Source: Natrinema marinum
GTDB lineage: Archaea > Halobacteriota > Halobacteria > Halobacteriales > Natrialbaceae
Direction of reading: 5' to 3'
DNA length: 64,000 nucleotides
NCBI RefSeq assembly: GCF_024296685.1
Contig: NZ_CP100763.1
Coordinates: 2,728,001-2,792,000 of the forward strand
Every line of letters starts with the position of its first letter. Position 1 is the stretch's first letter. Position numbers and translations under genes: made by a program. The notes beneath the pieces are model-generated. The model was not told the origin of the DNA, did not search any database, and saw only the letters and a program-made list of their open reading frames with translations. Shown piece by piece: positions 1 to 64,000 of this stretch.

Positions 1-331
1 CGATACCTGGCGTATCCTTTCTGCTGAACACGGGGTTGTCCACCCAGCCACTGTTTTGGAACCGTACGATACTGCGATGGCCGACCTCAGCGACGAGCAG
101 ACCAATGAATGGGCGACAGATGTCATAGCCGATTTGGGTCCACAGCTCAGTAACTTTGACAACGTTGTCGTCCTCGCTGGCCGTGACTACTTTGCCCCAA
201 TCAGTGACGAACTTCGCCAAGCAGCACCCACGGTGCAGTGGCCGTTTCAGGGAAAGAGGCTGTTCGAACAGATGGAATGGCTCAACCAAACCTCTCCCCC
301 AGATCAGTCCACACTTGGATCGTTCGAATGA
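1..331 (+). CDS. DUF6884-like protein, 5' end missing
   Basis: The reading frame is open from base 2, so the gene began before the window and only its last ~110 residues are seen. The visible part starts with the signature LSAEHGVV followed by a proline and an EPYD motif, then an acidic alpha-helical stretch with a conserved Trp. This is the usual ending of DUF6884 proteins (LSA.yGL...PYD). The downstream gene has the same LSAEHG signature, so the two are paralogues side by side. It lies about 200 bp upstream of the second copy and points into the dpdA-like gene. Function is unknown; the location suggests work on a 7-deazaguanine base or on the DNA carrying it. The family call is good, the role is a guess. 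Confidence 0.7.
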   Translation, partial: DTWRILSAEHGVVHPATVLEPYDTAMADLSDEQTNEWATDVIADLGPQLSNFDNVVVLAGRDYFAPISDELRQAAPTVQWPFQGKRLFEQMEWLNQTSPPDQSTLGSFE

Positions 332-529
332 CGCCCGATAAAATCCGACTTTTTCCCCCAAAACAAAACCATAAGAGTATATAATTGACTAGTCGGTTCC
401 GGTTACCACTCTATATCCATACACTTCAGAAACCGCCGGTATGATGCCTGTACTTGTTGAATTCACCTGTTACACGGCGCGGTAGAGAACGTGGTAAGCT
501 ATAAGGTCTCGGGGTCGAAAGAGGGAACC

Positions 530-1012
530 ATGTCAATACTGCTGGTACAGTCATGCTCAAAGTCCAAAAATAGGCCGGGAGAACCGGTCAATGCCCTTGA
601 ATTGTACTCGGGATACTTCTTCAAAATCATCAAGAAAGCGATACGTGATGATGAACTGCAGGATGAAATCGATATTTGCGTTCTCTCGGCCGAACACGGA
701 TTAATCGATACAACTGACGAAATCAGCTACTACGACCGACACATGAACCCGGATCGAGCAGCTGAGATCCGGGATGACATTACAACGGAACTGCGAGGAA
801 GAGTTGCTGAGAACGATTACGAGCATGTCATCTTCAATCTCGGATCAGCATACAGGAGTGCGATCGGCGATCTGTCTGACCTTCCGGCATCGGTCCAGTT
901 TATCGAAGGCGATGGCATCGGATACAAAGGACACACACTCAAACAGATCATCCGGGGCAACTATTCGTCGCTTGAGATGGAGGTGAGGAATGCCACAGCT
1001 CAAGCAAACTGA
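530..1012 (+). CDS. DUF6884-like protein with CSKSK motif
   Basis: The protein is about 160 residues if it starts at the ATG at 530, chosen because the family begins with a short beta strand followed by a Cys-Ser motif; here C9-S10-K11-S12-K13 follows directly, and a GAGGG sequence lies just upstream. An upstream GTG at 491 would add 13 unlikely residues. The middle holds LSAEHGLI and a YYDRHM segment. The Cys-Ser-x-x-Lys loop recalls the PCS..KPY motif in the DUF5591 domain of archaeosine synthase ArcS, which acts on preQ0; that similarity is a recollection of motifs, not an alignment. The gene overlaps dpdA by 23 nt and its 3' end carries dpdA's ribosome binding site, so the two are translationally coupled. 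A role in processing a 7-deazaguanine base is plausible. Confidence 0.72.
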   Translation: MSILLVQSCSKSKNRPGEPVNALELYSGYFFKIIKKAIRDDELQDEIDICVLSAEHGLIDTTDEISYYDRHMNPDRAAEIRDDITTELRGRVAENDYEHVIFNLGSAYRSAIGDLSDLPASVQFIEGDGIGYKGHTLKQIIRGNYSSLEMEVRNATAQAN

Positions 1013-2234
1013 GCAGACTGCCTCATTCCAGGTTACCGCGACAGCCGGCGATGCCCGTGCCGGGACCCTCACCATCAACGGCCAGTCACTCGACACTCCA
1101 ACGTTTTTCCCCGTTCTAAGTTTCTACGGCGGTGGAACGAAATCCAGCGTCTTCGGCGGCGGCGTTCATAGGACAATAAAGGAGTTCATGCTCGGAAAGG
1201 AGGAGATCGGTGGCGGAACGTACGACAAATACTTCCGCGGAACGATGACCTCCGTTGCCTCCCTCACCGACTATGGCATCAACCAAGAACGGTTTAACGA
1301 TTACACCTCAGACCGAATCAAAGACCGAGAAACGTTTTCCGACTATAACGGCCTCATCTTCGTTGATTCTGGCGGATACAAATTCTTACATAACAATGGG
1401 CTTGACGGGAGTGATTTCGAGATAGAGATCGATCAGCGGGAAGCGTTCCGCATCCAGAAGCAGCTCGGCGGCGATATCATCGTCAACCTTGATCGGCCGA
1501 TCGCACCCAACGACACGTTCGACGAACGGCAACAGAAGGCCGAACGCACCGCCGAAAATGCGGTCGAGTTCGCACGTCTTACCCAGACCTATCCCGGTGC
1601 CCGGTACCTGACCGTCCACGGATATAACTATTCGATGCTCGACCGGTTCTTCGACCACATTCAATCCCAGTTCGGGAATATCGATATCTCCACCCTGTTT
1701 GACGGGATCGCCCTCGGAAGCCTTGTCCCGAAGAAAGATGACAAGGCAGCGTTGATCACCGCGGTCATGGACTGCGTCGAAATCATGGAGGAACGCGGGC
1801 TTGCCGATCTGCCACTCCACGTACTGGGGATTGGCAGTGGATCTATCCCGCTCCTCGTCGCCGCCGGCGCGGACACGTTCGACTCAACGACCTACATCCA
1901 GAACGCGATCAACCAAAAGTACGCCGTGAGTTTGACCAAGCACATTCCGCTGGACGCAGTTGATTTCAACCAGTGTGACTGTGCTGTCTGCTCCGACCCA
2001 AAGCTGGTCAACTGGATGCAGGGCAACACTGAATACCAGAAAGATGTTCTCGGCCCGGTCGCTATGCACAATCTTATCATCCACAGACAGGAGGTGCGAG
2101 AACTCCGGCAGCGGATCAAACAGCACGGCACAGACCCAGTTATCGACTACCTTGACGAGACCGTGGGCCGGAACGACTCAATCCGCAAACAGACGCATCG
2201 CGTTGTCAACGAAGCGCTCGGAGGATATTTCTAA
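990..2234 (+). CDS. dpdA: DpdA-like 7-deazaguanine DNA transglycosylase (TGT family)
   Basis: This 414-residue protein has the tRNA-guanine transglycosylase fold. Asp126 sits in VDSGGY (general base), Asp298 in ADTFDST (nucleophile), and Cys329-x-Cys331-x2-Cys334-x25-His360 is the exact TGT zinc site. The GLAVGE-like loop is ALGSLV near residue 243. It lacks the PUA and central domains of archaeosine TGT, and it sits among defence genes on a mobile element, so a DNA-acting DpdA is the better call than the tRNA enzyme. Such enzymes swap guanine in DNA for preQ0 or a derivative; haloarchaea already make preQ0 for archaeosine, which would explain the absence of preQ0 genes here. The start is supported by a perfect GGAGGTGA at 978-985 inside the upstream gene. 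A phage-type or RNA-acting paralogue cannot be excluded. Confidence 0.82.
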   Translation: MPQLKQTEQTASFQVTATAGDARAGTLTINGQSLDTPTFFPVLSFYGGGTKSSVFGGGVHRTIKEFMLGKEEIGGGTYDKYFRGTMTSVASLTDYGINQERFNDYTSDRIKDRETFSDYNGLIFVDSGGYKFLHNNGLDGSDFEIEIDQREAFRIQKQLGGDIIVNLDRPIAPNDTFDERQQKAERTAENAVEFARLTQTYPGARYLTVHGYNYSMLDRFFDHIQSQFGNIDISTLFDGIALGSLVPKKDDKAALITAVMDCVEIMEERGLADLPLHVLGIGSGSIPLLVAAGADTFDSTTYIQNAINQKYAVSLTKHIPLDAVDFNQCDCAVCSDPKLVNWMQGNTEYQKDVLGPVAMHNLIIHRQEVRELRQRIKQHGTDPVIDYLDETVGRNDSIRKQTHRVVNEALGGYF

Positions 2235-2236
2235 CA

Positions 2237-3802
2237 ATGAAACAACACCCGGAAGTCAACGAAGTACAGGAGTTTCTTGAAATTGCCAGCGATTTCGAGG
2301 ACCCCCTCGAAATCATCCGCGAATCACTATCGAATGCGTACGATGCCGGTGCGACAGAGGTCGTGATAACGATCCGCGACAGTGCCGCAGGCTCCGACAT
2401 AATCATCGAAGACGACGGGCACGGCATGTCCCGAGACGACCTCAAGTCCTTCTTCGACCTCGGAAACTCCCGAAAGACCGACTCAATCGGCCACAAAGGC
2501 CACGGAACAAAAATCTTCTACAAGAGCGACCGTATCGTCGTTGACACCGCACACAACGGTTCAAACTTCCACGCGGTCATGGACCGGCCCTGGGAGAAGC
2601 TCAATGAGAAGACATTACCGGAATACGAGGTCTCAGAGACAGATACACGGCCAGGAAATACCGGTACTAGGATCCAGATCAGTGGTTTCCGGTCCGGTGA
2701 AGGATTCGACCCGCAATCCCTGACGTACGACAAGATCCACCACTACCTGAAGTGGAAGACCATCGCCGGATCGACAGCACACTTTTTCGATGATAGCCAG
2801 CGGGAGATGGAGGTCGTGGTGGACCTGGATGACGAAATCGATGACACCCGTGACCAGCTCACCACAACCAACCAGCTCACATTCCCCCGTGAACAGCTTC
2901 AGCCATCGACCGGCGAATTCCCCGCGACCCGGATGTGTAAACACTACCCCCCACGCAAAATCGAATTTGAACATGACGAGGGATCATCGACCGTCGAAAT
3001 CGTTGGCATGATCGGAGGGAAAGACGCCCGCAACGAACTTCCCACGTACGGGCGGCACTCCGTCCAGTTCGGTGTCTGGCTGGCGAAAGACCATATCAAG
3101 GTCGAACAGATCAACGAAGTCCTCACCCACGACAACGAGTTCATCCACTTCTTCTTTATCGCCAACTGCCAGAACCTGGAACTCGCCGCGAACCGGGGGA
3201 AGGTCCGGAACAAAGCAAGCTCGCTGTACAAAACGTTGAAACAGGAACTGAAGCACTATATGACGAAGATTGCGGAGGACCCCTGGTTCAAGGAAGACTA
3301 TCTGGAAACCCGCAAGCGCGCACAGCTTCGGCGACGCGCACAGTCCCAGACAACGTCACTCGAAGAACGGCTGGAGTCCATTGATACCAACGGCCAGTTC
3401 AAACCGACCAACAGATCGGAGGTCCTGCTCGCACTTGAACGCTCAAACAATGAGGCGGACAACAGTATCACCGTGAAAGAATATAAAGCAGACCATGAGG
3501 TCCCGGCTATCCTGCTAGACGATGATACGCTACGAACCAGTCACGTATACGTCGAACTCACCGAGCATTTCGAAGACGACTACCCGCTCGGGTCAGCCGA
3601 CACGATTCTCTGCTGGAGCTACGGCGACATCGATATCCTGCGAGAATATGAACGGAACGGATACCACGGCGGTGACGTGGAAATCGATCTTCAAGACAAC
3701 CAAATCATCTACCACCATGAGGACCGTCACACCGTGGACATCATCACGGTCTCTGACCGGTTGGCCGCTCTAGAGCACCAGCCACTCACCTCACTGGATT
3801 AA
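2237..3802 (+). CDS. GHKL (Hsp90/MORC-like) ATPase
   Basis: This 521-residue protein opens with a Bergerat ATP-binding fold: the N box E29..SNAYDA with Asn33, the G1 box DDGHGM at 59-64 and the G2 box GHKGHGTKIF at 85-94. This matches the Hsp90/MORC/MutL class that dimerises on ATP. The C-terminal ~120 residues contain a VELTEHF strand and a later ADTILCW segment, which resemble the nuclease-like tails of some defence GHKL proteins, but the usual ExK lysine would be Thr, so catalysis is doubtful. It starts 3 nt after dpdA stops, with GGAGG in the dpdA 3' end, so it belongs to the same operon. A role as an ATP-driven clamp or sensor in a modification-restriction system is inferred from context. 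Confidence 0.78.
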   Translation: MKQHPEVNEVQEFLEIASDFEDPLEIIRESLSNAYDAGATEVVITIRDSAAGSDIIIEDDGHGMSRDDLKSFFDLGNSRKTDSIGHKGHGTKIFYKSDRIVVDTAHNGSNFHAVMDRPWEKLNEKTLPEYEVSETDTRPGNTGTRIQISGFRSGEGFDPQSLTYDKIHHYLKWKTIAGSTAHFFDDSQREMEVVVDLDDEIDDTRDQLTTTNQLTFPREQLQPSTGEFPATRMCKHYPPRKIEFEHDEGSSTVEIVGMIGGKDARNELPTYGRHSVQFGVWLAKDHIKVEQINEVLTHDNEFIHFFFIANCQNLELAANRGKVRNKASSLYKTLKQELKHYMTKIAEDPWFKEDYLETRKRAQLRRRAQSQTTSLEERLESIDTNGQFKPTNRSEVLLALERSNNEADNSITVKEYKADHEVPAILLDDDTLRTSHVYVELTEHFEDDYPLGSADTILCWSYGDIDILREYERNGYHGGDVEIDLQDNQIIYHHEDRHTVDIITVSDRLAALEHQPLTSLD

Positions 3803-3886
3803 CACGGTGACCGCTACCTCTTAAACCGGAGTACCGGACTGTCTGCTACCACAATATTAACATGAATCTGATACAGGTGTAGGGAC

Positions 3887-6376
3887 ATGGAAAGCTCAGA
3901 CGAAACACCACTTTGCGGTACTCGGGTCTTCCTGTATCCTGGTGACCCAGACGGGACAGGGATCATCGACTACGATCCCACCGATTACCGGGAGATCTAT
4001 CAGGATCTAGACTTCGTGGACAGTACCCAGTTCATCCGCTCTCTCGAGCAAGATATCAAGCTGAAAAACCGATCTCTCCTCCGCGTAACCGACGGGGAGC
4101 GGTTCGAAGTCCCGGAGTACCAGCGAAACTTCTCGTGGGAAGAAGAACAGCACGAGGAACTCTGGGATACGTTGCTGTCAATTCTGACGCTGAAACCGAA
4201 ATCGGGCGAACTCCCCGTGGACACCTACTTCGGCACTGTGTATATTGCCCGGTCCGCCCAGGGCGAAGTCTATGAGATCATTGACGGCCAACAACGCCTC
4301 TCCACGGTCTCCATCCTGCTGAAGAACATCAAGGACCACCTCGAAGACAAGCGGACGAAGGTTGACGGTCAACTTCAGGCGTACGCCGAGCATATCTGCG
4401 AGGAATACCTTGATGAATTGCTGTATCGGCGGAAAGGTCCGACCGAAACACCGTTCCTGGAACTCAACGACCACGACGACAGCATCTACGAACTGCTGTT
4501 CCAGGACCCGGAGAAAAAGGTTCAGACCCTGAAGGCGATGGACCAGTACGACGGCCGGAAGCAGAACGCCATCCGTCTCCGGGACCTCTTCGACGAGGTC
4601 GGTATCCCGGAAGAGGTCTACGAAGAGGACGAGGAACTGGCTGACACCGATCTGCTGGAGTCGTTCCGGTACTTTGGTGATTCCCACCGGCGGCTCGTAC
4701 GAACCGACGAATACTACGACGCGAAGGTTGCCGCGTTCGCTGACCGGGAGGAGTTCGATACGCCCGAGAAGGAGGTCAAGGCCCTGCTCAACCTCGCCCA
4801 TTTCACGCTGCGGTCTCTCCGCGTCTCCGAGTGCATCTTCCAGACTGATAACCAGGAACTCCGGATCGAGGTCTTCCAGTCGCTGAACGACCGTGGTGTT
4901 GAGCTCTCCAGTATGGACAAGGTCCGGGCCCGGATCGTCGGCCGGTTCCAGGGCGAGTCCGACAGTGACAAACAGATCGCCCGCTGGGAGAACGTGGTCC
5001 AGATGTTCGGCGGTGATGCAGACGCCGTTGAAGACTTCCTTGCCCATTACCTAGCTGCGACCGAGAAATCGTTCGAGACCGTGACGGATGCCCGCAGTAA
5101 CATGCTGGAAGCGTTCCGGTTGAAGCAGATCGGCCGCCGTGATATCAAGTCACGGCTGGCAAGCCCCGGGCAGGCCCGCGACTTCCTCGAGGAACTGGAA
5201 AACTACGCTGGCCGGTACCGGGAGATCGTGACCGCGGACCTGACCGATGACGACACCGAACTGAAAAAGGAGTACCGGGAAGAGTGCGAAGCTATCCTCC
5301 AACGGCTCAACAAGCTGGGAACAACACAGTGGCGGCCGTTCGTCATGTACGTCTACCAGGCCGTGACCGAGGCCCCCGGAAAGGATGCGTTCCTGCGCGA
5401 CATCCTGAAAACGGTCGAGAACATCACGTTCCGCGTCGCGATCTCCGATCTCGTGGCGACCGTTGTGGATGATACGTATCCGAAAACCTGCCAAGCGTTC
5501 CGGGAGCTCGAACAGTCCGGGAACCAGTTCGATACTGAGCAGATCAGTGCAACACTGGTCGATAACATCGACAGTTCGGCACGGCAGCTCTTCGGCGAGT
5601 CGTTTATCGATATTCTTGTCACCAGTGAAAACTGGCGGAACAACCAGACGAAGCAATTGTTCCTGAAGATCGCGGACGAGGATTTCCGGCGACGTAACCA
5701 GACCGGGATCACGAAGTCCGAATTAAGTGAGGATCCAAGCGAGGTCCACATCGAGCACATCCTCCCCATCTCGTACTTCCTCCCCGGCAAAGAGAACCCG
5801 TATGCATGGCTGGAGTGCTTCTTCGATAATGGGAAGCGCAACATGATCGAAACACAGATCGATTATCTGCGTACACGGGATGCCCATCTCCTCTCCTCTA
5901 ACGATCCCGGCTACGATGAGATCGAGCAGATCATCGAGGGAATCGAGGAACGGTTCGTCCGCGACCTGGGGAACATGATGCTCCTCGACGAAGAGGTCAA
6001 TAAACCGATCAAGAACCGGCTGTTCTCGGTGAAGCTCCGAGAATACCACCTCCGGCACAGTAAGGACATGGACAACCTCGTGAACCAGTACTTCTCGACC
6101 GCCGATAACGTCTCGACCGACAAACTCGAGGAGCTTCTCGGGTTGGAGCTGCCAGAGGATGAAACTCAGTTCGGAGACGTCTATCCCACGGTCCAGTACT
6201 TCAACGAGTGGTGGACCTACGAACAGCTGATCGACCGGAAAGCACAGCTCATCACGGCCATTCTGGAATCGTTGAAGTTCCGCACGGAACCTGACGAGTT
6301 CGAACCGTACATGGACAATATCGAAGACTACGTCGGGGAAGACATCGAAAAACGGCTGGCAGTGTTGACCGCCTGA
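3887..6376 (+). CDS. DUF262/DUF1524 protein (GmrSD-like or DpdB-like)
   Basis: At 829 residues it carries an N-terminal DUF262 (ParB/sulfiredoxin-like) domain with VPEYQRNFSW at 75-84, DTYFGTVY near 112 and the nucleotide-binding IIDGQQRLST at 131-140. The C-terminal DUF1524 HNH-like domain has VHIEHILPISYF at 620-631 and a distal LGNMMLLD..N..K motif near 700. This pairing is that of GmrSD type IV restriction enzymes, which cut modified DNA. ParB/Srx-fold proteins also partner DpdA as DpdB in bacterial 7-deazaguanine systems. The gene follows the GHKL gene after 84 bp on the same strand. It could load the base onto DNA with dpdA, or attack foreign modified DNA. The domains are certain; which role applies is open. 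Confidence 0.8.
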   Translation: MESSDETPLCGTRVFLYPGDPDGTGIIDYDPTDYREIYQDLDFVDSTQFIRSLEQDIKLKNRSLLRVTDGERFEVPEYQRNFSWEEEQHEELWDTLLSILTLKPKSGELPVDTYFGTVYIARSAQGEVYEIIDGQQRLSTVSILLKNIKDHLEDKRTKVDGQLQAYAEHICEEYLDELLYRRKGPTETPFLELNDHDDSIYELLFQDPEKKVQTLKAMDQYDGRKQNAIRLRDLFDEVGIPEEVYEEDEELADTDLLESFRYFGDSHRRLVRTDEYYDAKVAAFADREEFDTPEKEVKALLNLAHFTLRSLRVSECIFQTDNQELRIEVFQSLNDRGVELSSMDKVRARIVGRFQGESDSDKQIARWENVVQMFGGDADAVEDFLAHYLAATEKSFETVTDARSNMLEAFRLKQIGRRDIKSRLASPGQARDFLEELENYAGRYREIVTADLTDDDTELKKEYREECEAILQRLNKLGTTQWRPFVMYVYQAVTEAPGKDAFLRDILKTVENITFRVAISDLVATVVDDTYPKTCQAFRELEQSGNQFDTEQISATLVDNIDSSARQLFGESFIDILVTSENWRNNQTKQLFLKIADEDFRRRNQTGITKSELSEDPSEVHIEHILPISYFLPGKENPYAWLECFFDNGKRNMIETQIDYLRTRDAHLLSSNDPGYDEIEQIIEGIEERFVRDLGNMMLLDEEVNKPIKNRLFSVKLREYHLRHSKDMDNLVNQYFSTADNVSTDKLEELLGLELPEDETQFGDVYPTVQYFNEWWTYEQLIDRKAQLITAILESLKFRTEPDEFEPYMDNIEDYVGEDIEKRLAVLTA

Positions 6377-6472
6377 CACTCATTGCCCACCCCCATCAGA
6401 GCTGCGAACCTCTGTTTACTACTCACGGTGTTGGCAGTGGAGCACCGGCCACAGAACGGGTCGTGTTCTGGG

Positions 6473-7036
6473 CTATTCGGTCCAGTCGGAAAGAGTAGAA
6501 GAAGACTCTTCGGGATCCACTTCGAGGAACTCGGACACGTTCTCGTGGAAAATACGCTGATGGACATACAACGTTTTCTTGGTGGCCTCGCTGTGGCCGG
6601 CCAGTTTGATCGTGTCGACCATCCGCAGCAGGTGCTCCAGTTTCTGCTTTGACCGGTTGTATGGATCGGCCCGGAACACCCGCTCTTCATCAGATACCAG
6701 TTCAAGCGTGCCGTCCGGCCGGTCGAGATCGAGGGCGACCGACCCCTGTGGTGCGGCGATCTCGGCGTCAAAGTTGAGGTACGGCGTGTGCGTGGAGAGG
6801 ACCTTTCGTTCGGCGCGATCCGTGTCGGTTGTTTCCCACCAGTCCACGTAGGCGATATCCCAGATGTCTAACCGCCCATAACTCACGACACTAGAATCCT
6901 GGCGGATAAAGTGTTGTCGAAGCCGATTTCGAAGATTACTGGTCTGCCCAGCATAAGCCGGCTTCCCGTCAAGATCGAACATGCAGTAGACTCCAGCAGT
7001 CCCGGCTGGCACCGATTTGAGATTTTCTGATATCAT
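6473..7036 (-). CDS. GIY-YIG domain protein
   Basis: A 187-residue protein whose first ~100 residues form a GIY-YIG nuclease domain: GVY at 15-17, YAGQT at 28-32, the Arg pair in LRNRLRQHF at 35-43 and a glutamate in DRAERKVL. The C-terminal half is helical, with basic residues and no recognisable family. GIY-YIG domains cut DNA with one metal ion and are found in repair, homing and restriction enzymes. It converges on the DUF262/DUF1524 gene with an ~100 bp gap, so it is not part of that operon. It may be an element-encoded nuclease linked to defence or mobility; there is no direct evidence for either. Confidence 0.75.
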   Translation of the reverse strand: MISENLKSVPAGTAGVYCMFDLDGKPAYAGQTSNLRNRLRQHFIRQDSSVVSYGRLDIWDIAYVDWWETTDTDRAERKVLSTHTPYLNFDAEIAAPQGSVALDLDRPDGTLELVSDEERVFRADPYNRSKQKLEHLLRMVDTIKLAGHSEATKKTLYVHQRIFHENVSEFLEVDPEESSSTLSDWTE

Positions 7037-7079
7037 CCGTCAGCGGTGATTTCCAGTTTCCAACTAGTTAAAGCCCCTA

Positions 7080-7412
7080 CTATTTCACGTAGTGGTCACT
7101 CCACTGCTCCAACAGATCATACGCAGGATGCTTGTACAGTACCTCATCACAGGATTTGCATGCGGTGTACAGACTCCCCTTCTGGTCCCAATAATCGGTG
7201 CGTTGGACCACTCCGTCCTCGTGGTGGCCGTAGTGCCCGCCCTCATACCGCAGGTGATTGAACTCAGTGCCCTGGCACTTGGGACACGGCTCAGACAGGG
7301 CATTCCAGTCCGCCCGGATGACCGACTCGAGTTCGAGCAGTTCATCTGCTGACAGCCGTAGCTCGTATGTTTCCACAATTCTGTTCTCATCATTGATTCC
7401 CATTCCGGTCAC
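7080..7412 (-). CDS. small zinc-ribbon protein, unknown role
   Basis: A 110-residue protein with two CxxC knuckles, CPKC near 43 and CKSC near 87, which would form one zinc ribbon. Between them lies a His-rich GGHYGHHEDG segment, and an acidic helix of about 25 residues precedes the first knuckle. The GTG at 7412 gives MTGMGIND; an ATG three codons on is an equally good start. It lies 43 bp upstream of the GIY-YIG gene on the same strand, so the two may be co-transcribed. Function is not recognised. Confidence 0.6.
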   Translation of the reverse strand: MTGMGINDENRIVETYELRLSADELLELESVIRADWNALSEPCPKCQGTEFNHLRYEGGHYGHHEDGVVQRTDYWDQKGSLYTACKSCDEVLYKHPAYDLLEQWSDHYVK

Positions 7413-7581
7413 CTGATTGTTCTACTTGGACAGTACCCCTGATTCATCGAGACTTATTTGTTCAGCACCCTACCTGTGTTATCTGGTAGTGCAGATTTTG
7501 ATATACTTCCGTCACTTCTGATCGGTTTCCGTAGAGTCTACGGCGTTCACGTCAACTGGCTCGACCGTTCGTCCATCCACA

Positions 7582-7612
7582 GCACTGTTATTTGTACACT
7601 AGTTGACAGTGC
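7582..7612. repeat. inverted repeat beside the first integrase
   Basis: GCACTGT and ACAGTGC flank a 17-bp AT-rich centre containing TGTACA, about 70 bp past the 3' end of the recombinase gene. It could be a recombinase core site, an operator or a hairpin. The rest of 7413-7681 holds an AT-rich TTATAAATAA box at about 7619-7628 and no gene. Confidence 0.4.
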
Positions 7613-7681
7613 AGCAGAGTTATAAATAACGAGAGGCCGTGTTACAGTTGTTACCTCTAATTCAGCGTCAGGGAACTTAGT

Positions 7682-8932
7682 TTACTCTTCTTCGTTTGAC
7701 TGTGTGAACGCGTCCAATTGGTCGAGTATTCCTTTCTCCTCGAGTTCTGCGAGCCGTTCGAGGATCTGGTGTTTCTCCTTCTGTGTCGACTGTTTCTCGA
7801 GGGACAATGGTCGTCCGCATGTCCGGCATTCGGTTTCTTTTGGCTGGTTCTCAGTACCACAGAAACTGCAGTTTACAGGTTGGTTCTCGTCTTCTTCGCC
7901 ACTGAGCCCGTATTCATCTCTGATGGCTTGGTTGACGTCGTCGTTGTTGAGGTGTACGTAGACCTTCGCACGATTACTCCCGGGTTTCCAGCCAGCGAAC
8001 TTGTTCAGTTGCTCGTATCCCATGAACGTCGCGACCTCTGTCAGACGGGTGTGGCGCAAGTTGTACGGTCGACGTTTGTTCTCTGGGACCTCGGCCTTTT
8101 CACATGCATGTTTGAATCGGCGGAGAAAGGCATCATATGGCAGTCGATCGCTGCGGTCGGGTTCGTAGCCGCAGTCTTCAGGGTGACTCTGTGGTGTGTT
8201 TCCGCAGTGGTGGCATTGTTGCTGTTCAGTCTTCACCCAGAGCGGAGCCGATAGATCTTTGATGTCTCCGAGTTCGCCGCCAAATGGGTGTTGGGCGAGC
8301 CACTCTCTGACTGTTCGTCCGGCGCGAACGAGCTGGTTGGTTCGATCTGGTGTGCCTTTGAGACCTTCGAGGAAAATGAAGTCGCCGTGTTCGGTGCTAG
8401 TGAAGTCACAGATGTTCGTCGCAAGGAGTTCGCCTGGTCGTGCTGCGGACTCGTATAGGATTTTGGTGAATGCACGGTCACGCGTGTTGGTGAACGCCTG
8501 GTAGAGTCGTTTGAGTTCGTCGGCCGTGAAGAGGTCCTCTCGTGTGACCTGTGTCTGTTTGCCGCCAGCCAGACTAAAGAACTGGACTTTCTCTGGATGT
8601 TCGCGTCCGCCGTTCTCGACTTTGTAGAATTTCTTGAGCGCGCTCTTGAGCGTGTACTTCGTGGCGTCTGCGTAGTCACTCCGATTGAGGCCAGCGACTA
8701 ATTGCTTGAGGTCGTCTTCATTCGCGGTACGGAGTATGAACTCGTCGGGCGCGAAGTTCTTAAGCAGTGTCTTGAAGGCGGAGACGAGCCGGGTCTGTCG
8801 GACTTCACTGATGCCTTCGGCGGCGCAGTGATCGACGAACGATTGTATCGCGTCGATGTTCTCTGCTTGGAGTTCGCTTTCTGTTAGATTTTGAAGGGTT
8901 CGATCGATATCGACGTAATCGGTTGTGCTCAT
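7682..8932 (-). CDS. tyrosine recombinase with two zinc ribbons
   Basis: A 416-residue phage-type integrase. The N-terminal SAM-like core-binding domain spans roughly 20-115. The catalytic domain shows ARPGE (first Arg), LRHTR (HxxR), GWKPGS and a Tyr in AKVYVH. A CHHCGNTPQSHPEDC insertion falls between the first Arg and HxxR, and a second CSFCG..CRTCG ribbon follows the catalytic domain, then a Glu/Lys-rich coiled tail. Extra zinc ribbons are common in haloarchaeal integrases and probably help DNA binding. It is far from the element's right edge, where a second recombinase sits, so it may mark a nested or older insertion. The start is the ATG at 8932. Confidence 0.88.
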   Translation of the reverse strand: MSTTDYVDIDRTLQNLTESELQAENIDAIQSFVDHCAAEGISEVRQTRLVSAFKTLLKNFAPDEFILRTANEDDLKQLVAGLNRSDYADATKYTLKSALKKFYKVENGGREHPEKVQFFSLAGGKQTQVTREDLFTADELKRLYQAFTNTRDRAFTKILYESAARPGELLATNICDFTSTEHGDFIFLEGLKGTPDRTNQLVRAGRTVREWLAQHPFGGELGDIKDLSAPLWVKTEQQQCHHCGNTPQSHPEDCGYEPDRSDRLPYDAFLRRFKHACEKAEVPENKRRPYNLRHTRLTEVATFMGYEQLNKFAGWKPGSNRAKVYVHLNNDDVNQAIRDEYGLSGEEDENQPVNCSFCGTENQPKETECRTCGRPLSLEKQSTQKEKHQILERLAELEEKGILDQLDAFTQSNEEE

Positions 8933-9538
8933 GGTGTAGGTTCACGTGGTAATAGAGATGAGGTGTCGGTGAGGCCACGCTTCTATTGACCGTCTTTTAC
9001 CGGAGTTCGGTTGGTAGGCAGTGAACTGTGTGTCCGACGCCCTCTCGGGGCTCTGAACTAACGGTTCGGAGCGTGGTCTCGGTCCACTATTTCTCCTCGT
9101 TTCGATTGGGTTTCATCTTTATCCTCTCGAGCAATAGTTTTAAGCACTACTGCAGATCCCTGTATATTTCATCTGTTGTTCTGCGGTGTTGTCGACACCG
9201 TCTGGTGACTCGCGCAGCCATCGTACGATCGGATACCCATTTTATGTCTCTATCACGCATCGGAACTGGCGGGTGCATTTGCTCTTAGTGACGTGCGACT
9301 GGTATCCTTCTCAGGCAAGCGAGTTACCAGACACTATGTTCCGTCTTGCCGAATACCCCTAAGACCCTACTGAGCAGGATTCTTTGGCATGGTTTTCTGC
9401 CGAAGTGGCCGAACTAGGTCGCCTTTCCCACATCCTTCTTGTTCCAACCGTTTCTGGTGTACTGGGTGGCAGATTACAGAGAATAGTCTGCAGTAGATGA
9501 TGCCAGAACAAGACGTTATACCGTTTGATACGGCGACT
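8933..9538. other. 606-bp intergenic stretch
   Basis: This AT-richer stretch lies between the recombinase start and the HerA gene end. Short open frames on both strands have Cys-, Ser- and Arg-rich products unlike acidic haloarchaeal proteins, and none has a convincing start. It probably carries the recombinase promoter; nothing else is recognised. Confidence 0.5.
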
Positions 9539-11560
9539 CTATGGCCATTCGTCGAGGGCATCGGAAACGTCCCGTACCAAGTGAAAGACGACCTGATCCG
9601 TATCAATCCCTGCATCGTCGAACCGTCGTTTCAACCCGTCCAGGATGTTCTCTGTTTTGCATACAACCCAGATCACATCGAACCCGTATTCGAGGTGTTT
9701 CTCGACGTGTTCCCGCTCTCGCGGGGTGTTTTCCATAGCAACCTCGATAGCGACTTCGAATTGGCCAGTATTGACATAGACATCTGCATCGAAGAGTTCG
9801 AGAGTTGTGGCCCACCCCGCTTCTTCGAAGGCGTTTTTCACCTTGTGTTGCCAGTACCTGTGGACAACACCGCCACGACCTTCGTGGCTTGGATCGAGAT
9901 CCAACGTATCCTTGACGTGAGTACGGCCTCTGTCCGTCAGCTCAAGCAGTTTCCGAGCACCGGTTTCTGTATGGGTCGAATGTTCTGTGACTAATCCTGT
10001 CTCTACCAGTTCAGTCTTAGCCTTATTACCCTTGTACCGACTTGAAAAGCGGTCATACCGCTTAGTCAACGGAATGAACGGTTTTTCCACCACCCCTTTC
10101 AGGAGGTGTTCCGCTTCGTCGGAGACCGTGACTTTGGATGGCGGGTCGTCGATTACCGAGGTTTCCTCGGAGTCGGTGTTCTCGGACTGGACGGTTTCTG
10201 AGAACCGTGGTGGCTGCTTGCGTGGCTCAGCCGTCAGTGAGTTCCAGAGTTGGCCTTGAATCCTCTGTAGATCCGGGTCCGTAACAGTTTTCGCCAACTG
10301 ATACTCGTCAAGCGTTACTCTGGCCGGATCGCTGTTTCCGACCTGTACGACTGCTTCCCCGATATCGAGGTCTTTAGCGGCATTGGCTTGCCGCTGAGTA
10401 AGGTTCATTGACTCCGCAACCGCGTGGAACTGTTTCCGGTCGCCGGTAGAGAGAAGGATCTTGGTGTACGTGTTTGCCTTGATTGAATCGGTCAACTTCG
10501 AAGCCTCCTGATCTGCTACGATCAGTCCTTCCCCGAACTCCCTCATTTTCGCCGTCAGTTCGTCGACGGCCGGGATACCTGCTTCATCCTGCCTTTCTTT
10601 GTAGACGCTGAATACTTGCTTTGCCTCGTCAAGGACGAACACATGGTTGAGATCGTCTGAACGGTGGGACTGGGCTAGTCGGTATTCGTAGACAGCCGCG
10701 AGGATAATCTCCATCAGAAAGTTCTGCGTGTCACGACTTAATCCGTCAAACTCGAACACGACATTCCGTTCGAGGAGTTCAGCGAGTGGATAGCCCTGAC
10801 TACAGTCGAAGATGGTTCCGGCTCCGAGGTTCATCGCTTCTATACGGTTGAGGACTGTGTCCCGGTAGTTCGAGGTTTTCCGCACGTAGTTAATGTAGTC
10901 GGAGGTGAGGAACTGCTCGAGTTCATGGAAGCTGGGATACGGCGGCGAGTTCTCATCGAAGAGTCCGTACAGACGGTACAGTTTGAGAATGGATTTTAAG
11001 AGATGGTTTTTTGATCCGGACAGGAGGGCGGTAGCGTGGCCGAAGATCTCGCTGACGACCTGTGCCCATCGCCGAGGTTGGACATCAGGTGGTGGGACTA
11101 ACGGATTCAACTTGAGTTCTGTCCACGGTAAAACCAGTATGTCGTCTCTTTCTTGGGTGAGGTGGCGGTAGTCCTGTTTGAGATCGAAGCACCAGAACGG
11201 GACGTCTAACTGGGAGAGAAGGTTATAGAACAATGTGGTTTTTCCGGAACCTGACTGGCCGATGGCCAGGAGGTGTTTCGAGAGCAGTGATTCATCGAGG
11301 CCGTAGGCATGTTTCGAACCGGTTGTCCCGATACTGAGTCCCTCTGAAGTAGGAGTGCCTGCTGTAACCGGAGGTTTGAACGGGTATGCGCGGTTCTGTG
11401 CTAACGTGGCTGCCAGTGCTTGGCGTCCGTGTTTCTGAAGCGGCTCCGGTGCAAGGGTGTTGAACAGTACGAGACGCCGGATACGTGGATCCGAGAGCTC
11501 CTCTTTCTCAAGTACTTTAAGCAAGGACATCCGATTTCTCGAGCGAGAGTCAGTGGCCAT
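9539..11560 (-). CDS. HerA/VirB4-like ATPase with winged-helix and nuclease-like tail
   Basis: The 673 residues hold a HerA-type RecA fold: Walker A GQSGSGKTT at 101-109, Walker B HVFVLDEAKQ and a downstream IVADQEASKL segment. After about residue 480 comes a winged-helix region (KAKTELVETGLVTE). The last ~130 residues contain a DADVYVNTGQFEVAIEVAME strand pair, in which an Asp is followed by E-V-A, a pattern like degenerate PD-(D/E)xK nucleases. HerA ATPases pump DNA for an attached nuclease, in repair or defence. It follows drmC on the same strand after 224 bp. It may be an extra arm of the DISARM-like locus, or serve DNA transfer like the VirD4-like gene at 30 kb, which has a similar tail. 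Confidence 0.75.
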   Translation of the reverse strand: MATDSRSRNRMSLLKVLEKEELSDPRIRRLVLFNTLAPEPLQKHGRQALAATLAQNRAYPFKPPVTAGTPTSEGLSIGTTGSKHAYGLDESLLSKHLLAIGQSGSGKTTLFYNLLSQLDVPFWCFDLKQDYRHLTQERDDILVLPWTELKLNPLVPPPDVQPRRWAQVVSEIFGHATALLSGSKNHLLKSILKLYRLYGLFDENSPPYPSFHELEQFLTSDYINYVRKTSNYRDTVLNRIEAMNLGAGTIFDCSQGYPLAELLERNVVFEFDGLSRDTQNFLMEIILAAVYEYRLAQSHRSDDLNHVFVLDEAKQVFSVYKERQDEAGIPAVDELTAKMREFGEGLIVADQEASKLTDSIKANTYTKILLSTGDRKQFHAVAESMNLTQRQANAAKDLDIGEAVVQVGNSDPARVTLDEYQLAKTVTDPDLQRIQGQLWNSLTAEPRKQPPRFSETVQSENTDSEETSVIDDPPSKVTVSDEAEHLLKGVVEKPFIPLTKRYDRFSSRYKGNKAKTELVETGLVTEHSTHTETGARKLLELTDRGRTHVKDTLDLDPSHEGRGGVVHRYWQHKVKNAFEEAGWATTLELFDADVYVNTGQFEVAIEVAMENTPREREHVEKHLEYGFDVIWVVCKTENILDGLKRRFDDAGIDTDQVVFHLVRDVSDALDEWP

Positions 11561-11784
11561 ACGTTAACGCTTGAGAGACAAGTTCGAATATAATTGTGGA
11601 CACTCTGTTTCCCTTACCGGTCGATGGCAATTCTGTTTCTTTATCTGGGGTACTCTGTGAAACGCACGGCAAAGTTACTACTTTATGGAAATTAGGCCGA
11701 TAATCTTATATCAGCTCGAGCTTTTGATCGTGTCACAATGGGACAGCGTTGAAAAATTATACCGCCCCGCTACTCCCGTCGCTA

Positions 11785-12660
11785 CTATTCTACTGACTCC
11801 TCAAGAATTTCACGTGTCACAGCGTCTGCCTTGGCTTCGAAGAAATCGAAGAAACCGGTCCACGTCTCAATGTCTGTTTGGCTGCGCGTCAGATATCCCG
11901 CTTCGCCATTAAGCATCATAGAGCTATTGCGTAACTCACCACTTCCGACGTACGCAAGTTGATTGTCCGCAATTATCATTTTCGCATGAATGCTTCGATC
12001 CAGCTTCGGCTGTTTTCCTCCAATCGCGTGATAGAAATCATACACGGAGAGTGAACTCTCAGAGGAGGCGACCGATTCGAACCGATCCATAAGTTCTAGA
12101 ATAGCCTTTCGACCTCGGTTGTGGCCGAAGTCGTCTGCTGGTCGTAAGAGTTCTCTCGTCAGGAATTTTATATTCGCTCCCGACGAAGCTGCCTGATGGA
12201 ACTCGTCTTCTAAGCGAAGTAATCCATCAAGTTCGAAGAATGGTACCACTAATCGGAGTGTTGAATCGGCTGTCTCGAACACTTCGGCGAGTGCGTTCTC
12301 TAACCAGACCCCCGAATTGATGTTCTGGTGTTCCGCATAGTCTTTCCACTCTTCCTGATGTTTGGTGGGGATACTCACAACCGGTTGGTACGTTTCGTCT
12401 GTCACTCCCCTCCCTCCTGGAAGTGTTTCGGATTCTAACACCTGGTAATAGGCTTCCCGTTCCGCTTCTGGATCCTCGAGTTTGAATTGGCCGTCGCTGT
12501 GCCCGGCGACGATGTCTCTCCGTACGAGAGCGTCGAGGTATTCTCTCACAAAGTTTCGGACATCCGGGTCATCGTACTGGTCTGGAATCCCGTCGAGCGA
12601 CACCTTACCGGTGGTACGCAACCTCTCGTGAATCCAGAGGTAGATGTCGTCCTCACGCAC
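11785..12660 (-). CDS. drmC: DISARM DrmC, phospholipase D-like nuclease
   Basis: A 291-residue protein with an N-terminal winged-helix-like region (1-65) and a single PLD domain. The HKD motif is H225-A-K227 with Asp232, followed by YVGSGEL and N251GEAGYL, a typical PLD active site. PLD proteins of this kind work as dimeric, metal-independent nucleases. DrmC is the third core gene of DISARM anti-phage systems. The GTG start at 12660 lies inside the drmB 3' end, which carries GGAGGTGA just upstream, so it is coupled to drmB with an 8-nt overlap. A PLD protein, DpdK, also occurs in bacterial Dpd clusters, so it could instead belong to the dpdA side. Confidence 0.85.
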   Translation of the reverse strand: MREDDIYLWIHERLRTTGKVSLDGIPDQYDDPDVRNFVREYLDALVRRDIVAGHSDGQFKLEDPEAEREAYYQVLESETLPGGRGVTDETYQPVVSIPTKHQEEWKDYAEHQNINSGVWLENALAEVFETADSTLRLVVPFFELDGLLRLEDEFHQAASSGANIKFLTRELLRPADDFGHNRGRKAILELMDRFESVASSESSLSVYDFYHAIGGKQPKLDRSIHAKMIIADNQLAYVGSGELRNSSMMLNGEAGYLTRSQTDIETWTGFFDFFEAKADAVTREILEESVE

Positions 12661-14401
12661 GACGGATCACCTCCGCTGCGAGGTGCCGGTCAAGAAGGCT
12701 ATTTGCAGGAACGTATCCTTCGACCTCTCGTGAGACAAACGGATGACACCGAGCGTCATCAGTGAACACACATGAAAGGCAGGCGTCAGTACAATCACGG
12801 GAACAGTCGCTGAGTATCTCTTCAGTCCGCTGTAATGTCCGTAGGAGTACGCTGCCTGTCTTGTTCATCGTGATTTGACTCAGTCCACCCGCGCCTACGT
12901 CTCGTTGTTCGACGAGAACGATCGCACCTTCTTCGATGAGTACCTTCGCGGCGAGGAAGTCCTCAAGACCTGTCTCCTCAATGGCTGCTTGGTACAAGGC
13001 GTGCTGGTAAGCATGAAGGAGTGGAGTAAGTCGTAACCCAGTCTCACCATCTGCAATTTCGTCTGTGTCAAAATCGTTCAACTGTGTCAGTTCCCGTGCT
13101 GCGATTGCCTCGTACTCGGCATCGCCATTACTCACGACATCTGCCAAGACATCGGTCCGGAGGTCGAAGACGATGCCACGTCCCTCGCGTCGGGTAAGGT
13201 AGGCTGTACGTTCTCGGTCTGAATCGCTCGAACTAAAGCTACGAGCTAACCGACCGTGTGTCTCGAGGTCGGTTCCACGTGAGTCGACGTTTGATTCATA
13301 CCCATACACTGCGGACACGGAACTGACATCAGAAACTGTGAAGACATCGTTTAGACTGAACGTATCGTAGAAGATGGCCTGACTGCCAGGCGTGATTGTG
13401 TCGAGGTTCCAGTGATACGTATCGTCGTCAGCCTGGTTTATCTCGCTCGCTTCGTAGAGTGCTTCTAGGCTTGTTCCCGTCCCGTCGTTACTCACGATGT
13501 CCTCGAGGATAAGCGGTTGCGTGTGTTTAGCATCGATAGTCTTCGGCCGCATCTCAGAGAGGACTTCTTCTTCGCCGTCAGCAGCTGGTTTGTGACAGGT
13601 CGGACACTGCCCATAGAACTGGTCATTGTGGTTGCGACTCTCCGAGCAAAAGAACCGAACGCCGGCAAGCCGATCACCAAGATTGACGTGCAGGTGACCA
13701 CTACAATTGTTCTCTGGACAGGCAATGCGGTCTCTAGTGTCTTCCTTGCTGATCACCACGCTCGGCCCTGGCCCGTCAATGGATTCTTGCATCCATTGGT
13801 GTGGACTCGCCTGTTCAATGTGTGCACATCGTGGACAGACAAACAAGTACGGGAACCGGCGCATCTGATGACGTGAGCTGTGGGGACAGTCGACGGATCG
13901 TTTCATCGCATCCGGACTCTCGACTCCGAAATGATTACACGACGGATCGGTGCACCGATACACTCGCGGGAATGGGACACTAATAACTTCTGAGTCCTCA
14001 CATAACTCCGCTAATTCGATATCGCTAGACGAAAAATCGTACGAACGTGTCGTTTCGTTGGTATCGCCGGCGCTATTCGTATTATTGGTCGCGCTTGAGC
14101 GTTCGGCGTAGCGGCGGAATGCGTCTGGCATATCATCTGTGACCGGTTCGTCAGCCACATCTTCGTCCGTGTCTCGCTGTTCGTATGCCGCCTGCTGTCG
14201 GTTGCTCGCGTCGGCTGTGTACGAGTAAAACTCGGTGTCCAAGTTGGTAATAACGGTCGCGAGTCGGTCGGCGAATGGACCAAGATCAGTTGGTTCTTTG
14301 TTTTCACGAATGGTCTGCACTTGCACTCGGTGGCCATCTTCGGAACGGACTCTCCCAGGATACGCCGTCAGTAGGACCTGATATTGCGATAACCGTGACA
14401 T
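12653..14401 (-). CDS. drmB: DISARM DrmB, DUF1998 helicase partner
   Basis: About 582 residues if started at the ATG at 14401, which overlaps the drmA stop as TAATG behind a strong GGAGGTGA. Several zinc knuckles occupy the first half (CTDPSC, CPRC, CPENNC, CPTC). The C-terminal third has the DUF1998 signature: VLVEQRDVGAGG, a helix, then CSRDCTDACLSC. DUF1998 proteins pair with helicases, and in DISARM DrmA and DrmB form the DNA-loading complex. Gene order drmA-drmB-drmC matches the known core. No methyltransferase gene is next to it, which is unusual for DISARM. The assignment rests on domains plus order. Confidence 0.85.
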   Translation of the reverse strand: MSRLSQYQVLLTAYPGRVRSEDGHRVQVQTIRENKEPTDLGPFADRLATVITNLDTEFYSYTADASNRQQAAYEQRDTDEDVADEPVTDDMPDAFRRYAERSSATNNTNSAGDTNETTRSYDFSSSDIELAELCEDSEVISVPFPRVYRCTDPSCNHFGVESPDAMKRSVDCPHSSRHQMRRFPYLFVCPRCAHIEQASPHQWMQESIDGPGPSVVISKEDTRDRIACPENNCSGHLHVNLGDRLAGVRFFCSESRNHNDQFYGQCPTCHKPAADGEEEVLSEMRPKTIDAKHTQPLILEDIVSNDGTGTSLEALYEASEINQADDDTYHWNLDTITPGSQAIFYDTFSLNDVFTVSDVSSVSAVYGYESNVDSRGTDLETHGRLARSFSSSDSDRERTAYLTRREGRGIVFDLRTDVLADVVSNGDAEYEAIAARELTQLNDFDTDEIADGETGLRLTPLLHAYQHALYQAAIEETGLEDFLAAKVLIEEGAIVLVEQRDVGAGGLSQITMNKTGSVLLRTLQRTEEILSDCSRDCTDACLSCVFTDDARCHPFVSREVEGYVPANSLLDRHLAAEVIRRA

Positions 14402-17400
14402 TACTCGTTCACCTCCGAGGGCAGCTTCCACTCAATCGTTGTCCCGACCTGTTCGTCCGAGGTTCCCCGGAGTTCGAGATCTTTGTCTTCGAAGTATTCA
14501 GAGAACCACTCGTTGATGTTCATGGATCTATTATTTACGCGGGCCTGGGTCGCGGCCTCAAACCATTTACTCTCATGCTCTCTGGTCCCGATAAAATCAA
14601 ACAACTGATCTATTACCTGTTCATCAATAACGTCTAGAATCTGACTGTCAAGTTGAACGTCGGGAGGACAGAAAATGCTGCGCATGTCAGCATACAGCTC
14701 CTGTGCATGAGGGTTCTGTAATGGCCGGTCGTGTTCGTCGAACATTTTGACTAAGTCTTGGATGTCGTGCGGATTGTCATAGTCGAACGCCTGCTCGCGA
14801 ATCGCGTATTCTATCGTCAGAAACGGCCCGAGCAAGAATTCGAAGAGAATACGCGCCAAGTATGGATTTGTTGGATGAATTGCGGCAGTGTCGTAGTAGT
14901 CGTCAACGTTCCCAAGTAGCTGGTGAAATTTCCGTTCGATCTGCATGTCGCGTGGCTTTCCAGGATACAGATGGATAGCTGCGTGGCCAGCTGCATCTTT
15001 TCGTCCTGTTCGCCCAATGGTCTGCATCTGCTCCGACATGCTTCGGGGCGCACCGAACAAGAGTAGGTTATTGAGCTCCGGGATGTCGATACCCAGGGAC
15101 ACCACCAAGTTCGCTAGCACTACCGGGTCTGCCGCTTCGCTCCCCATCCCCATTGATTTTCGAAGGGCAGATTTTGACGACTCGCCGGAAATAAACTGTA
15201 GATCACTCAGGCCTCCGTCACTGATCTGATCCGCTCGGTCCCCGATAGACTCCCGTAGCGAATACCCGTCCGATTTCCGGTGAAGATAGCCCAGAATCTG
15301 TTCGTAGTGACTGATATCAGCATCGACACGGGCGTCTCGGATCGCTTCCTCGAAATCATTGCGGAACTCCGTTCCAGACGTCGTATTGTGGAAGTCATCA
15401 TACAGTTGTACGATCGCTTCCCGGAATGACCCTCTGTTCGACGTTGCGACCGGTGTCCCTGCGAGGATTCGATAGCGAACACGGTTCTCTACCATACTAA
15501 AGTAGTCGCCATGTTCACCACTGTCTGGGACGGCAACTATCTCGTCTTCGGAGGCGCGTAGTAACCGTGAGATGTGTTCGAATTTGTTACTGATCGTCGC
15601 TGTCCCTGAGTCGACTGAGATGGCATGGCTATCTCGGTCCCGAGTCTCACCAGACCGTAGACGCGAAGCCAGTACTTCGAAAAAGCGGAGAATGATCGAA
15701 ATGGAGATTCCGAACTGGCCAGTGTACATGTGCGTCTCATCTAGCACGATGTGACCGATTGGTGAGTGCTCGGCACCCTCGCGATCCGATTCACTCACCT
15801 TCCAATCCACCCCGTTCCATGGAGTGGTGACACGATCGTTGGTGTTACAAACGAAACACACCAGTCCATCCCGGTCGTTGAGCACTCGATAATTGTTCAT
15901 ATCAGTGAGTGCTCTTCCGCAGTTCTCGCATTTACTGTATGGAGCGCCATAGAACGGCAACGTGGAGAAGGTTGAGTGGTGCGTATTCGACTCTACGGTC
16001 GGCATCGTGAAGAACTTCTCCGGCGTTCCGACGGTCAAACTCGGCAGATACTGTTGGGTTCGCTCCACGTCGTATACGAAGTCGTATAGGAACCCGCACT
16101 CAGAGTTGGTGCAGACGGGGAACTGTAGGTGATTGTCCATCGTGTCGAGACAGTGTCTGGAGTCACAATCTTGACACTCTGTGTCCAACTCGGAGCCACA
16201 GCAATCACAGCTCCCAATATACCCAACGAGATCATCGGCATCCAAGTATGTCCGCTCACCGGTCTCATCATACTGCCGCCCGATTGCGACCCCCACAGAG
16301 AACTCTTGATCGGGCATCAAACTCCCTGCATTGGAATGGTGTTGTCCTTGGACGTATCGCTTGTATTTTGTAGCGAGTTCGATCACTTCCTCTAGTTTGT
16401 CTTCGGTTAGCATCCGCGTCGGAAACGGGAATGCGGCGCGTGTATCTCGCTCGAGGATTGTCAACAGCGTTGAACCGTAGTAAACGATGGTCTTCCCAGC
16501 AGAGGTCGGTGCCTGAACGACGACTGGTGACGTCTCATCATCAAGGAGGGCAAGTGCCCTTTCTTGGATTGCGTCCCACTGGAATTTGTGAAGTGTTGGT
16601 TCGTCGTCTGCGGTACGCCCTGATTCGTACTCGTCGCTCTCGATGGGAGGCAGGTCACCAAGGTAGTGTCGAAGTGCCAATAGAACTCCCCGAAGATTTC
16701 GGAGCAGGGTCTCGTGTTCACGAGCGGCCGTCGCCTCTTGGGCTAGCACAGGAGCAGCTTCTAGCAGCTCATCATTGTCCATACAGACTAACTGGTCCAG
16801 CCGGTAACCCGAGGTGACCGGTTCCTCTTCGACGTAATCGTACACCCCGAATGATGTCGTTCTGAACCGTTCGCCTGCTTGTGGCACATCTCTTGTCTCC
16901 AACCGTGTCTCGAATGATTCGACAGTCCGTGTGAGGTAGCAGTCCTGTTGCCGATACCGGTTCTCTTCACTTACGTCACGGGAATTATCTTCTGCAGACA
17001 GTGCCGACTGTAGTTTCACGTCGTGCTGTTGACTCGGAAAATCAACGACCATTTCGTCGAATTCGAGTTCCATTGATGGATAGAAGACGCGCCGTTCGGC
17101 CCACCCTGACTGGTCGTTTTCGTCCACATATGTCTCGTTCCTCATCGTCACTGTGAGCCGGACGTAGTCATCGGAATCGCCCGCCGGCGTCAAACCCCCG
17201 AGATCTTCGTTCACCGATACTGTGAGACTCAGTGTTAGTGTCGGCCGATTATAATTAATCTCGGCAGTATCTCCACTCAATTCTGAGAGATTATCATCGG
17301 TTGCACCCGTGCGATCAAGCGCACGTCTCTCCTGAGCATCTCGGTTTGGGTTGATGACTGCAGCCTGCGTCTGGGTTCCTGCGATCGTGATCGTTTCTTC

Positions 17401-17895
17401 GTAGTCTGTATCGTTCGAAATGGGGATGGATTCTGGCCCAGCTTCGAACTGAACGGGAATCGCTGTGGTCGCAAACGGTCGCTCCGCGGTATACATGTTG
17501 TGTGGTTCCCCACCAATCATGAGCGTTGGCAAGTGATTTTCTGTTAGTTGATACGGCGAACTGTAATCAACATCCAGATATGCACCGACGAATCCGTCGA
17601 TAGCGACGGTTAACTCAGCGTCAAGACTGTCGCGTTCGACAAGAACGTGGACACGGTGGGCAGACGGGTTTTTGAACATTGCATCGTCGAACCCACCAAC
17701 CGGGCGCGGGACGAGACAATTTCCATCACCAACTTCGTCAGTACGGACGCCGCGGCGGTAGGTAAAATCTGTGAGGTGCTCTACAGAGAGTCGGTCGAGA
17801 TATGATGCATCCTTAGTGGTTGGCCGCAGTTGTGGAAGCAATTGATCTTGGAGAACCGTCTGTGGGTCACCGTCAGGAAGAAGCCGTGAATCCAT
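14401..17895 (-). CDS. drmA: DISARM DrmA, superfamily 2 helicase
   Basis: A 1164-residue helicase. The N-terminal ~430 residues are acidic and beta-rich, of unknown fold. Walker A APTSAGKT is at 462-469, the DETH box at 719-722 and motif VI QTIGRTGR at 958-965, with VVSLGIDIPELN just before it. Between motifs I and II lie two zinc clusters (CDCCG..CQDC..C and CENCG..CFVC). Length and layout fit DrmA. DISARM DrmA translocates on DNA with unmethylated ends to block phage entry. It leads a coupled drmA-drmB-drmC operon. An ATTTATTAAC box sits right before the start codon at 17895, so transcription may begin slightly upstream or the true start may be internal. Confidence 0.85.
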   Translation of the reverse strand: MDSRLLPDGDPQTVLQDQLLPQLRPTTKDASYLDRLSVEHLTDFTYRRGVRTDEVGDGNCLVPRPVGGFDDAMFKNPSAHRVHVLVERDSLDAELTVAIDGFVGAYLDVDYSSPYQLTENHLPTLMIGGEPHNMYTAERPFATTAIPVQFEAGPESIPISNDTDYEETITIAGTQTQAAVINPNRDAQERRALDRTGATDDNLSELSGDTAEINYNRPTLTLSLTVSVNEDLGGLTPAGDSDDYVRLTVTMRNETYVDENDQSGWAERRVFYPSMELEFDEMVVDFPSQQHDVKLQSALSAEDNSRDVSEENRYRQQDCYLTRTVESFETRLETRDVPQAGERFRTTSFGVYDYVEEEPVTSGYRLDQLVCMDNDELLEAAPVLAQEATAAREHETLLRNLRGVLLALRHYLGDLPPIESDEYESGRTADDEPTLHKFQWDAIQERALALLDDETSPVVVQAPTSAGKTIVYYGSTLLTILERDTRAAFPFPTRMLTEDKLEEVIELATKYKRYVQGQHHSNAGSLMPDQEFSVGVAIGRQYDETGERTYLDADDLVGYIGSCDCCGSELDTECQDCDSRHCLDTMDNHLQFPVCTNSECGFLYDFVYDVERTQQYLPSLTVGTPEKFFTMPTVESNTHHSTFSTLPFYGAPYSKCENCGRALTDMNNYRVLNDRDGLVCFVCNTNDRVTTPWNGVDWKVSESDREGAEHSPIGHIVLDETHMYTGQFGISISIILRFFEVLASRLRSGETRDRDSHAISVDSGTATISNKFEHISRLLRASEDEIVAVPDSGEHGDYFSMVENRVRYRILAGTPVATSNRGSFREAIVQLYDDFHNTTSGTEFRNDFEEAIRDARVDADISHYEQILGYLHRKSDGYSLRESIGDRADQISDGGLSDLQFISGESSKSALRKSMGMGSEAADPVVLANLVVSLGIDIPELNNLLLFGAPRSMSEQMQTIGRTGRKDAAGHAAIHLYPGKPRDMQIERKFHQLLGNVDDYYDTAAIHPTNPYLARILFEFLLGPFLTIEYAIREQAFDYDNPHDIQDLVKMFDEHDRPLQNPHAQELYADMRSIFCPPDVQLDSQILDVIDEQVIDQLFDFIGTREHESKWFEAATQARVNNRSMNINEWFSEYFEDKDLELRGTSDEQVGTTIEWKLPSEVNE

Positions 17896-18008
17896 TCTTA
17901 GTTAATAAATTCCCGCACTTCTCATTAACTTGTCCTATTCATTCCCTTCCTACTAAGGGAAAAGAACTAGACGGTACACGGTAGTAGTGATTTCGTCGAG
18001 TACTGCCC

Positions 18009-18584
18009 TCATCTATCTTTCTGTCGTAGCCATTCTTTATACGAAACCCATGGGCTGTATCGTCTGTGTATGGTGGCGAGTTCGCTTGCCCGCTCCTGCA
18101 CATCGTGGGGGCTCTTGATGTGACGACCAGTGAATGTGAAAAATTTCTGTCCGTCAAAGAGTTCAACCGGGAAGTTCTTTGCATGGCCGTATTCACTTTC
18201 TAAATTGTAACCTGATGCTAAGATATGGAGTCCATGGCCGCCGACCGAGACCTCGGTGTACGAATTGACTGTGGTAAAGATATCCTTGCTGGCGTCGTTA
18301 GTGAATCGAAGTTCGTTGTCAAGACAATCGTCTAAATCAATAAGGACAAGTTCGTCATCAAGACCCATGGCAAAGCCGACTCCTTCTGGAGCTTCGTGAT
18401 CGGCGTACGCAAGTTGTGCTTCCTGATAACTCATATGATGTTCCTGCGTTTTGAGTACATCAACGGCCCTGCCTGATGCAGGGTCAATAGGCTCCTTATC
18501 AGCATTGAAACATGCCCACCTATCACGTTGTTTCAGCGAGTGTAAGAGTTCGTTCGATGCTATCTCTGATTCCTGAAGTTGCAT
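18009..18584 (-). CDS. PrimPol-like protein, primase domain only
   Basis: About 191 residues when started at the ATG at 18584, 25-35 bp from an AAATATTT box and so probably leaderless; an earlier ATG at 18635 would put the promoter inside the gene. The core shows GVGFAMGLDDELVLIDLDD, VSVGGHGLHIL and FDGQKFFTFTGRH, the pattern of primase-polymerase (AEP) domains in plasmid and phage replication proteins: metal-binding D-x-D, then a GxHxx motif and a T-G loop. No helicase domain follows, so it is only the front half of the usual replication protein. It could prime replication of the element together with the nearby Orc1/Cdc6 proteins. Confidence 0.65.
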   Translation of the reverse strand: MQLQESEIASNELLHSLKQRDRWACFNADKEPIDPASGRAVDVLKTQEHHMSYQEAQLAYADHEAPEGVGFAMGLDDELVLIDLDDCLDNELRFTNDASKDIFTTVNSYTEVSVGGHGLHILASGYNLESEYGHAKNFPVELFDGQKFFTFTGRHIKSPHDVQERASELATIHRRYSPWVSYKEWLRQKDR

Positions 18585-18607
18585 TAGTGGGTCTGTGGGA
18601 TTGGAAC

Positions 18608-18622
18608 TGGAAAAATATTTAC
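18608..18622. promoter_or_regulatory. shared divergent TATA box
   Basis: AAAAATATTT lies between the PrimPol-like gene and the SLATT-like gene, whose ATGs are only 75 bp apart. The near-palindromic box is well placed to serve transcription both ways, giving a leaderless leftward transcript and a short-leader rightward one. Confidence 0.45.
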
Positions 18623-18659
18623 ACCCATTGTACAATTGATACCGTACACTCTCTTGACG

Positions 18660-19358
18660 ATGAATTCTGATACAGATGATGATTCTTGGCGAAGGCGAGA
18701 ATTACTGTTCCGACAGGCGATGAAAGATAAGAATCTGTTATACAAGACCTACAGTCGGTATTATAGGGCCCATCACATCACAACGAAAGCAGGTTGGATC
18801 TCCACGGGGCTCACAGCAATCATTGGTGCCGTTCTTCTGTATGTGATCACATCAGCCACGTTCAACTTACCAGTGATCAGTGGATATCTTCAAGGAACCG
18901 ACGACGTTCTAGCGATTTTGCTGCTCATCGTCTCATTGATAGACGCATTTTACTCACCGGAGGCCCGGTCGATCAGGTACTATAGAGCAGGGCAGGACCT
19001 TCAAGAACTTCATGACGAGTACGAGAACTTTGTCAACCTGGCTATCGCTGACCCTGGTCGAAATATCGATACGCTAGCCGAAGAATTCGAACAGCTGCAC
19101 AAAAGACGACACAGGTTGAACAAATCAGTCCCTCAACTCAGTGGAATTTGGCATTCGATGGTCAAAATGGATCAACACGGCTACCGAACGTTGATACCTT
19201 TCGTTCCTAGCAAGCAGAAATTATCGGTTCGGAGTTTAATTGAGTCGAAGCTCTCATCGGAAAATGAGGGACGTTCGTCCCCTAAAAAACAGTGGGAAGA
19301 GACGCTGTCGGAGAAAGTTAATGGGTTCAAACAGAAAGAGACTGTAAATCAAAACTGA
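18660..19358 (+). CDS. SLATT-like two-helix membrane protein
   Basis: About 232 residues from the ATG at 18660. A basic N-terminal helix (LLFRQAMKDKNLLYKTYSRY) leads into two membrane segments, about 43-63 and 75-100, then a helical cytoplasmic part with YYRAGQDLQELHDEYENF. This layout matches SLATT domains, predicted pore-forming effectors found with nucleotide-second-messenger and reverse-transcriptase defence systems. No cyclase, SMODS or sensor gene is adjacent, so it would be an orphan effector, or a toxin held by the PrimPol-like neighbour. The family call is by pattern only. Confidence 0.6.
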   Translation: MNSDTDDDSWRRRELLFRQAMKDKNLLYKTYSRYYRAHHITTKAGWISTGLTAIIGAVLLYVITSATFNLPVISGYLQGTDDVLAILLLIVSLIDAFYSPEARSIRYYRAGQDLQELHDEYENFVNLAIADPGRNIDTLAEEFEQLHKRRHRLNKSVPQLSGIWHSMVKMDQHGYRTLIPFVPSKQKLSVRSLIESKLSSENEGRSSPKKQWEETLSEKVNGFKQKETVNQN

Positions 19359-19492
19359 AATTAGCTGGAATGGTTTAGGAGATTACTGGTCCAGCATAAC
19401 CAGCACGCAAACAGACTTGTCGAACCCATAATTATTTACACTTCTTAGATAGAACTTGTTACAACTGCTTAAAAAGAGGAAAAGGCAGGGGT

Positions 19493-20500
19493 TTAGGCCC
19501 GTGTCTGATGTTCTGCCATAAGTTCCCGGAGGCTTTCTTCCTCCCCATTCCAGTACGTCTCTGTCTCGTCTTGTTCTTCGATGAACTGGTCAGCCCGGTC
19601 CTCTACCGTTTCTTTTCCAAGTTTGTTGGCATTCGGTAGTTTCGAGTATCCGTTTTCCAGGAGGGTCGCTGCCTTCTCGAAGCCAGTGTCGAGTTCGTAG
19701 TCGGGAACATCTTTGCTGTAATGTGTGAGCGCACGTGTCGCAGCGTTGTATGTCTCCCAGAGCGTCGGACTGTCTTTGTCGTTGATCTCGTCGTGTAAGG
19801 AGTTCAGGAGGTCGGGTACTGGCTGCTCGAGGTACTCTCCGAGACCTTGCTCGAGTAGGACCAGTAGTGCTTCGTCCTGGTTGAGAAAGGTCTGGTTCTG
19901 TGCTTCTTTAATCCGGTTCTCGACGATTTCCGGGCTTTCAACAACGCTGTCAACCGCGTTGTAGGCAAGGCTGGGTTGGAATGGCTCGCTGTGTGTCTGT
20001 TCGAAATGAAGCCGTCCGTCGAAGGCCATCATTCCGTTGCTGCAGACCTGACGCATCCCTCCGACATCGTATTTGACTGCGTGGAAGCCGGAGTGGCCAG
20101 ACTGGATCTGTAGTCCGAGCTCGATAGGATCATCGTCGGCTGCATATACAGTTGTGTCGCCGGTGAAGCCGATTTTAGCACTCATTTTGTGTGCAGTAGG
20201 TGATAGACTGATGGTTCCAGTGACACCAAGATCGTAGCTGTCTTGATGACGATCTATAGCATCACAAATCGTCTCCAAGATATCTCCGTATTGGATGATG
20301 TTGTAGAAGTCTTTCGAGGAGGAGACCACGCCGGTTGCCCGCAGATCATCCGTCCACAGCGAGTCTCTATACGGGATTTCCTCCCACACGTCCTCGCCCT
20401 CGTGATGTGCGTAGACCTCGTGACGCTCAACCTGTGGTAGTTTATCCGTGGTTTCGTATAGTTGGTCTAAGTCGTCGAAAGCATAGGTTTGTTCTTGCAT
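19493..20500 (-). CDS. DUF932-like protein
   Basis: About 335 residues, using the ATG at 20500. A longer frame reaches 20587, but its extra codons are a conserved DNA motif shared with the origin region, so the shorter start is preferred. The centre has GGMRQVCSNGMM, the hallmark of DUF932 plasmid/phage proteins, preceded by a beta-rich region with IQSGHSGFHAVKYD. The C-terminal half is an acidic helical domain. DUF932 proteins are common in mobile elements and sit near replication genes; no biochemical role is established. It follows the small Orc1/Cdc6 gene after about 80 bp on the same strand and is probably co-regulated with it. Confidence 0.65.
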   Translation of the reverse strand: MQEQTYAFDDLDQLYETTDKLPQVERHEVYAHHEGEDVWEEIPYRDSLWTDDLRATGVVSSSKDFYNIIQYGDILETICDAIDRHQDSYDLGVTGTISLSPTAHKMSAKIGFTGDTTVYAADDDPIELGLQIQSGHSGFHAVKYDVGGMRQVCSNGMMAFDGRLHFEQTHSEPFQPSLAYNAVDSVVESPEIVENRIKEAQNQTFLNQDEALLVLLEQGLGEYLEQPVPDLLNSLHDEINDKDSPTLWETYNAATRALTHYSKDVPDYELDTGFEKAATLLENGYSKLPNANKLGKETVEDRADQFIEEQDETETYWNGEEESLRELMAEHQTRA

Positions 20501-20551
20501 CTGTACATCGCCTCGTTCTACCAGAGGAAGTGGGGTTGAAGAGAGTAGTAG

Positions 20552-20576
20552 CCAAGGGGATACCCTGTTTCGTATG
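20552..20576. repeat. copy of a GGGATAC...TTTCGTATG motif
   Basis: The plus strand reads CCAAGGGGATACCC followed by TGTTTCGTATG. Parts recur at 21446-21463 (GGGATACTATTTCGTATG) and, inverted, at 21515-21530. It lies between the small Orc1/Cdc6 gene and the DUF932 gene and may be an operator or Orc-binding site. Confidence 0.5.
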
Positions 20577-20583
20577 AATTCAA

Positions 20584-21390
20584 TCAATCATCTACTTCGG
20601 TGAGATCCTGTTCTGTGACCTCGCGTGTGCCTTGCCGCATTGCCCGGTGTCCGGCCTGAAGCAGTTGTTCGAAAGCTTGCCGGCAATCACCTGTATTGTC
20701 TGCGACCTGTTCTGCGATAGTCTCAATCACTTCGTTGCTGACCGTTCCGGGTTTGAATGTCTGTTCCACGGCATCTTGAAGGATCTTTTCAAGCTGGGTA
20801 GCGGTGTAGGGTTCGAACTCGATGGTTCGGCAGTTAAGCCGGCTCCAGCTCCGTGAGTCAAGCATGAGCTCGTCCGGTGGGAGATTGGATGTCACGATTA
20901 GTCCAAGTTTGTTTTCGGTTTGTTGGCTGAGCATATGGAGGTCGTACGCAACCTCGGTCTTTTCTTTCAACTGGTCGAATTCATCAAGCGATACGGCGAC
21001 ACTCCGGTTTTTCTGAAGCCATTCACGGAGTTTGGAGAGTAGTTCGTCGACCGGTTTGCCTTTGCGTGGTGCTGGATATCCGAGTTGGATCAGTAGTTCG
21101 GTGAGTAACGCGGGACGAGTAGAGTACTGCCAGCAGTTGATCTGAATGGTTTTCACACTGGTCTCGGTTGCGAGTGCGTCGAACACATGGTTGACACACA
21201 TGGTTTTCCCGGTTCCGGGCGTTCCGTGGATAAGCAGGGTTTCAGGTGTATTGCGTTTGATCAGTGGCCGGAGACCGTCACGGATCGCATGGATTTCTTT
21301 GTCGCGACCCGTGGGCTTGAGGCTGGCTTCACCGTTCAGGTAGCGTTCTGAATAGATGATGCCACTGCTAGTAGAGGTGTTGTCAAACAT
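20584..21390 (-). CDS. Orc1/Cdc6-type AAA+ ATPase, short form
   Basis: A 268-residue AAA+ protein with Walker A GTPGTGKT near 56-63, Walker B VAVSLDEFD, sensor-1 VTSN and sensor-2 GDCRQAF. The fold is that of Orc1/Cdc6 initiators, but the usual C-terminal winged-helix DNA-binding domain (about 100 residues) is missing. It may form a complex with the longer Orc1/Cdc6 encoded in the opposite direction 211 bp away, or act as a regulator. Such short, divergent Orc paralogues are common on haloarchaeal plasmids and integrated elements. Its start is the ATG at 21390. Confidence 0.8.
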   Translation of the reverse strand: MFDNTSTSSGIIYSERYLNGEASLKPTGRDKEIHAIRDGLRPLIKRNTPETLLIHGTPGTGKTMCVNHVFDALATETSVKTIQINCWQYSTRPALLTELLIQLGYPAPRKGKPVDELLSKLREWLQKNRSVAVSLDEFDQLKEKTEVAYDLHMLSQQTENKLGLIVTSNLPPDELMLDSRSWSRLNCRTIEFEPYTATQLEKILQDAVEQTFKPGTVSNEVIETIAEQVADNTGDCRQAFEQLLQAGHRAMRQGTREVTEQDLTEVDD

Positions 21391-21601
21391 TGGTGGATCA
21401 CCTTCACTTGGTTTGTCTGTCAGTGGGTATTCAAAAGCAGAACCTGGGATACTATTTCGTATGTGGGAGAGTGTACAGGCTTTCGAATGGATACACCGCT
21501 AATAGTTCTCTCATGGGGTATCCCCCTTGGGTCATGTTTTTCCCAACTGAAGGCCAGTGTCCGAAAATCCGTGTGAGTCCTGACCTCCAAATACTAAGTC
21601 T
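21391..21601. other. candidate replication origin between divergent orc genes
   Basis: This 211-bp gap separates two divergent Orc1/Cdc6 genes, the usual site of haloarchaeal origins. It holds GGGATACTATTTCGTATG (21446-21463), TTTCGAATGGATAC near 21481 and GGGGTATCCCCCTTGG (21515-21530). All are related to the element at 20552-20576 and occur in both orientations, as origin recognition boxes do. No long AT-rich unwinding tract stands out. The gap must also hold both promoters. Confidence 0.5.
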
Positions 21602-22660
21602 ATGACCGATATTATCGATACCGCTGACCCGTTGACTCGAACGTATCTCCCCGCACAACTCATCGATAGAGAATCAGAACAGGAGACCCTGTCAGAAGCG
21701 TTTGCGGCTGATACAGAGACTCGGCTTCAGCACATCCATATCTACGGACCCCGTGGGACCGGGAAAACCCATCTGGTCAAACAGTTTCTTACAACGTTTC
21801 CTTCAACAGTGACCACCTGCTACGTCTCAGGACGGCCACACGACACCCAGTACAAAGTCTTGGAACGACTGCTCCAACAGTTGACCGGTGAACGCGTTGG
21901 AACCGGCCATCATGTCTCTGGTCTCCAGCGCCGGATTGAACAGACGCTGACCTTGGAGACCGTGATCGTTCTCGACGAAGTTGACTTCCTTCTCTTGAAT
22001 GATGGCGATGATCTGCTCTACTTCCTCACCCGGCTGGAGAATACCGCAGTAATAACGGTTTCAGCCAACCACCGAAGCCTCGAATCCGAGTTGGATGCAC
22101 GAACTTATAGTTCGTTCCAGCCTCAAGTCCTTACATTGAACCCGTGCACACCAAGTCAAGTAGAACAGATTCTTTCAGAACGTGCCCGACGGGCGCTGGA
22201 GCCGCAGTCAGTTGAACGTACAGCGCTCTCACGGATTGCCTCAACAACCCCGAACATCGCTATCTGTCTCTCCTGGCTACGGGTGGCTGCTGAAGCAACT
22301 GATGACGCAGTTACTCGCGACGTCGTTGACGAGGTTCAGTATACTGGTTATGCTGAGTACGTCTCTGAGTTACTCGACGAGTTCACACCTCACCATCGGC
22401 GGTTATACGAAACGATTGAACTCTTGGAACAGAACGAATCAGAGACTTCTCTCTCAGGCACTGTGTATGATACGTACCGCGAACGGTGTTCTGACACCGA
22501 TGTCAGACCGTTAAGCGAGCGGCGTACCAGCGATTTCTTGACCCATCTCGAACTCCTGGGATTAATCGAGGCTGACTATCACTACGGGGGACGGAAAGGC
22601 AAAACCCGGGAAATCCGGCTCGTAGACTGGAACAGCGATAATCCGTCAGAAGAAGAGTGA
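21602..22660 (+). CDS. Orc1/Cdc6 replication initiator
   Basis: A 352-residue protein with Walker A GPRGTGKT near 49-56, Walker B VIVLDEVDFL, sensor-1 VSANH and a C-terminal winged-helix domain (SERRTSDFLTHLELLGLIEAD). This is the full Orc1/Cdc6 plan, slightly shorter than chromosomal versions (~400). It would bind origin boxes and help load MCM, here for the element. It points away from the candidate origin. Its 3' end overlaps the convergent coiled-coil gene by 15 nt. Confidence 0.85.
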   Translation: MTDIIDTADPLTRTYLPAQLIDRESEQETLSEAFAADTETRLQHIHIYGPRGTGKTHLVKQFLTTFPSTVTTCYVSGRPHDTQYKVLERLLQQLTGERVGTGHHVSGLQRRIEQTLTLETVIVLDEVDFLLLNDGDDLLYFLTRLENTAVITVSANHRSLESELDARTYSSFQPQVLTLNPCTPSQVEQILSERARRALEPQSVERTALSRIASTTPNIAICLSWLRVAAEATDDAVTRDVVDEVQYTGYAEYVSELLDEFTPHHRRLYETIELLEQNESETSLSGTVYDTYRERCSDTDVRPLSERRTSDFLTHLELLGLIEADYHYGGRKGKTREIRLVDWNSDNPSEEE

Positions 22661-23098
22661 GAGGTCGGTATCGGAGAGTTCAGTTAGTTCCCGTTGCAGT
22701 CGACGTCTCTCCCGCTGAAGCTGTTCACAGTCCTGCCAGTATGCTCGCTGTATCTCTTGAAGCTGTTGCTCAAGCTCTCGTATCCGCCGCTTCTGACTGG
22801 TCACACGGTCCTCCGCAGAGAAAGGGTGCTGCAACCGCTGTAGCCGATCCTTCTCAACGCGAACAGCATCCTCCAGTTCAGCAACCGATTCATCGTGGAG
22901 TTCTTTCCGGTCCTGGAGTCGGCTCTCAATCTGACCGAGTTCCGCTTCTATGCGTCCCTGTTCCTGATTTTGTGCCCCGGTCAATAGTCTCTCTATATCC
23001 ACATCTTCCTTGAGTAGATCAGTCTGGGTGTGCGGGGTATAGGCCGCAGTACCGGGACGTGATTCTGCCAACAACTCTTCATACTCGGGATACCGCAT
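22646..23098 (-). CDS. coiled-coil protein, unknown
   Basis: A 150-residue protein, almost all heptad-rich helix from about residue 45 onward, with dense Glu/Arg/Gln (ELEQQLQEIQRAYWQDCEQL). The N-terminal 45 residues are less ordered. Coiled coils of this kind act as spacers or partition and segregation adaptors, but no family is recognised. It converges on the Orc1/Cdc6 gene and is followed by other short unknown genes on the same strand. Confidence 0.6.
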   Translation of the reverse strand: MRYPEYEELLAESRPGTAAYTPHTQTDLLKEDVDIERLLTGAQNQEQGRIEAELGQIESRLQDRKELHDESVAELEDAVRVEKDRLQRLQHPFSAEDRVTSQKRRIRELEQQLQEIQRAYWQDCEQLQRERRRLQRELTELSDTDLSLFF

Positions 23099-23131
23099 AC
23101 CGGATTCTATGTTAGTAGGTCCAGCACAGAC

Positions 23132-23284
23132 TTACCTGAGTTCTGTGTCGCCTTGGTTCAGTAGTTCACGGTACTGTTCAGCGGCCTCCCGGTAGAACCG
23201 TGGAAGCGACTTGACCTCGTCTTCTGACCAGGACGATATCTCTTCGAGAAGTTCTTCGGCTTCCGCTAGTTCATTCATCGACAT
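23132..23284 (-). CDS. 50-residue acidic protein
   Basis: A short reading frame starting MSMNELAEAEELLEE, with a predicted helix-turn-helix-like pair of acidic helices and a TELR ending. The haloarchaeal amino-acid bias and placement in a run of leftward genes support it. Its role is unknown. Confidence 0.5.
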   Translation of the reverse strand: MSMNELAEAEELLEEISSWSEDEVKSLPRFYREAAEQYRELLNQGDTELR

Positions 23285-23374
23285 CTGTGGCTACCACCCT
23301 TTTGGAACTGTTCGAACGGAGAGGCTTAGTGAATACGTGGAGGCCCGGCTACACTTGAGACTCTTCAGTTTATT

Positions 23375-23650
23375 CTACTGGAAGTCGTCGATCTCGGACT
23401 GGTCCATCAAGACGTTCGCAGCGTATTCGACCCGTTGAACTTGGATCTCGTACAGACACATCCTGGTGTAGTCCTTTCCGGTGTATTGGGCTGCTTCCTG
23501 CTTCAGGAATCGTTCTGCTTCACCGACCGAGTGGAAAAACAGGTCTGTTTCAGCACCGTCCGTCCGGTACAGCGTGTCCCCGCTTTCCGGGTTAAACCAG
23601 CAGTAGACCGTGTCTCTTCTCTGATCAAGATAGGGGTCGCCGTCATTCAC
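23375..23650 (-). CDS. small unknown protein
   Basis: A 91-residue acidic protein. It has CWFNPESGDTLYRTDG, suggesting a small beta hairpin, followed by a helix (SVGEAERFLKQEAAQY) and a short ending LMDQSEIDDF. No known domain is recognised. It is one of several leftward genes of unknown function between the replication and transfer modules and may belong to one transcription unit with them. Confidence 0.5.
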   Translation of the reverse strand: MNDGDPYLDQRRDTVYCWFNPESGDTLYRTDGAETDLFFHSVGEAERFLKQEAAQYTGKDYTRMCLYEIQVQRVEYAANVLMDQSEIDDFQ

Positions 23651-23688
23651 TTCCGGTTCTAGTCTCCTCGAGTACTCCAGTAGTTCAG

Positions 23689-24012
23689 CTATCTCCCGAA
23701 TAGGCCATCACCAGATTCTTGGAATGCTTCGAACTCGGTTTCAACAACCCGGGTTAGTTCGTAGCCGCCGTCCGGGAATAATTCCTCGTCACTGTCGACT
23801 GAGGTATCAACACGGTACGCACCTGCCGTCTCCAGCTGTTCCCGGCTGAAAGATCCGTACTCCCACCGGCCATAGGTATTAGGAGATCTTACCCTGCCAA
23901 GATACAGGTTTTCCTCTGTTTTCTCGTAGGCTTCCCACCGCCAGTTCGGCAAGAGAAATGCTTCCCAGACCGCTAACGGCTCCTCATTGTCATAACCCAT
24001 CATATCAATCAC
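23689..24012 (-). CDS. small unknown protein, Trp-rich
   Basis: A 107-residue protein with an aromatic N-terminal half (AVWEAFLLPNWRWEAYEK, GRWEYGSFSREQLE) and an acidic beta-rich C-terminal half. Two closely spaced ATGs leave the exact start open. No family is recognised. It follows the 24.1-25.2 kb gene in the leftward run. Confidence 0.5.
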   Translation of the reverse strand: MIDMMGYDNEEPLAVWEAFLLPNWRWEAYEKTEENLYLGRVRSPNTYGRWEYGSFSREQLETAGAYRVDTSVDSDEELFPDGGYELTRVVETEFEAFQESGDGLFGR

Positions 24013-24111
24013 CGGTATCTAAACTAGAGAGTAGTACTCAAACCCGTTACCGGACACTACGGTTCAGATGAACGTACAAAAAATAACGTTACTCGAGAAC
24101 CAGTAAATTCT

Positions 24112-25215
24112 CTATTCACTCATAGTTTTAGCAGGGACATAGAGCCGAACCCCATCTTCATCATCACGGTCCTCCGGAAAGAACCCGTACCAGCCGTCAC
24201 CCACTCTTCTTTCCCAGCCCTTGCTCTCCTGAACCCGCTCCAGTGATGAACGACTAAGCCAAGTTTTGAGTGTCCCATCTCGAGTAGTAGATTTCACGAG
24301 GAAGTATCCCTGTTTTGGAAGAATCACTGATGTCTCAGCACAATTCTCGGTCTCAAACAGCTTAATTGACGGATCATGGTTCTTCTTTTTTCCGTTGCGT
24401 GGGTCCCACCAAATCTCTATGTTTTCTACTTTCTTCTGGGGAAGATCGCCATTCCTACAGATTTTAAAGAAGAGATCTGATGACGGAACAGTGTGTTCAT
24501 TAAACTCTCTCTCGGACTGTTCGGTGAAAACAGGATGGTGAGCGTCAAAAGCCACCAGTTGGAATTTATCTCCCACAAATGGTCCAGAGCAGTCCACCGG
24601 CCGATCAATGTACTTGGAGAATATCCCTCCCAGAACCGGGAATACCCGTGGAACCGAGTTCGATCCTATTTTCTTCCACTCGAGAAACCGGTAGCGAAAG
24701 TAGTCATCGACCGAGTATACCCGAAGATGGTTCTTTTTGGTACCCAACTGGTCTCCCCTCCGGTTGACCTCTAACATCACGTCGTCTCCTTTGTCGAGAT
24801 CGGTCAAGGGGCTTTTGTAGAATGTCAGACACTCCGAGGGGCAGGTAAGTGCATACCTGAACTCCTCTGAATTAGGGTTCTTAGACAAACTGTAGGATCT
24901 TTCACCGTTATCCGAAAGATCAACCCGGATATAATTCGGTGGGTCCTTGTCCAATTTCGGCTCCGGCTTGTCTTCAACTGAGCCACCTTCGACAATTTTA
25001 GGGTAGAATGTCCTCCGTCTCTCTAGCTTAATTCTCTCAGTTGAATCACCCTCTGTCTCCTCTAACCGTTGAATCCGTTGTATTAGCTCTGCAAGCTCTT
25101 CACATTCGAAAGCAGCGTCCGGAACTGGAACGTAGTACGTCCCTGAGTTATACTTTAGTTCCACCCGGTATGGATCACCTTCTTCCCCAGTATTATCTGC
25201 ATTTTTATATTTCAC
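24112..25215 (-). CDS. unknown 367-residue protein
   Basis: A soluble protein with Lys/Glu-rich, beta-heavy sequence. Recognisable landmarks are a CPSECLTFYK segment near 125, a DDVMLEVNRRGDQLG stretch, and ending repeats of beta strands (WERRVGDGWYGFFPEDRDDEDG). It has more lysine and fewer acidic residues than typical haloarchaeal proteins, hinting at foreign origin. It is divergent from the VirB2-like gene, whose ATG is 57 bp away, so the two share a promoter region. No function can be assigned. Confidence 0.55.
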   Translation of the reverse strand: MKYKNADNTGEEGDPYRVELKYNSGTYYVPVPDAAFECEELAELIQRIQRLEETEGDSTERIKLERRRTFYPKIVEGGSVEDKPEPKLDKDPPNYIRVDLSDNGERSYSLSKNPNSEEFRYALTCPSECLTFYKSPLTDLDKGDDVMLEVNRRGDQLGTKKNHLRVYSVDDYFRYRFLEWKKIGSNSVPRVFPVLGGIFSKYIDRPVDCSGPFVGDKFQLVAFDAHHPVFTEQSEREFNEHTVPSSDLFFKICRNGDLPQKKVENIEIWWDPRNGKKKNHDPSIKLFETENCAETSVILPKQGYFLVKSTTRDGTLKTWLSRSSLERVQESKGWERRVGDGWYGFFPEDRDDEDGVRLYVPAKTMSE

Positions 25216-25271
25216 CTGTCTCCACCCCTATTCTAGATGACATTCATACCTCCATTTCCTTTGTAATTTCG

Positions 25272-25637
25272 ATGGCTCACTGGATTCAGTCCGGTAAAAA
25301 TGGTTGGAATAGCATCGGTGAAGTCCCTGCAATACTGGGCTTATCCGTACAGTACACGGCTCAAGCTGCACCGCAATGTTCTAACGAAGTCTCGCCAGCG
25401 ATAGTTCAGCTTATCGAGTTGACTCGTCATCTTCAGACCACCGCAGTTACCTTCGCAATTCCATTGGCGGGTCTAATGCTGACAGTGTCCGGATTACTCT
25501 GGCAAACCGGTTCATCAGAGCAGCAGAGACGGGCACGCCGGATATTCATTAACACATTTGTCGGCCTCACCATCGTAATCCTGAGCGACGGACTGGTCTC
25601 CATCGTTACAAACGTGCTTTGTGGAGGCGGTGCTTGA
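25272..25637 (+). CDS. VirB2/TrbC-like small membrane protein
   Basis: 121 residues from the ATG at 25272. An amphipathic start is followed by two membrane segments (about 58-77 and 92-113) with a basic loop SSEQQRRARR between them, the layout of VirB2/TrbC pilins. It is the first gene of a coupled operon with VirB6-, VirB4- and VirD4-like products, which supports the call more than sequence does. It would form a pilus-like or pore subunit. The start is the first ATG clear of the divergent neighbour. Confidence 0.5.
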   Translation: MAHWIQSGKNGWNSIGEVPAILGLSVQYTAQAAPQCSNEVSPAIVQLIELTRHLQTTAVTFAIPLAGLMLTVSGLLWQTGSSEQQRRARRIFINTFVGLTIVILSDGLVSIVTNVLCGGGA

Positions 25638-26665
25638 TGCGGTCCACCGCTCTCAGCCTGGTCGTCCTTCTGCTGGTCATCATGGCTGTAGTCCCTGGAA
25701 CTGCGGTAGCAGTCAATAATACGACTTCGCAGTCAATGCCAGTTCAGGACGGGTCCGATGAAGGCAATGGTCTCGATATTGGTAGCCAGTTTCAAAAAGC
25801 CATAGTCTCGGTCCTGATGGACATGGTGGAAGGGCTGACAGAGACTCTGAATCAGGTGTTGATCCGGATCTTCGTGAGCTACCCCGAAGTAAAGCAGTCC
25901 GCTGTTCTGAGTCTCCACCAGAAGGTGTTTCAGGTGTCGCTGGGCTTGGCATCAGCCGCCGCTGCTTGGATCGGGATACTGCATATGTCGAACCGTGTTG
26001 ATGGTGTCCGACCAGTGGTCTACCTACTGGGAGCAGTGGCGTTCGGAGCAGTCGCACCTTCGCTTCTCCGGTACCCGGTTGAGCTGTCACGTCTAACCAC
26101 TGAGGCGCTTGCACCGACTGATCCAGGGATTGCAGCGTTGACACGACTATCTTTCGAACTGTTTCTGGTCGCGGTTATCGATGTATTCCTGTTGTTGGGC
26201 ACCGTGATGATCTTCGTCGCCCGCGATGTCTATCTGATGCTGGGTGTAGCAATGGCACCCTTGATTGCGTTGATGGCGGTGACGCCTCCTTTCCGACGGT
26301 TTGCGGACAGACTGATTAGTATCTGGCTGGCCTGTCTACTGATCGGTCCACTCAATGTCGTGGTTCTGGATCTAACCCTGTCGTTAATGGGATCACTCAC
26401 CGAGACTCCACACTATCTCTGGGGCTTAGGAGGAATCGCTCTCCTCTTCGGGTTGCCGTTGATCCTGTTAGGTGCGGGAGCCATCGTGTTCGCTCCGATG
26501 ACCCGTGTTGTTAACAGGGGTGTTGGAAAGGCCTGGGGCGGTGTCAAATCAGGCTGGAACCAGGCTCGAGACACTGACCGAGACGAGCCAAGCGATTGGT
26601 CGGATGAATCCGGTCCACGAGGCCGTGGAAACCGTTACCGAAGAGGGGGTGATGATCGATGGTGA
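25637..26665 (+). CDS. VirB6/TrbL-like multi-spanning membrane protein
   Basis: About 342 residues from the ATG at 25637, which overlaps the previous stop (TGATG) behind GGAGG. An N-terminal signal-like segment ends near AVAV, about 50 polar residues follow, then six or so membrane helices between 95 and 290 and a basic C-terminal tail ending in RGRGNRYRRGGDDRW. This fits VirB6/TrbL, the inner-membrane channel of type IV secretion machines. Its 3' end overlaps the VirB4-like gene by 7 nt. Confidence 0.6.
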   Translation: MRSTALSLVVLLLVIMAVVPGTAVAVNNTTSQSMPVQDGSDEGNGLDIGSQFQKAIVSVLMDMVEGLTETLNQVLIRIFVSYPEVKQSAVLSLHQKVFQVSLGLASAAAAWIGILHMSNRVDGVRPVVYLLGAVAFGAVAPSLLRYPVELSRLTTEALAPTDPGIAALTRLSFELFLVAVIDVFLLLGTVMIFVARDVYLMLGVAMAPLIALMAVTPPFRRFADRLISIWLACLLIGPLNVVVLDLTLSLMGSLTETPHYLWGLGGIALLFGLPLILLGAGAIVFAPMTRVVNRGVGKAWGGVKSGWNQARDTDRDEPSDWSDESGPRGRGNRYRRGGDDRW

Positions 26666-29052
26666 AAGCAGATTTCCCGTCGTCCATTGATCCGAGAGTC
26701 AAGTTTCTGGATCGCTACACGGTCTGGGATATTATCCGGATCAGCATCCTGGCTTCCATTGGCTGGCTTCTCGCGGAGTCTGCCGGAGCCACCATCGGTA
26801 TCTTTCTCGGGTTCTTGCTTACTGAGTTCAAGCCCGGTGGCAAAACCCTCGATGCTTACCTCATTGACGCTGTCAAGCGGATAACGACCGCCCCCACTGT
26901 CTCCAGCCCAGAACTAAGGAAACTCGTAGATGGAACAGTTATTTTGGATGATGATACCGTTCTCGGAATTGTTCGAGTCTCTTCCCATGACTTAGATTAT
27001 GCCTCGGAACCAGAAAGAAGAGCAAACCGCGATACAGTCTCGGAACTGCTGAACGGCGTTGATTACCCTGTAGAAATCTATTCCCAGCAACGACTTGTTG
27101 ACCTGTCGGAATACCAGGGAACCAATGGATCAACGGTCACAACCGACCACTATGTCATCGTAAAGTCATCCAGACAGACGTTGGCTGAAAATCACCGTGA
27201 GGTGAAACGACGGGGCACAGAAGTTCGGAGCCTATTGACCGCAGGCGACCTCTACGCCGAATCTTTGACCGGAGCAGAGTTGAAGGCCGCCGTCGAGAAC
27301 CTCTACCTTGGCAAGCTACACCTTTCCCGGAAAGGGTTCGAGACCGAGTATGGCCAGAAACGGGTCTGTCGTATGCTCTACATCGACGAATACCCCGGTC
27401 AGCTACCGCTCGGATGGATAGCCGAGGTATTGAACCAGCAGAATCCCGGACTGATAGATATAGTCCAAGACGTAAAGCCAGTCTCCAACTACCAGCGGAA
27501 CTGGATGGACCGGATGCTCGCCCGGGTACGAACAGAAATATCTGCTACATGGAGGCCGTCACGCCAGGCAAATCTCCGGGAACAAGAACTCGGCATAGAG
27601 CAACGGATGAATGCTGAGGCAAGCGGAGAAACACTGGTCAATCACGGAATCTATGTCATCGCTCGTGGCGAAACAAGTAGTGAAGCCGATAAAACCATGG
27701 ACGCAGTCAAGTCCGTTCTAAACAGGCACCGTGTGGAGACCCGTGAACCACGGTATTCTAACCAAGCCGTGAAGGCTATCTCAGCCTTCCACCGCTGTAG
27801 ATTCGACGAGTCAGAGATCGTTCCCGGAGACTCCGCGGCCACGGGATTCAGCTTCGGTACTAAGGACAGTATAGAAGCCGGCGGAATTAAGGTGGGTGAC
27901 CATCGGAACGATTCCCCTGTAATTCTGGACCGGTTTTCCTGGGACGCAAGTCACATCACCGTTATGGGTAAGAATGGCTCTGGAAAGACCTACTGGACCG
28001 GTCTAACCTTGGTTCGGTCTGCCGTAGCCTATGATGATCTTGAGATATATATTGTCGACCCGAAGAAAGGCGACTACAGCGATATCGTTGATGCGCTAGG
28101 CGGCGAAACCGTGTTCGTCAGCCAAGCGGACTTCAATGGAAACGGGAATGACGTGGTTCGGTTCACGGTCGAAGATCCTTCACGGGATAACACGGAGAAA
28201 TTAGCTGAGACGGTACGATATATCCATCGTCAGGCCTCGAAGACCGATAGGAAGACACTGGTGGTTATAGACGAAGCTCACCGTGTCACCACGAAAGGCA
28301 ACAGGATCTATCAAGACGGCGTTCAGGCACTCTCGAACTTGATCCGTGAAACCCGGCATAAAAACGTGGCTGCAACACTCGTCACACAGAACGCCGACGA
28401 GTTCACACGGTCCAACGAGGGCAGAAACATTCTACGGAACGTCGACTGCAACCTCTTCTTCAAGCAGAAAGATGTCGCTAGCCAAGTCACCGACTTCTTC
28501 CAACTTTCCGAAAAACAAAGTGTTGAACTCCGGAAACTTAGAACCGGAAATAGTCTACCGTTCAGTGAGGCAATTGTTAAGGGACCAGTTGATACCCGTA
28601 TCAGAGTCCAAGCCAGTCAGGAGGAACACCGTCTGCTTGAAAACGGTGAAAACCGAGACATGATGCTTCCATCACTGGATTCTGCTGGTTCCGTAGAACC
28701 TCGGACTGAGGAAAACGGAGAGAAGAGAAGTCGAACCGACGGCGGCCACGAAACCATATCAACCGATAACACGGACCCAGAATCCACCGAAGAGTACGGG
28801 TTCCTGAAGCTGATCGGATTCGTTCTGGGAGCTCCAATCGGTTTGTTCGAGTACGGCTTACTTGCTGGATTCCCCGTAGCTACGGCTCTCTACTGGAATA
28901 ACATGTTGACGTCGGTTCTTCCAATAGGGTTGCCTCTCAACGGGACACTGGTCGATATCCTCGCAGTTTGGACAGCTACCCTCATAGCGGCCGAACTTCT
29001 CTGGATACTGCTCTTGAGCGTAGAAAACTGGCTGGCACAGCCCAGGAGGTAA
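26659..29052 (+). CDS. VirB4-like transfer ATPase
   Basis: A 797-residue protein. Two N-terminal membrane segments (about 25-60) resemble a fused VirB3 part, a ~350-residue VirB4 N-terminal domain follows, then Walker A MGKNGSGKT at 436-444 and Walker B LVVIDEAH at 534-541. Two or three more membrane segments close the protein (about 710-790). VirB4 ATPases power pilus and DNA transfer across the cell envelope. It is coupled to the VirB6-like gene and followed after 4 bp by the next gene. The combination indicates conjugation-like transfer of the element. Confidence 0.8.
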   Translation: MVKADFPSSIDPRVKFLDRYTVWDIIRISILASIGWLLAESAGATIGIFLGFLLTEFKPGGKTLDAYLIDAVKRITTAPTVSSPELRKLVDGTVILDDDTVLGIVRVSSHDLDYASEPERRANRDTVSELLNGVDYPVEIYSQQRLVDLSEYQGTNGSTVTTDHYVIVKSSRQTLAENHREVKRRGTEVRSLLTAGDLYAESLTGAELKAAVENLYLGKLHLSRKGFETEYGQKRVCRMLYIDEYPGQLPLGWIAEVLNQQNPGLIDIVQDVKPVSNYQRNWMDRMLARVRTEISATWRPSRQANLREQELGIEQRMNAEASGETLVNHGIYVIARGETSSEADKTMDAVKSVLNRHRVETREPRYSNQAVKAISAFHRCRFDESEIVPGDSAATGFSFGTKDSIEAGGIKVGDHRNDSPVILDRFSWDASHITVMGKNGSGKTYWTGLTLVRSAVAYDDLEIYIVDPKKGDYSDIVDALGGETVFVSQADFNGNGNDVVRFTVEDPSRDNTEKLAETVRYIHRQASKTDRKTLVVIDEAHRVTTKGNRIYQDGVQALSNLIRETRHKNVAATLVTQNADEFTRSNEGRNILRNVDCNLFFKQKDVASQVTDFFQLSEKQSVELRKLRTGNSLPFSEAIVKGPVDTRIRVQASQEEHRLLENGENRDMMLPSLDSAGSVEPRTEENGEKRSRTDGGHETISTDNTDPESTEEYGFLKLIGFVLGAPIGLFEYGLLAGFPVATALYWNNMLTSVLPIGLPLNGTLVDILAVWTATLIAAELLWILLLSVENWLAQPRR

Positions 29053-29056
29053 GTCG

Positions 29057-30028
29057 ATGGGGATTTTCTCAGGCGTCGGCAACAGCTACGTGACACTCGA
29101 CGAGGCTACAGAGAAACAGCTTGGGCAGCCCTCAGAGCGTTTTCTGACCGCTCAAGTCCAACTACCGTTTGACACTGAGCTACCCGCCACGCTTGATCGG
29201 TTTGTGAAGGGGATCACGGAGTACCAGACACAGTTGCTCGGACTGAAGAACACCTCGCCGACCGTTGCTTTCGAAATCCAGCGGTTTGACCCAACCAGAA
29301 TCCGGCTACAGTTCGCGGTTCAGTCAAGTCGATTAGACAGGAAGGTTCGAACCCATCTCCTCGAGCAGATCCCTGGAATCAACTTTAAAGAAGGGACTAC
29401 CAAGCTTCCTCTGTCAGACAGCGTTTCTGTCGGTGTCGGAGTTCTAACCCTCCGTAGAAAGGATGTCTACCCATTAGAGACTGAGTTTGAAAGACCGCCG
29501 ATCAACTCAGTCATTACACCACTGCACCCTGATGCGATGCGCGACACCAGTATAGTCATCCAGATCCTATTCAAGCCCATGGCAGGGAACCCGGTTGGGA
29601 AACGTATCTGGCATCGGGAAGCATCAAAAGAGAGCCGGAATCTTCGGAGCGAGAAGGTAGGATTGCTTCCTTGGAATGACCGGGATGCAACTCCGCGTGA
29701 AAAGCACCAAGCACGCCGCGTCGACGAAAAAGCGGGAAGCCCTCGGTTCAAAGTATCAGCCAGGATACTAGCGGTTGGCGCGGATGAGTATACAGCCAGC
29801 AGAATTAAGGAGGTCTCTGGTGGTTTTAATGTATTCGCTAGCTCGGATACCGGCCAGTCGTTCAGAACCACTACGGTTCGAAGTTTACGAAAATCTCCTA
29901 TTTACAGGGCTGTAGAAGCTGTTAGAGACCGGAGCTTCAGTCATTCATTCCAGCTCTCGACTCAAGAGCTCGCAGCTCTAGTCTCAATCCCGGACCGTGA
30001 ACAAGAAAACTTGATAAAGACTGTATGA
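29057..30028 (+). CDS. transfer-operon protein, VirD4 partner
   Basis: A 323-residue soluble protein with no Walker motifs. The sequence (TVAFEIQRFDPTRIRLQFAV; FKVSARILAVGADEY) resembles the N-terminal module that precedes the ATPase in some archaeal TraG/HerA-type proteins, here encoded separately. Its stop overlaps the VirD4-like ATG (ATGA), so the two are made together and may form one functional unit. The relationship to known families is only by pattern. Confidence 0.5.
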   Translation: MGIFSGVGNSYVTLDEATEKQLGQPSERFLTAQVQLPFDTELPATLDRFVKGITEYQTQLLGLKNTSPTVAFEIQRFDPTRIRLQFAVQSSRLDRKVRTHLLEQIPGINFKEGTTKLPLSDSVSVGVGVLTLRRKDVYPLETEFERPPINSVITPLHPDAMRDTSIVIQILFKPMAGNPVGKRIWHREASKESRNLRSEKVGLLPWNDRDATPREKHQARRVDEKAGSPRFKVSARILAVGADEYTASRIKEVSGGFNVFASSDTGQSFRTTTVRSLRKSPIYRAVEAVRDRSFSHSFQLSTQELAALVSIPDREQENLIKTV

Positions 30029-32160
30029 AGCCCAGTGAGACACGGAAGCTGATCAGAAACTCCAAGAATTCCAATGTAACGCACATAGGTTCCCGGACCA
30101 GCATCCTCGGAGTGGAAAAGAACGTCTCCATCAAGGATAAACACCGCATCAAACACGTTCTGACAACTGGAGCTAACGGCACCGGTAAAACCAAGGAACT
30201 TCTACACGTCGCGTTACAGGACACTCAGAAAGGCCGTGGACTCGTCATCATCAACCCTAAGGGAAAACTCATCGACGAATACCTGGCTAAAATCCCTGAA
30301 AATCGGTACGACGATCTAATCTATGTCAACCCTTCGGAGCAACCGATCACCGGGATCAACGTCCTCGAAACCTATATCGGAGCAACCGGCTCGCTTGCAG
30401 CGAAAACCAATCAGACAGAACTCATCGTATCAAATCTTATTCAGTTATTTAAGAGACGTACCGACAACTGGGGCGCAAGATTCGGAAGAGTGCTCGCCAC
30501 ACTGCTTCGCGCTGGAATCGATGCCAACATCGAACACCAATCCGGATACACGCTTTTCGACATAAAGCACTGCGCCACCGACGACGACAAACTCAAAGAC
30601 CTAATCGATGATACCGAAGATCCCGAACTCCGCTCACAGCTGGTCAACATCAAGAACAACCTCTCAGACCGTGAGCTCGAACCACTTGTCCGACGATTAA
30701 ACGACTTTACTGAAAACAAAACCGTTAGACATGTGATCAACCGGGAAAAGAGCGATATCGACTTTCAAGAAGTACTGAGCCACCAGAAAATACTGTTAAT
30801 CGACGCCCGTGAAGGAGAAGTCGGAACCACGGTAACCGAACTGTTGACTTCAATAGTGATTACGAAGCTTTGGGCTGCCGCACAAGCAAGGTACTACCAA
30901 AACAACGATGTCTATGATCCTTTCTTTCTGTTCATCGATGAACTTCAAACGTTCCCGAGCGAGGGCACCCATTTTGCAGAGATTCTGAGTAAAGCCCGGG
31001 AATATGGCTTAGGCTGCTGGTTTGCCACCCAGTATCTCTCTCAGCTGCCCCGTGCTATGCGTGACGCAGCTTCGAACAACTGCAGAACCAAACTTGTCTT
31101 CGACCCTTCAGGATCGGAAGATCTTCCCAAACTCAAAAGGATGCTTCGCGGCACCGATCAGAGACAGATGACTGCCTTGGGCGACTATCGCGCCATTGTT
31201 CAATCGCCAGGAACTCATCGTCGACAGACCGCTACCATTGTGGACACCTACCCACCCTGGGAGACTGACAACGTCGATATCGGCCAACTTAAACAAGCCG
31301 CCACATCTGCTACCGCACCCGACTCAATACTTGAAGACCTCGTTGTGGGAACCAGTGGGAATGCGGGCGGAAGGAGACATACCGAACTGCTGTCGATGGC
31401 GAAGAGTGAGTTAGCAGAACGCGGTCTCCGCGTAAAGGATCTCCACCAAGAAGTAGGGGACGACAAGCCGGACGCATACGTCTACCTCCCGGACGGCTCC
31501 GTAGCCCATCTGGAAGTAGAATACCACACACTCTCCAAACCGGCAAAAACTCTCACAAACCTTCAGAGAGCCCATGAACGGGACCGTGAATGTATCTTCG
31601 TCGTTGAAGAAGGTCACGTCAAGAAGCTTGTCAACATCCTCTCTGACCCAGTTAACCGACAAGGCAGACAGCACGAGGATGACAAGGGTCCGTTCAGCTA
31701 CTACATTGATGAAGGGGGAGAACCGTTTACCGATGTCGAGTGGGTAGAGAATTCCGACTACAGGATTCTGGAAGTCTCCGAAGATGGACTCACTCTCAAC
31801 AACCCTTCTGATGAAGTGAGTGCTGAAGACAGCCAGTACGACACCACAGAAACACAGAATTCCGAGAATCGGTTTGAAGACCTTAGAGAGATTGACCAGA
31901 CCGTCCTCAGTTGTATCAAAAAGGGTAAGCATGATGTCCAGCAGATCACCTCCACTACCGGTCTCCCGAACCACAAGGTCAATTACAGCTTCAGAAAACT
32001 TGCAGAACTCGGGTTGATAACCGTTGAGAAACCAGATGAGCCTGTTGAGCGGATAATTGATGGACAGAAACGGGTGTTCCAGGTAAAAGTCGCTGAGCTA
32101 ACGCCAAAAGCCGAAGCCGGGTTTGAATCAGGTGGCTCTATTGAAACTCTTAATCAGTGA
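30025..32160 (+). CDS. VirD4/TraG-like coupling ATPase with C-terminal extras
   Basis: A 711-residue protein with Walker A GANGTGKT at 50-57, an INPKGKLIDEYL segment, Walker B FLFIDELQ at 301-308 and FATQYLSQLP, matching TraG/VirD4 coupling proteins that dock DNA to the transfer channel. There is no N-terminal membrane anchor; the upstream gene may provide the missing part. After residue 470 comes a PDAYVYLPDGSVAHLEVEYH stretch, similar to the nuclease-like tail of the HerA gene at 9.5 kb, then a winged helix (VQQITSTTGLPNHKVNYSF). It ends the transfer operon. Confidence 0.78.
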   Translation: MKPSETRKLIRNSKNSNVTHIGSRTSILGVEKNVSIKDKHRIKHVLTTGANGTGKTKELLHVALQDTQKGRGLVIINPKGKLIDEYLAKIPENRYDDLIYVNPSEQPITGINVLETYIGATGSLAAKTNQTELIVSNLIQLFKRRTDNWGARFGRVLATLLRAGIDANIEHQSGYTLFDIKHCATDDDKLKDLIDDTEDPELRSQLVNIKNNLSDRELEPLVRRLNDFTENKTVRHVINREKSDIDFQEVLSHQKILLIDAREGEVGTTVTELLTSIVITKLWAAAQARYYQNNDVYDPFFLFIDELQTFPSEGTHFAEILSKAREYGLGCWFATQYLSQLPRAMRDAASNNCRTKLVFDPSGSEDLPKLKRMLRGTDQRQMTALGDYRAIVQSPGTHRRQTATIVDTYPPWETDNVDIGQLKQAATSATAPDSILEDLVVGTSGNAGGRRHTELLSMAKSELAERGLRVKDLHQEVGDDKPDAYVYLPDGSVAHLEVEYHTLSKPAKTLTNLQRAHERDRECIFVVEEGHVKKLVNILSDPVNRQGRQHEDDKGPFSYYIDEGGEPFTDVEWVENSDYRILEVSEDGLTLNNPSDEVSAEDSQYDTTETQNSENRFEDLREIDQTVLSCIKKGKHDVQQITSTTGLPNHKVNYSFRKLAELGLITVEKPDEPVERIIDGQKRVFQVKVAELTPKAEAGFESGGSIETLNQ

Positions 32161-32291
32161 TATTTTGGCGAGAGTGTGCTGAATAGAGTGCGCATATTCA
32201 GCAAGGCCCGAAATCACCATCGGAATTATATTGGGGGGATAATAGCAAAAGAGAAGATTGGCAAAGCCCCGAGACAATGGTGATCAGCTAT

Positions 32292-33287
32292 TTATCGTGG
32301 TACTCCAGGAATCCACCCTTGATTAGGACTAGTCGCGTTCACTGATGCATGTAGGACTCCCGGCCAGTCTTCTAACTGAGATTTAACTTCACTTTGGGTG
32401 AAATCATCATTCTCTCCGTCCAAGGTGACCTCTAAAATCATTCGACGTTCCCTGTTTTGAAGATTCAGTTCTTCAACTACTCGACTAAGAACAGCTTCAA
32501 TGTCGTCATCGTGATCAACGCTAACGGTTATATCGTTCCAAGGCCGCGCTGGTACGAAGTATTTTGTTGAATTGATACTCTCCTGTGTGGTTTCATGAAG
32601 AAAAACACTCGGAGAATAATCCCGATATCTTCTATGGATTCGTGCAGGGGTTCCTGAATAGAAGATATCAGTTCTATGAATCGGATAGTGCTTTCTTTTG
32701 TGTAGTTCTCCGCATAACATTACATCTACATCGAAGGGCACTGGTTTCAAAAGTTGGAATGGCCAATAGGCGTTATCTTTGCCTACATAATTGTATTTAT
32801 GAACCATCATATGCGTGCAAAGTGCGGTGTACGTATCATCAGGTGGAGGGCTGAAAGAGAGGTTATCATCCACTAGATCGCTTAAATTCTCATGGTGGAC
32901 TCCATATAATACGAGATCATCACTAACGGAAGTCGGATGACTATCTAATCGTTCAGCATGAGTATTCTGTATAAGTCGGTCTACACCGGGAGTATTTCTC
33001 TTTCCTGGAGGATGATCGTGGTCACCATGAATCAGATAGACCGGAACAAAAGGGCCATCTCTTTTTGAGCTTAAGTCCGAAACTAAGTCAATCGTTGACT
33101 CAACAGTATCATCACTTGGGTATTCATGATCATAGATGTCACCAGTGATTACAAGCGCATCTACCTCTCGACGCAGGCAACCATCGACAATTTGGTGGAA
33201 CGCATCAAAAATATCAATACGTCTTTCTGGGAGCTGATATTGGCCTTTTCCAAGATGAAGATCAGCAGTGTGGACAATTTCAGTCAC
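32292..33287 (-). CDS. Mre11/SbcD-like nuclease
   Basis: A 331-residue calcineurin-like phosphoesterase with the Mre11 motif series: D9-L-H11 in ADLHLG, GDIYD at 49-53, an HGDHD box (usually GNHD) and GELHKRKHY (usually GHxH). Mre11 enzymes cut DNA ends and hairpins with two metal ions. It lacks a Rad50/SbcC gene beside it, and the GDHD and GELH changes suggest it has drifted from the housekeeping enzyme. It lies after the transfer operon in the opposite direction. Confidence 0.7.
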   Translation of the reverse strand: MTEIVHTADLHLGKGQYQLPERRIDIFDAFHQIVDGCLRREVDALVITGDIYDHEYPSDDTVESTIDLVSDLSSKRDGPFVPVYLIHGDHDHPPGKRNTPGVDRLIQNTHAERLDSHPTSVSDDLVLYGVHHENLSDLVDDNLSFSPPPDDTYTALCTHMMVHKYNYVGKDNAYWPFQLLKPVPFDVDVMLCGELHKRKHYPIHRTDIFYSGTPARIHRRYRDYSPSVFLHETTQESINSTKYFVPARPWNDITVSVDHDDDIEAVLSRVVEELNLQNRERRMILEVTLDGENDDFTQSEVKSQLEDWPGVLHASVNATSPNQGWIPGVPR

Positions 33288-33369
33288 ATTTGGTAATCGT
33301 GTGATATTCGTGTTCGTCTGGTAAAATACACTCGGTGACCGTCACCGGTTAGCATTTGTGATCGGGTAC

Positions 33370-33702
33370 TTAGTTGATGTACGTTACATCATTTTCGCCG
33401 TCATCAGGGAGATAGCTCGTGATGAAGTCATCTGTGAAGTGTCCCCACGGGTTCACGTCTGGATGCCATGTATCGCGATGAGCGTCACAGTCATCTCCAT
33501 CATCCTCATCACAAACGGCGTGCCCGGTGAACGGTTCCGGCTGACGATAATTACTTCTAAGAGGGTGTTTAGCTAAGATTGATTTCTTCCAATTCCTTTC
33601 TACGCATTCACGGGAAACGCGCCCATCTTCCGTAATTTCGCAGTAGTCATTCACCCACGTAATCCTTCCGTCTTTCTTAAGCCGGTCGTTAGGATAGTTC
33701 AT
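33370..33702 (-). CDS. small unknown protein, Cys/His/Asp-rich
   Basis: A 110-residue protein starting MNYPNDRLKKDGRITWVND. The centre has AVCDEDDGDDCDAHRDTWHPDVNPWGH, rich in Cys, His and Asp and able to bind metal. No known family is recognised. It stands alone between the Mre11-like gene and the next leftward gene. Confidence 0.5.
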   Translation of the reverse strand: MNYPNDRLKKDGRITWVNDYCEITEDGRVSRECVERNWKKSILAKHPLRSNYRQPEPFTGHAVCDEDDGDDCDAHRDTWHPDVNPWGHFTDDFITSYLPDDGENDVTYIN

Positions 33703-33814
33703 ACCGTTTATGTGTCCTTTTTTCAGTTCACAGTGTCTTCTGCCGTTCTATGCATCCACGTTCGATAGGATCGAGGACTGACTTTCTCTGTAACAACACA
33801 TCCAGTTAGGAAGG

Positions 33815-34249
33815 CTAGTCACTCTCCACCTCTTCTGTCTCTCCCTTGTTCTCGTTCTTCTGGTTGTTCAGCTTCGATGCACGTTTTGAATCATCAACTA
33901 TCTGTTCAATACCATCCTTCTCTGCCTCTACTTGGAGAATGTCTTTGGCCCGGTCAAGACCGACCTGTTGGATGAGGTCGTCAATCTCGTTGAGGCGTTC
34001 TTCTCGTTGTTTCTTCCGCGCTACGGTCGCCATCTTCTCGTACGCTTCTATCACTCGCTGGGTGACATCTTCGTCGGGAGACAGAGTAGGAGCTGATTGC
34101 CCGAACCGTCCGTTGTCCTGAAAATGGCAAGGTCTTACCTTGTACTCGCCGGTATCTTTGTTCTTGACCGCCTGTACCTCTGCGTGGCCGTCGCCGGTTC
34201 CCCAGCTCTCCACTTCTTCTCGGTTAATCACTTCGTATGACGCCATTTC
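33815..34249 (-). CDS. unknown charged helical protein
   Basis: About 144 residues if started at the ATG at 34249; an ATG two codons later (34243) is equally likely. An N-terminal beta-rich part (VQAVKNKDTGEYKVRPCHF) is followed by Glu/Lys-rich helices (EKMATVARKKQREERLNEID) and an acidic tail ending EEVESD. No family is recognised. The longer frame reaching 34393 adds hydrophobic, unlikely residues. Confidence 0.5.
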   Translation of the reverse strand, partial: EMASYEVINREEVESWGTGDGHAEVQAVKNKDTGEYKVRPCHFQDNGRFGQSAPTLSPDEDVTQRVIEAYEKMATVARKKQREERLNEIDDLIQQVGLDRAKDILQVEAEKDGIEQIVDDSKRASKLNNQKNENKGETEEVESD

Positions 34250-34539
34250 CATTTCCACATATACCACTAATTCCACTAAAGTTTTTCGTTGAGTTGCAGC
34301 CTCGATAGGGAAACTTGTGACCAGCATCGCTTGACCACGGAGGCAGAATGGCATCGAGATTACAGAGAAGAAGACCTCACCACCGGCACTCATGTCTCAT
34401 GAGGCACTCGTTGACTGCGGTCGGTGGATTGAGGACAGGCATACCCCTTTGGTAGCTTAAGTCACTCACACACACGCCACCCAACAATCATCTATTCACG
34501 AGTCGAATCAGTCAGTGATTACCCCCCTTACGATTCACT

Positions 34540-35595
34540 ATGGATGAGGACATTCCCAAAGAACTAATCGAGGAAGCGGTCTCGAACCCCAAGAACGATG
34601 TTGACGCCGATCTATCCGACAAGACCATCGTCTACTTCGACCAGAAGGCTTGGGGCGCGACATGGGAGGCCACGAACTCCTCGGATGCCGACAATGTCTC
34701 TCTCGACACACTGACCAAACGTTCCGGCGACGAATTGGATTTCGTCTACCCGTTCTCAATAGAGAACCTGATCGAAACTACCTCAGCGAGTGATCTGGAA
34801 TTCAAGACCAACCTGTTCGACACGATGATGGACTTGTCGGGGAACCGCTCTATCAGGAACTATCTGGACGTGTTTGATCACGAGGTGCGGCGCTACCTCT
34901 GTGAGTGGCATGAGCTACTGCCCGGGCTGGACACGCGGTCGTTCGTCTTCGATGAGGGTCTCGTCCATGTCGGTGGCGACTGGAGGATCAAAGCAGAGGG
35001 AGATATGGAGGTTCCGGAAGGTTTCGAGGAGGAGTTCGAGAAGGTACTCAAGGACGAGGAGATTAACCGAAGACTGCTCCAGAGTCGGGCGCTGAGCGAG
35101 GAAGCACCTGGAGTTTCGGATGAGGAGAGAAGGGAGTACAAGGAACGGTACCGAGAGAACGTGCAAGAGGCGGATGGAGAGCTAGATCCTGATAGTGACG
35201 AAGACAGGAGACTGTACCTCGCTGATGTCTTCGCCGAACGAATGATGCCCGACCTTAGGCAGTACGCCTTCGAACTGGGGTTCCATCCGGCAGAGCCGGT
35301 GATGACAGACCCCTATCAGCGGTCATTCGAGGCCTTTTTCCAGCAATTTCCGGCGTTCTACACGTACGCAACTCTATGCTTCGCCGCCGATGCTCGAAGG
35401 AACAACGACCCTGAATTCAACGACGTTCTTGACATCAGCCAACTGGCTGTGGCTACACCATACGCTGACATAGTCGTGACCGAGCAGTTCTTCGGTGGGA
35501 TGCTATACCGGTTCGGGATCAACGAGGCATTTGGAACGGATATCTTTACTGATGTGAGCGAGTTCGAGTCCTTCCTACGAGAGCGGCTTGATTGA
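34540..35595 (+). CDS. possible PIN-like nuclease domain protein
   Basis: A 351-residue acidic protein. TIVYFDQKAWGATWE at 29-43 resembles the first strand and Asp of PIN-like nucleases, and FNDVLDISQLAVATPYADIVVTEQFF near 288-313 resembles the second acid cluster and the PYxD..vT(D/E) end motif. The middle is a helical insertion with dense Glu. PIN domains cut RNA and serve as toxins and defence effectors. The gene stands alone with its own 145-bp upstream gap. The fold assignment is by pattern and moderately sure. Confidence 0.5.
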   Translation: MDEDIPKELIEEAVSNPKNDVDADLSDKTIVYFDQKAWGATWEATNSSDADNVSLDTLTKRSGDELDFVYPFSIENLIETTSASDLEFKTNLFDTMMDLSGNRSIRNYLDVFDHEVRRYLCEWHELLPGLDTRSFVFDEGLVHVGGDWRIKAEGDMEVPEGFEEEFEKVLKDEEINRRLLQSRALSEEAPGVSDEERREYKERYRENVQEADGELDPDSDEDRRLYLADVFAERMMPDLRQYAFELGFHPAEPVMTDPYQRSFEAFFQQFPAFYTYATLCFAADARRNNDPEFNDVLDISQLAVATPYADIVVTEQFFGGMLYRFGINEAFGTDIFTDVSEFESFLRERLD

Positions 35596-35674
35596 GTGGT
35601 CTAGCTCTCCTATGGTGTTCGTGATCGGTGACCCCGGAACCCCTCTCACTCCGACTCGACGTGCAGCACCTCAT

Positions 35675-35985
35675 CTACCGCGGGGTCGACGGCCCCTCGC
35701 ACGAGCAGTCGGGGCACTCACGGAGTTCGCCGTCCTCGCACACGCCCGTGTAAATGACCTCGCCACCGCGGTCGCAGTTCGCGTGAACGACCGGTATCAG
35801 TCGTTCAACACCTCTTCATCCCACTCTCGGAGTTTCTCGTGACGCTTCTCTTAGGACAGGACGGTGGGGGAACCACGCTCCGAGACCTTGTACGACTGGC
35901 CGCATTCCGGGCAGTAGAAGATTTCCACGGAGACGTTGGTAATGAGGCTGACCCGACTGTCGCACGCCGAACATATCATTTTCAC
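35675..35985 (-). pseudogene. decayed zinc-ribbon gene
   Basis: Starting at a GTG/ATG pair (35985/35979), a 42-residue reading frame encodes CSACDSR..YCPECGQS, a good zinc ribbon, and ends at a TAA at 35851-35853. The same frame continues with a protein-like stretch, EKRHEKLREWDEEVLND, before a second stop. A shifted frame then carries HANCDRGG..CEDGELRECPDCSCE to a stop at 35675. The three parts together look like one gene broken by a nonsense change and a frameshift. The segment is more GC-rich than its neighbours. Alternatively the first part alone is a working zinc micro-protein. Confidence 0.5.
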
Positions 35986-36041
35986 CGTCGGTATAGGTGA
36001 TCGATGCGCGAGTTACCAAATAAACGCCAGCCTGCGGGCTA

Positions 36042-36689
36042 CTATTCGAGACTTGGAGTTCTAACGTACTCATCAATCCACCGTGAAGCGACACGATACG
36101 GAATTTTCCGCTGTCGTCGTAGTGTCATTATCTGTTCGGCGATTTTAGACGGATCACTGGAGAGGTCGTTGTGGATGTTTCTCAAGTAATTGTTCCGAAG
36201 CATGGGGTTCCCGTAGTTGAACTCGAGCGATACATCAATTTCCCTGTACGTCTGTCGATTCTCGTGCTGGTATTGACGAAATCCACGCTCAAGTCCGTTC
36301 TCGACGAGACCTTTCATTAGTACTTGAGTCTCGTTCTTGCCGCCTGCATACATCCCGTAACTGAAGAACTCAAAGAGCGACATCCAGCTCAATAGGAACG
36401 GGGACAAGTCGGGGTGCGTTGATGTCCGTCCATGCTCATTCAGATGCCGTCGCTCCCGTGACCAATCATACGCCGGTTCGAAGAGTTGGCGAAGGTCGGT
36501 CAGTGGAAGGTGTTGAGCGAGAAGATGGAAGTCCAATATCGAGTTCTCAATCCGATTGCGGATATTGTAGAACCGCTGGTTCAACGCGTTCTGGCTCAGG
36601 TCTCCTCCAGACTCGCCCACGAGAATCTCTCGATCTCTCTCTGTCAATACACCCCGGTCTCGATGAACCCATTCAAACTCATCTGACAT
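36042..36689 (-). CDS. conserved-looking haloarchaeal protein, unknown
   Basis: A 215-residue protein beginning MSDEFEWVHRDRGVLTERDRE. The opening region, with a helix ending in REILVGES and then a stretch of Asn/Arg-rich helix (FYNIRNRIENSILDF), resembles a domain seen in many uncharacterised haloarchaeal proteins. A hydrophobic helix (FLLSWMSLFEFFSYGMY) lies in the middle. No function is known. It stands alone next to the decayed zinc-ribbon gene. Confidence 0.6.
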   Translation of the reverse strand: MSDEFEWVHRDRGVLTERDREILVGESGGDLSQNALNQRFYNIRNRIENSILDFHLLAQHLPLTDLRQLFEPAYDWSRERRHLNEHGRTSTHPDLSPFLLSWMSLFEFFSYGMYAGGKNETQVLMKGLVENGLERGFRQYQHENRQTYREIDVSLEFNYGNPMLRNNYLRNIHNDLSSDPSKIAEQIMTLRRQRKIPYRVASRWIDEYVRTPSLE

Positions 36690-36785
36690 CCGTTAGTCTA
36701 TTAGCTAATGATTAGGGGAAGAGTCTTAGTCTCTTGGCTTAGACGCCAAATCAGTTAATTTCGACCCCAGTCTGGATGAACGTGT

Positions 36786-36965
36786 ATGTCCACAATAGGA
36801 CTGCTCGCGGCGGTAGCGATGTTCGCACTCATAAATGTCGTGGCCGGGATGTTCCCGACCACGTTTACAGGCGATGCCCAGCTTGCAATCTGGCTAGTGG
36901 CGTTGGTGGTCGCAATCGCTAGCTACGTCACAACAGAGCAGGCGATGGCCGGTGTCCGCCGGTAG
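36786..36965 (+). CDS. 59-residue two-helix membrane protein
   Basis: Starts MSTIGLLAAVAMFALINVV, has a short polar loop (PTTFTGDAQ), then a second membrane helix and a basic end (AGVRR). Two clean membrane segments and a proper start and stop support it. Small membrane proteins like this act as holin-like, toxin or transporter accessory factors; nothing points to one in particular. Confidence 0.55.
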   Translation: MSTIGLLAAVAMFALINVVAGMFPTTFTGDAQLAIWLVALVVAIASYVTTEQAMAGVRR

Positions 36966-37263
36966 ACTCGTAGCTGCCCGGATACGGGGAATTTTCTGTG
37001 CGTCGAACAACATCTGGTGATCACAGACCAACAACGGGTTGTATGCCGTCTTGGAGAGGGCCTCCGTGTGATTTGTAGCTTTCGCCAGCTGCGTATCGGG
37101 AGAGAAAATCCTGACAATCAATGAGGCCCATGCGTTTCAACCGAACTCTGGAACTTCCCTGACCAGAAGATAAATGCCTAACCCGATTTCCTGTCCCTTA
37201 ATGGAGACTTCGACCTTCTGTTGCGTAGAAATGATAACTCGTCGCGAAGAGCACAGCTACTTT

Positions 37264-37986
37264 TCAACCATCAGTAAGGTGTTGAGGAACGTTCCTGCTT
37301 CCCGTTTTAATCCACTCGACAGCTCTCTCAATCTGGCTTACATCAATCTCCACCTCAACTTCTTTTCTCGGATGAACGGGAACATCTGACCAGCGCTCGA
37401 CCGGATCTCCCTGGTAATAGAAGTTTAGAAACTGGTCGGCTTTGCCGAGAAATGGTTGCACTGGAAACGTTGTAGTTACTTGCTCGCTGAGTTCTTCGTA
37501 TGGCACCTTAGGAGTGTTTCGTACATCAAGTTCATGTGCGACTTTCGCTGCGATCACGTACAAGAGATATTTTGGATCATCGCTAATATCATCTTCTGGT
37601 ACTAGTGTAATATCACCATGCTCATCGACGTTAATCCAATTAGTAACTCTACTGACTTCTTCATCAAAACGTTCGTCAGTAGTCTGTAGCGCAGCTTCAA
37701 TTGAACGGGTTTTGGAGCCTTTCTCCTCTAACTGGCCTCCTTCTGTTGTAGATTTACTAGTCAAGAGACTACGAGTCTCACGATAAAACCAGACGACGAT
37801 ACGGATACCGATCAGAATTGATAGAATTGTACCAAAGAAACGAGAAATACCCTTCAGTAATTCCCCAACTGGAACGAAAAAATAAATCAATCCGAAGATG
37901 ATTGCCGCCTCAAGAACGATAATAGACAGACTTAGCCATGAAAAATAAGTGAAAGCAAACTCCTTGGATCGTTGTTTCATGCTCAT
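37264..37986 (-). CDS. membrane protein with soluble C-terminal domain, unknown
   Basis: A 240-residue protein: two membrane segments at about 13-37 and 43-66, a Lys/Glu-rich linker, then an acidic soluble domain (DITLVPEDDISDDPKYLLYVIAA). Two adjacent ATGs leave the start open by two codons. No family is recognised. It is preceded by an AT-rich gap with its own promoter. The 298 bp before it (36966-37263) hold no convincing gene. Confidence 0.55.
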   Translation of the reverse strand: MSMKQRSKEFAFTYFSWLSLSIIVLEAAIIFGLIYFFVPVGELLKGISRFFGTILSILIGIRIVVWFYRETRSLLTSKSTTEGGQLEEKGSKTRSIEAALQTTDERFDEEVSRVTNWINVDEHGDITLVPEDDISDDPKYLLYVIAAKVAHELDVRNTPKVPYEELSEQVTTTFPVQPFLGKADQFLNFYYQGDPVERWSDVPVHPRKEVEVEIDVSQIERAVEWIKTGSRNVPQHLTDG

Positions 37987-38177
37987 TGAGCTTCCTTCCG
38001 TGGGTTAAAAGATGACTATACACGCGCTTTGCCATAAACGTAAATCATCAAAACATCTCCGGTGATGAATTCAAGCTCTGTATCTTGCACGCGATTTCTA
38101 TTAACGGCTGAAGGTTTCAACGGAGTCAATCAGGTTAGTATAAGCCCGAATCCGGTCTGCGAAACCAGGTCGGAATC

Positions 38178-38249
38178 AGGTTGTAATACCCGGCGACTAT
38201 ACACTGTATCCTGAGGTTGTAATACCCGGCGACTATACACTGTATCCTG
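38178..38249. repeat. perfect tandem repeat of a 36-bp unit
   Basis: Two identical back-to-back 36-bp copies, each starting AGGTTGTAATACCCGG and ending in GTATCCTG. A degenerate relative of the start, ATCAGGTTAGTATAAGCCCG, lies upstream at about 38135-38160, and GACTATACAC also occurs near 38012. The repeats end 35 bp before the recombinase stop codon. They may be arm-binding sites for the recombinase, or operator copies. Confidence 0.75.
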
Positions 38250-38284
38250 TTTCCAAGCCAAGGGGAAGAGAAGAGGATTGGTGT

Positions 38285-39247
38285 TTAGATGTGGACGTCC
38301 AGCTTCTTGATACAGTCTAAGTATTCTTCTCGTGCTTGTGTCCGGTCAACACGAGTGTAGATATCCATTGTCTCGGTCTTTGAGTCACCACGAATGTACT
38401 TTAGGACGTGGTCGCTCATTCCTTGGTTCCGCATCAATGTGGTGAACACGGTTCGGAAGGTGTGGGGTGTAAACTTCTTGTGGAACCTTGTTTCACCTTC
38501 TTCCATGACTCCGGCTCGGACAGCGGCACCACGGACGTGCCGACGTAACTGCTCCCGTGTCATTCGTCCTCCTTTCACCGATTCGAAGAGATAGTCTGAG
38601 CCCTTGTCCGTCCGAATTAGTTGATAGAACTCGATAATCTCTCTAAGTTCGTTGTCGATTGGGACGACCGTCTGTTTGCCTCCTTTCCGTTTCCGTAGCC
38701 GGATGAATCCTTCATCGAGAAGGAGGTCGTCTTCTCGTATTTCACAGGCTTCACGTGCTCGGCACCCGGTTTTCGCGAGTACCGCGGTCACTGTGAAGTT
38801 TCGCGGGTCTTCGACTGCGTCAACGATTTTCCTTGCGTTTTCCCAGGTTGCGCAGTCGGGTCGGTTGGGAACATTTTTTGGAACTTCCTCGAGGATGACG
38901 GCAGCCGGGTTTCCCGTGATTTCTTCGTATCGTGGTCGTTGGAGCGCCCAGCTGTAGAACGCTGACAGGCTTTCAAGGTAGCGGCGTTTGGTGTTCTGGC
39001 TGAGTTCTCGCTGGTTCAACCGGCTCAGATACCTTTCGATGTCTCTGACTTCAACATCTTCGGGATCGAGGTCGGGGAACTCGTCGTGGAAGAATATCTT
39101 GGCGGTCCGGCTGTACTCGTTGAGTGTTCGCCGTGTTTTTCCCGTGGTTTCCTTGCTTCGAAGCCAGTCATTGATTGCTGTATGCTGGTTCCGATAGACT
39201 TTCTCTTCCCAGCTATCAGCCTCGAAGAGATATTCAGAATTGCTCAT
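38285..39247 (-). CDS. XerC/D-type tyrosine recombinase
   Basis: A 320-residue protein with an N-terminal SAM-like domain (1-110) and a catalytic domain showing CRAREACE (first Arg), a KGGKQTVVP hairpin lysine, TPHTFRT (HxxR), IRGDS and a nucleophile Tyr in DIYTRVD. It would cut and rejoin the element ends. It is the gene nearest the composition change at 39.8 kb, as expected for the integrase of the element, and it is translationally coupled to the upstream gene (ATGA overlap). Confidence 0.9.
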   Translation of the reverse strand: MSNSEYLFEADSWEEKVYRNQHTAINDWLRSKETTGKTRRTLNEYSRTAKIFFHDEFPDLDPEDVEVRDIERYLSRLNQRELSQNTKRRYLESLSAFYSWALQRPRYEEITGNPAAVILEEVPKNVPNRPDCATWENARKIVDAVEDPRNFTVTAVLAKTGCRAREACEIREDDLLLDEGFIRLRKRKGGKQTVVPIDNELREIIEFYQLIRTDKGSDYLFESVKGGRMTREQLRRHVRGAAVRAGVMEEGETRFHKKFTPHTFRTVFTTLMRNQGMSDHVLKYIRGDSKTETMDIYTRVDRTQAREEYLDCIKKLDVHI

Positions 39248-39744
39248 CGCCGATCACCGCCGTTGTTCCGGAGTGTTTTCCAGCCGCTGCCACGCCGGTA
39301 CTCAACTTTTCCTTGGTTCGCTGACCGGTAGAGCTCTGATTTCAGTTCGTTGCGGAGACGTTGCTGAAACTCCTCACTACCTACTAACTCTCTCAAGACT
39401 TGATCTAACGGCTTGTACTCCGAAGTGACCAGTTCCTCCATTGTCCGGGTCTGAATCAGGTTAGAACCAGATTCCGGGTTTGAAGTAGTATGCTTCTTGT
39501 TCTCCAGTCTGGTTTCAAGTTGGTCAACTTCCTGCTGTAGCTCTTCAACTTTCCGCCGGTCACCGATTTTTAGTCGGCCTTGTTGCCGCATCGCCCGCGC
39601 TTCCTGAACCAGGTTATGAAGATACCTGCTAAGCGACAAACCTTCTTCTTCCGCCTCGGACTTCCACTCCCGCTTCACTTCTTCGACCGCATAGGTTTTG
39701 ACTACTTCCCGTTCTTCACTTTTGGACAATCGTCGACCAGTCAT
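39244..39744 (-). CDS. small DNA-binding-like protein before the integrase
   Basis: A 166-residue protein. Its first 55 residues (SKSEEREVVKTYAVEEVKREW... SLSRYLHNLVQEA) look like a ribbon-helix-helix domain, followed by a coiled coil (VEELQQEVDQLETRLE) and a basic end (WKTLRNNGGDRR). Its stop overlaps the integrase ATG. It is well placed to act as a directionality factor or repressor controlling recombination. The fold is inferred from sequence pattern only. Confidence 0.5.
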   Translation of the reverse strand: MTGRRLSKSEEREVVKTYAVEEVKREWKSEAEEEGLSLSRYLHNLVQEARAMRQQGRLKIGDRRKVEELQQEVDQLETRLENKKHTTSNPESGSNLIQTRTMEELVTSEYKPLDQVLRELVGSEEFQQRLRNELKSELYRSANQGKVEYRRGSGWKTLRNNGGDRR

Positions 39745-39942
39745 CGCAATATTGCACCCCGATATGGACGTTTGTCTACCAATGCTTTTATCTCTAGTCC
39801 TAATAGTGTGGCCTCGGCACTCATAGGGCTCGTCACGGCCGGGTGCCGAGTCCGGCTCGGAGCGGGTGCGTCGTCATCGGCCACGCGAGCCTACACGCGT
39901 CGCTCCAAAGACGGTTTGGATTCCGAGCACTCGAGCCAGTAC
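39745..39942. other. right edge of the element, composition change
   Basis: Base composition changes within this stretch from the ~50% GC of the element to the high GC of the chromosome, between about 39,790 and 39,840. The edge has a GC hairpin (CCGAG, TCCGG loop, CTCGG). No tRNA gene or clear att core is visible here, and the matching left end lies outside the window. Confidence 0.5.
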
Positions 39943-40149
39943 TTACGCCGCGTCGTCGCCGGCCGCGTTCGCAAAGGCGGTGTTCCACTCGTCGATCAGG
40001 TTCTCGAGTCGCGCGTCGTTCCGGTGGGAGAACGTCCGGGGGGCGCGAGCGGTGGCAGTGCGCGGCTCGGGGACGGTGCGCTGGGATGTGGTCTGCGTTC
40101 GATCGGGCGTCAGTTCGGCGTCGGGTCGGGTGAGGTGTTGGGTGCTCAT
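39943..40149 (-). CDS. small haloarchaeal protein, unknown
   Basis: A 68-residue protein starting MSTQHLTRP, with a Thr/Arg/Pro-rich disordered half, then a helix ARLENLIDEWNTAFANAAG. It is the first gene of clear chromosomal composition. A TTTTATAT box on its strand at about 40257-40264 could be its promoter. No known function. Confidence 0.55.
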   Translation of the reverse strand: MSTQHLTRPDAELTPDRTQTTSQRTVPEPRTATARAPRTFSHRNDARLENLIDEWNTAFANAAGDDAA

Positions 40150-40423
40150 GTCGGTCGGGGTTGGAATGTCGTCGAAAATCGGTACTCGTCGTCGGCAACG
40201 AACTCAGGCTGCTACGTGTACGACCGACATCTTACTCCTCCGTACTGGCCCCAAGGATATAAAAGTTCATGATAGATATCGTCTCTGCGAGCAGCTGTCT
40301 GAAACCAAACACCACGGGAGAGGGTGGCACGATTCGGCGGCGCCACCTCGACGACACACCGCCTACCACGCCGCGATAGTCCGATAGCTTGAGAACCCAC
40401 GCCTGCGACCGCTCGAGTAAGCG

Positions 40424-41107
40424 ATGACGAGCGACGAGTCGGACGGCGACGACGCCGATGTCAGTTTCGTCATTCCGGCCAGAAACGAGGCTGACTACCT
40501 CCGAGGGGCATTGGCGAGTCTCACAGCACTGGACACCGATTACGCCTACGAGACCATCGTGGTCGACAGGGACTCGAGCGACGAGACGGGCGAAATCGCC
40601 CGCGAATACGGGGCGACGGTCGTTCAGGGGGGTGACTCGAGCATCGCCGCCGCGCGAAATCTCGGCGCCGAGCGGGCACGCGGCGAGTGGCTGGGGTTTC
40701 TCGACGCCGACACGCGGGTGCGGGCGAACTACGTGACCGAACTGCTCGGGTTCGTCGAGGCCGAAGGGCTCGCAGCGGCGAGTTCGTACTGCCGAATCAC
40801 GGGCCCCCGCCGCGCGAAGCTGCTGGAACTGACCATCAACCACCTCTTCTCGCGGCTCGAGCGTCCGATTCTGCCGGGATTCAACTGTTTCGTCCACCGA
40901 CGAGCCTTCGAGGAACTCGGCGGCGTTCCGGACGTACCGAACGAGGACACGGCCTTCAGTCGGATGCTCTCGCGGCGCTACCCGACGGCCTACTGTCCGA
41001 CCGTCCTGGTCGAGCGTTCGGGTCGTCGGATCGCCGACCTCGGGCTGACGGGGACGCTGTGGCACTACGCGCGGTTGGACGTCCGGCGGCTTCGGGCGGA
41101 GTGCTGA
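40424..41107 (+). CDS. family 2 glycosyltransferase
   Basis: A 227-residue GT-A-fold enzyme: VSFVIPARNEADYLRGAL at 13-30, IVVDRDSSDETGEIA at 45-59 and the metal-binding FLDADTR at 90-96, then EDTAFSRML near 172. These are the hallmarks of GT2 transferases, which attach a sugar from a nucleotide donor. It lacks membrane segments, so it acts in the cytoplasm or at the inner face of the membrane. A target (glycolipid or S-layer glycan) cannot be told. Upstream lies a GATATAAAAG box. Confidence 0.85.
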   Translation: MTSDESDGDDADVSFVIPARNEADYLRGALASLTALDTDYAYETIVVDRDSSDETGEIAREYGATVVQGGDSSIAAARNLGAERARGEWLGFLDADTRVRANYVTELLGFVEAEGLAAASSYCRITGPRRAKLLELTINHLFSRLERPILPGFNCFVHRRAFEELGGVPDVPNEDTAFSRMLSRRYPTAYCPTVLVERSGRRIADLGLTGTLWHYARLDVRRLRAEC

Positions 41108-41120
41108 CCGGGGCGGCGTC

Positions 41121-43421
41121 TCACTCGCGGGGTCGGTCGACCCCGGTTAGTTCGAAGCGAGCGCCGCCGGCCTCGCTCGCCATCGCCTCGAGGGACCAGC
41201 CGTGGGCGTCGGCCACCCGCTCGACGATACCGAGACCGAAGCCGGTGCCGTCCTCGGCCGTCGTGAAGCCGATGTCGAAGACCGCGTCGCGTTCGTCGGC
41301 CGGAATCCCGCGGCCGGTGTCCGCGATGTAAAACCCGTCGCGGTCATCGCAGGAACCGACGGTGACTGTCAGGTCGGCGCTGGACCCGTCTTCGGGGATT
41401 CCGTGGTCGAGCGCGTTTCGAAACAGGTTCTCGAGCAACTGCTGTAGGCGGTCGGGGTCGGCCCGGATCCAGCAGTCGTCGCCGACTTCGAGGGCTGCGT
41501 CGCCGGTGTCGACCATCGACCACGCCTTCGTCGCGCAATCGCTGACCGAGACGGGCTCGAGATCGGCGGCCGTCGCCCCCTGTTCGGCCAGCGAGAGCAA
41601 CTCCTCGATCAGCTGTTCCATCCGGTCTAACGCCTCCCGACAGGCCTCGAGTTGCGAGCGGTCGCCCTCTGCGGCGAGCTCGAGCGCGCCCTGTGCGACG
41701 TTCAGCGGGTTCCGCAGATCGTGACTGACGACGCTCGCGAACTCTTGGAGGCGGTCGTTCTGGGCCTCGAGCGTCTCGCGGGACTGCTCGCGCTCGGTCT
41801 CGTAGCTGACCCACTTGGCCATCAGCTTGACCAGCGTGCGCTCGGCCGCCGAGAAGCCGTCACCGTTCCTGGGTTCGCTCGAGGCGAAACAGAGGGTGCC
41901 ATGAATGGTGCCGTCGACGGTCACCTTCGCGCCGACGTAGCTGCCGAGTTCGAACAGCTCGTAGGCCGGATCGCCGGTCCAGCCCTCGTCGGGCGCGTTC
42001 GCGACGGTGACGAGGCCGTGAGTCTTGATCGTCTTCCGGCAGTATGCCTTCGCGAGGGGGCAGGACTCGCCTTCCTGCAAGAGCGGGTGATCGCTCTGGG
42101 ACTCGACGATGGTCTGCGTTCGCTCGTCGACGTCGATTCGCGTCAGGAAGCCGTAGGGCAGGTCGAGATACTCGCAGCCGAGCTCGAGCAGATCGGGCAG
42201 CTTCTCCGCGAACGAGGCGTCGGTTCTGGTCGACACGTCGTACAGCGCCTGCAGCGCCGTCACGTTCGATTCGAGTTCCTCCTCCGCGTGGATCCGGTCG
42301 GTCACGTCGGTGAAGAAGATCGAGAGCCCGTCCTCGGAGGGATACGCCCGGACCTCGAACCAGCTCTCGAGCGCCGCGAAGTACTCCGTGAAGCTGACCG
42401 CCGTCTGCTCGGCGAAGGCCTGCTCGAGTTGCCGCTCGACATCCGTCCCGGAGACGGTCCGGAACGCGGTCTCGAAAGGCTGTCCGAGCAGTTCCTCGCG
42501 GGGTTGCTGGAGGAGGTCGACCGCCTGTTCGTTGACGTAGGTGTACTCCCAGTCGGCGTCGATAGAGACAAAAGCGTCGGCGATCCGTTCGAGGGTCGCC
42601 TCGCGTTCGCGCTCTAAGCGCCTGCGGTCGCGGAGATCGCGGATGACGGCGGTGAAGAGGTGCTCGCCGTCGACAAGCGCCTCACCGAACGAGATGCCCA
42701 CGGGGACCTCGTGACCGTCCGCGTGGAGGGCGTCGAGTTCCACCCAGTCCCAGTCGAGGCTTCGGTCGCCCGTCCGCAGGTAGCGGGCGATCGTGTCCCG
42801 GTGGCTGTTCCGATACTTCGCCGGAACGATCGTCGAGATCCGCTCGCCGACCAGTTCCCCGGGCGTATAGCCCACGACGGATTCGACAGCGTCGTTGGCG
42901 TACTGAATCCTCCCGTCGTCACTCGCCGTCACCACGGCGAAGGTAGCGCTCTCAGTGAACGCCCGAAACCGGGCGGTCGCCGCCTCGAGATCGCGTCGCT
43001 CGGTCGCACGCTCGACCGCCCCCTCGATCCGCGTCGCGAGCCGCATCCCGTGACGGGCGGCCGATTCGGGCAGACAGCCGGTCGCGCCGGCCTCGAGCGC
43101 GGCGCTGGCGGCGTCCTCGTCCCAGTCGTCGGTGACGACGAACACGGGCAGCCGCGGGCGGTCCTCGCGGACCCGCTCGAGCAGCGGATACTCCTCGCGG
43201 TCTCCGGCGACCCGGCCGACGAGACAGTCCACGCGGTACGTCGCGTCGTCGGCGAGCGCCGTCGCGTCGTCGGCGATCGACTCGACGGTGAGCCGATCGT
43301 TCGACGCCTCGAGCGCGCGCGTGATTTCGGCGGCGGTCGCTGGATCGTCGCCGACGTACCCCACGCTGATCTCGCGGGCCGCAGCGTCAGTGTCCGTCCG
43401 GGCGACGGTCGGCCTGGTCAT
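41121..43421 (-). CDS. PAS/GAF sensor histidine kinase
   Basis: About 766 residues from the ATG at 43421; the open frame extends further upstream only because of high GC. The order is a receiver-like domain (about 15-130), two PAS domains (about 145-390), a GAF domain (about 410-560), a HisKA box ASVVSHDLRNPL and an HATPase domain with NLFRNALDH, DTGRGIP and GTGFGLGI. The receiver-like domain reads DCLVGRVAGD where an Asp is expected, so it probably cannot be phosphorylated. No response regulator is adjacent. The signal is unknown; the GAF domain suggests light, redox or a small ligand. Confidence 0.85.
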   Translation of the reverse strand: MTRPTVARTDTDAAAREISVGYVGDDPATAAEITRALEASNDRLTVESIADDATALADDATYRVDCLVGRVAGDREEYPLLERVREDRPRLPVFVVTDDWDEDAASAALEAGATGCLPESAARHGMRLATRIEGAVERATERRDLEAATARFRAFTESATFAVVTASDDGRIQYANDAVESVVGYTPGELVGERISTIVPAKYRNSHRDTIARYLRTGDRSLDWDWVELDALHADGHEVPVGISFGEALVDGEHLFTAVIRDLRDRRRLEREREATLERIADAFVSIDADWEYTYVNEQAVDLLQQPREELLGQPFETAFRTVSGTDVERQLEQAFAEQTAVSFTEYFAALESWFEVRAYPSEDGLSIFFTDVTDRIHAEEELESNVTALQALYDVSTRTDASFAEKLPDLLELGCEYLDLPYGFLTRIDVDERTQTIVESQSDHPLLQEGESCPLAKAYCRKTIKTHGLVTVANAPDEGWTGDPAYELFELGSYVGAKVTVDGTIHGTLCFASSEPRNGDGFSAAERTLVKLMAKWVSYETEREQSRETLEAQNDRLQEFASVVSHDLRNPLNVAQGALELAAEGDRSQLEACREALDRMEQLIEELLSLAEQGATAADLEPVSVSDCATKAWSMVDTGDAALEVGDDCWIRADPDRLQQLLENLFRNALDHGIPEDGSSADLTVTVGSCDDRDGFYIADTGRGIPADERDAVFDIGFTTAEDGTGFGLGIVERVADAHGWSLEAMASEAGGARFELTGVDRPRE

Positions 43422-43574
43422 GAAAGATCCACTGAATACGTGACGTGGACGAACGAAGAGGTAATAAGCCGTGTGGCAGACGTGTATGGGTTCAGACAGT
43501 CCGTCCTCGAGAGCCCCTGTTCGCCGGCACCGACAGGGCGACCGCTTTTGTCGCTTCTCGTCGGCGGTACGGAC

Positions 43575-43961
43575 GTGTCGACCGTTCCATCGGAGGCGGA
43601 GCACCTGCTCGAGAGCGAACCCGTGATGGCCCACCTGGGAACCTGCGCCGAGGGCCGACCCCACGTCGCGCCGGTCTGGTACCGGTACGACGACGGCGTC
43701 GTCGAAATCGTCACGACCGGCCGGAAGCTGGCGAACGTCAGGCGGAATCCGCGCGTCGCCCTCTCGATTCAGAAGGACGATGCCGGGCAAACCCGCTGGA
43801 TGGTCTCGCTGCTCGGAACGGCGACGGTGATCGAAGACGAAGCCGAGACGGCCCCAGCGCGTCGTCGGATCAACGAGAAGTACGGCGCGGAGCCCGACGC
43901 CTACGCCGAGAACACGCTGGTCCGAATCGAGGCCGGCTCGGCGACCTATCGGACCTACTGA
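43575..43961 (+). CDS. pyridoxamine 5'-phosphate oxidase-like FMN/F420-binding protein
   Basis: A 128-residue split-barrel protein, with AHLGTCAEGRPHVAPVWYRY as the typical first two strands and NVRRNPRVALSIQ in the middle. These bind FMN or F420 and reduce or oxidise varied substrates. The start is the GTG at 43575. It is divergent from the kinase with a 153-bp gap. Substrate unknown. Confidence 0.75.
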   Translation: MSTVPSEAEHLLESEPVMAHLGTCAEGRPHVAPVWYRYDDGVVEIVTTGRKLANVRRNPRVALSIQKDDAGQTRWMVSLLGTATVIEDEAETAPARRRINEKYGAEPDAYAENTLVRIEAGSATYRTY

Positions 43962-44044
43962 CGGGTTCCGGGCGGACCCCGGACGACTGCCACACCTCGC
44001 TCGCGGGCTCGAGCCGTAGCCGCCGCGTTGGAGGGGCCCGCTGT

Positions 44045-45115
44045 CTACCGCTCTCCCTCGAGTCGCTCCCGAGCCGCCGCCACGACCAGCGGCAGCGTGA
44101 TCGTCGCGTCGGCGTAGACGGAGACGTTGTCGGCGTCCTTCTCGAGTTTGCCCCACGAGCGGGCCTCGTCCAGGGTCGCGCCGGAGAGGCCGCCGGTCTG
44201 TTTGGGGTCCATCGTCAACTGAACGGCGTAGTCGTACGCGCCGGGGGCGACGAGCATCGTCTGGAGGGTGAAGTTCTTGGGGACGCCGCCGCCGACGACG
44301 AACGCGCCGGCCTCGTCGGCGTCGAAGGCGATGTCAGTGAGCGGCGTCATGTCCGCGAGCGCGTCCAGCGAGAACGCGGAGGTCTGGGAGTACATCCACG
44401 CCTGGAGCCCGAGGACGGAGTCCTGGACGGCGGGACAGTAGATCGGCACGTCGTTCTCGTAGGCCGCGGCGGCGATGCCGGGGTCCTCGTCGACGTCCTC
44501 GCGCTCGTTGATCTCGGCGTTGGCCCGACCGAGTTCTTCGGTGAGCCGCTGGATCGAGACGAGCCCGTCTTCCTCGCACTCCGTCTCGAGGGGCGGGAAC
44601 ACCTCGTCGCGCAGGTGCGACTCGAAGGTCGCGAAGAACTCCTGCGGGAGGTAGACGTTGTAGATGCGGTCGACGCCCTCGTCACGCAGGGTCTCGTCGT
44701 GCTCGCGTTCGGTCTTGCCCTCGGCGTGGACCGCGCCGTGGTGGTGTTTGCCGCCGATGGCCTCGATGGCGTCGTGGGTGAGGTTCGCCCCCGTGGTGAC
44801 CAGCACGTCGATGTAGCCCTCCCGGATCAGGTCGGCAACGATCGCTCGCATCCCCGTGGGGACCATCGCGCCCGCGAGGCTGAAGAAGACGGTCACGTCG
44901 TCGTCGAACATCGCCTCGGTCACGTCGACGGCCTCGTGGAGATCCGCCGCGCCGACGCCAGCGTTGCCGTACTCGTCGGCCAGTTCGCCCACCGTCATCC
45001 CCGCGCGGACCTCCGCGTGTCCGATCGGGTCGTGCGAGAAGGTGTGGCGCTCGGGCTCGTGGTGGCCCGCTGCCTCGTCGCCGCCGTCGCTCCCGTGATC
45101 GTGCTCGTCGCTCAT
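44045..45115 (-). CDS. dys: deoxyhypusine synthase
   Basis: A 356-residue enzyme that moves an aminobutyl group from spermidine (or agmatine in archaea) onto a lysine of translation factor aIF5A, the first step of hypusine formation. The active lysine sits in GGVPKNFTLQT; VTTGANLTHD and SLAGAMVPTGMR are family motifs. The start is the ATG at 45115, giving a His-rich acidic N-terminus. It is next to a convergent oxidase-like gene and downstream of Nif3 on the same strand. Confidence 0.92.
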   Translation of the reverse strand: MSDEHDHGSDGGDEAAGHHEPERHTFSHDPIGHAEVRAGMTVGELADEYGNAGVGAADLHEAVDVTEAMFDDDVTVFFSLAGAMVPTGMRAIVADLIREGYIDVLVTTGANLTHDAIEAIGGKHHHGAVHAEGKTEREHDETLRDEGVDRIYNVYLPQEFFATFESHLRDEVFPPLETECEEDGLVSIQRLTEELGRANAEINEREDVDEDPGIAAAAYENDVPIYCPAVQDSVLGLQAWMYSQTSAFSLDALADMTPLTDIAFDADEAGAFVVGGGVPKNFTLQTMLVAPGAYDYAVQLTMDPKQTGGLSGATLDEARSWGKLEKDADNVSVYADATITLPLVVAAARERLEGER

Positions 45116-45177
45116 GTCCTCAATTCCGCGAGCCACCGGTTTGAACGTCGCGGTCTCGGTCGAATCGATCGCCGACG

Positions 45178-45945
45178 CTACAGTCCCGTCGGCACGTCGA
45201 GGAACGTCGTCTCGAGCCCCCACTCCTCGACCAACTCCTGCAGCGACCGGACGCCGAAGGTCTCGGTGGCGTAGTGGCCCGCGAGGACGACGTGGATGCC
45301 GGCCTCCCGTGCCTCGTGGTAGACCTGCTGTTTTCCCTCGCCGGTCACCAGCGCGTCCGCGCCGGCCGCGACGGCCTCGTCGAGCCAGTCGGCTCCGCTG
45401 CCGGTGACGATCGCCACGTTCGCGATCTCGTCGGGCCCGAAGTCGAGCAACTGGACGGGCCGCCCGCCCGTGTCGAGGTTCGCCTCGAGCCGGTCGCGCA
45501 GTTCGGCGGGGGCGAAGGGGTCGGCCGCGGTCCCGCGCTGGCCGATGTGCTCGGGGCCGAGTTCGCCGAAGGGGGCGCGGTCCTCGAGCTCGAGTACGTC
45601 GGCGACGCCGGCGGCGTTACCCAGTTCCTGATGGCCGTCCAGCGGGAGGTGGGAAACGTACAGCGCGAGGTCGTTCTCGATCAGCGGCGCGATTCGGTCG
45701 TAGGTGCGGCCCGTGAGACGATCGAAGCCGCCCCAGGACATGCCGTGGTGGACGACCAACAGGTCCGCGTCGGCTTCGACCGCGCGGTCGACCGTCTCGC
45801 GGACGCCGTCGACGGCGACCGCCACGCGGTCGATCTCGGCCTCGTCGGGGCCGATCTGTAGCCCGTTCGCGCTGGCGTCGAGGTCGGCGTAGTCGGCGGT
45901 CCGCAGCTCCTCGTCGAGTCGATCGACGACGCTCGAGAGTTTCAT
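45178..45945 (-). CDS. Nif3-like dinuclear metal protein
   Basis: A 255-residue NIF3/DUF34 protein with metal ligands in LVVHHGMSWGG at 62-72 and in GHYATETFG near 222-230. These widely conserved hexamers bind two metals; their activity is still debated, and annotations as GTP cyclohydrolase type 2 are unsupported. The DUF34 family keeps normal length here. It lies 62 bp upstream of the deoxyhypusine synthase gene on the same strand, so they may share a transcript. Confidence 0.88.
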   Translation of the reverse strand: MKLSSVVDRLDEELRTADYADLDASANGLQIGPDEAEIDRVAVAVDGVRETVDRAVEADADLLVVHHGMSWGGFDRLTGRTYDRIAPLIENDLALYVSHLPLDGHQELGNAAGVADVLELEDRAPFGELGPEHIGQRGTAADPFAPAELRDRLEANLDTGGRPVQLLDFGPDEIANVAIVTGSGADWLDEAVAAGADALVTGEGKQQVYHEAREAGIHVVLAGHYATETFGVRSLQELVEEWGLETTFLDVPTGL

Positions 45946-46059
45946 ATCCGCTCGTTTAGGAGCGATCGCCTTGTATCCGGCTGCTTTCGGTGCCCGTGGG
46001 GAGGGGGCCGTTGGCCCGGAGCCGCTCGCAAAAACGAAACCGAAGCGCGTCGAGCCGAG

Positions 46060-48534
46060 CTACATCAGGTAGAACAGCGGGAAGAGGAACACCCAGACGA
46101 TGTCGACGAAGTGCCAGTAGAGGCCGAAGTACTCCACCGGCCGGTCGTCCTCGAGGTAGGCGTCGACGCTCGCGATCCGGTAGATCATGAACCCGGCGAT
46201 GAGTAGTCCGAGGATGACGTGGAGCGCGTGCAGCCCGGTCGTCACGAAGTACATCGAGTACTCGAGGTCGGTGAACCAGTAGATGTCGTGGGCGAACTCC
46301 TGGCTCCACTCGTAGCCCTTGACCGTGAGGAACGTCAGGCCGAGCAACAGGGTGGCGCCCATCGCTCCGAGCAGCCCTCGTTTGTTCCCGCGTTCGGCCA
46401 TCACGAGCGCGACGACGACGGTGAAACTCGAGGTGAGCAGGACGTAGGTGTTGATCAGGCCGACGAGCGCTGAGGGCGGGACGGTCCCGATTTCCTGCCA
46501 GCCGGTGTGGAGTCGCATGAAGATGTACGCGCCGATGACGGCCCCGAAGACGACCACGTCGGAGGCCAGGAAGATCCAGACGCCGGTCTTGGTCGTGCCG
46601 ACGCCCTCGAACGGCCAGCGCTCGGCGATAGCCATTTCGGGGGCGTTGAACTGCTCGCGCCCGAATTGGAAGAACGCGCCGAGAAGGATGCCGACGCCGA
46701 CTACCGAGAGCACGGGATAGAGGAGAGTGGGGCTCCCCGACGTTTGACCGGCAAGTTCAGCCCCGTGTGAGGTGGCGAAATTAGCGACATACGGCGTCAG
46801 CCCCGAGAGCCCGAGGAACGTGACGAACATCCCGATGCCGATGGCGAACGGCCAGATGCTCGCGTGGTCCTCGTGGTCCGCCTCGAGCGGTTCGGCCTGC
46901 GTTCGCTCGTGGGCGACCGCACCGCCGTCGGTCGCGGCTGCCGATCGGTCGTCGACGAACTCGAGTTTCCCGCTGGCGTAGCTGGGGCGGTCCGGCCAGT
47001 TCTCGAGCGGTGGCGGCGATGTCGTCGCCCACTCGGCGGTCCGCGAGTACGTCCACGGGTTGTCGGGTGCGTCGGGACCGGAAACGAAGCTCTTCGCGAG
47101 CGTGACGAGCACGAGCAAGACCGACAGGCCGAGCACGAACGCGCCGACCGTCGCGAGCTGCTGGAAGAACTCCGTTCCCGGCGGGTAGTTGAAGACCCGG
47201 CGGGGGGTCTCCCAGGCGAGGAACATCGGGAAGTACAGCAGGTTAAAGCCAAAGAAGTACACCGCGAAGCTGAGCTTCCCGAGGCGTTCGGAGTACATCT
47301 TCCCGGTGATCTTCGGCCACCAGTAGTAGAGGCCGCCGATCAGCGCGGTGACGCCCGAGACCATCACGTAGTGGAAGTGGGCGACGACCCAGTAGGTCCC
47401 GCGGAACTCGTAGTCCAGCACGACCGCGCCGAGAAACACCCCCGTGATCCCGCCGAGGATGAACAACACGAGCGCGCCGAGTGCGAACAGGAACGGGGTC
47501 GTAAACCGGACCCGCCCCTTGACCATCGTGTAGATCAGCGAGAAGACCATCAGGTCGAACGGCAGCGAGATCCCGATCGTCGTCGCCATAAACAGCGTCT
47601 TGATCTCGAGGTTGATCGTCGTCAGGAACATGTGATGCATCCAGACGAGGAACGACTGGACGGCCACGAGGACCATCGCGATGATGACCCATTTCCGGCC
47701 GACCAGCCGTCGCCCGGTGAACGTCTGGAACGTCTCGAACAGAATCCCCAGCGAGGGGAAGAAGACGATGTACACCTCCGGATGGCCGAAGAACCAGAAG
47801 AGATGTCCCCACAGCAGACTCGAGCCCTCCGCGGTCGAGGAGTAGTACTGGGTGAGCAGGATGCGGTCGGTGAGCATCAGGATCAGGGCGGCCAGCAGCG
47901 CCGCGAACGCGAACAGCATCATCCAGACGGTCAGCAGGATGCCCCAGGTGAACAGCGGCATGTTCCAGGTGCCCATCCCCTCGGCGCGACAGCGGTGGAT
48001 CGTCGTCAGGAAGTTCACCGAGCCGAGGGAGACCGACATGGTAAACAGAGTCAACGCGAGGATCGTCGTGTTCCCGCCCATCGTCAGCGTGTAGCCGGGG
48101 TTGTAGATCGGCACGTTCAGCGGCGCGTACATGTACCAGCCGTTGGCCCACGTCACGCCCTGGAAGAACGAGACCAGAACGAGAACGCCCGAAAAGAGAT
48201 AGAACCAGTAACTCAACGCGTTCAGGCGGGGGAACGCCAGATCTTTCGCCCCGATCTGTAGGGGGACGACGTAGTTCGCGAAGCCGAAGCCAAAGGGCGA
48301 GATGAACCAGAACACCATCAACAGGCCGTGGATCGAGACCGCCTGGTTGTACTCGGTGTTCGTGAGGAAGCCGGTCCCGCCGGCCTCCCACAACTGGATG
48401 CGGAACAACAGCGCGAGGAGACCGCCGGCCAGCAGGAAGAACAGCGCGGTCCCCAGATAGAGGATGCCAACGTCCTTGTGGTTGGTCGTCACCAGCCACC
48501 GCTTGATCGTCGTCCGCGGCGGAAAATCACTCAT
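46060..48534 (-). CDS. coxA: cytochrome c oxidase subunit I/III fusion
   Basis: About 824 residues from the ATG at 48534, preceded by GGGAGGTG. The first ~600 residues are heme-copper oxidase subunit I with haem ligand His69 (SIHGLLMVFW), the copper ligands in FFGHPEVY and HHMFLT, and HFHYVMV near the end. A ~50-residue hydrophilic linker leads to subunit III (from about 630, FEGVGTTKTGVWIFLASDVV). Such I/III fusions are known in archaea. It reduces oxygen to water and pumps protons in the membrane. Subunit II is not in the neighbourhood, so it lies elsewhere. Confidence 0.93.
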   Translation of the reverse strand: MSDFPPRTTIKRWLVTTNHKDVGILYLGTALFFLLAGGLLALLFRIQLWEAGGTGFLTNTEYNQAVSIHGLLMVFWFISPFGFGFANYVVPLQIGAKDLAFPRLNALSYWFYLFSGVLVLVSFFQGVTWANGWYMYAPLNVPIYNPGYTLTMGGNTTILALTLFTMSVSLGSVNFLTTIHRCRAEGMGTWNMPLFTWGILLTVWMMLFAFAALLAALILMLTDRILLTQYYSSTAEGSSLLWGHLFWFFGHPEVYIVFFPSLGILFETFQTFTGRRLVGRKWVIIAMVLVAVQSFLVWMHHMFLTTINLEIKTLFMATTIGISLPFDLMVFSLIYTMVKGRVRFTTPFLFALGALVLFILGGITGVFLGAVVLDYEFRGTYWVVAHFHYVMVSGVTALIGGLYYWWPKITGKMYSERLGKLSFAVYFFGFNLLYFPMFLAWETPRRVFNYPPGTEFFQQLATVGAFVLGLSVLLVLVTLAKSFVSGPDAPDNPWTYSRTAEWATTSPPPLENWPDRPSYASGKLEFVDDRSAAATDGGAVAHERTQAEPLEADHEDHASIWPFAIGIGMFVTFLGLSGLTPYVANFATSHGAELAGQTSGSPTLLYPVLSVVGVGILLGAFFQFGREQFNAPEMAIAERWPFEGVGTTKTGVWIFLASDVVVFGAVIGAYIFMRLHTGWQEIGTVPPSALVGLINTYVLLTSSFTVVVALVMAERGNKRGLLGAMGATLLLGLTFLTVKGYEWSQEFAHDIYWFTDLEYSMYFVTTGLHALHVILGLLIAGFMIYRIASVDAYLEDDRPVEYFGLYWHFVDIVWVFLFPLFYLM

Positions 48535-48835
48535 CGAGCCACACCTCCCGTCCGGGCCGGTCTCTGGAATCGACATCGTCGCCGGCTGCGGCTCGGCCGG
48601 AGATCGCCGAGAACCGCAGGCCGAGGCGACGACGCTGACAGGCGACGGAGTCCATAGTCACCACATCCTCGGACGATTCGCCGTATCAGCGTGTTCGGTG
48701 CACTTGCAGGCGGTATTTGAGGCGTGTCCGAACGGCTGTCTCCGAAACACGGGGACGGAGATGCGGCTGCATCGAAGCGCGAACCCGAAGATCGACAGCA
48801 GACGATACGGCGACCGAACGACACGTGGCGCGTCG
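48535..48835. other. 300-bp gap upstream of the oxidase gene
   Basis: Contains the ribosome binding site and presumably the promoter of the oxidase gene. A 42-codon frame (48527-48655) overlaps the oxidase start but its product is Arg-rich and unlike haloarchaeal proteins. Nothing else is recognised. Confidence 0.4.
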
Positions 48836-49663
48836 CTACCGCGACGGCGAACGATCGCCGAGTCCCGGATAGTCGGCGACGATCCCGTCGACGCCAGCCG
48901 CCGCGAGCGCGTCGAACTGGAGCCAGTTCGTCGCCGTCCAAACGTTGACCGCGCGGCCCTCGGCGTGAGCTTCCGCGAGCACGTCGATCGACGGCTCGCC
49001 CGAAAGCCCGGCGTAGGCCGTTCCGGCCAGTTCCGTCCCGACGATCGCGTTCCGCGGCGGGTGGATCGCCTCGCAGTCGTAACGACGCGCGATCTCGAGG
49101 CCGGCCTCGAGGTCGTCCCAGAGCAGGGCCGCGGTGGCGTAATCGGCGAGTTCGCGCAGCGCCGCGATCGCGCCCTCGCAAAAGGACGAGAAGAGGAGGT
49201 CGCCGCCGAAGGCCGCGCAGTCGGCGACGACGCGCTCGACGAACGGCCGCCACGCCTCGCGTCGCCGATCGCGCTCGGCCGACGAGAGCGATTCGCCGAC
49301 CCGCAGGTCCGATCGGCCACACCCCTTCAGTTCGACGTTGACGCCGACCGTCTCGGGAACTGCAGCGAGCAGTTCAGAAAGCGTTGGGATCGTCGCCTCG
49401 GTGCCGAGAACCCGCGCTTCGCGGATCGCCTCGAGCGGCGTCTCTCGAACGAGTCCGGTCGCGTCGGTCAGCGGCCGCCCTTCGCGAGTCCCCTCGAGGC
49501 GTTCGTCGTGGACGACCACCGGCGTTCCGTCGGCCGCCGGCCGCACGTCGATCTCGAGCATCGCCGTCTCGTCGTGTGCGACCGCGCGCTCGACGGCGGC
49601 GATCGTGTTCTCGGGCGCGACGCCGGCGTAGCCGCGGTGTGCGATGACGGCGGGACGGCTCAT
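48836..49663 (-). CDS. glycerophosphodiester phosphodiesterase
   Basis: A 275-residue GDPD-family TIM barrel. VIAHRGYAGVAPENT at 6-20 is the hallmark catalytic segment, LEIDVRPAADGTPVVVHD holds the metal-binding acids, and FSSF, WTATN and GVDGIVADYP close the barrel. It splits glycerophosphodiesters to glycerol 3-phosphate and an alcohol and is cytoplasmic here, as no signal sequence is seen. The start is the ATG at 49663. Confidence 0.9.
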   Translation of the reverse strand: MSRPAVIAHRGYAGVAPENTIAAVERAVAHDETAMLEIDVRPAADGTPVVVHDERLEGTREGRPLTDATGLVRETPLEAIREARVLGTEATIPTLSELLAAVPETVGVNVELKGCGRSDLRVGESLSSAERDRRREAWRPFVERVVADCAAFGGDLLFSSFCEGAIAALRELADYATAALLWDDLEAGLEIARRYDCEAIHPPRNAIVGTELAGTAYAGLSGEPSIDVLAEAHAEGRAVNVWTATNWLQFDALAAAGVDGIVADYPGLGDRSPSR

Positions 49664-49784
49664 ACCGAGAGCGACGAACGGTGGGGTATTGAAACTCCGG
49701 TCGCCGCCAACCCGCGGTCGAGCGGAGCCGGGACGTGGCAACTCCCGGCCCGCCTTTGATTCGCCTCCTCCGCGACGATCCACT

Positions 49785-50042
49785 ATGACCGAGACCACGC
49801 TCGCGGACGTCGAACGCGCGCTCGACCGCGCCACCGACCTCGAGACCGAGGAGGCGGTCTCCATCCTCCGGACGGCCCGACAGGATTTGCAGGATCTGGG
49901 GACCGACGCCGAGGTAGACGAGGGGCAGCGACGGGAACTCGAGACCGACCTCGAGCAGCGGATCCGCGAGGTCGAGGAGCGCGACGCCTACGACGGCGCG
50001 CTGGGGGCGTCGATGAATCCGAGCGAAGACGACGCGCCATAG
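49785..50042 (+). CDS. small acidic coiled-coil protein
   Basis: An 85-residue protein starting MTETTLADVERALDRATDLE. It is nearly all helix with heptads (VDEGQRRELETDLEQRIREV) and ends in EDDAP. It diverges from the glycerophosphodiesterase gene with a 121-bp gap. No domain is known; many haloarchaea have such proteins. Confidence 0.6.
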   Translation: MTETTLADVERALDRATDLETEEAVSILRTARQDLQDLGTDAEVDEGQRRELETDLEQRIREVEERDAYDGALGASMNPSEDDAP

Positions 50043-50286
50043 TGGCCCGGCCGTTCGCAACGCCATCCATTCTGACGTTGCGAACGGCTCGGAAGACGTG
50101 TCTCTCCAATGGATGAGCGAGAGAAGAACGACCGAGCGAATCGGCCGGGGAGGACGTGGTAGCCCCTAGTTGCTACGCGAGCAGAGCACCTGTCGATCGT
50201 TCGACGCTGTCCCTACTCGACGGCTCCCGTTCCGCGGACGGTGATAGTTCGTCCGAGAACGCGGCGAGATCGGCCGATCTCCGGCC

Positions 50287-50294
50287 CTTTTATT
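50287..50294 (+). promoter_or_regulatory. TATA-like box of the F420 reductase gene
   Basis: CTTTTATT lies about 25 bp before the ATG at 50319, the spacing expected for a leaderless archaeal transcript. Confidence 0.5.
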
Positions 50295-50318
50295 CGGGTG
50301 CCCTCCCGAGTGGTAGGT

Positions 50319-50987
50319 ATGCGAATCGCACTACTCGGCGGCACCGGCGACATCGGCGAAGGACTCGCGCTCCGTTTCGCTCGCGACACGAGCCACGAGA
50401 TCCTCATCGGCTCGAGAGATCCAGAGAAGGCCCGCGACGCGGTCGCGGAGTACGAGGAGCGACTCGAGGGGCGCACCGGCGAGGTCGACATCAAGGGCTT
50501 CGGCAACGAGATGGCGGCCGACCGCGCGGACGTGGTCATCCTCAGCGTCCCGCCGTACTACGTCGGCGACACCGTCGAGGCGGTCGCCGACAGCCTCGAT
50601 TCGGACACCGTCCTCGTGACCCCCGCGGTCGGCATGCAGGGCGACGAGGACGGCCTGCACTACCACCCGCCGAGCGCGGGCAGCGTCACCGAACTCGTCG
50701 CAGGGCGGGCGCCCGACGCGGTCCCGGTCGTCGGCGCGTTCCACAACCTCGCGGCTGACGCCCTGTCGAACCTCGAGAACGACCTCGACCTCGACACGCT
50801 CGTCGTCGCCGACGACGACGCGGCCGGCGACACCGTCGTCGACCTCGCAAACGAAATCGAAGGCCTGCGCGCGCTCGGGGCCGGCCCGCTGGCCAACGCG
50901 GCGGAGGTCGAGAGCGTCACGCCGCTGGTCATCAACATCGCGAAGTACAACGAGGACATGCACGATGTCGGCGTGAAGTGGATCTAG
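50319..50987 (+). CDS. npdG: NADPH-dependent F420 reductase
   Basis: A 222-residue enzyme with the N-terminal Rossmann motif RIALLGGTGDIGEGLALRFA at 2-21, RDPEKA at 33-38, and SVPPYY in the middle, all typical of NpdG/Fno. It shuttles hydride between F420H2 and NADP in the cytoplasm. The start is the ATG at 50319, probably leaderless. It is followed by a strong hairpin. F420 is a common cofactor in haloarchaea. Confidence 0.88.
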   Translation: MRIALLGGTGDIGEGLALRFARDTSHEILIGSRDPEKARDAVAEYEERLEGRTGEVDIKGFGNEMAADRADVVILSVPPYYVGDTVEAVADSLDSDTVLVTPAVGMQGDEDGLHYHPPSAGSVTELVAGRAPDAVPVVGAFHNLAADALSNLENDLDLDTLVVADDDAAGDTVVDLANEIEGLRALGAGPLANAAEVESVTPLVINIAKYNEDMHDVGVKWI

Positions 50988-51007
50988 GCGGCGACTCGGG
51001 TCGCCGC
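50988..51007. terminator. hairpin after npdG
   Basis: A perfect 8-bp stem (GCGGCGAC / GTCGCCGC) with a TCGG loop begins immediately after the npdG stop. Archaeal terminators usually need a T-tract, which is short here, so the hairpin may instead protect the transcript end. Confidence 0.4.
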
Positions 51008-51099
51008 TTCGACGGGTTTCGAACGATTCGTCGCGACGAGCGAGGCGACCGGCCGCGTCGCTTACGGGTCGCGAAAATCGAGAGAACGCTGCGGCCTGT

Positions 51100-51369
51100 T
51101 TAGGCGCCAGCGGACTCGAGGGCGTCTTCGATGTCGTTGCGCTGGGTGACGCCGACGAAGCGCTCGACGATGCCGTCGTCGTTCTCGATGATGAGCGTCG
51201 GCAGCGAGCGCACCTGGTACTCGTTGGCGATGTCCTGCTGTTCGTCGACGTTGACTTTCTCGACTTCGAATCGCCCCTCCCAGTCGTCCTCGAGCTCCTC
51301 GAGGATCGGGTCCTGGGTCTTGCAGGGGCCACACCAGTCCGCGTAGAAGTCCTTGAGTGTGACGGTCAT
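51100..51369 (-). CDS. thioredoxin
   Basis: An 89-residue thioredoxin. The active site WCGPC at about 12-16 and the cis-proline in RSLPTLII are both intact. It reduces protein disulfides in the cytoplasm. The start is the ATG at 51369; a longer frame has an unlikely Arg-rich extension. It is slightly shorter than classic thioredoxins (~105), as is common in archaea. Confidence 0.88.
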   Translation of the reverse strand: MTVTLKDFYADWCGPCKTQDPILEELEDDWEGRFEVEKVNVDEQQDIANEYQVRSLPTLIIENDDGIVERFVGVTQRNDIEDALESAGA

Positions 51370-51486
51370 GCGGTCACCGCTACTTGCTCCGCGTCTCGCA
51401 TAAGGGTTTCCCACTCCCACCACGTTGCCGTGATCGCCGACGCGGCGGGTCGAAAGGTTTAGTTCGAGGGAGCCGAAGGAACTGAT

Positions 51487-51648
51487 ATGGATAAAGGACA
51501 GAACACTGGGGGGCTGATGTCCAGTGCCGGTCTCGTCCGGTACTTCGACTCCGAGGACTCGAACGCGATTCGCATCGATCCGAAGACGGTCATCGCGTTC
51601 GGCGTCATGCTCGGCGTGCTGGTACAGCTCCTGACCTTCGTCTCGTAA
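51487..51648 (+). CDS. secG: Sec61-beta protein translocase subunit
   Basis: A 53-residue protein. [16 protein letters not shown], then [22 protein letters not shown], is the full Sec61-beta plan: a cytosolic segment and one C-terminal membrane helix. It is the small third subunit of the archaeal SecYE-beta channel. It lies in an otherwise gene-free stretch and is probably transcribed from the AAAGGTTTA box about 30 bp upstream. Confidence 0.92.
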
Positions 51649-51665
51649 CGACCCTCTTCTGTTGG

Positions 51666-51685
51666 CGTCGCCGCTCGAGGCGACG
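51666..51685. terminator. hairpin after Sec61-beta
   Basis: CGTCGCC and GGCGACG form a 7-bp stem around GCTCGA, 18 bp after the stop. No T-tract follows, so the terminator role is tentative. Confidence 0.35.
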
Positions 51686-51821
51686 AGTCCGTTCGATAGC
51701 GCCGTCGCTACTCGCGCAACCGCCGACTCGAGAGATCAGTCAGCAGCCCTCGGGCGGCCGGCGAGCCGGCCGCGACGAACAACGTTTTCGTAGTGAGGGT
51801 TCGTACGTGGTCAGCGAACGG

Positions 51822-52199
51822 ATGGTCACCGGAACTGACAGCGCTCGCTCGACGCCGGACGCGTTCGACTGGGCGTTCCTCTCGCTGGCGCTCGTGCTCG
51901 CAGCGGTTCACCTGTATCTCGCGTTCTTCGCGCCGTTCGTCCCCGACGATCGCGCGACGACGTTTCTGGTCATCGGAGCCGTGTTGCTCGTCGGTCCGCT
52001 CGTCTACGTGACGCCGTACTGGCACTCGCTGCTGTACCTCCTCGGCGCAGGACTGGCCGTCTATCTGGGCGTCATCTGGCTGCTCGGCGGGATGGAGTTT
52101 CTTCTCGTCGGTGCGTTCACGGGGACCGTGGCGACGACCTTCGCCGTCCTCGCGCTCTACCTGTTCGTCCGCGACGTGGCGCGGTCGGAGGAGGGCTGA
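51822..52199 (+). CDS. small membrane protein, four helices
   Basis: 125 residues from the ATG at 51822; a GTG five codons upstream is an alternative. Four membrane segments span most of the protein (about 17-38, 45-64, 68-87 and 92-113) with short loops, and the end is EEG. No family is recognised. It precedes pdxT on the same strand with a ~48-bp gap. Confidence 0.65.
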   Translation: MVTGTDSARSTPDAFDWAFLSLALVLAAVHLYLAFFAPFVPDDRATTFLVIGAVLLVGPLVYVTPYWHSLLYLLGAGLAVYLGVIWLLGGMEFLLVGAFTGTVATTFAVLALYLFVRDVARSEEG

Positions 52200-52247
52200 G
52201 AGCGCCGTGGCGCGACCTTTTTGAGCGGACCGTTCCTACCGGTGGCC

Positions 52248-52874
52248 ATGTCACTGACTGCGGGCGTCGTCGCGGTGCAAGGCGACGTGTCCGAACACGC
52301 GGCGGCGATCGAACGCGCCGCGGAGGCCCACGGGCACGAGGTTGCCGTCCGCGAGATCCGCGAATCGGGGATCGTTCCCGACTGCGATCTGCTGGCGATG
52401 CCGGGCGGCGAGTCGACGACCATCTCCCGACTGATCCACGGCGAGGGAATCGCCCCCGAAATCCGGGATCACGTCGCCGCCGGCAAGCCGCTGCTCGCGA
52501 CCTGTGCTGGCCTGATCGTCGCCTCGAGCGACGCCGGCGACGACCGGGTCGACGAACTCGGCGTGATCGACGCGAGCGTCGAGCGCAACGCCTTCGGCCG
52601 GCAGAAGGACAGCTTCGAAGCGCCCCTCGAGGTGACGGGCCTCGACGACCCCTTCCCGGCAGTGTTCATTCGCGCACCCGCGATCGATACGGTCGGCGCG
52701 GCAGCGGTGCTCGCGACCTGGGACGAGCGCCCGGTCGCAGTCCGGGACGGCCCCGTCGTCGGGACCGCGTTCCACCCCGAACTGACGACGGACAGTCGGA
52801 TCCACGGCCTGGCCTTCTTCGAAAACGACGCGGTGGAACTGCCACTCGAGGGATCGGGGTCGCGCCGGTCGTGA
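52248..52874 (+). CDS. pdxT: pyridoxal 5'-phosphate synthase glutaminase subunit
   Basis: A 208-residue class I glutamine amidotransferase. GVVAVQGDVSEH at 6-17, MPGGESTT near 52-59, the nucleophile Cys in LATCAGLI near 89-96 and the HPE acid pair late in the protein are PdxT signatures. It feeds ammonia to PdxS to make vitamin B6. pdxS is not in the window. The start is the ATG at 52248. Confidence 0.92.
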   Translation: MSLTAGVVAVQGDVSEHAAAIERAAEAHGHEVAVREIRESGIVPDCDLLAMPGGESTTISRLIHGEGIAPEIRDHVAAGKPLLATCAGLIVASSDAGDDRVDELGVIDASVERNAFGRQKDSFEAPLEVTGLDDPFPAVFIRAPAIDTVGAAAVLATWDERPVAVRDGPVVGTAFHPELTTDSRIHGLAFFENDAVELPLEGSGSRRS

Positions 52875-52967
52875 CGCGAGCGACGGGAGCGACAGGAGTG
52901 CCGATCCCGGCCGCTGCATGCACTCGCGACCGGACATGTTTTGCCCCTCCTCCCCAACGGTAGGGGT

Positions 52968-53435
52968 ATGCAGGCATCCATCGACGCGGTTCGCGTCGCA
53001 GGGACGCCCCAGGGCCCGGTTCCGGTGGTCGTCCTTGCCGTCGACGACGAGGACGACGTCGTGCCGATCTTCATCGGGTTCAACGAGGCGACCAGCATCG
53101 CCCGGGGACTCGAGGCCGAGGACATCGGCCGACCGCTGACCCACGACCTCCTGCTCGACGTGATGGAGGAACTCGGGAGCCGCATCGACCGCGTCGTCGT
53201 CACCGAGATCAAAGAGCGCGACAGCGGCCAGGGCGGCACCTACATCGCGGACATCCACCTCGAGACGCCCCGCGGCGAGGCGGTCATCGACGCCCGGCCG
53301 AGCGATTCGCTGGCGCTGGCCGCCCGGACGAACGCGCCGATCGAGATCTCCGAGGCGGTCTTCGAGGACAGCCGAGACGACAGCGAGAAGTTCGACGAAC
53401 TCGAAGACATCCGCAACGTATCCGGTGATCTGTAG
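52968..53435 (+). CDS. bifunctional nuclease (DUF151) protein
   Basis: A 155-residue DUF151 protein: VPIFIGFNEATSIARGL and PLTHDLLLDVMEELG, then ARPSDSLALAART, which is the family fingerprint. Plant and bacterial members have been described as nucleases and stress regulators; the archaeal role is not established. Its stop is immediately followed by the hisE ATG, so the two are co-transcribed. Confidence 0.85.
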   Translation: MQASIDAVRVAGTPQGPVPVVVLAVDDEDDVVPIFIGFNEATSIARGLEAEDIGRPLTHDLLLDVMEELGSRIDRVVVTEIKERDSGQGGTYIADIHLETPRGEAVIDARPSDSLALAARTNAPIEISEAVFEDSRDDSEKFDELEDIRNVSGDL

Positions 53436-53720
53436 ATGGACGACGTGCTCGCCGACCTGTTTGCCGTCATCGAAGACCGAAAGGAAACGCTGCCCGAGGA
53501 CTCCTACACCGCCTCGCTGTTCACCCACGAGAAAGGCGAGAACGCGGTGCTCGAGAAACTCGGCGAAGAGACCACCGAACTCGTTCTCGCCGCGAAAGAC
53601 GACGATCGCGAGGAGATCGCCCACGAGAGCGCCGACATCGTCTACCACCTGCTCGTGTTGCTCTCGATGAAAGACGTGGACCTCGCGGAGCTCGAGGCCG
53701 AACTCGAGGCGCGCCGCTAA
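53436..53720 (+). CDS. hisE: phosphoribosyl-ATP pyrophosphatase
   Basis: A 94-residue MazG-like enzyme, the second step of histidine synthesis (PR-ATP to PR-AMP). SLFTHEKGENAVLEKLGEE and the metal-binding E..E..D cluster in EIAHESADIVYHLLVL are intact. It starts directly at the DUF151 stop (TAGATG). The end LEARR is typical. Confidence 0.93.
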   Translation: MDDVLADLFAVIEDRKETLPEDSYTASLFTHEKGENAVLEKLGEETTELVLAAKDDDREEIAHESADIVYHLLVLLSMKDVDLAELEAELEARR

Positions 53721-53863
53721 GGGCCCCGACCGCTCGACTCGATCCGATCGCTGCCCGGTATCGGGACAGAAGGCGTACCTTCATTGTGGGGTAGGTTCCA
53801 TACCCACTCATTGTGATACCGACAGGTCTGGCAGCGGGCCGACCGAATCGGAGGTGAACGGAC

Positions 53864-56083
53864 GTGCCCGACGACTCGACTCCCGACGACGCCAGCGCGC
53901 CCGATTACCGGCAGCTCTCGTTCGTCGCGCTCGCGGCCGTCGCGCTCGTGCTGGCGGCCGCGTTCACGCCCGGCGTCGCGGTGCCGGCCGGCTCGGAGTC
54001 CAGCAGTGAGACGGACTCGCGCCTCGAGCCCGGCGATTCGGCCGGCGGGGGCGGTGGCGGCGGTGAGGGCGGTGACGGACCGAACGTGGAGTTCGACTGG
54101 CGACGGTTGCTCGAGTTGCTCGACATCGACAGGGGCGACCGTGACACGGAGCAGCCCGACCCCGAAGCGGCCTGTGTCATCAGCTTGGATCGAACGCCGG
54201 TGCCCGGCGGACAGGTGACGGCGACGATCCACTACGAGGGCGAGTTCCTCGACGACGCGCCGGTGTGGTTCGAGGATCGATACGTGGGGCGAACCGACGA
54301 GTACGGGCGAGTGACCGGTACCGTCCCGTACGTCACGAAGATGGAGATTCGAGTCGGCGCAGGCGACGACGTGACGTGTCGAGCCGGAGCGGGCACGGCA
54401 AGCGGAGCGGTCGCCGCCGACGCAAGTGCGAACGGACGGCCGTCCGGGACGACGGCGAGCGCCACCGCGGGGACGCTGGTGGCGGCGCAGGCCGCCGACG
54501 GCATCCTGACGACGCAGTCGACGGCCGAGGACGAGGATGGGGCCGAAAACGCGACCGGCTCGTACGAGGTCACCGGCGAGGTCGAGATCGACGTTCGCGG
54601 CGACCCCTACCCCGGCGAGGAGGTCACCGCTGAGGCGACGATCAAGGGGGTACCGATGCGCGATGCGACCGTCTCCGTCGACGGGACGACGTTCGGTCGG
54701 ACGGACGACGACGGCACGGCGTCGGTGACCGTCCCCGACGACGGCTCCGAGCGGCTCGAACTCGAGGTGACCCGTGGTGACTTCTCGGGGACGAAACGGA
54801 TCGACGTACTCCTGCTCGAGGCGCGGCTCCGGCCCGGCGGACTCGCGCCGATCCCCGGCAGTCCCGGCACCGTCGAGGCCGTAATCGACGGCGAGCCGGT
54901 CGCGAACGCCACCGTCACCGTCGGCGGCGAACGCGCGGGAACGACGGGTGCCGACGGACGACTCCCGGTCGTGTTGCCGCGCGATCCGACGACGACGGTG
55001 ACGGTCCACACGGGCGATCGGACCACAAACCAGACCGCGAGCGTGACGCTCCTGAGTGCCTACGGCGGCCTCGCGGCCCTGACCGCGGTCGTCGTCGCCG
55101 GCCTGGCGGCGTTCGCACACCGCACGCACGGCCGCCGCGGATCGGTCGCCGTCGGCGGCGCTGCCGCGGCGCTGCTCGCGGTGCTCGTCGTCGAGGCGTT
55201 CTACGGATCGTGGGCCGGGCTCGCGGCGCTCGCCGCCGTTTCGCTGCTCGGATTCGGACTCGTCGCCGGGCGGTCCGACGGCGAGCGGCTCCGCGACCGC
55301 GAGTTGCCCTCGATCCGCGGGGCGCTAGACCGGTTCCTGACGTGGCTCGTCGACCGAACGATGTGGCTCGTCGACCGCCTCGAGGTACTGGCCGACCGGG
55401 GACGGGCGCTGGCGGCCGCCGTTCGCGGGTGGCTGAGATCGCTGCCGCGGTCGGCGAGCGGGCTCTGGGCGCGGTTCGCGGACTGGCTACGGACGGTTCC
55501 GGCACGCGTTCGATCGGGACTTCGACGCGCGCTCGTGGTCGCGAGGACGCTCCCGCTCAGAACGGCGGCGGTCGGGCTCGGGGCCGTCGCCCTGCTCGTC
55601 GGCGGCTACGTGCTCGACGGCTTCCGCGGGGCCGCCCTCGTCGCGGGCGGCCTCGCCGTCGCCGGCGTGATCCGCTACCGCTCCGACGAGGCGGAGGCGA
55701 TGGAGGCGGACGAGGACCGCGACGACGGCGAGCCAGCAGCGTCGAAGCCGATAGCGGAGACACCGAACCGAGAGCGGCGACGCTCGTTCCGCGAACTCTG
55801 GCGTGCGTTCGCACGGCGAGTCTCGCCCGGCCGGTGGCGAACGCGCACGCCCGGCGAGATCGAGCGTCGCGCCCTCTCGGAGGGGTACCCCAGCGAGCCG
55901 GTGCGCGAACTGACGACGCTCTTTCGCGAGGTGGAGTACGGCGGCCGACCCCGCTCGAGCGAGCGCCGCGACCGGGCAGCGGCGGCCTACGACGAGATCG
56001 AAGCGGAGCGCGAGCGTGCGGAGACGGCGGACTCGCAGACGACCGAACCGGCGTCCGCGACCGACGGAGGGGAGCGATCGTGA
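53864..56083 (+). CDS. DUF4129 membrane protein
   Basis: A 739-residue protein started at GTG 53864, seven bases after GGAGGTGA. An N-terminal helix (about 17-40) and a Gly-rich, Ser/Glu-rich linker lead to an extracytoplasmic region of beta modules (VTATIHYEGEFLDDAPVWFE; VTAEATIKGVPMRDATVSVD; TVEAVIDGEPVANATVTVGG) like Ig or carboxypeptidase-regulatory repeats. Further membrane segments lie around 395-580. The C-terminal DUF4129 domain (TPGEIERRALSEGYP..LTTLFREVEYGG) lies in the cytoplasm. The DUF4129-DUF58-MoxR layout recalls transglutaminase/MoxR clusters thought to process cell-surface material. Confidence 0.78.
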   Translation: MPDDSTPDDASAPDYRQLSFVALAAVALVLAAAFTPGVAVPAGSESSSETDSRLEPGDSAGGGGGGGEGGDGPNVEFDWRRLLELLDIDRGDRDTEQPDPEAACVISLDRTPVPGGQVTATIHYEGEFLDDAPVWFEDRYVGRTDEYGRVTGTVPYVTKMEIRVGAGDDVTCRAGAGTASGAVAADASANGRPSGTTASATAGTLVAAQAADGILTTQSTAEDEDGAENATGSYEVTGEVEIDVRGDPYPGEEVTAEATIKGVPMRDATVSVDGTTFGRTDDDGTASVTVPDDGSERLELEVTRGDFSGTKRIDVLLLEARLRPGGLAPIPGSPGTVEAVIDGEPVANATVTVGGERAGTTGADGRLPVVLPRDPTTTVTVHTGDRTTNQTASVTLLSAYGGLAALTAVVVAGLAAFAHRTHGRRGSVAVGGAAAALLAVLVVEAFYGSWAGLAALAAVSLLGFGLVAGRSDGERLRDRELPSIRGALDRFLTWLVDRTMWLVDRLEVLADRGRALAAAVRGWLRSLPRSASGLWARFADWLRTVPARVRSGLRRALVVARTLPLRTAAVGLGAVALLVGGYVLDGFRGAALVAGGLAVAGVIRYRSDEAEAMEADEDRDDGEPAASKPIAETPNRERRRSFRELWRAFARRVSPGRWRTRTPGEIERRALSEGYPSEPVRELTTLFREVEYGGRPRSSERRDRAAAAYDEIEAERERAETADSQTTEPASATDGGERS

Positions 56084-56919
56084 GGCCCCGTCGAACGACG
56101 ATCGTCGCCCTGTTCGGGCTGGCGCTCGTCGCGATCGGGACCGGTCTGGGAGTCGTCCAGCCCGGCGACTCCGGGGGTGCCGGCGGGCTCGTCGCCCTGC
56201 TCGTCCTCGTCGCGCTCGGTCTTGGCTTTCAGACGGTCCGCGGCTCGCTCGACGGGACCGCCGACGCACCGACCGTTCCGTGGGCGGGCGACGACGCCTT
56301 CGCGACCCCCGCGCCCGAGCGGACCGACCGCAAGCCCCCGCTCTCGAGCGACGACCTCGCCGGGCTGATCGAGACGGCCGGCGAGCGGGCCCGAGACGAG
56401 GAGAGCGTCGACGAGGGACTCGAGGCGGTCCGCCCCGCGCTCCGAGAGACGCTGATCGACGCGCTCGAGCAGGGCGGGCGCTCGCGATCGGAGGTCGAGG
56501 CGGCGCTCACGGACGGGAGCTGGACCGACGACCGGGTCGCCGCGAGCGTCCTCGCGGCCGACGTGGCGCCGCCGAATCGCTCGTTTCGCGAGCGGGTTCG
56601 CGTCTGGCTCTCGCCCGAGCGCGTCGTCCGCCAGCGGGCCCGACGGGCCACCGACGCGGTCGCCGCGGCCGCAGACGATGCGCTGCCGACGGTCCCAGGC
56701 CAGACCGCGCCTCGAACCGTACCGGTCGTCCGGCCCACTCTCGAGGACCTCCAGCGTGGCGCGGACGGGCGGCTCCAGCGCGCGGTCGATCCGCGGGCGA
56801 TCGCCCGCGGACCGCAGCCGCGCCGGCCGCAGGTCGGCGACGAACTCGGGGATGCCGAATCGGACGGAACGGACGGGCGAGACTATCGCGCCGAGATCAC
56901 GGAGGAGACCGGCGCGTGA
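56080..56919 (+). CDS. small membrane protein of the DUF58/MoxR cluster (DUF7269-like)
   Basis: A 279-residue protein starting at the GTG at 56080 that overlaps the previous stop (GTGA). Two membrane helices (about 9-28 and 36-54) precede a long acidic cytoplasmic part with DRKPPLSSDDLAGLIETAG and DRVAASVLAADVAPPNRSFRE. It matches the small partner gene seen between DUF4129 and DUF58 genes in haloarchaea. The function is unknown. Confidence 0.7.
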   Translation: MRPRRTTIVALFGLALVAIGTGLGVVQPGDSGGAGGLVALLVLVALGLGFQTVRGSLDGTADAPTVPWAGDDAFATPAPERTDRKPPLSSDDLAGLIETAGERARDEESVDEGLEAVRPALRETLIDALEQGGRSRSEVEAALTDGSWTDDRVAASVLAADVAPPNRSFRERVRVWLSPERVVRQRARRATDAVAAAADDALPTVPGQTAPRTVPVVRPTLEDLQRGADGRLQRAVDPRAIARGPQPRRPQVGDELGDAESDGTDGRDYRAEITEETGA

Positions 56920-58367
56920 GCCGTCGACAGCGACGCTGGCGGGGTGCCATCGCGGCGACGATCGCCCTCGCGGTCGTCGGATTCGTCGGCAACGCGCCGG
57001 CCCTGCTGCTCGGGTCGATCGTTCCGCTCGCGTTCGTCGCCTACGGGTCGCTGTCCCGCGTTCGGGACCCCGAGGGGCTCGTCGCGACCAGGACGGTCGC
57101 GCCGACGCCCGCGCCGCCGGGCCGCCCTGTGACCGTCACCCTCGAGGTGACAAACGACGGCGACCGGACGCTGACCGACGTTCGACTCGCCGACGGCGTC
57201 CCCAGAGCGCTGGCCGTCCTCGAGGGGACGCCGCGGGCCGGCGTGACGCTCGAGCCCGGCGAGAGCCACAGCGTGACGTACCTCGTCGTGGCCCGGCGCG
57301 GGGAGTACGACTTCGACCCGCCGGAGTGTCGGCTCCGGGGGCTCGGGGCGAGCGCGGTGGCGACGGTCTCACTGCCGGTGTCGGGCGACCGGTCGCTCGT
57401 CTGCCGACTCGATGCCGACGCGCCGCCGATCGAGGAGGACGGGGCCGGCCACACCGGCCAGTTCACCGCTGATGACCCCGGCGACGGCGTCTCGTTTCAC
57501 TCGACCCGGGAGTACCGCCCCGACGACCCCGCCGACCGGATCGACTGGCGACACTACGCGAAACGCGGGACGCTCGCGACGGTCAACTACGAGCGACAGG
57601 TGTCGGCGACCGTCGTGCTGGTCGTCGACGCGCGCGCGGCGAACCGCGTCGTCGCCGGCCGCGGGCGGCCAACTGGCGTCGAACTCGAGGCCTACGCCGC
57701 GACGCACGCGCTGACCGACCTGCTGCAATCGGGCCACGACGTCGGCGTCGCCGTGATCGGCCTCGACGGCCCCGGCCCCGCGGGCTGTCACTGGCTCGAG
57801 CCGGCCAGCGGGCGCGACCAGCGGACGCGCGGGCTCGAACTGCTCCGGACGGCGGCCGACGGCGATTCGGCGGCCGACAGCCGGCCGAATCAGACGCGGG
57901 CGGACGCCCGACGGACGGAGGCACAGGTCCGCAAAGTGCTCGAGCTCGTCCCGCCGAACGCACAGCTCGCCCTGTTTACGGCCGCCCTCGACGGGGCCCC
58001 GGTCGACGCGGTCGAGACCTGGCGCGGCGCGGGGCTACCGGTCGCGGTCTGCTCGCCCGATATCGTCCCCGAAAACACCGTCAGCGGTCAGTACGAGCAG
58101 GTGCGACGACGGACGCGACTGGCGCGCTGTCAGGCCGCCGGCGCTCGCACGGTCGACTGGCGGCGGGGGACGCCGCTGCCGCTGGTCATCGAGCACGCCT
58201 TCGCCGCCGACGCGCGGCTCTCGAACACGCGGCTCCTCGGTGGCGGCGGGTCGGCGAACGACGGCGGCGGACCGGACGAGGACGGAGCGGCGGGAGGCGA
58301 ACACGACGAACGCGCCGAACGAGACCCCCAGACCGGGCGGCGGACGCGGCCGGGAGGTGACGACTAG
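56916..58367 (+). CDS. DUF58 protein
   Basis: A 483-residue protein starting at the GTG overlapping the previous stop. Two N-terminal membrane helices, a beta domain (VTVTLEVTNDGDRTLTDVRL), then the DUF58 core STREYRPDDPADRIDWRHYAKR near 195-216, followed by a VWA-like fold (VVLVVDARAANR). DUF58 proteins act with MoxR chaperones, probably as scaffolds for other factors. The tail is Gly/Glu-rich. Confidence 0.85.
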   Translation: MSRRQRRWRGAIAATIALAVVGFVGNAPALLLGSIVPLAFVAYGSLSRVRDPEGLVATRTVAPTPAPPGRPVTVTLEVTNDGDRTLTDVRLADGVPRALAVLEGTPRAGVTLEPGESHSVTYLVVARRGEYDFDPPECRLRGLGASAVATVSLPVSGDRSLVCRLDADAPPIEEDGAGHTGQFTADDPGDGVSFHSTREYRPDDPADRIDWRHYAKRGTLATVNYERQVSATVVLVVDARAANRVVAGRGRPTGVELEAYAATHALTDLLQSGHDVGVAVIGLDGPGPAGCHWLEPASGRDQRTRGLELLRTAADGDSAADSRPNQTRADARRTEAQVRKVLELVPPNAQLALFTAALDGAPVDAVETWRGAGLPVAVCSPDIVPENTVSGQYEQVRRRTRLARCQAAGARTVDWRRGTPLPLVIEHAFAADARLSNTRLLGGGGSANDGGGPDEDGAAGGEHDERAERDPQTGRRTRPGGDD

Positions 58368-59822
58368 ATGTCGCTGGCCGGCGGCCCCCGCCTCGATCGG
58401 CCGTCCGCGATCGGCGACGAGGGGCGGGCGCGTGCGACGAGTCTCTGGATCGCCACGCTGGCCGTCGTCGCCGCCGTCGGGCTCGTCGGCGTCGCGATCG
58501 GCGAGCCGTCGCTGCTGCCGACGCTTGGCCTGGTCGTCGGGCTGACGGTCGCGGGCGTCGGGCTGCTCGAGCGCCACGGGTTCGTCGAGCAACTCGTCGC
58601 CCACGCGTTCCTGTTGACGGTCGGGACGGCGTTCTCGCTGATCGTCCTCGCGGCTCCGCTCGTCGCCGGGCCGGGGCTCGCGGTGAGCGGGTGTGCGCTG
58701 GCGCTGGCCGGGACCGGGGCCGCCTGGGCCGATATCGGCGGCGAGAAGCTGAAAACCGCCGCGACGGGGAGCGTGCTCGGCTACGTCTCGATGCTGGCCT
58801 CGAGCGCGGCGGTAACGGTGCTGCTCGCGTTCGGCTATCTCGCCACGGCGGTGGTGGGCAGAATCACCGGCGTCTCGAGCCCGATCGGGTCGCTCACCGG
58901 CTTCCTGATAGTCGGGGCCGGAACCGCCGTCGTCGTCCGACTGTCGCTGCGGTGGCTCCCGATCGTGGCGTTGACCCCCCGGGATCGGCGGCCGGCGGTC
59001 GAACGGCGGCTCGCGTCCGTCCGGCGATATCTGACGTGGACGATCTCGGGGGCGGTCGTCGCGGTCATCGCCCTCTCCGGCCTCGTACTCGGGGGCGCGA
59101 CGGCCAGGCTGTCGGCCCGGCAGCCGGCGCTTTCGGGCGGGCTCGAGGTGCTGTCCTCGCCGATCGTCGTCTGGCCGATCGTCGCGGTCGGCGCGGTAAG
59201 CGCCGCCGCCGGCGTGATCGCGCTCGTCCTGCGACGGCTCACGCGGGAGGCCGATGCCGACGCGACGCGCCGGACCGCCGCGATCGTCGTCGGCGTCGGA
59301 CTTTCGCTGCCGTTCCTGCTCGGGGTGGTGCTCCTGATCGCCAGTAACGGGGTCGTCGTCGGCCCGGTCCTCCTCGCGGGAGCGCTGCTGATCCCCTTGC
59401 TGGTCGGACCACTGGCGGCCGCGTTCGTGTTCGGCAGCGGCGCCGTCTGTACCGCCGTGGGACTGCTCCCCGCGCGGGCGACCGGACCGACGATCGCCGC
59501 GACGGGGCTGGTCGTCGCCGCGATCGGCGTCGAGAGCGTGCGACCGCTCCTCGCGTTTGGCTGTATCGCGGCCGCGGTGCTCGTCTGGGACCTCTCGACG
59601 TTCGGACTCGGGGTGACGGCCGAACTCGGTCACGTACCCGAGACTCGTCGGCTCGAACTGTTCCACGGGGCCATCGCCGTCGGCGTCGGCGTCGCCGCCG
59701 TGGCGGTCGTGGCCGGCCTCGCAGGGGTCGGACGCGGCGTTTTCGGGGGTGGGGGTGCGGCCGGCGCCGCGCTCGTCGTCGTGTTGGGCGTGTTGCTCCT
59801 GTTGGTTCCCCTCCGCGGCTAG
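58368..59822 (+). CDS. multi-spanning membrane protein of the cluster
   Basis: A 484-residue protein starting directly after the DUF58 stop. It has about 12 membrane helices, with only short loops, and matches the polytopic member of the haloarchaeal DUF58/MoxR cluster (DUF7519-like). No transport motifs are visible. The function is unknown; it may be the membrane anchor of the complex. Confidence 0.7.
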   Translation: MSLAGGPRLDRPSAIGDEGRARATSLWIATLAVVAAVGLVGVAIGEPSLLPTLGLVVGLTVAGVGLLERHGFVEQLVAHAFLLTVGTAFSLIVLAAPLVAGPGLAVSGCALALAGTGAAWADIGGEKLKTAATGSVLGYVSMLASSAAVTVLLAFGYLATAVVGRITGVSSPIGSLTGFLIVGAGTAVVVRLSLRWLPIVALTPRDRRPAVERRLASVRRYLTWTISGAVVAVIALSGLVLGGATARLSARQPALSGGLEVLSSPIVVWPIVAVGAVSAAAGVIALVLRRLTREADADATRRTAAIVVGVGLSLPFLLGVVLLIASNGVVVGPVLLAGALLIPLLVGPLAAAFVFGSGAVCTAVGLLPARATGPTIAATGLVVAAIGVESVRPLLAFGCIAAAVLVWDLSTFGLGVTAELGHVPETRRLELFHGAIAVGVGVAAVAVVAGLAGVGRGVFGGGGAAGAALVVVLGVLLLLVPLRG

Positions 59823-59884
59823 CCGGTCGCGACCCGGACAGGCGAGAGGGGAGGCTTCTTGGTCATCTAGCGTCACTGTCGTGT

Positions 59885-60976
59885 ATGGACGAGACGAACG
59901 CGACGCCCGACGACGCCGCACGCACCGTCCGGCGGGTCGTCGAACGCATCGAGGAAGCGGCGGTGGTCGACCGCACGGTCCTCCACACGCTGCTTTCCGC
60001 CGTGCTCGCCCGCGGCCACGTCCTGCTCGAGGACGTGCCGGGGACGGGGAAGACGGTCACCGCTCGAGTGATCGCCGAGTCGATGGGGCTCGAGTTCAAG
60101 CGGATCCAGTTCACGCCCGACCTGTTGCCCTCGGACGTGACCGGCTCGATGATCTACGACGAGCAAGCCGGCGAGTTCGAGTTCGCTCAGGGGCCGGTGT
60201 TCACGAACGTCGTGCTGGCCGACGAGATCAACCGCGCGCCGCCGAAAACGCAGGCGGCGCTGCTCGAGGCGATGGAGGAACGCCAGGTCAGCGTCGACGG
60301 CACGACCTACGAGCTGCCCGAGCCGTTCGTCGTCGTCGCGACCCAGAACCCGATCGAACAGGAGGGGACGTTCCGCCTCCCCGAGGCCCAGCGCGACCGC
60401 TTCAGCGTCAAGACCTCGCTCGGCTATCCCGACCGCGACGGCGAACTGGGGCTACTCGAGCGGCGGGCGAACCGGCGGTCGCTCTCGCCGAGCGTCGAGC
60501 CGGTCGCGAGCCGGCAGGCGGTCACGACGCTTCAGGATCTGACGGAGGACGTCACCGTCGACGAGAAGGTCCGGGGCTACATCGTCGACCTCGCGCGGCA
60601 GACGCGGGCCGACCGGCGAGCCGACACCGGCGTCTCGCCGCGGGGCGTCCAGCGGGTGTTCGAAGCGGCCCGCGCCGCCGCGCTGATCGACGGCCGGTCG
60701 TACGTCACCCCGGACGACGTCAAACGCCTCGCCCGGCCGACGATGGCCCACCGGATCGTCCTCACCACCGAGGCGACCGTCGAGGGCGTCGAGCCGAGCG
60801 CCATCGTCCGCCACGCGGTCAACGCCGTCGACGTGCCGGCGGTCGCGCCCGGACGCGACGAGCCCGAACCCGAGTCGGACGCCGAATCGGAGACGGACCA
60901 CGAGCCGAAACTCGAGGACGCGTCCGACGACGCCACCGAACCCGGAGCCGACTCCGCCTCGCCTCGAAATCGGTAA
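59885..60976 (+). CDS. MoxR-type AAA+ ATPase
   Basis: A 363-residue AAA+ protein with Walker A DVPGTGKT near 49-56, Walker B VVLADEINRAPPKTQ, sensor-1 VVATQNP and the C-terminal lid (GVSPRGVQRVFEAARAA). An acidic tail of ~45 residues follows. MoxR ATPases work as chaperones that assemble metal- or cofactor-bearing complexes together with VWA/DUF58 partners, which are upstream here. It closes the cluster; the five genes form one unit. Confidence 0.9.
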   Translation: MDETNATPDDAARTVRRVVERIEEAAVVDRTVLHTLLSAVLARGHVLLEDVPGTGKTVTARVIAESMGLEFKRIQFTPDLLPSDVTGSMIYDEQAGEFEFAQGPVFTNVVLADEINRAPPKTQAALLEAMEERQVSVDGTTYELPEPFVVVATQNPIEQEGTFRLPEAQRDRFSVKTSLGYPDRDGELGLLERRANRRSLSPSVEPVASRQAVTTLQDLTEDVTVDEKVRGYIVDLARQTRADRRADTGVSPRGVQRVFEAARAAALIDGRSYVTPDDVKRLARPTMAHRIVLTTEATVEGVEPSAIVRHAVNAVDVPAVAPGRDEPEPESDAESETDHEPKLEDASDDATEPGADSASPRNR

Positions 60977-60989
60977 CGGTCGACGCGAC

Positions 60990-62150
60990 TCAGCGCTCGT
61001 CGGCGGGCGTCCACTCGCGGTCCGTCGCCCCGACGTATCGGGAGTCGGGACGGACCAGTCTGTTGTCCGCGCGCTGCTCGAGGCAGTGGGCCATCCAGCC
61101 GGCGACCCGCGAAACGGCGAACGTTGCGGTGAACAGCTCCTTCGGAATCCCGACGCCGTCGAGCAAGGCGGCGGTGTAGAACTCGACGTTGGTGTCCAGT
61201 CGGCGGTCCGGGCTGTGGTCGGCTAACGCCTCGACGGCGACGGCCTCGAACTCGCGGACGGTCTCGAAGAAGTCGCCGTCGGCCGACTCGGCGTAGAGGC
61301 GTTCCGCAGCCGACTCGAGGACCGACGCTCGCGGATCGCGGACGCGGTAGACGCGGTGGCCAAAGCCCATCAGCCGCTCGCCGGCCGCCAGCTTGCCTTT
61401 GACGTAGCCGGCCGGATCGCCGAGTTCGTGGACATCCCGCAACATCTCGAGGACCGGGCCCGGCGCGCCGCCGTGGAGCGGCCCCTTGAGCGAGCCGACC
61501 GCGGCGGTGGCCGCGGAGACGAGGTCCGACTCGGTCGAGACGACGGTTCTGGCGGTGAACGTCGAGGCGTTGACGCCGTGGTCGACGACGGTGGAGAGGT
61601 AGGTCTCGAGCCCGCGAACCGCCGCGTCGTCGGGCTCGTCGCCGGTCAGCATGTGGAGGTAGTTCGCTGCGTGACCGAGGTCGTCACGGGGCTCGACGGG
61701 GGTGGCTCCCTGCCGGTAGCGCCAGTAGGTCGCGACGATGGTCGGGACGACGGCGACGAGGCGCCGGGCGAGGGCCTCCGAATCATCGGCTCCGGCAGCG
61801 TTGGCCGCGGAGGCATCGCCCTCAGGGCCGAGATTCGCCGCCGCGATACCCATCCGCAGGGCGTCCATCGCGGGTGTTTCCTCCGCGGCGGCGCGCCGGA
61901 GCACTGCACAGACCTCGTCGGGGAGGTCGCGACGGCTCGCGAGGTCGGCCCGGAACGCGGCCAGTTCGTCGGCCGTCGGCAGCCGGTCGTGTAACAGGAG
62001 AAAGACGCTCTCCTCGTAGGTCGCGTTGGTCGCGAGGTCCGCGATCGGAAACCCGCAGACGACCAGTTCACCGTTCTCTCCGTCGATGTGGCTCAGTCTC
62101 GTCTCCGCGACGGTGATCCCCTCGAGTCCGGGGTGGATCGACTCGTTCAT
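60990..62150 (-). CDS. citrate synthase-family protein
   Basis: A 386-residue protein with the citrate synthase fold. The motifs GPLHGG (His226) and GFGHRVYR (His265) are intact, but the third catalytic residue, Asp in NVDF, is Glu323 (NVEFYTAALL). The family includes citrate and 2-methylcitrate synthases. The Glu may change or weaken activity, and a true citrate synthase probably lies elsewhere. The start is the ATG at 62150. Its closest relative is the next gene, which has the same substitution. Confidence 0.8.
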   Translation of the reverse strand: MNESIHPGLEGITVAETRLSHIDGENGELVVCGFPIADLATNATYEESVFLLLHDRLPTADELAAFRADLASRRDLPDEVCAVLRRAAAEETPAMDALRMGIAAANLGPEGDASAANAAGADDSEALARRLVAVVPTIVATYWRYRQGATPVEPRDDLGHAANYLHMLTGDEPDDAAVRGLETYLSTVVDHGVNASTFTARTVVSTESDLVSAATAAVGSLKGPLHGGAPGPVLEMLRDVHELGDPAGYVKGKLAAGERLMGFGHRVYRVRDPRASVLESAAERLYAESADGDFFETVREFEAVAVEALADHSPDRRLDTNVEFYTAALLDGVGIPKELFTATFAVSRVAGWMAHCLEQRADNRLVRPDSRYVGATDREWTPADER

Positions 62151-62417
62151 AGCCGGACGAAGGGCCGACGTAAATGTAAGCGCTTGGAGCAATCTCGTTC
62201 CCCTCGAGCCGCCGGAGGCGGAATCTCTCGCCGACAGTATCGCCCGAACTGCCGGAACGCTCTCGTCGAAGCGATCGGCAGTAGCCCACGATAGCGGCGT
62301 CGTTGCGGGGATTTGGGGCCGTTCGGGAGGATCACCGCTTCCAGCGATCGGGCCGAAATCGGCCGACGCTATCGGGGAACGCAGTTTCTCCCCGCCCGCC
62401 GACCCGTCCGACGGCGG

Positions 62418-63872
62418 TCACTCCGATAGATCGTCGAGGAGTCGTTCGTCGGTCAGGACGGTCTCGACGACGGTGCGGCCCGCGTCGGTGAGCTCGTAGC
62501 CATCCTCACCCTTGGCGACGAAGTAGTCCCGGAGCTGGCGCAGGTGATAGTTGAACCGGCCCTTATCCTCGATCGAGGACGACGCGCGCAGCGTCGAGTA
62601 TGCGACGGGGTCGTCTCGGTCGGCCAGCAAGAGGAGCAGTTCGAGGCGATCGGGTTCCGAGAGGACGGCGAGCGTGTCGGAGACGGGCTCGAGCGCCGTC
62701 GACCGAACCGGGGTTCGAATCAGCGAGTCTCCGGCGACGTCTCGGTTTTCGACCGGGGTCCACGCCTTCTCCGTCGCGCCGACGTACTGGCTGGTCGGAC
62801 GGACGAGGTCGTCGCTCTCGCGTTGCTCGAGACAGTGGGCCGCCCAGCCACCGACCCGCGAGACGGCAAACGTCGCGGCGAACAGCGCCGTCGGAATCCC
62901 GAGTTCGTGGAGCAACGCGGCGGCGTAGAACTCGACGTTCGGCTCCGTCCCGCGGTCTGGCGCTCGCGCTGCCAGCACGTCGCCGGCGACGGTCTCGAAC
63001 TCGCGGACGGTCTCGAGGAAGCCGTCGTCGCCCGTCGCCTCGACGAGGCGGTCGGCGGCCGCCGCGAGCACCGTCGCCCGCGGATCGCGGCCCCGGTAGA
63101 CGGGGTGGCCGAACCCCCGCACTCGCTCGCCGGCATCGAGCTTCTCGCGGACGTACCGCTTTCCGTTCCCGGAATCGTGGACCTCACGGAGCATCTCGAC
63201 GGCTAACTCGAGTCCACCGCCGTGGCGCGGCCCCTTGAACGTCCCGACGGCGGCCGTCACGGCGGAGACGACGTCGGAGTCGGTCGACATGACGGTCCGC
63301 GCGGTGAACGTCGAGGGGTTGAGGCCGTGCTCGAGCAGCGTCACGAGGAAGGTCTCGATGGCGCGCGCCTCGGTTTCGGTCGGTTCCTCGCCGGTCAGCA
63401 TGTGGAGGTAGTTCGCGGCGTGACCCAGGTCGTCGCGGGGCTCGATCGGTTCCGCCCCCCGTCGGTAGCGCCAGTAGGTCGCCGCGATCGTCGGCACGAC
63501 GGCGACGACGCGTTCGGCGGCCGCTCTGGACGCCGTCCCGTCGGTCTCGAGGGTCGCCGCCGCGACACCCATCCGGATCGCGTCCATCGCAGTGTGGCCC
63601 GTCTCGGCGGCGCGCTCGAGCAGCGCCCGGACCTCGGGTGGGATCTCGCGGCGGCTCGCGAGGCTGGACCGGAACGCGTCGAGTTCCGCCGCGGTCGGCA
63701 GTCGACCCTCGAACAGGAGGAAAACACACTCCTCGTAGGTCGCGTTGGTCGCGAGGTCGTCGATCGGATAGCCGCCGACGATCAGCTCGCCGCGCTCGCC
63801 GTCGATGTCGCTGAGCGCGGTTTCGGCGACGGTGACGTACTCGAGTTGCGGATCGAAGACGGACGGTGACAC
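62418..63872 (-). CDS. citrate synthase-family protein fused to ArsR-like winged helix
   Basis: A 484-residue protein. Residues 1-380 are a citrate synthase fold paralogous to the neighbouring gene; GPRHGG (His217) and GFGHPVYR (His256) remain, but the Arg after the second His is Pro, and the catalytic Asp is Glu314. A linker leads to residues 395-480, an ArsR-type winged helix (LAVLSEPDRLELLLLLAD; FNYHLRQLRDYFV; ELTDAGRTVVE). Enzyme and regulator are thus on one chain. The fused protein could bind acyl-CoA or oxaloacetate as a signal and control genes. The start at 63872 is the first ATG/GTG; the frame has no break, so the fusion looks real. Confidence 0.82.
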   Translation of the reverse strand: MSPSVFDPQLEYVTVAETALSDIDGERGELIVGGYPIDDLATNATYEECVFLLFEGRLPTAAELDAFRSSLASRREIPPEVRALLERAAETGHTAMDAIRMGVAAATLETDGTASRAAAERVVAVVPTIAATYWRYRRGAEPIEPRDDLGHAANYLHMLTGEEPTETEARAIETFLVTLLEHGLNPSTFTARTVMSTDSDVVSAVTAAVGTFKGPRHGGGLELAVEMLREVHDSGNGKRYVREKLDAGERVRGFGHPVYRGRDPRATVLAAAADRLVEATGDDGFLETVREFETVAGDVLAARAPDRGTEPNVEFYAAALLHELGIPTALFAATFAVSRVGGWAAHCLEQRESDDLVRPTSQYVGATEKAWTPVENRDVAGDSLIRTPVRSTALEPVSDTLAVLSEPDRLELLLLLADRDDPVAYSTLRASSSIEDKGRFNYHLRQLRDYFVAKGEDGYELTDAGRTVVETVLTDERLLDDLSE

Positions 63873-63930
63873 GACGGATAGAGGATCGGAGCCGGCCGTT
63901 GTAATGGTTGTGCAGCGCGCCGTCGGCGAG

Positions 63931-64000
63931 TCACTCGCTGACCGCAGCGCCGACCGCGCCGGCGACCGCGCTCTCGATGGCCATCACGACCGAGATCGCG
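63931..64000 (-). CDS. C-terminus of an Ala/Val-rich protein, cut by the window
   Basis: The final 22 residues read AISVVMAIESAVAGAVGAA and end VSE, in a frame that runs off the right edge. The hydrophobic character suggests a membrane protein end. Little else can be said. Confidence 0.35.
   Translation of the reverse strand, partial: AISVVMAIESAVAGAVGAAVSE

What the first reader, a model, noticed from the sequence alone, without database searches (positions are those of the whole stretch)
11785..17895. Complete drmA-drmB-drmC core without methyltransferase, drmD or drmE
Seen: the three core genes in canonical order, translationally coupled with strong Shine-Dalgarno sequences (TAATG and 8-nt overlaps). 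Known: class 1 DISARM adds a methyltransferase and drmD, class 2 a methyltransferase and drmE. None is adjacent. A methylation-free DISARM would need another way to spare self.
Basis: partly seen in the sequence, partly recalled or inferred. Interest (0 to 1): 0.75.

Follow-up and report, generated by a model that had tools for sequence, protein, structure and literature searches.

The report
DISARM core beside a deazaguanine-marking module
A salt-loving archaeon carries the three core genes of the virus-defence system DISARM without its usual DNA-methylating enzyme; in all six sampled genomes that have this version, a gene set predicted to mark DNA with an altered guanine base (7-deazaguanine) lies nearby, so self-DNA may be marked with a different chemistry.

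Summary
In detail: drmA-drmB-drmC are intact, in order and translationally coupled, with no methyltransferase, drmD or drmE nearby. This is the 7-deazaguanine-type module of Dpd and of the haloarchaeal BRIGADE systems.

Among 391 Halobacteria genomes, 42 have the module's ATPase and 6 have this drmB clade; all 6 have both, linked within about 20-25 kb (hypergeometric 1e-6; 1e-4 over four lineages). Three canonical haloarchaeal DISARM loci lack the ATPase. No methyltransferase co-varies. Near-identical modules pair with drmABC in the window but with another YprA helicase in two other genomes.

Best explanation: a DISARM-type restriction core that spares self through a 7-deazaguanine mark instead of methylation. 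The mark and its sensing are inferred. A related plasmid drmABC lacks the module and sits near cytosine methyltransferases. New variant of a known kind; not a member of DISARM class 1 or 2 as defined.

The parts
14401..17895 (-). drmA: YprA-family SF2 helicase (1164 aa), DISARM branch
   Evidence: PADLOC DrmA 1.3e-43; best PDB profile hit is Serratia DrmA 7s9v, 2.7e-8; 100% bootstrap grouping with the DrmA of canonical haloarchaeal DISARM loci, apart from BRIGADE and Dpd-type helicases
12653..14401 (-). drmB: DUF1998-type zinc protein as a separate gene (582 aa); TAATG overlap with drmA
   Evidence: PADLOC DrmB 2.4e-24; invariant CxxxC..CxxC..DD..C motif in five homologues
11785..12660 (-). 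drmC: PLD-type nuclease, one HKD motif; 8-nt overlap with drmB
   Evidence: Pfam PLDc_2 over cut-off; PADLOC DrmC 2.7e-10; HAKMIIAD motif
1..331 (+). DUF6884a (149 aa; the gene begins at window -118). Directly upstream, outside the window at -1059..-127, lies a 310-aa DpdA homologue
   Evidence: DUF6884 4.9e-38 in the G370 copy; DUF6884a and the 310-aa protein match the adjacent pair gp32 ('YaaA', 8e-21) and gp33 (DpdA, 3e-21) of Halorubrum tailed virus 29
491..1012 (+). DUF6884b (173 aa ORF; likely start at about 530): weak DpdC match, ArcS-like CSxxK motif
   Evidence: DUF6884 9.2e-13; PADLOC DpdC 9e-5; profile match to the ArcS DUF5591 domain, probability 73%, aligning the CS..K residues
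990..2234 (+). TGT paralogue (414 aa), candidate DNA-guanine transglycosylase
   Evidence: TGT 6.5e-27; DpdA models 1.5e-6 and 5e-6; PDB 1iq8 archaeosine TGT 2.9e-20; catalytic Asp residues and CxCxxC...H zinc ligands kept
2237..3802 (+). GHKL/MutL-type ATPase (521 aa), next to the TGT gene in all 14 loci examined
   Evidence: HATPase_c_3 6.9e-14; adjacency
3887..6376 (+). GmrSD-family (DUF262 + DUF1524) nuclease, 829 aa
   Evidence: Pfam GmrSD_N 1.1e-27 and GmrSD_C; SspE / Orf5 / HEC-06 models in PADLOC
7682..8932 (-). tyrosine integrase of the mobile element
   Evidence: Pfam Phage_integrase 8.7e-10
9539..11560 (-). HerA/DUF87-type ATPase downstream of drmC; part of the element, no drm-linked relative found outside G370
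   Evidence: Pfam DUF87 7.6e-5 and PADLOC mad8/HerA; comparison of loci
1..32213 (.). right part of a 33.8-kb integrated element (window -1561 to 32213) that carries all of the above
   Evidence: one block, 98.1% identical to G370 (another genus), different flanks

Best explanation
The locus is a DISARM-type restriction core (DrmA helicase, DrmB, DrmC nuclease) that works with a 7-deazaguanine DNA-modification module instead of a methyltransferase. Inferred steps: the host makes preQ0 for its tRNA archaeosine; the DpdA homologue and the TGT paralogue, perhaps helped by the GHKL ATPase, exchange chosen guanines in the element's and host's DNA for a preQ0-type base; one or both DUF6884 proteins (DpdC/ArcS-like) may convert it further. 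DrmAB loads on exposed DNA ends and is licensed on unmodified incoming DNA but restrained on marked DNA, as Serratia DrmAB ATPase is restrained by 5-methylcytosine. DrmC, perhaps with the GmrSD nuclease, then destroys the foreign DNA. Shown here: gene content, intactness, family assignment, conserved catalytic residues, linkage, cassette exchange and absence of a co-varying methyltransferase of the families searched. Not shown: that the DNA is modified, that the mark restrains DrmAB, or that the genes defend.
For: (1) All six genomes with this drmB clade (of 391 Halobacteria) carry full-length orthologues of the module's ATPase, which only 42 of 391 have: hypergeometric 1.1e-6, or 9.7e-5 over four lineages. 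The module lies within about 20-25 kb in all six; for G106 the two contigs join through one IS copy flanked on both sides by the 8-bp duplication GACTAAAG. (2) In G290 (drm proteins about 37-38% identical to the window's) the module and drmABC run on one strand as dpdA-DUF6884a-DUF6884b-TGT-ATPase-GmrSD-drmA-drmB-drmC. (3) Cassette exchange: closely related modules (GmrSD 95-99%, TGT 86-94%, DpdA 95-96% identical) follow a YprA-type helicase in G142 and G295 (with a PLD nuclease seen in G142), which have no drmABC. (4) Three canonical haloarchaeal DISARM loci lack the ATPase orthologue; in G352 a DrmMII-like methylase follows drmABC, and G257 and G113 have a syntenic gene of similar size. (5) The 310-aa protein is a homologue of the DpdA of a haloarchaeal virus (PMC8651126); the TGT paralogue keeps its active site. 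(6) QueC, TgtA and ArcS are on the chromosome. (7) No methyltransferase co-varies. (8) Module and core travel together on one 33.8-kb element found in two genera.
Against: Defence genes cluster, so linkage alone is weak evidence. The module's ATPase occurs in 36 sampled genomes without this drm clade. In G290, G081 and G106 the module also has Dpd/BRIGADE-type helicases, so drmABC could be a passenger there. In the window the two parts are on opposite strands, separated by an integrase and a HerA-type gene. One relative, the drmABC of the Haladaptatus sp. DYSN1 plasmid (DrmA about 38% identical), has no such module on its plasmid and has two cytosine methyltransferases from 3.6 kb downstream of drmC, although that fits exchange of marks equally well. 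Serratia DrmAB discriminates partly by DNA structure (PMC9142583), so a mark may be unnecessary. DUF6884 chemistry rests on a weak profile match. No relative of the 310-aa protein, DrmA, the ATPase or the TGT paralogue was found in the IMG/VR collection.
Confidence: 0.55

Rival explanations
1. Two independent defence systems share one mobile element. The TGT module marks DNA for GmrSD (an Ssp/Dpd-like pair), while drmABC avoids self by DNA structure alone, needing an exposed 5' end, and uses no mark.
For: Serratia DrmAB binds ssDNA and 5' overhangs and not dsDNA, limited by a trigger loop (PMC9142583). GmrSD directly follows the ATPase in window, G370, G142, G295, G290 and G340. The module is seven times commoner than this drm clade. 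Strands differ in the window.
Against: 6 of 6 co-occurrence against a base rate of 42 of 391, the single-strand arrangement in G290, the exchange with a YprA-PLD pair, and absence of the ATPase orthologue at three canonical DISARM loci.
Confidence: 0.33
2. Self is marked by a host methyltransferase encoded elsewhere, such as the PF01555-type enzyme found in all six genomes.
For: The genome has N6, N4/N6 and 5mC methyltransferase-family matches.
Against: All are more than 1 Mb away. The 5mC enzyme is found in 2 of 6 drm genomes. The N6 enzyme has no orthologue in G370, which carries the 99%-identical element. A mobile element relying on one host's methylome could not move between genera safely (inference).
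Confidence: 0.06
3. drmABC is a decaying remnant of a class 1 or class 2 DISARM that lost its methylase.
For: The accessory genes are absent.
Against: All three genes are intact with pN/pS 0.09-0.23. The same methylase-free arrangement persists in lineages whose DrmA are only 29-37% identical.
Confidence: 0.04

Closest known systems
BRIGADE (Bell et al. 2025 preprint, PMC12458937)
   Same: Haloarchaeal; predicted 7-deazaguanine cluster plus helicase and PLD-type nuclease. The DUF6884b-TGT-ATPase genes here are orthologous to those at loci with two YprA helicases that fit the BRIGADE description.
   Different: BRIGADE usually has two ARMADA- or Dpd-like YprA helicases of one gene each. The window element has none; its helicase is split into DrmA and DrmB and falls in the DISARM branch.
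DISARM class 1 and class 2 (Ofir et al. 2018; Bravo et al. 2022, PMC9142583)
   Same: drmA, drmB and drmC in order; DrmA groups with the DrmA of canonical haloarchaeal DISARM loci.
   Different: No methyltransferase, drmD or drmE; scores to the known families are low. A 7-deazaguanine-type module is present instead.
Dpd (7-deazapurine in DNA) system of bacteria
   Same: DpdA-type transglycosylase, DpdC-like match, helicase plus PLD nuclease.
   Different: No dpdD to dpdK set in the element; the restriction part is drmABC. G290 carries DpdH- and DpdJ-like genes in addition.
Halorubrum tailed virus 29 gp32-gp33 ('YaaA'-DpdA)
   Same: Adjacent gene pair homologous to DUF6884a and the 310-aa DpdA homologue.
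   Different: Viral; suggested to modify virus DNA with the host's preQ0 (PMC8651126); no restriction genes annotated beside it.
SspE / GmrSD modification-sensing nucleases
   Same: DUF262 + DUF1524 architecture of the 829-aa protein.
   Different: Linked to a deazaguanine-type module, not to phosphorothioation genes.

Membership tests
DISARM (class 1 or 2) | drmA helicase of the DISARM branch of YprA | tested here: met
   PADLOC 1.3e-43; PDB 7s9v DrmA best profile hit; 100% bootstrap with haloarchaeal DISARM DrmA. Far below the NCBIfam DISARM_DrmA cut-offs.
DISARM (class 1 or 2) | OB-CON-DUF1998 protein DrmB as a separate gene after drmA | tested here: met
   PADLOC 2.4e-24, conserved zinc motif. 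No Pfam match; structure prediction failed, pLDDT 31.
DISARM (class 1 or 2) | PLD nuclease DrmC after drmB | tested here: met
   PLDc_2 over cut-off, HKD motif; NCBIfam DrmC_I 27.7 bits against cut-off 133.
DISARM (class 1 or 2) | DNA methyltransferase DrmMI or DrmMII in the locus | tested here: not met
   None among scanned neighbours; nearest methyltransferase-family match more than 1 Mb away, none co-varies.
DISARM (class 1 or 2) | drmD (SNF2 helicase) or drmE | tested here: not met
   No match among scanned neighbours; only SNF2 match of the genome at 1.65 Mb.
DISARM (class 1 or 2) | DrmA trigger loop and methylation-sensing contact | tested here: inconclusive
   DrmA model unusable, pLDDT 29.
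BRIGADE | 7-deazaguanine module in a haloarchaeon | tested here: met
   Orthologous DUF6884b-TGT-ATPase genes, plus dpdA homologue and DUF6884a.
BRIGADE | one or two ARMADA/Dpd-like single-gene YprA helicases | tested here: not met
   None found within 20 kb left of the window or inside the element; the genome's single MZB match is about 0.9 Mb away.
Dpd | DpdA-type transglycosylase | tested here: met
   310-aa homologue of HRTV-29 DpdA; TGT paralogue with weak DpdA model hits.
Dpd | dpdD-dpdK restriction genes | tested here: not met
   No convincing match in the window element; only marginal hits of DrmA to DpdF and DpdJ.
7-deazaguanine DNA modification | modified nucleoside in genomic DNA | not testable with these tools
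   Needs LC-MS of DNA.

The most novel reading that the evidence does not exclude
A third class of DISARM in which a base-exchange mark (7-deazaguanine) replaces methylation, showing that the DrmABC core accepts chemically unrelated self-marks and that marking and restriction cassettes are exchanged between DISARM, Dpd and BRIGADE.
Probability: 0.5. Interest if true: 0.78.

Novelty: new variant of a known kind. Interest (0 to 1): 0.64.

Why it matters
DISARM is defined by association with methylation, and how DrmAB tells self from foreign DNA is unsettled. Natural loci where the same core sits with a chemically different mark make a direct test possible: does DrmAB sense a mark in general, an altered base of a certain kind, or only DNA ends? 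They also suggest that the DISARM, Dpd and BRIGADE families exchange marking and cutting cassettes on mobile elements.

Tried and rejected
Structure prediction of DrmA and DrmB from three-sequence alignments gave pLDDT 29-31 and was not used; no fold search was run. Profile comparison of the 310-aa protein with the TGT paralogue found no link; its DpdA identity rests on the viral homologue. Scans of IMG/VR viral contigs with the 310-aa protein, DrmA, the ATPase and the TGT alignment found nothing. The genome-contig scan gave only the two loci already known as G106 and G081. Enlarging the drmB search to 125 genomes of the window's family and 170 of G055's family added no new member. A co-varying methyltransferase was sought and rejected. 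The chromosome's other YprA gene was considered as a hidden BRIGADE helicase: it is about 0.9 Mb away, without module genes beside it, and served as the tree root.
Full report
Observation. The window lies on the 3.77-Mb chromosome of a haloarchaeon. The minus strand carries drmA (14401-17895), drmB (12653-14401) and drmC (11785-12660), with a TAATG junction and an 8-nt overlap, each preceded by a strong Shine-Dalgarno. PADLOC assigns DrmA, DrmB and DrmC, with scores that mark them as distant members; NCBIfam DISARM models stay far below their cut-offs. A profile of this DrmA finds Serratia DrmA (7s9v) as its best solved relative. In a tree of 22 helicases from these loci, rooted on the chromosome's own YprA gene, the window's DrmA groups with DrmA of canonical haloarchaeal DISARM loci (100% bootstrap) and apart from the BRIGADE-type and Dpd-type helicases. 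Compared with a 99%-identical copy in another genus the genes are under purifying selection.

On the plus strand of the same element lie DUF6884 proteins, a TGT paralogue, a GHKL ATPase and a GmrSD nuclease, and just left of the window a 310-aa protein. The latter has no Pfam, NCBIfam, PADLOC or PHROGs match but matches DpdA (gp33) of Halorubrum tailed virus 29. The neighbouring viral gene gp32, annotated YaaA, matches DUF6884a. Liu et al. 2021 name the viral protein as the enzyme replacing guanine in DNA and suggest that the virus relies on the host's preQ0 (PMC8651126). The TGT paralogue keeps the catalytic aspartates and the zinc ligands of the host tRNA enzyme. DUF6884b shares a CS..K motif region with the archaeosine synthase ArcS in a weak profile match (probability 73%) and touches DpdC models weakly. 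In nine of the 14 loci examined, an ArcS-like TGT+DUF5591 protein accompanies the module, with an intact PCSxxKPY motif in those inspected except the G340 copy, where the simple text search found none. The host has QueC, TgtA and ArcS.

Linkage. Of 391 Halobacteria genomes, 6 have this drmB clade and 42 a full-length orthologue of the ATPase; all 6 have both. The hypergeometric probability is 1.1e-6, and 9.7e-5 if near-identical or paired lineages are merged to four. Five are visibly linked within about 20 kb. In the sixth, G106 (Natrinema mahii H13), drmABC ends one contig and the module begins another; both contig ends lie in the same IS copy, with the 8-bp duplication GACTAAAG on both outer sides, so they are very probably neighbours. 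In G290 module and drmABC form one co-directional run although its drm proteins are only about 37-38% identical to the window's. Closely related modules in G142 and G295 follow a YprA-type helicase, with a PLD nuclease seen in G142, and those genomes have no drmABC. This exchange is the main reason to read drmABC as the restriction arm of the module and not as a bystander. A uniform-chance estimate for proximity is not relied on, because defence genes cluster.

Contrast cases. Three other drmABC loci seen in the sample (G352, G257, G113) form a separate group. In G352 a DrmMII-like cytosine methylase follows drmABC; G257 and G113 have a syntenic gene of similar size there. None of the three has the ATPase orthologue. 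A drmABC on a Haladaptatus sp. DYSN1 plasmid belongs to the window's clade, has no TGT module on that plasmid, and has a DrmD-like helicase upstream and two cytosine methylases downstream. Its chromosome was not examined. This is a counterexample to strict co-occurrence, yet fits exchange of marks.

Methyltransferase test. N6_Mtase, N6_N4_Mtase and DNA_methylase families were searched in all six drm genomes. In the window's genome nothing lies near drmABC, and nothing present there is specifically shared by the six.

Mobile element. A 33.8-kb block (window -1561 to 32213) is 98.1% identical to a locus in another genus, with different flanks. It carries an integrase, Cdc6-like genes and VirB4/TraD-like ATPases, so marking genes and restriction genes travel together. 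No tRNA marks its ends.

Mechanism and limits. Serratia DrmAB prefers 5'-overhang ssDNA and its ATPase drops on 5-methylcytosine DNA (PMC9142583). By analogy, a 7-deazaguanine mark would restrain DrmAB on self DNA. That the DNA is modified, that DrmAB senses it, and that the locus defends are inferences. The main rival is two independent systems on one element.

Relation to known systems. Bell et al. [quoted passage not shown] The text that was read does not describe drmABC with this module; its supplements could not be read. I therefore file the locus as a new variant: a DISARM-type core, outside classes 1 and 2, linked to a BRIGADE/Dpd-type marking module.

Noticed in passing
window 18009-19358: A PrimPol-like protein and a divergently transcribed SLATT-domain membrane protein lie beside drmA and are conserved beside drmA in G055 (68% and 67% identical), but not in G290, G081 or G106; the SLATT protein could be an extra effector.
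   Followed up: partly
window -1561 to 32213 (L012 plus window): A 33.8-kb integrated conjugation-like element shared at 98.1% identity with another genus; its divergence is uneven (TGT, GmrSD and drm genes pS 0.01-0.02, dpdA and DUF6884a pS 0.07-0.10), suggesting recombination inside it.
   Followed up: partly
L112 (NZ_CP120471.1, Haladaptatus sp. DYSN1 plasmid): drmABC of the same clade with a DrmD-like helicase that also matches PLD-helicase and PbeA models, and two cytosine methyltransferases with a MutH/Sau3AI endonuclease downstream.
   Followed up: partly
L111 5610-6735 (Halorubrum tailed virus 29 gp32-gp33): The viral 'peroxide stress protein YaaA' next to DpdA is a DUF6884 homologue of the chromosomal module, which suggests a role in DNA modification instead of peroxide stress.
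   Followed up: partly
L022 end and L062 start (G106 C7 and C1): Two contigs of Natrinema mahii H13 can be joined through one IS copy by its 8-bp target duplication.
   Followed up: yes
window 6473-7036: A GIY-YIG nuclease-domain protein follows the module in several genomes (window, G370, G142, G295, G081) and may belong to it.
   Followed up: no
L015 8560-11988 (G055): A 1142-aa protein with a DpnI_C-type HTH and an McrB-like AAA domain lies beside the TGT module; related genes occur near the module in G079, G326 and G253.
   Followed up: no
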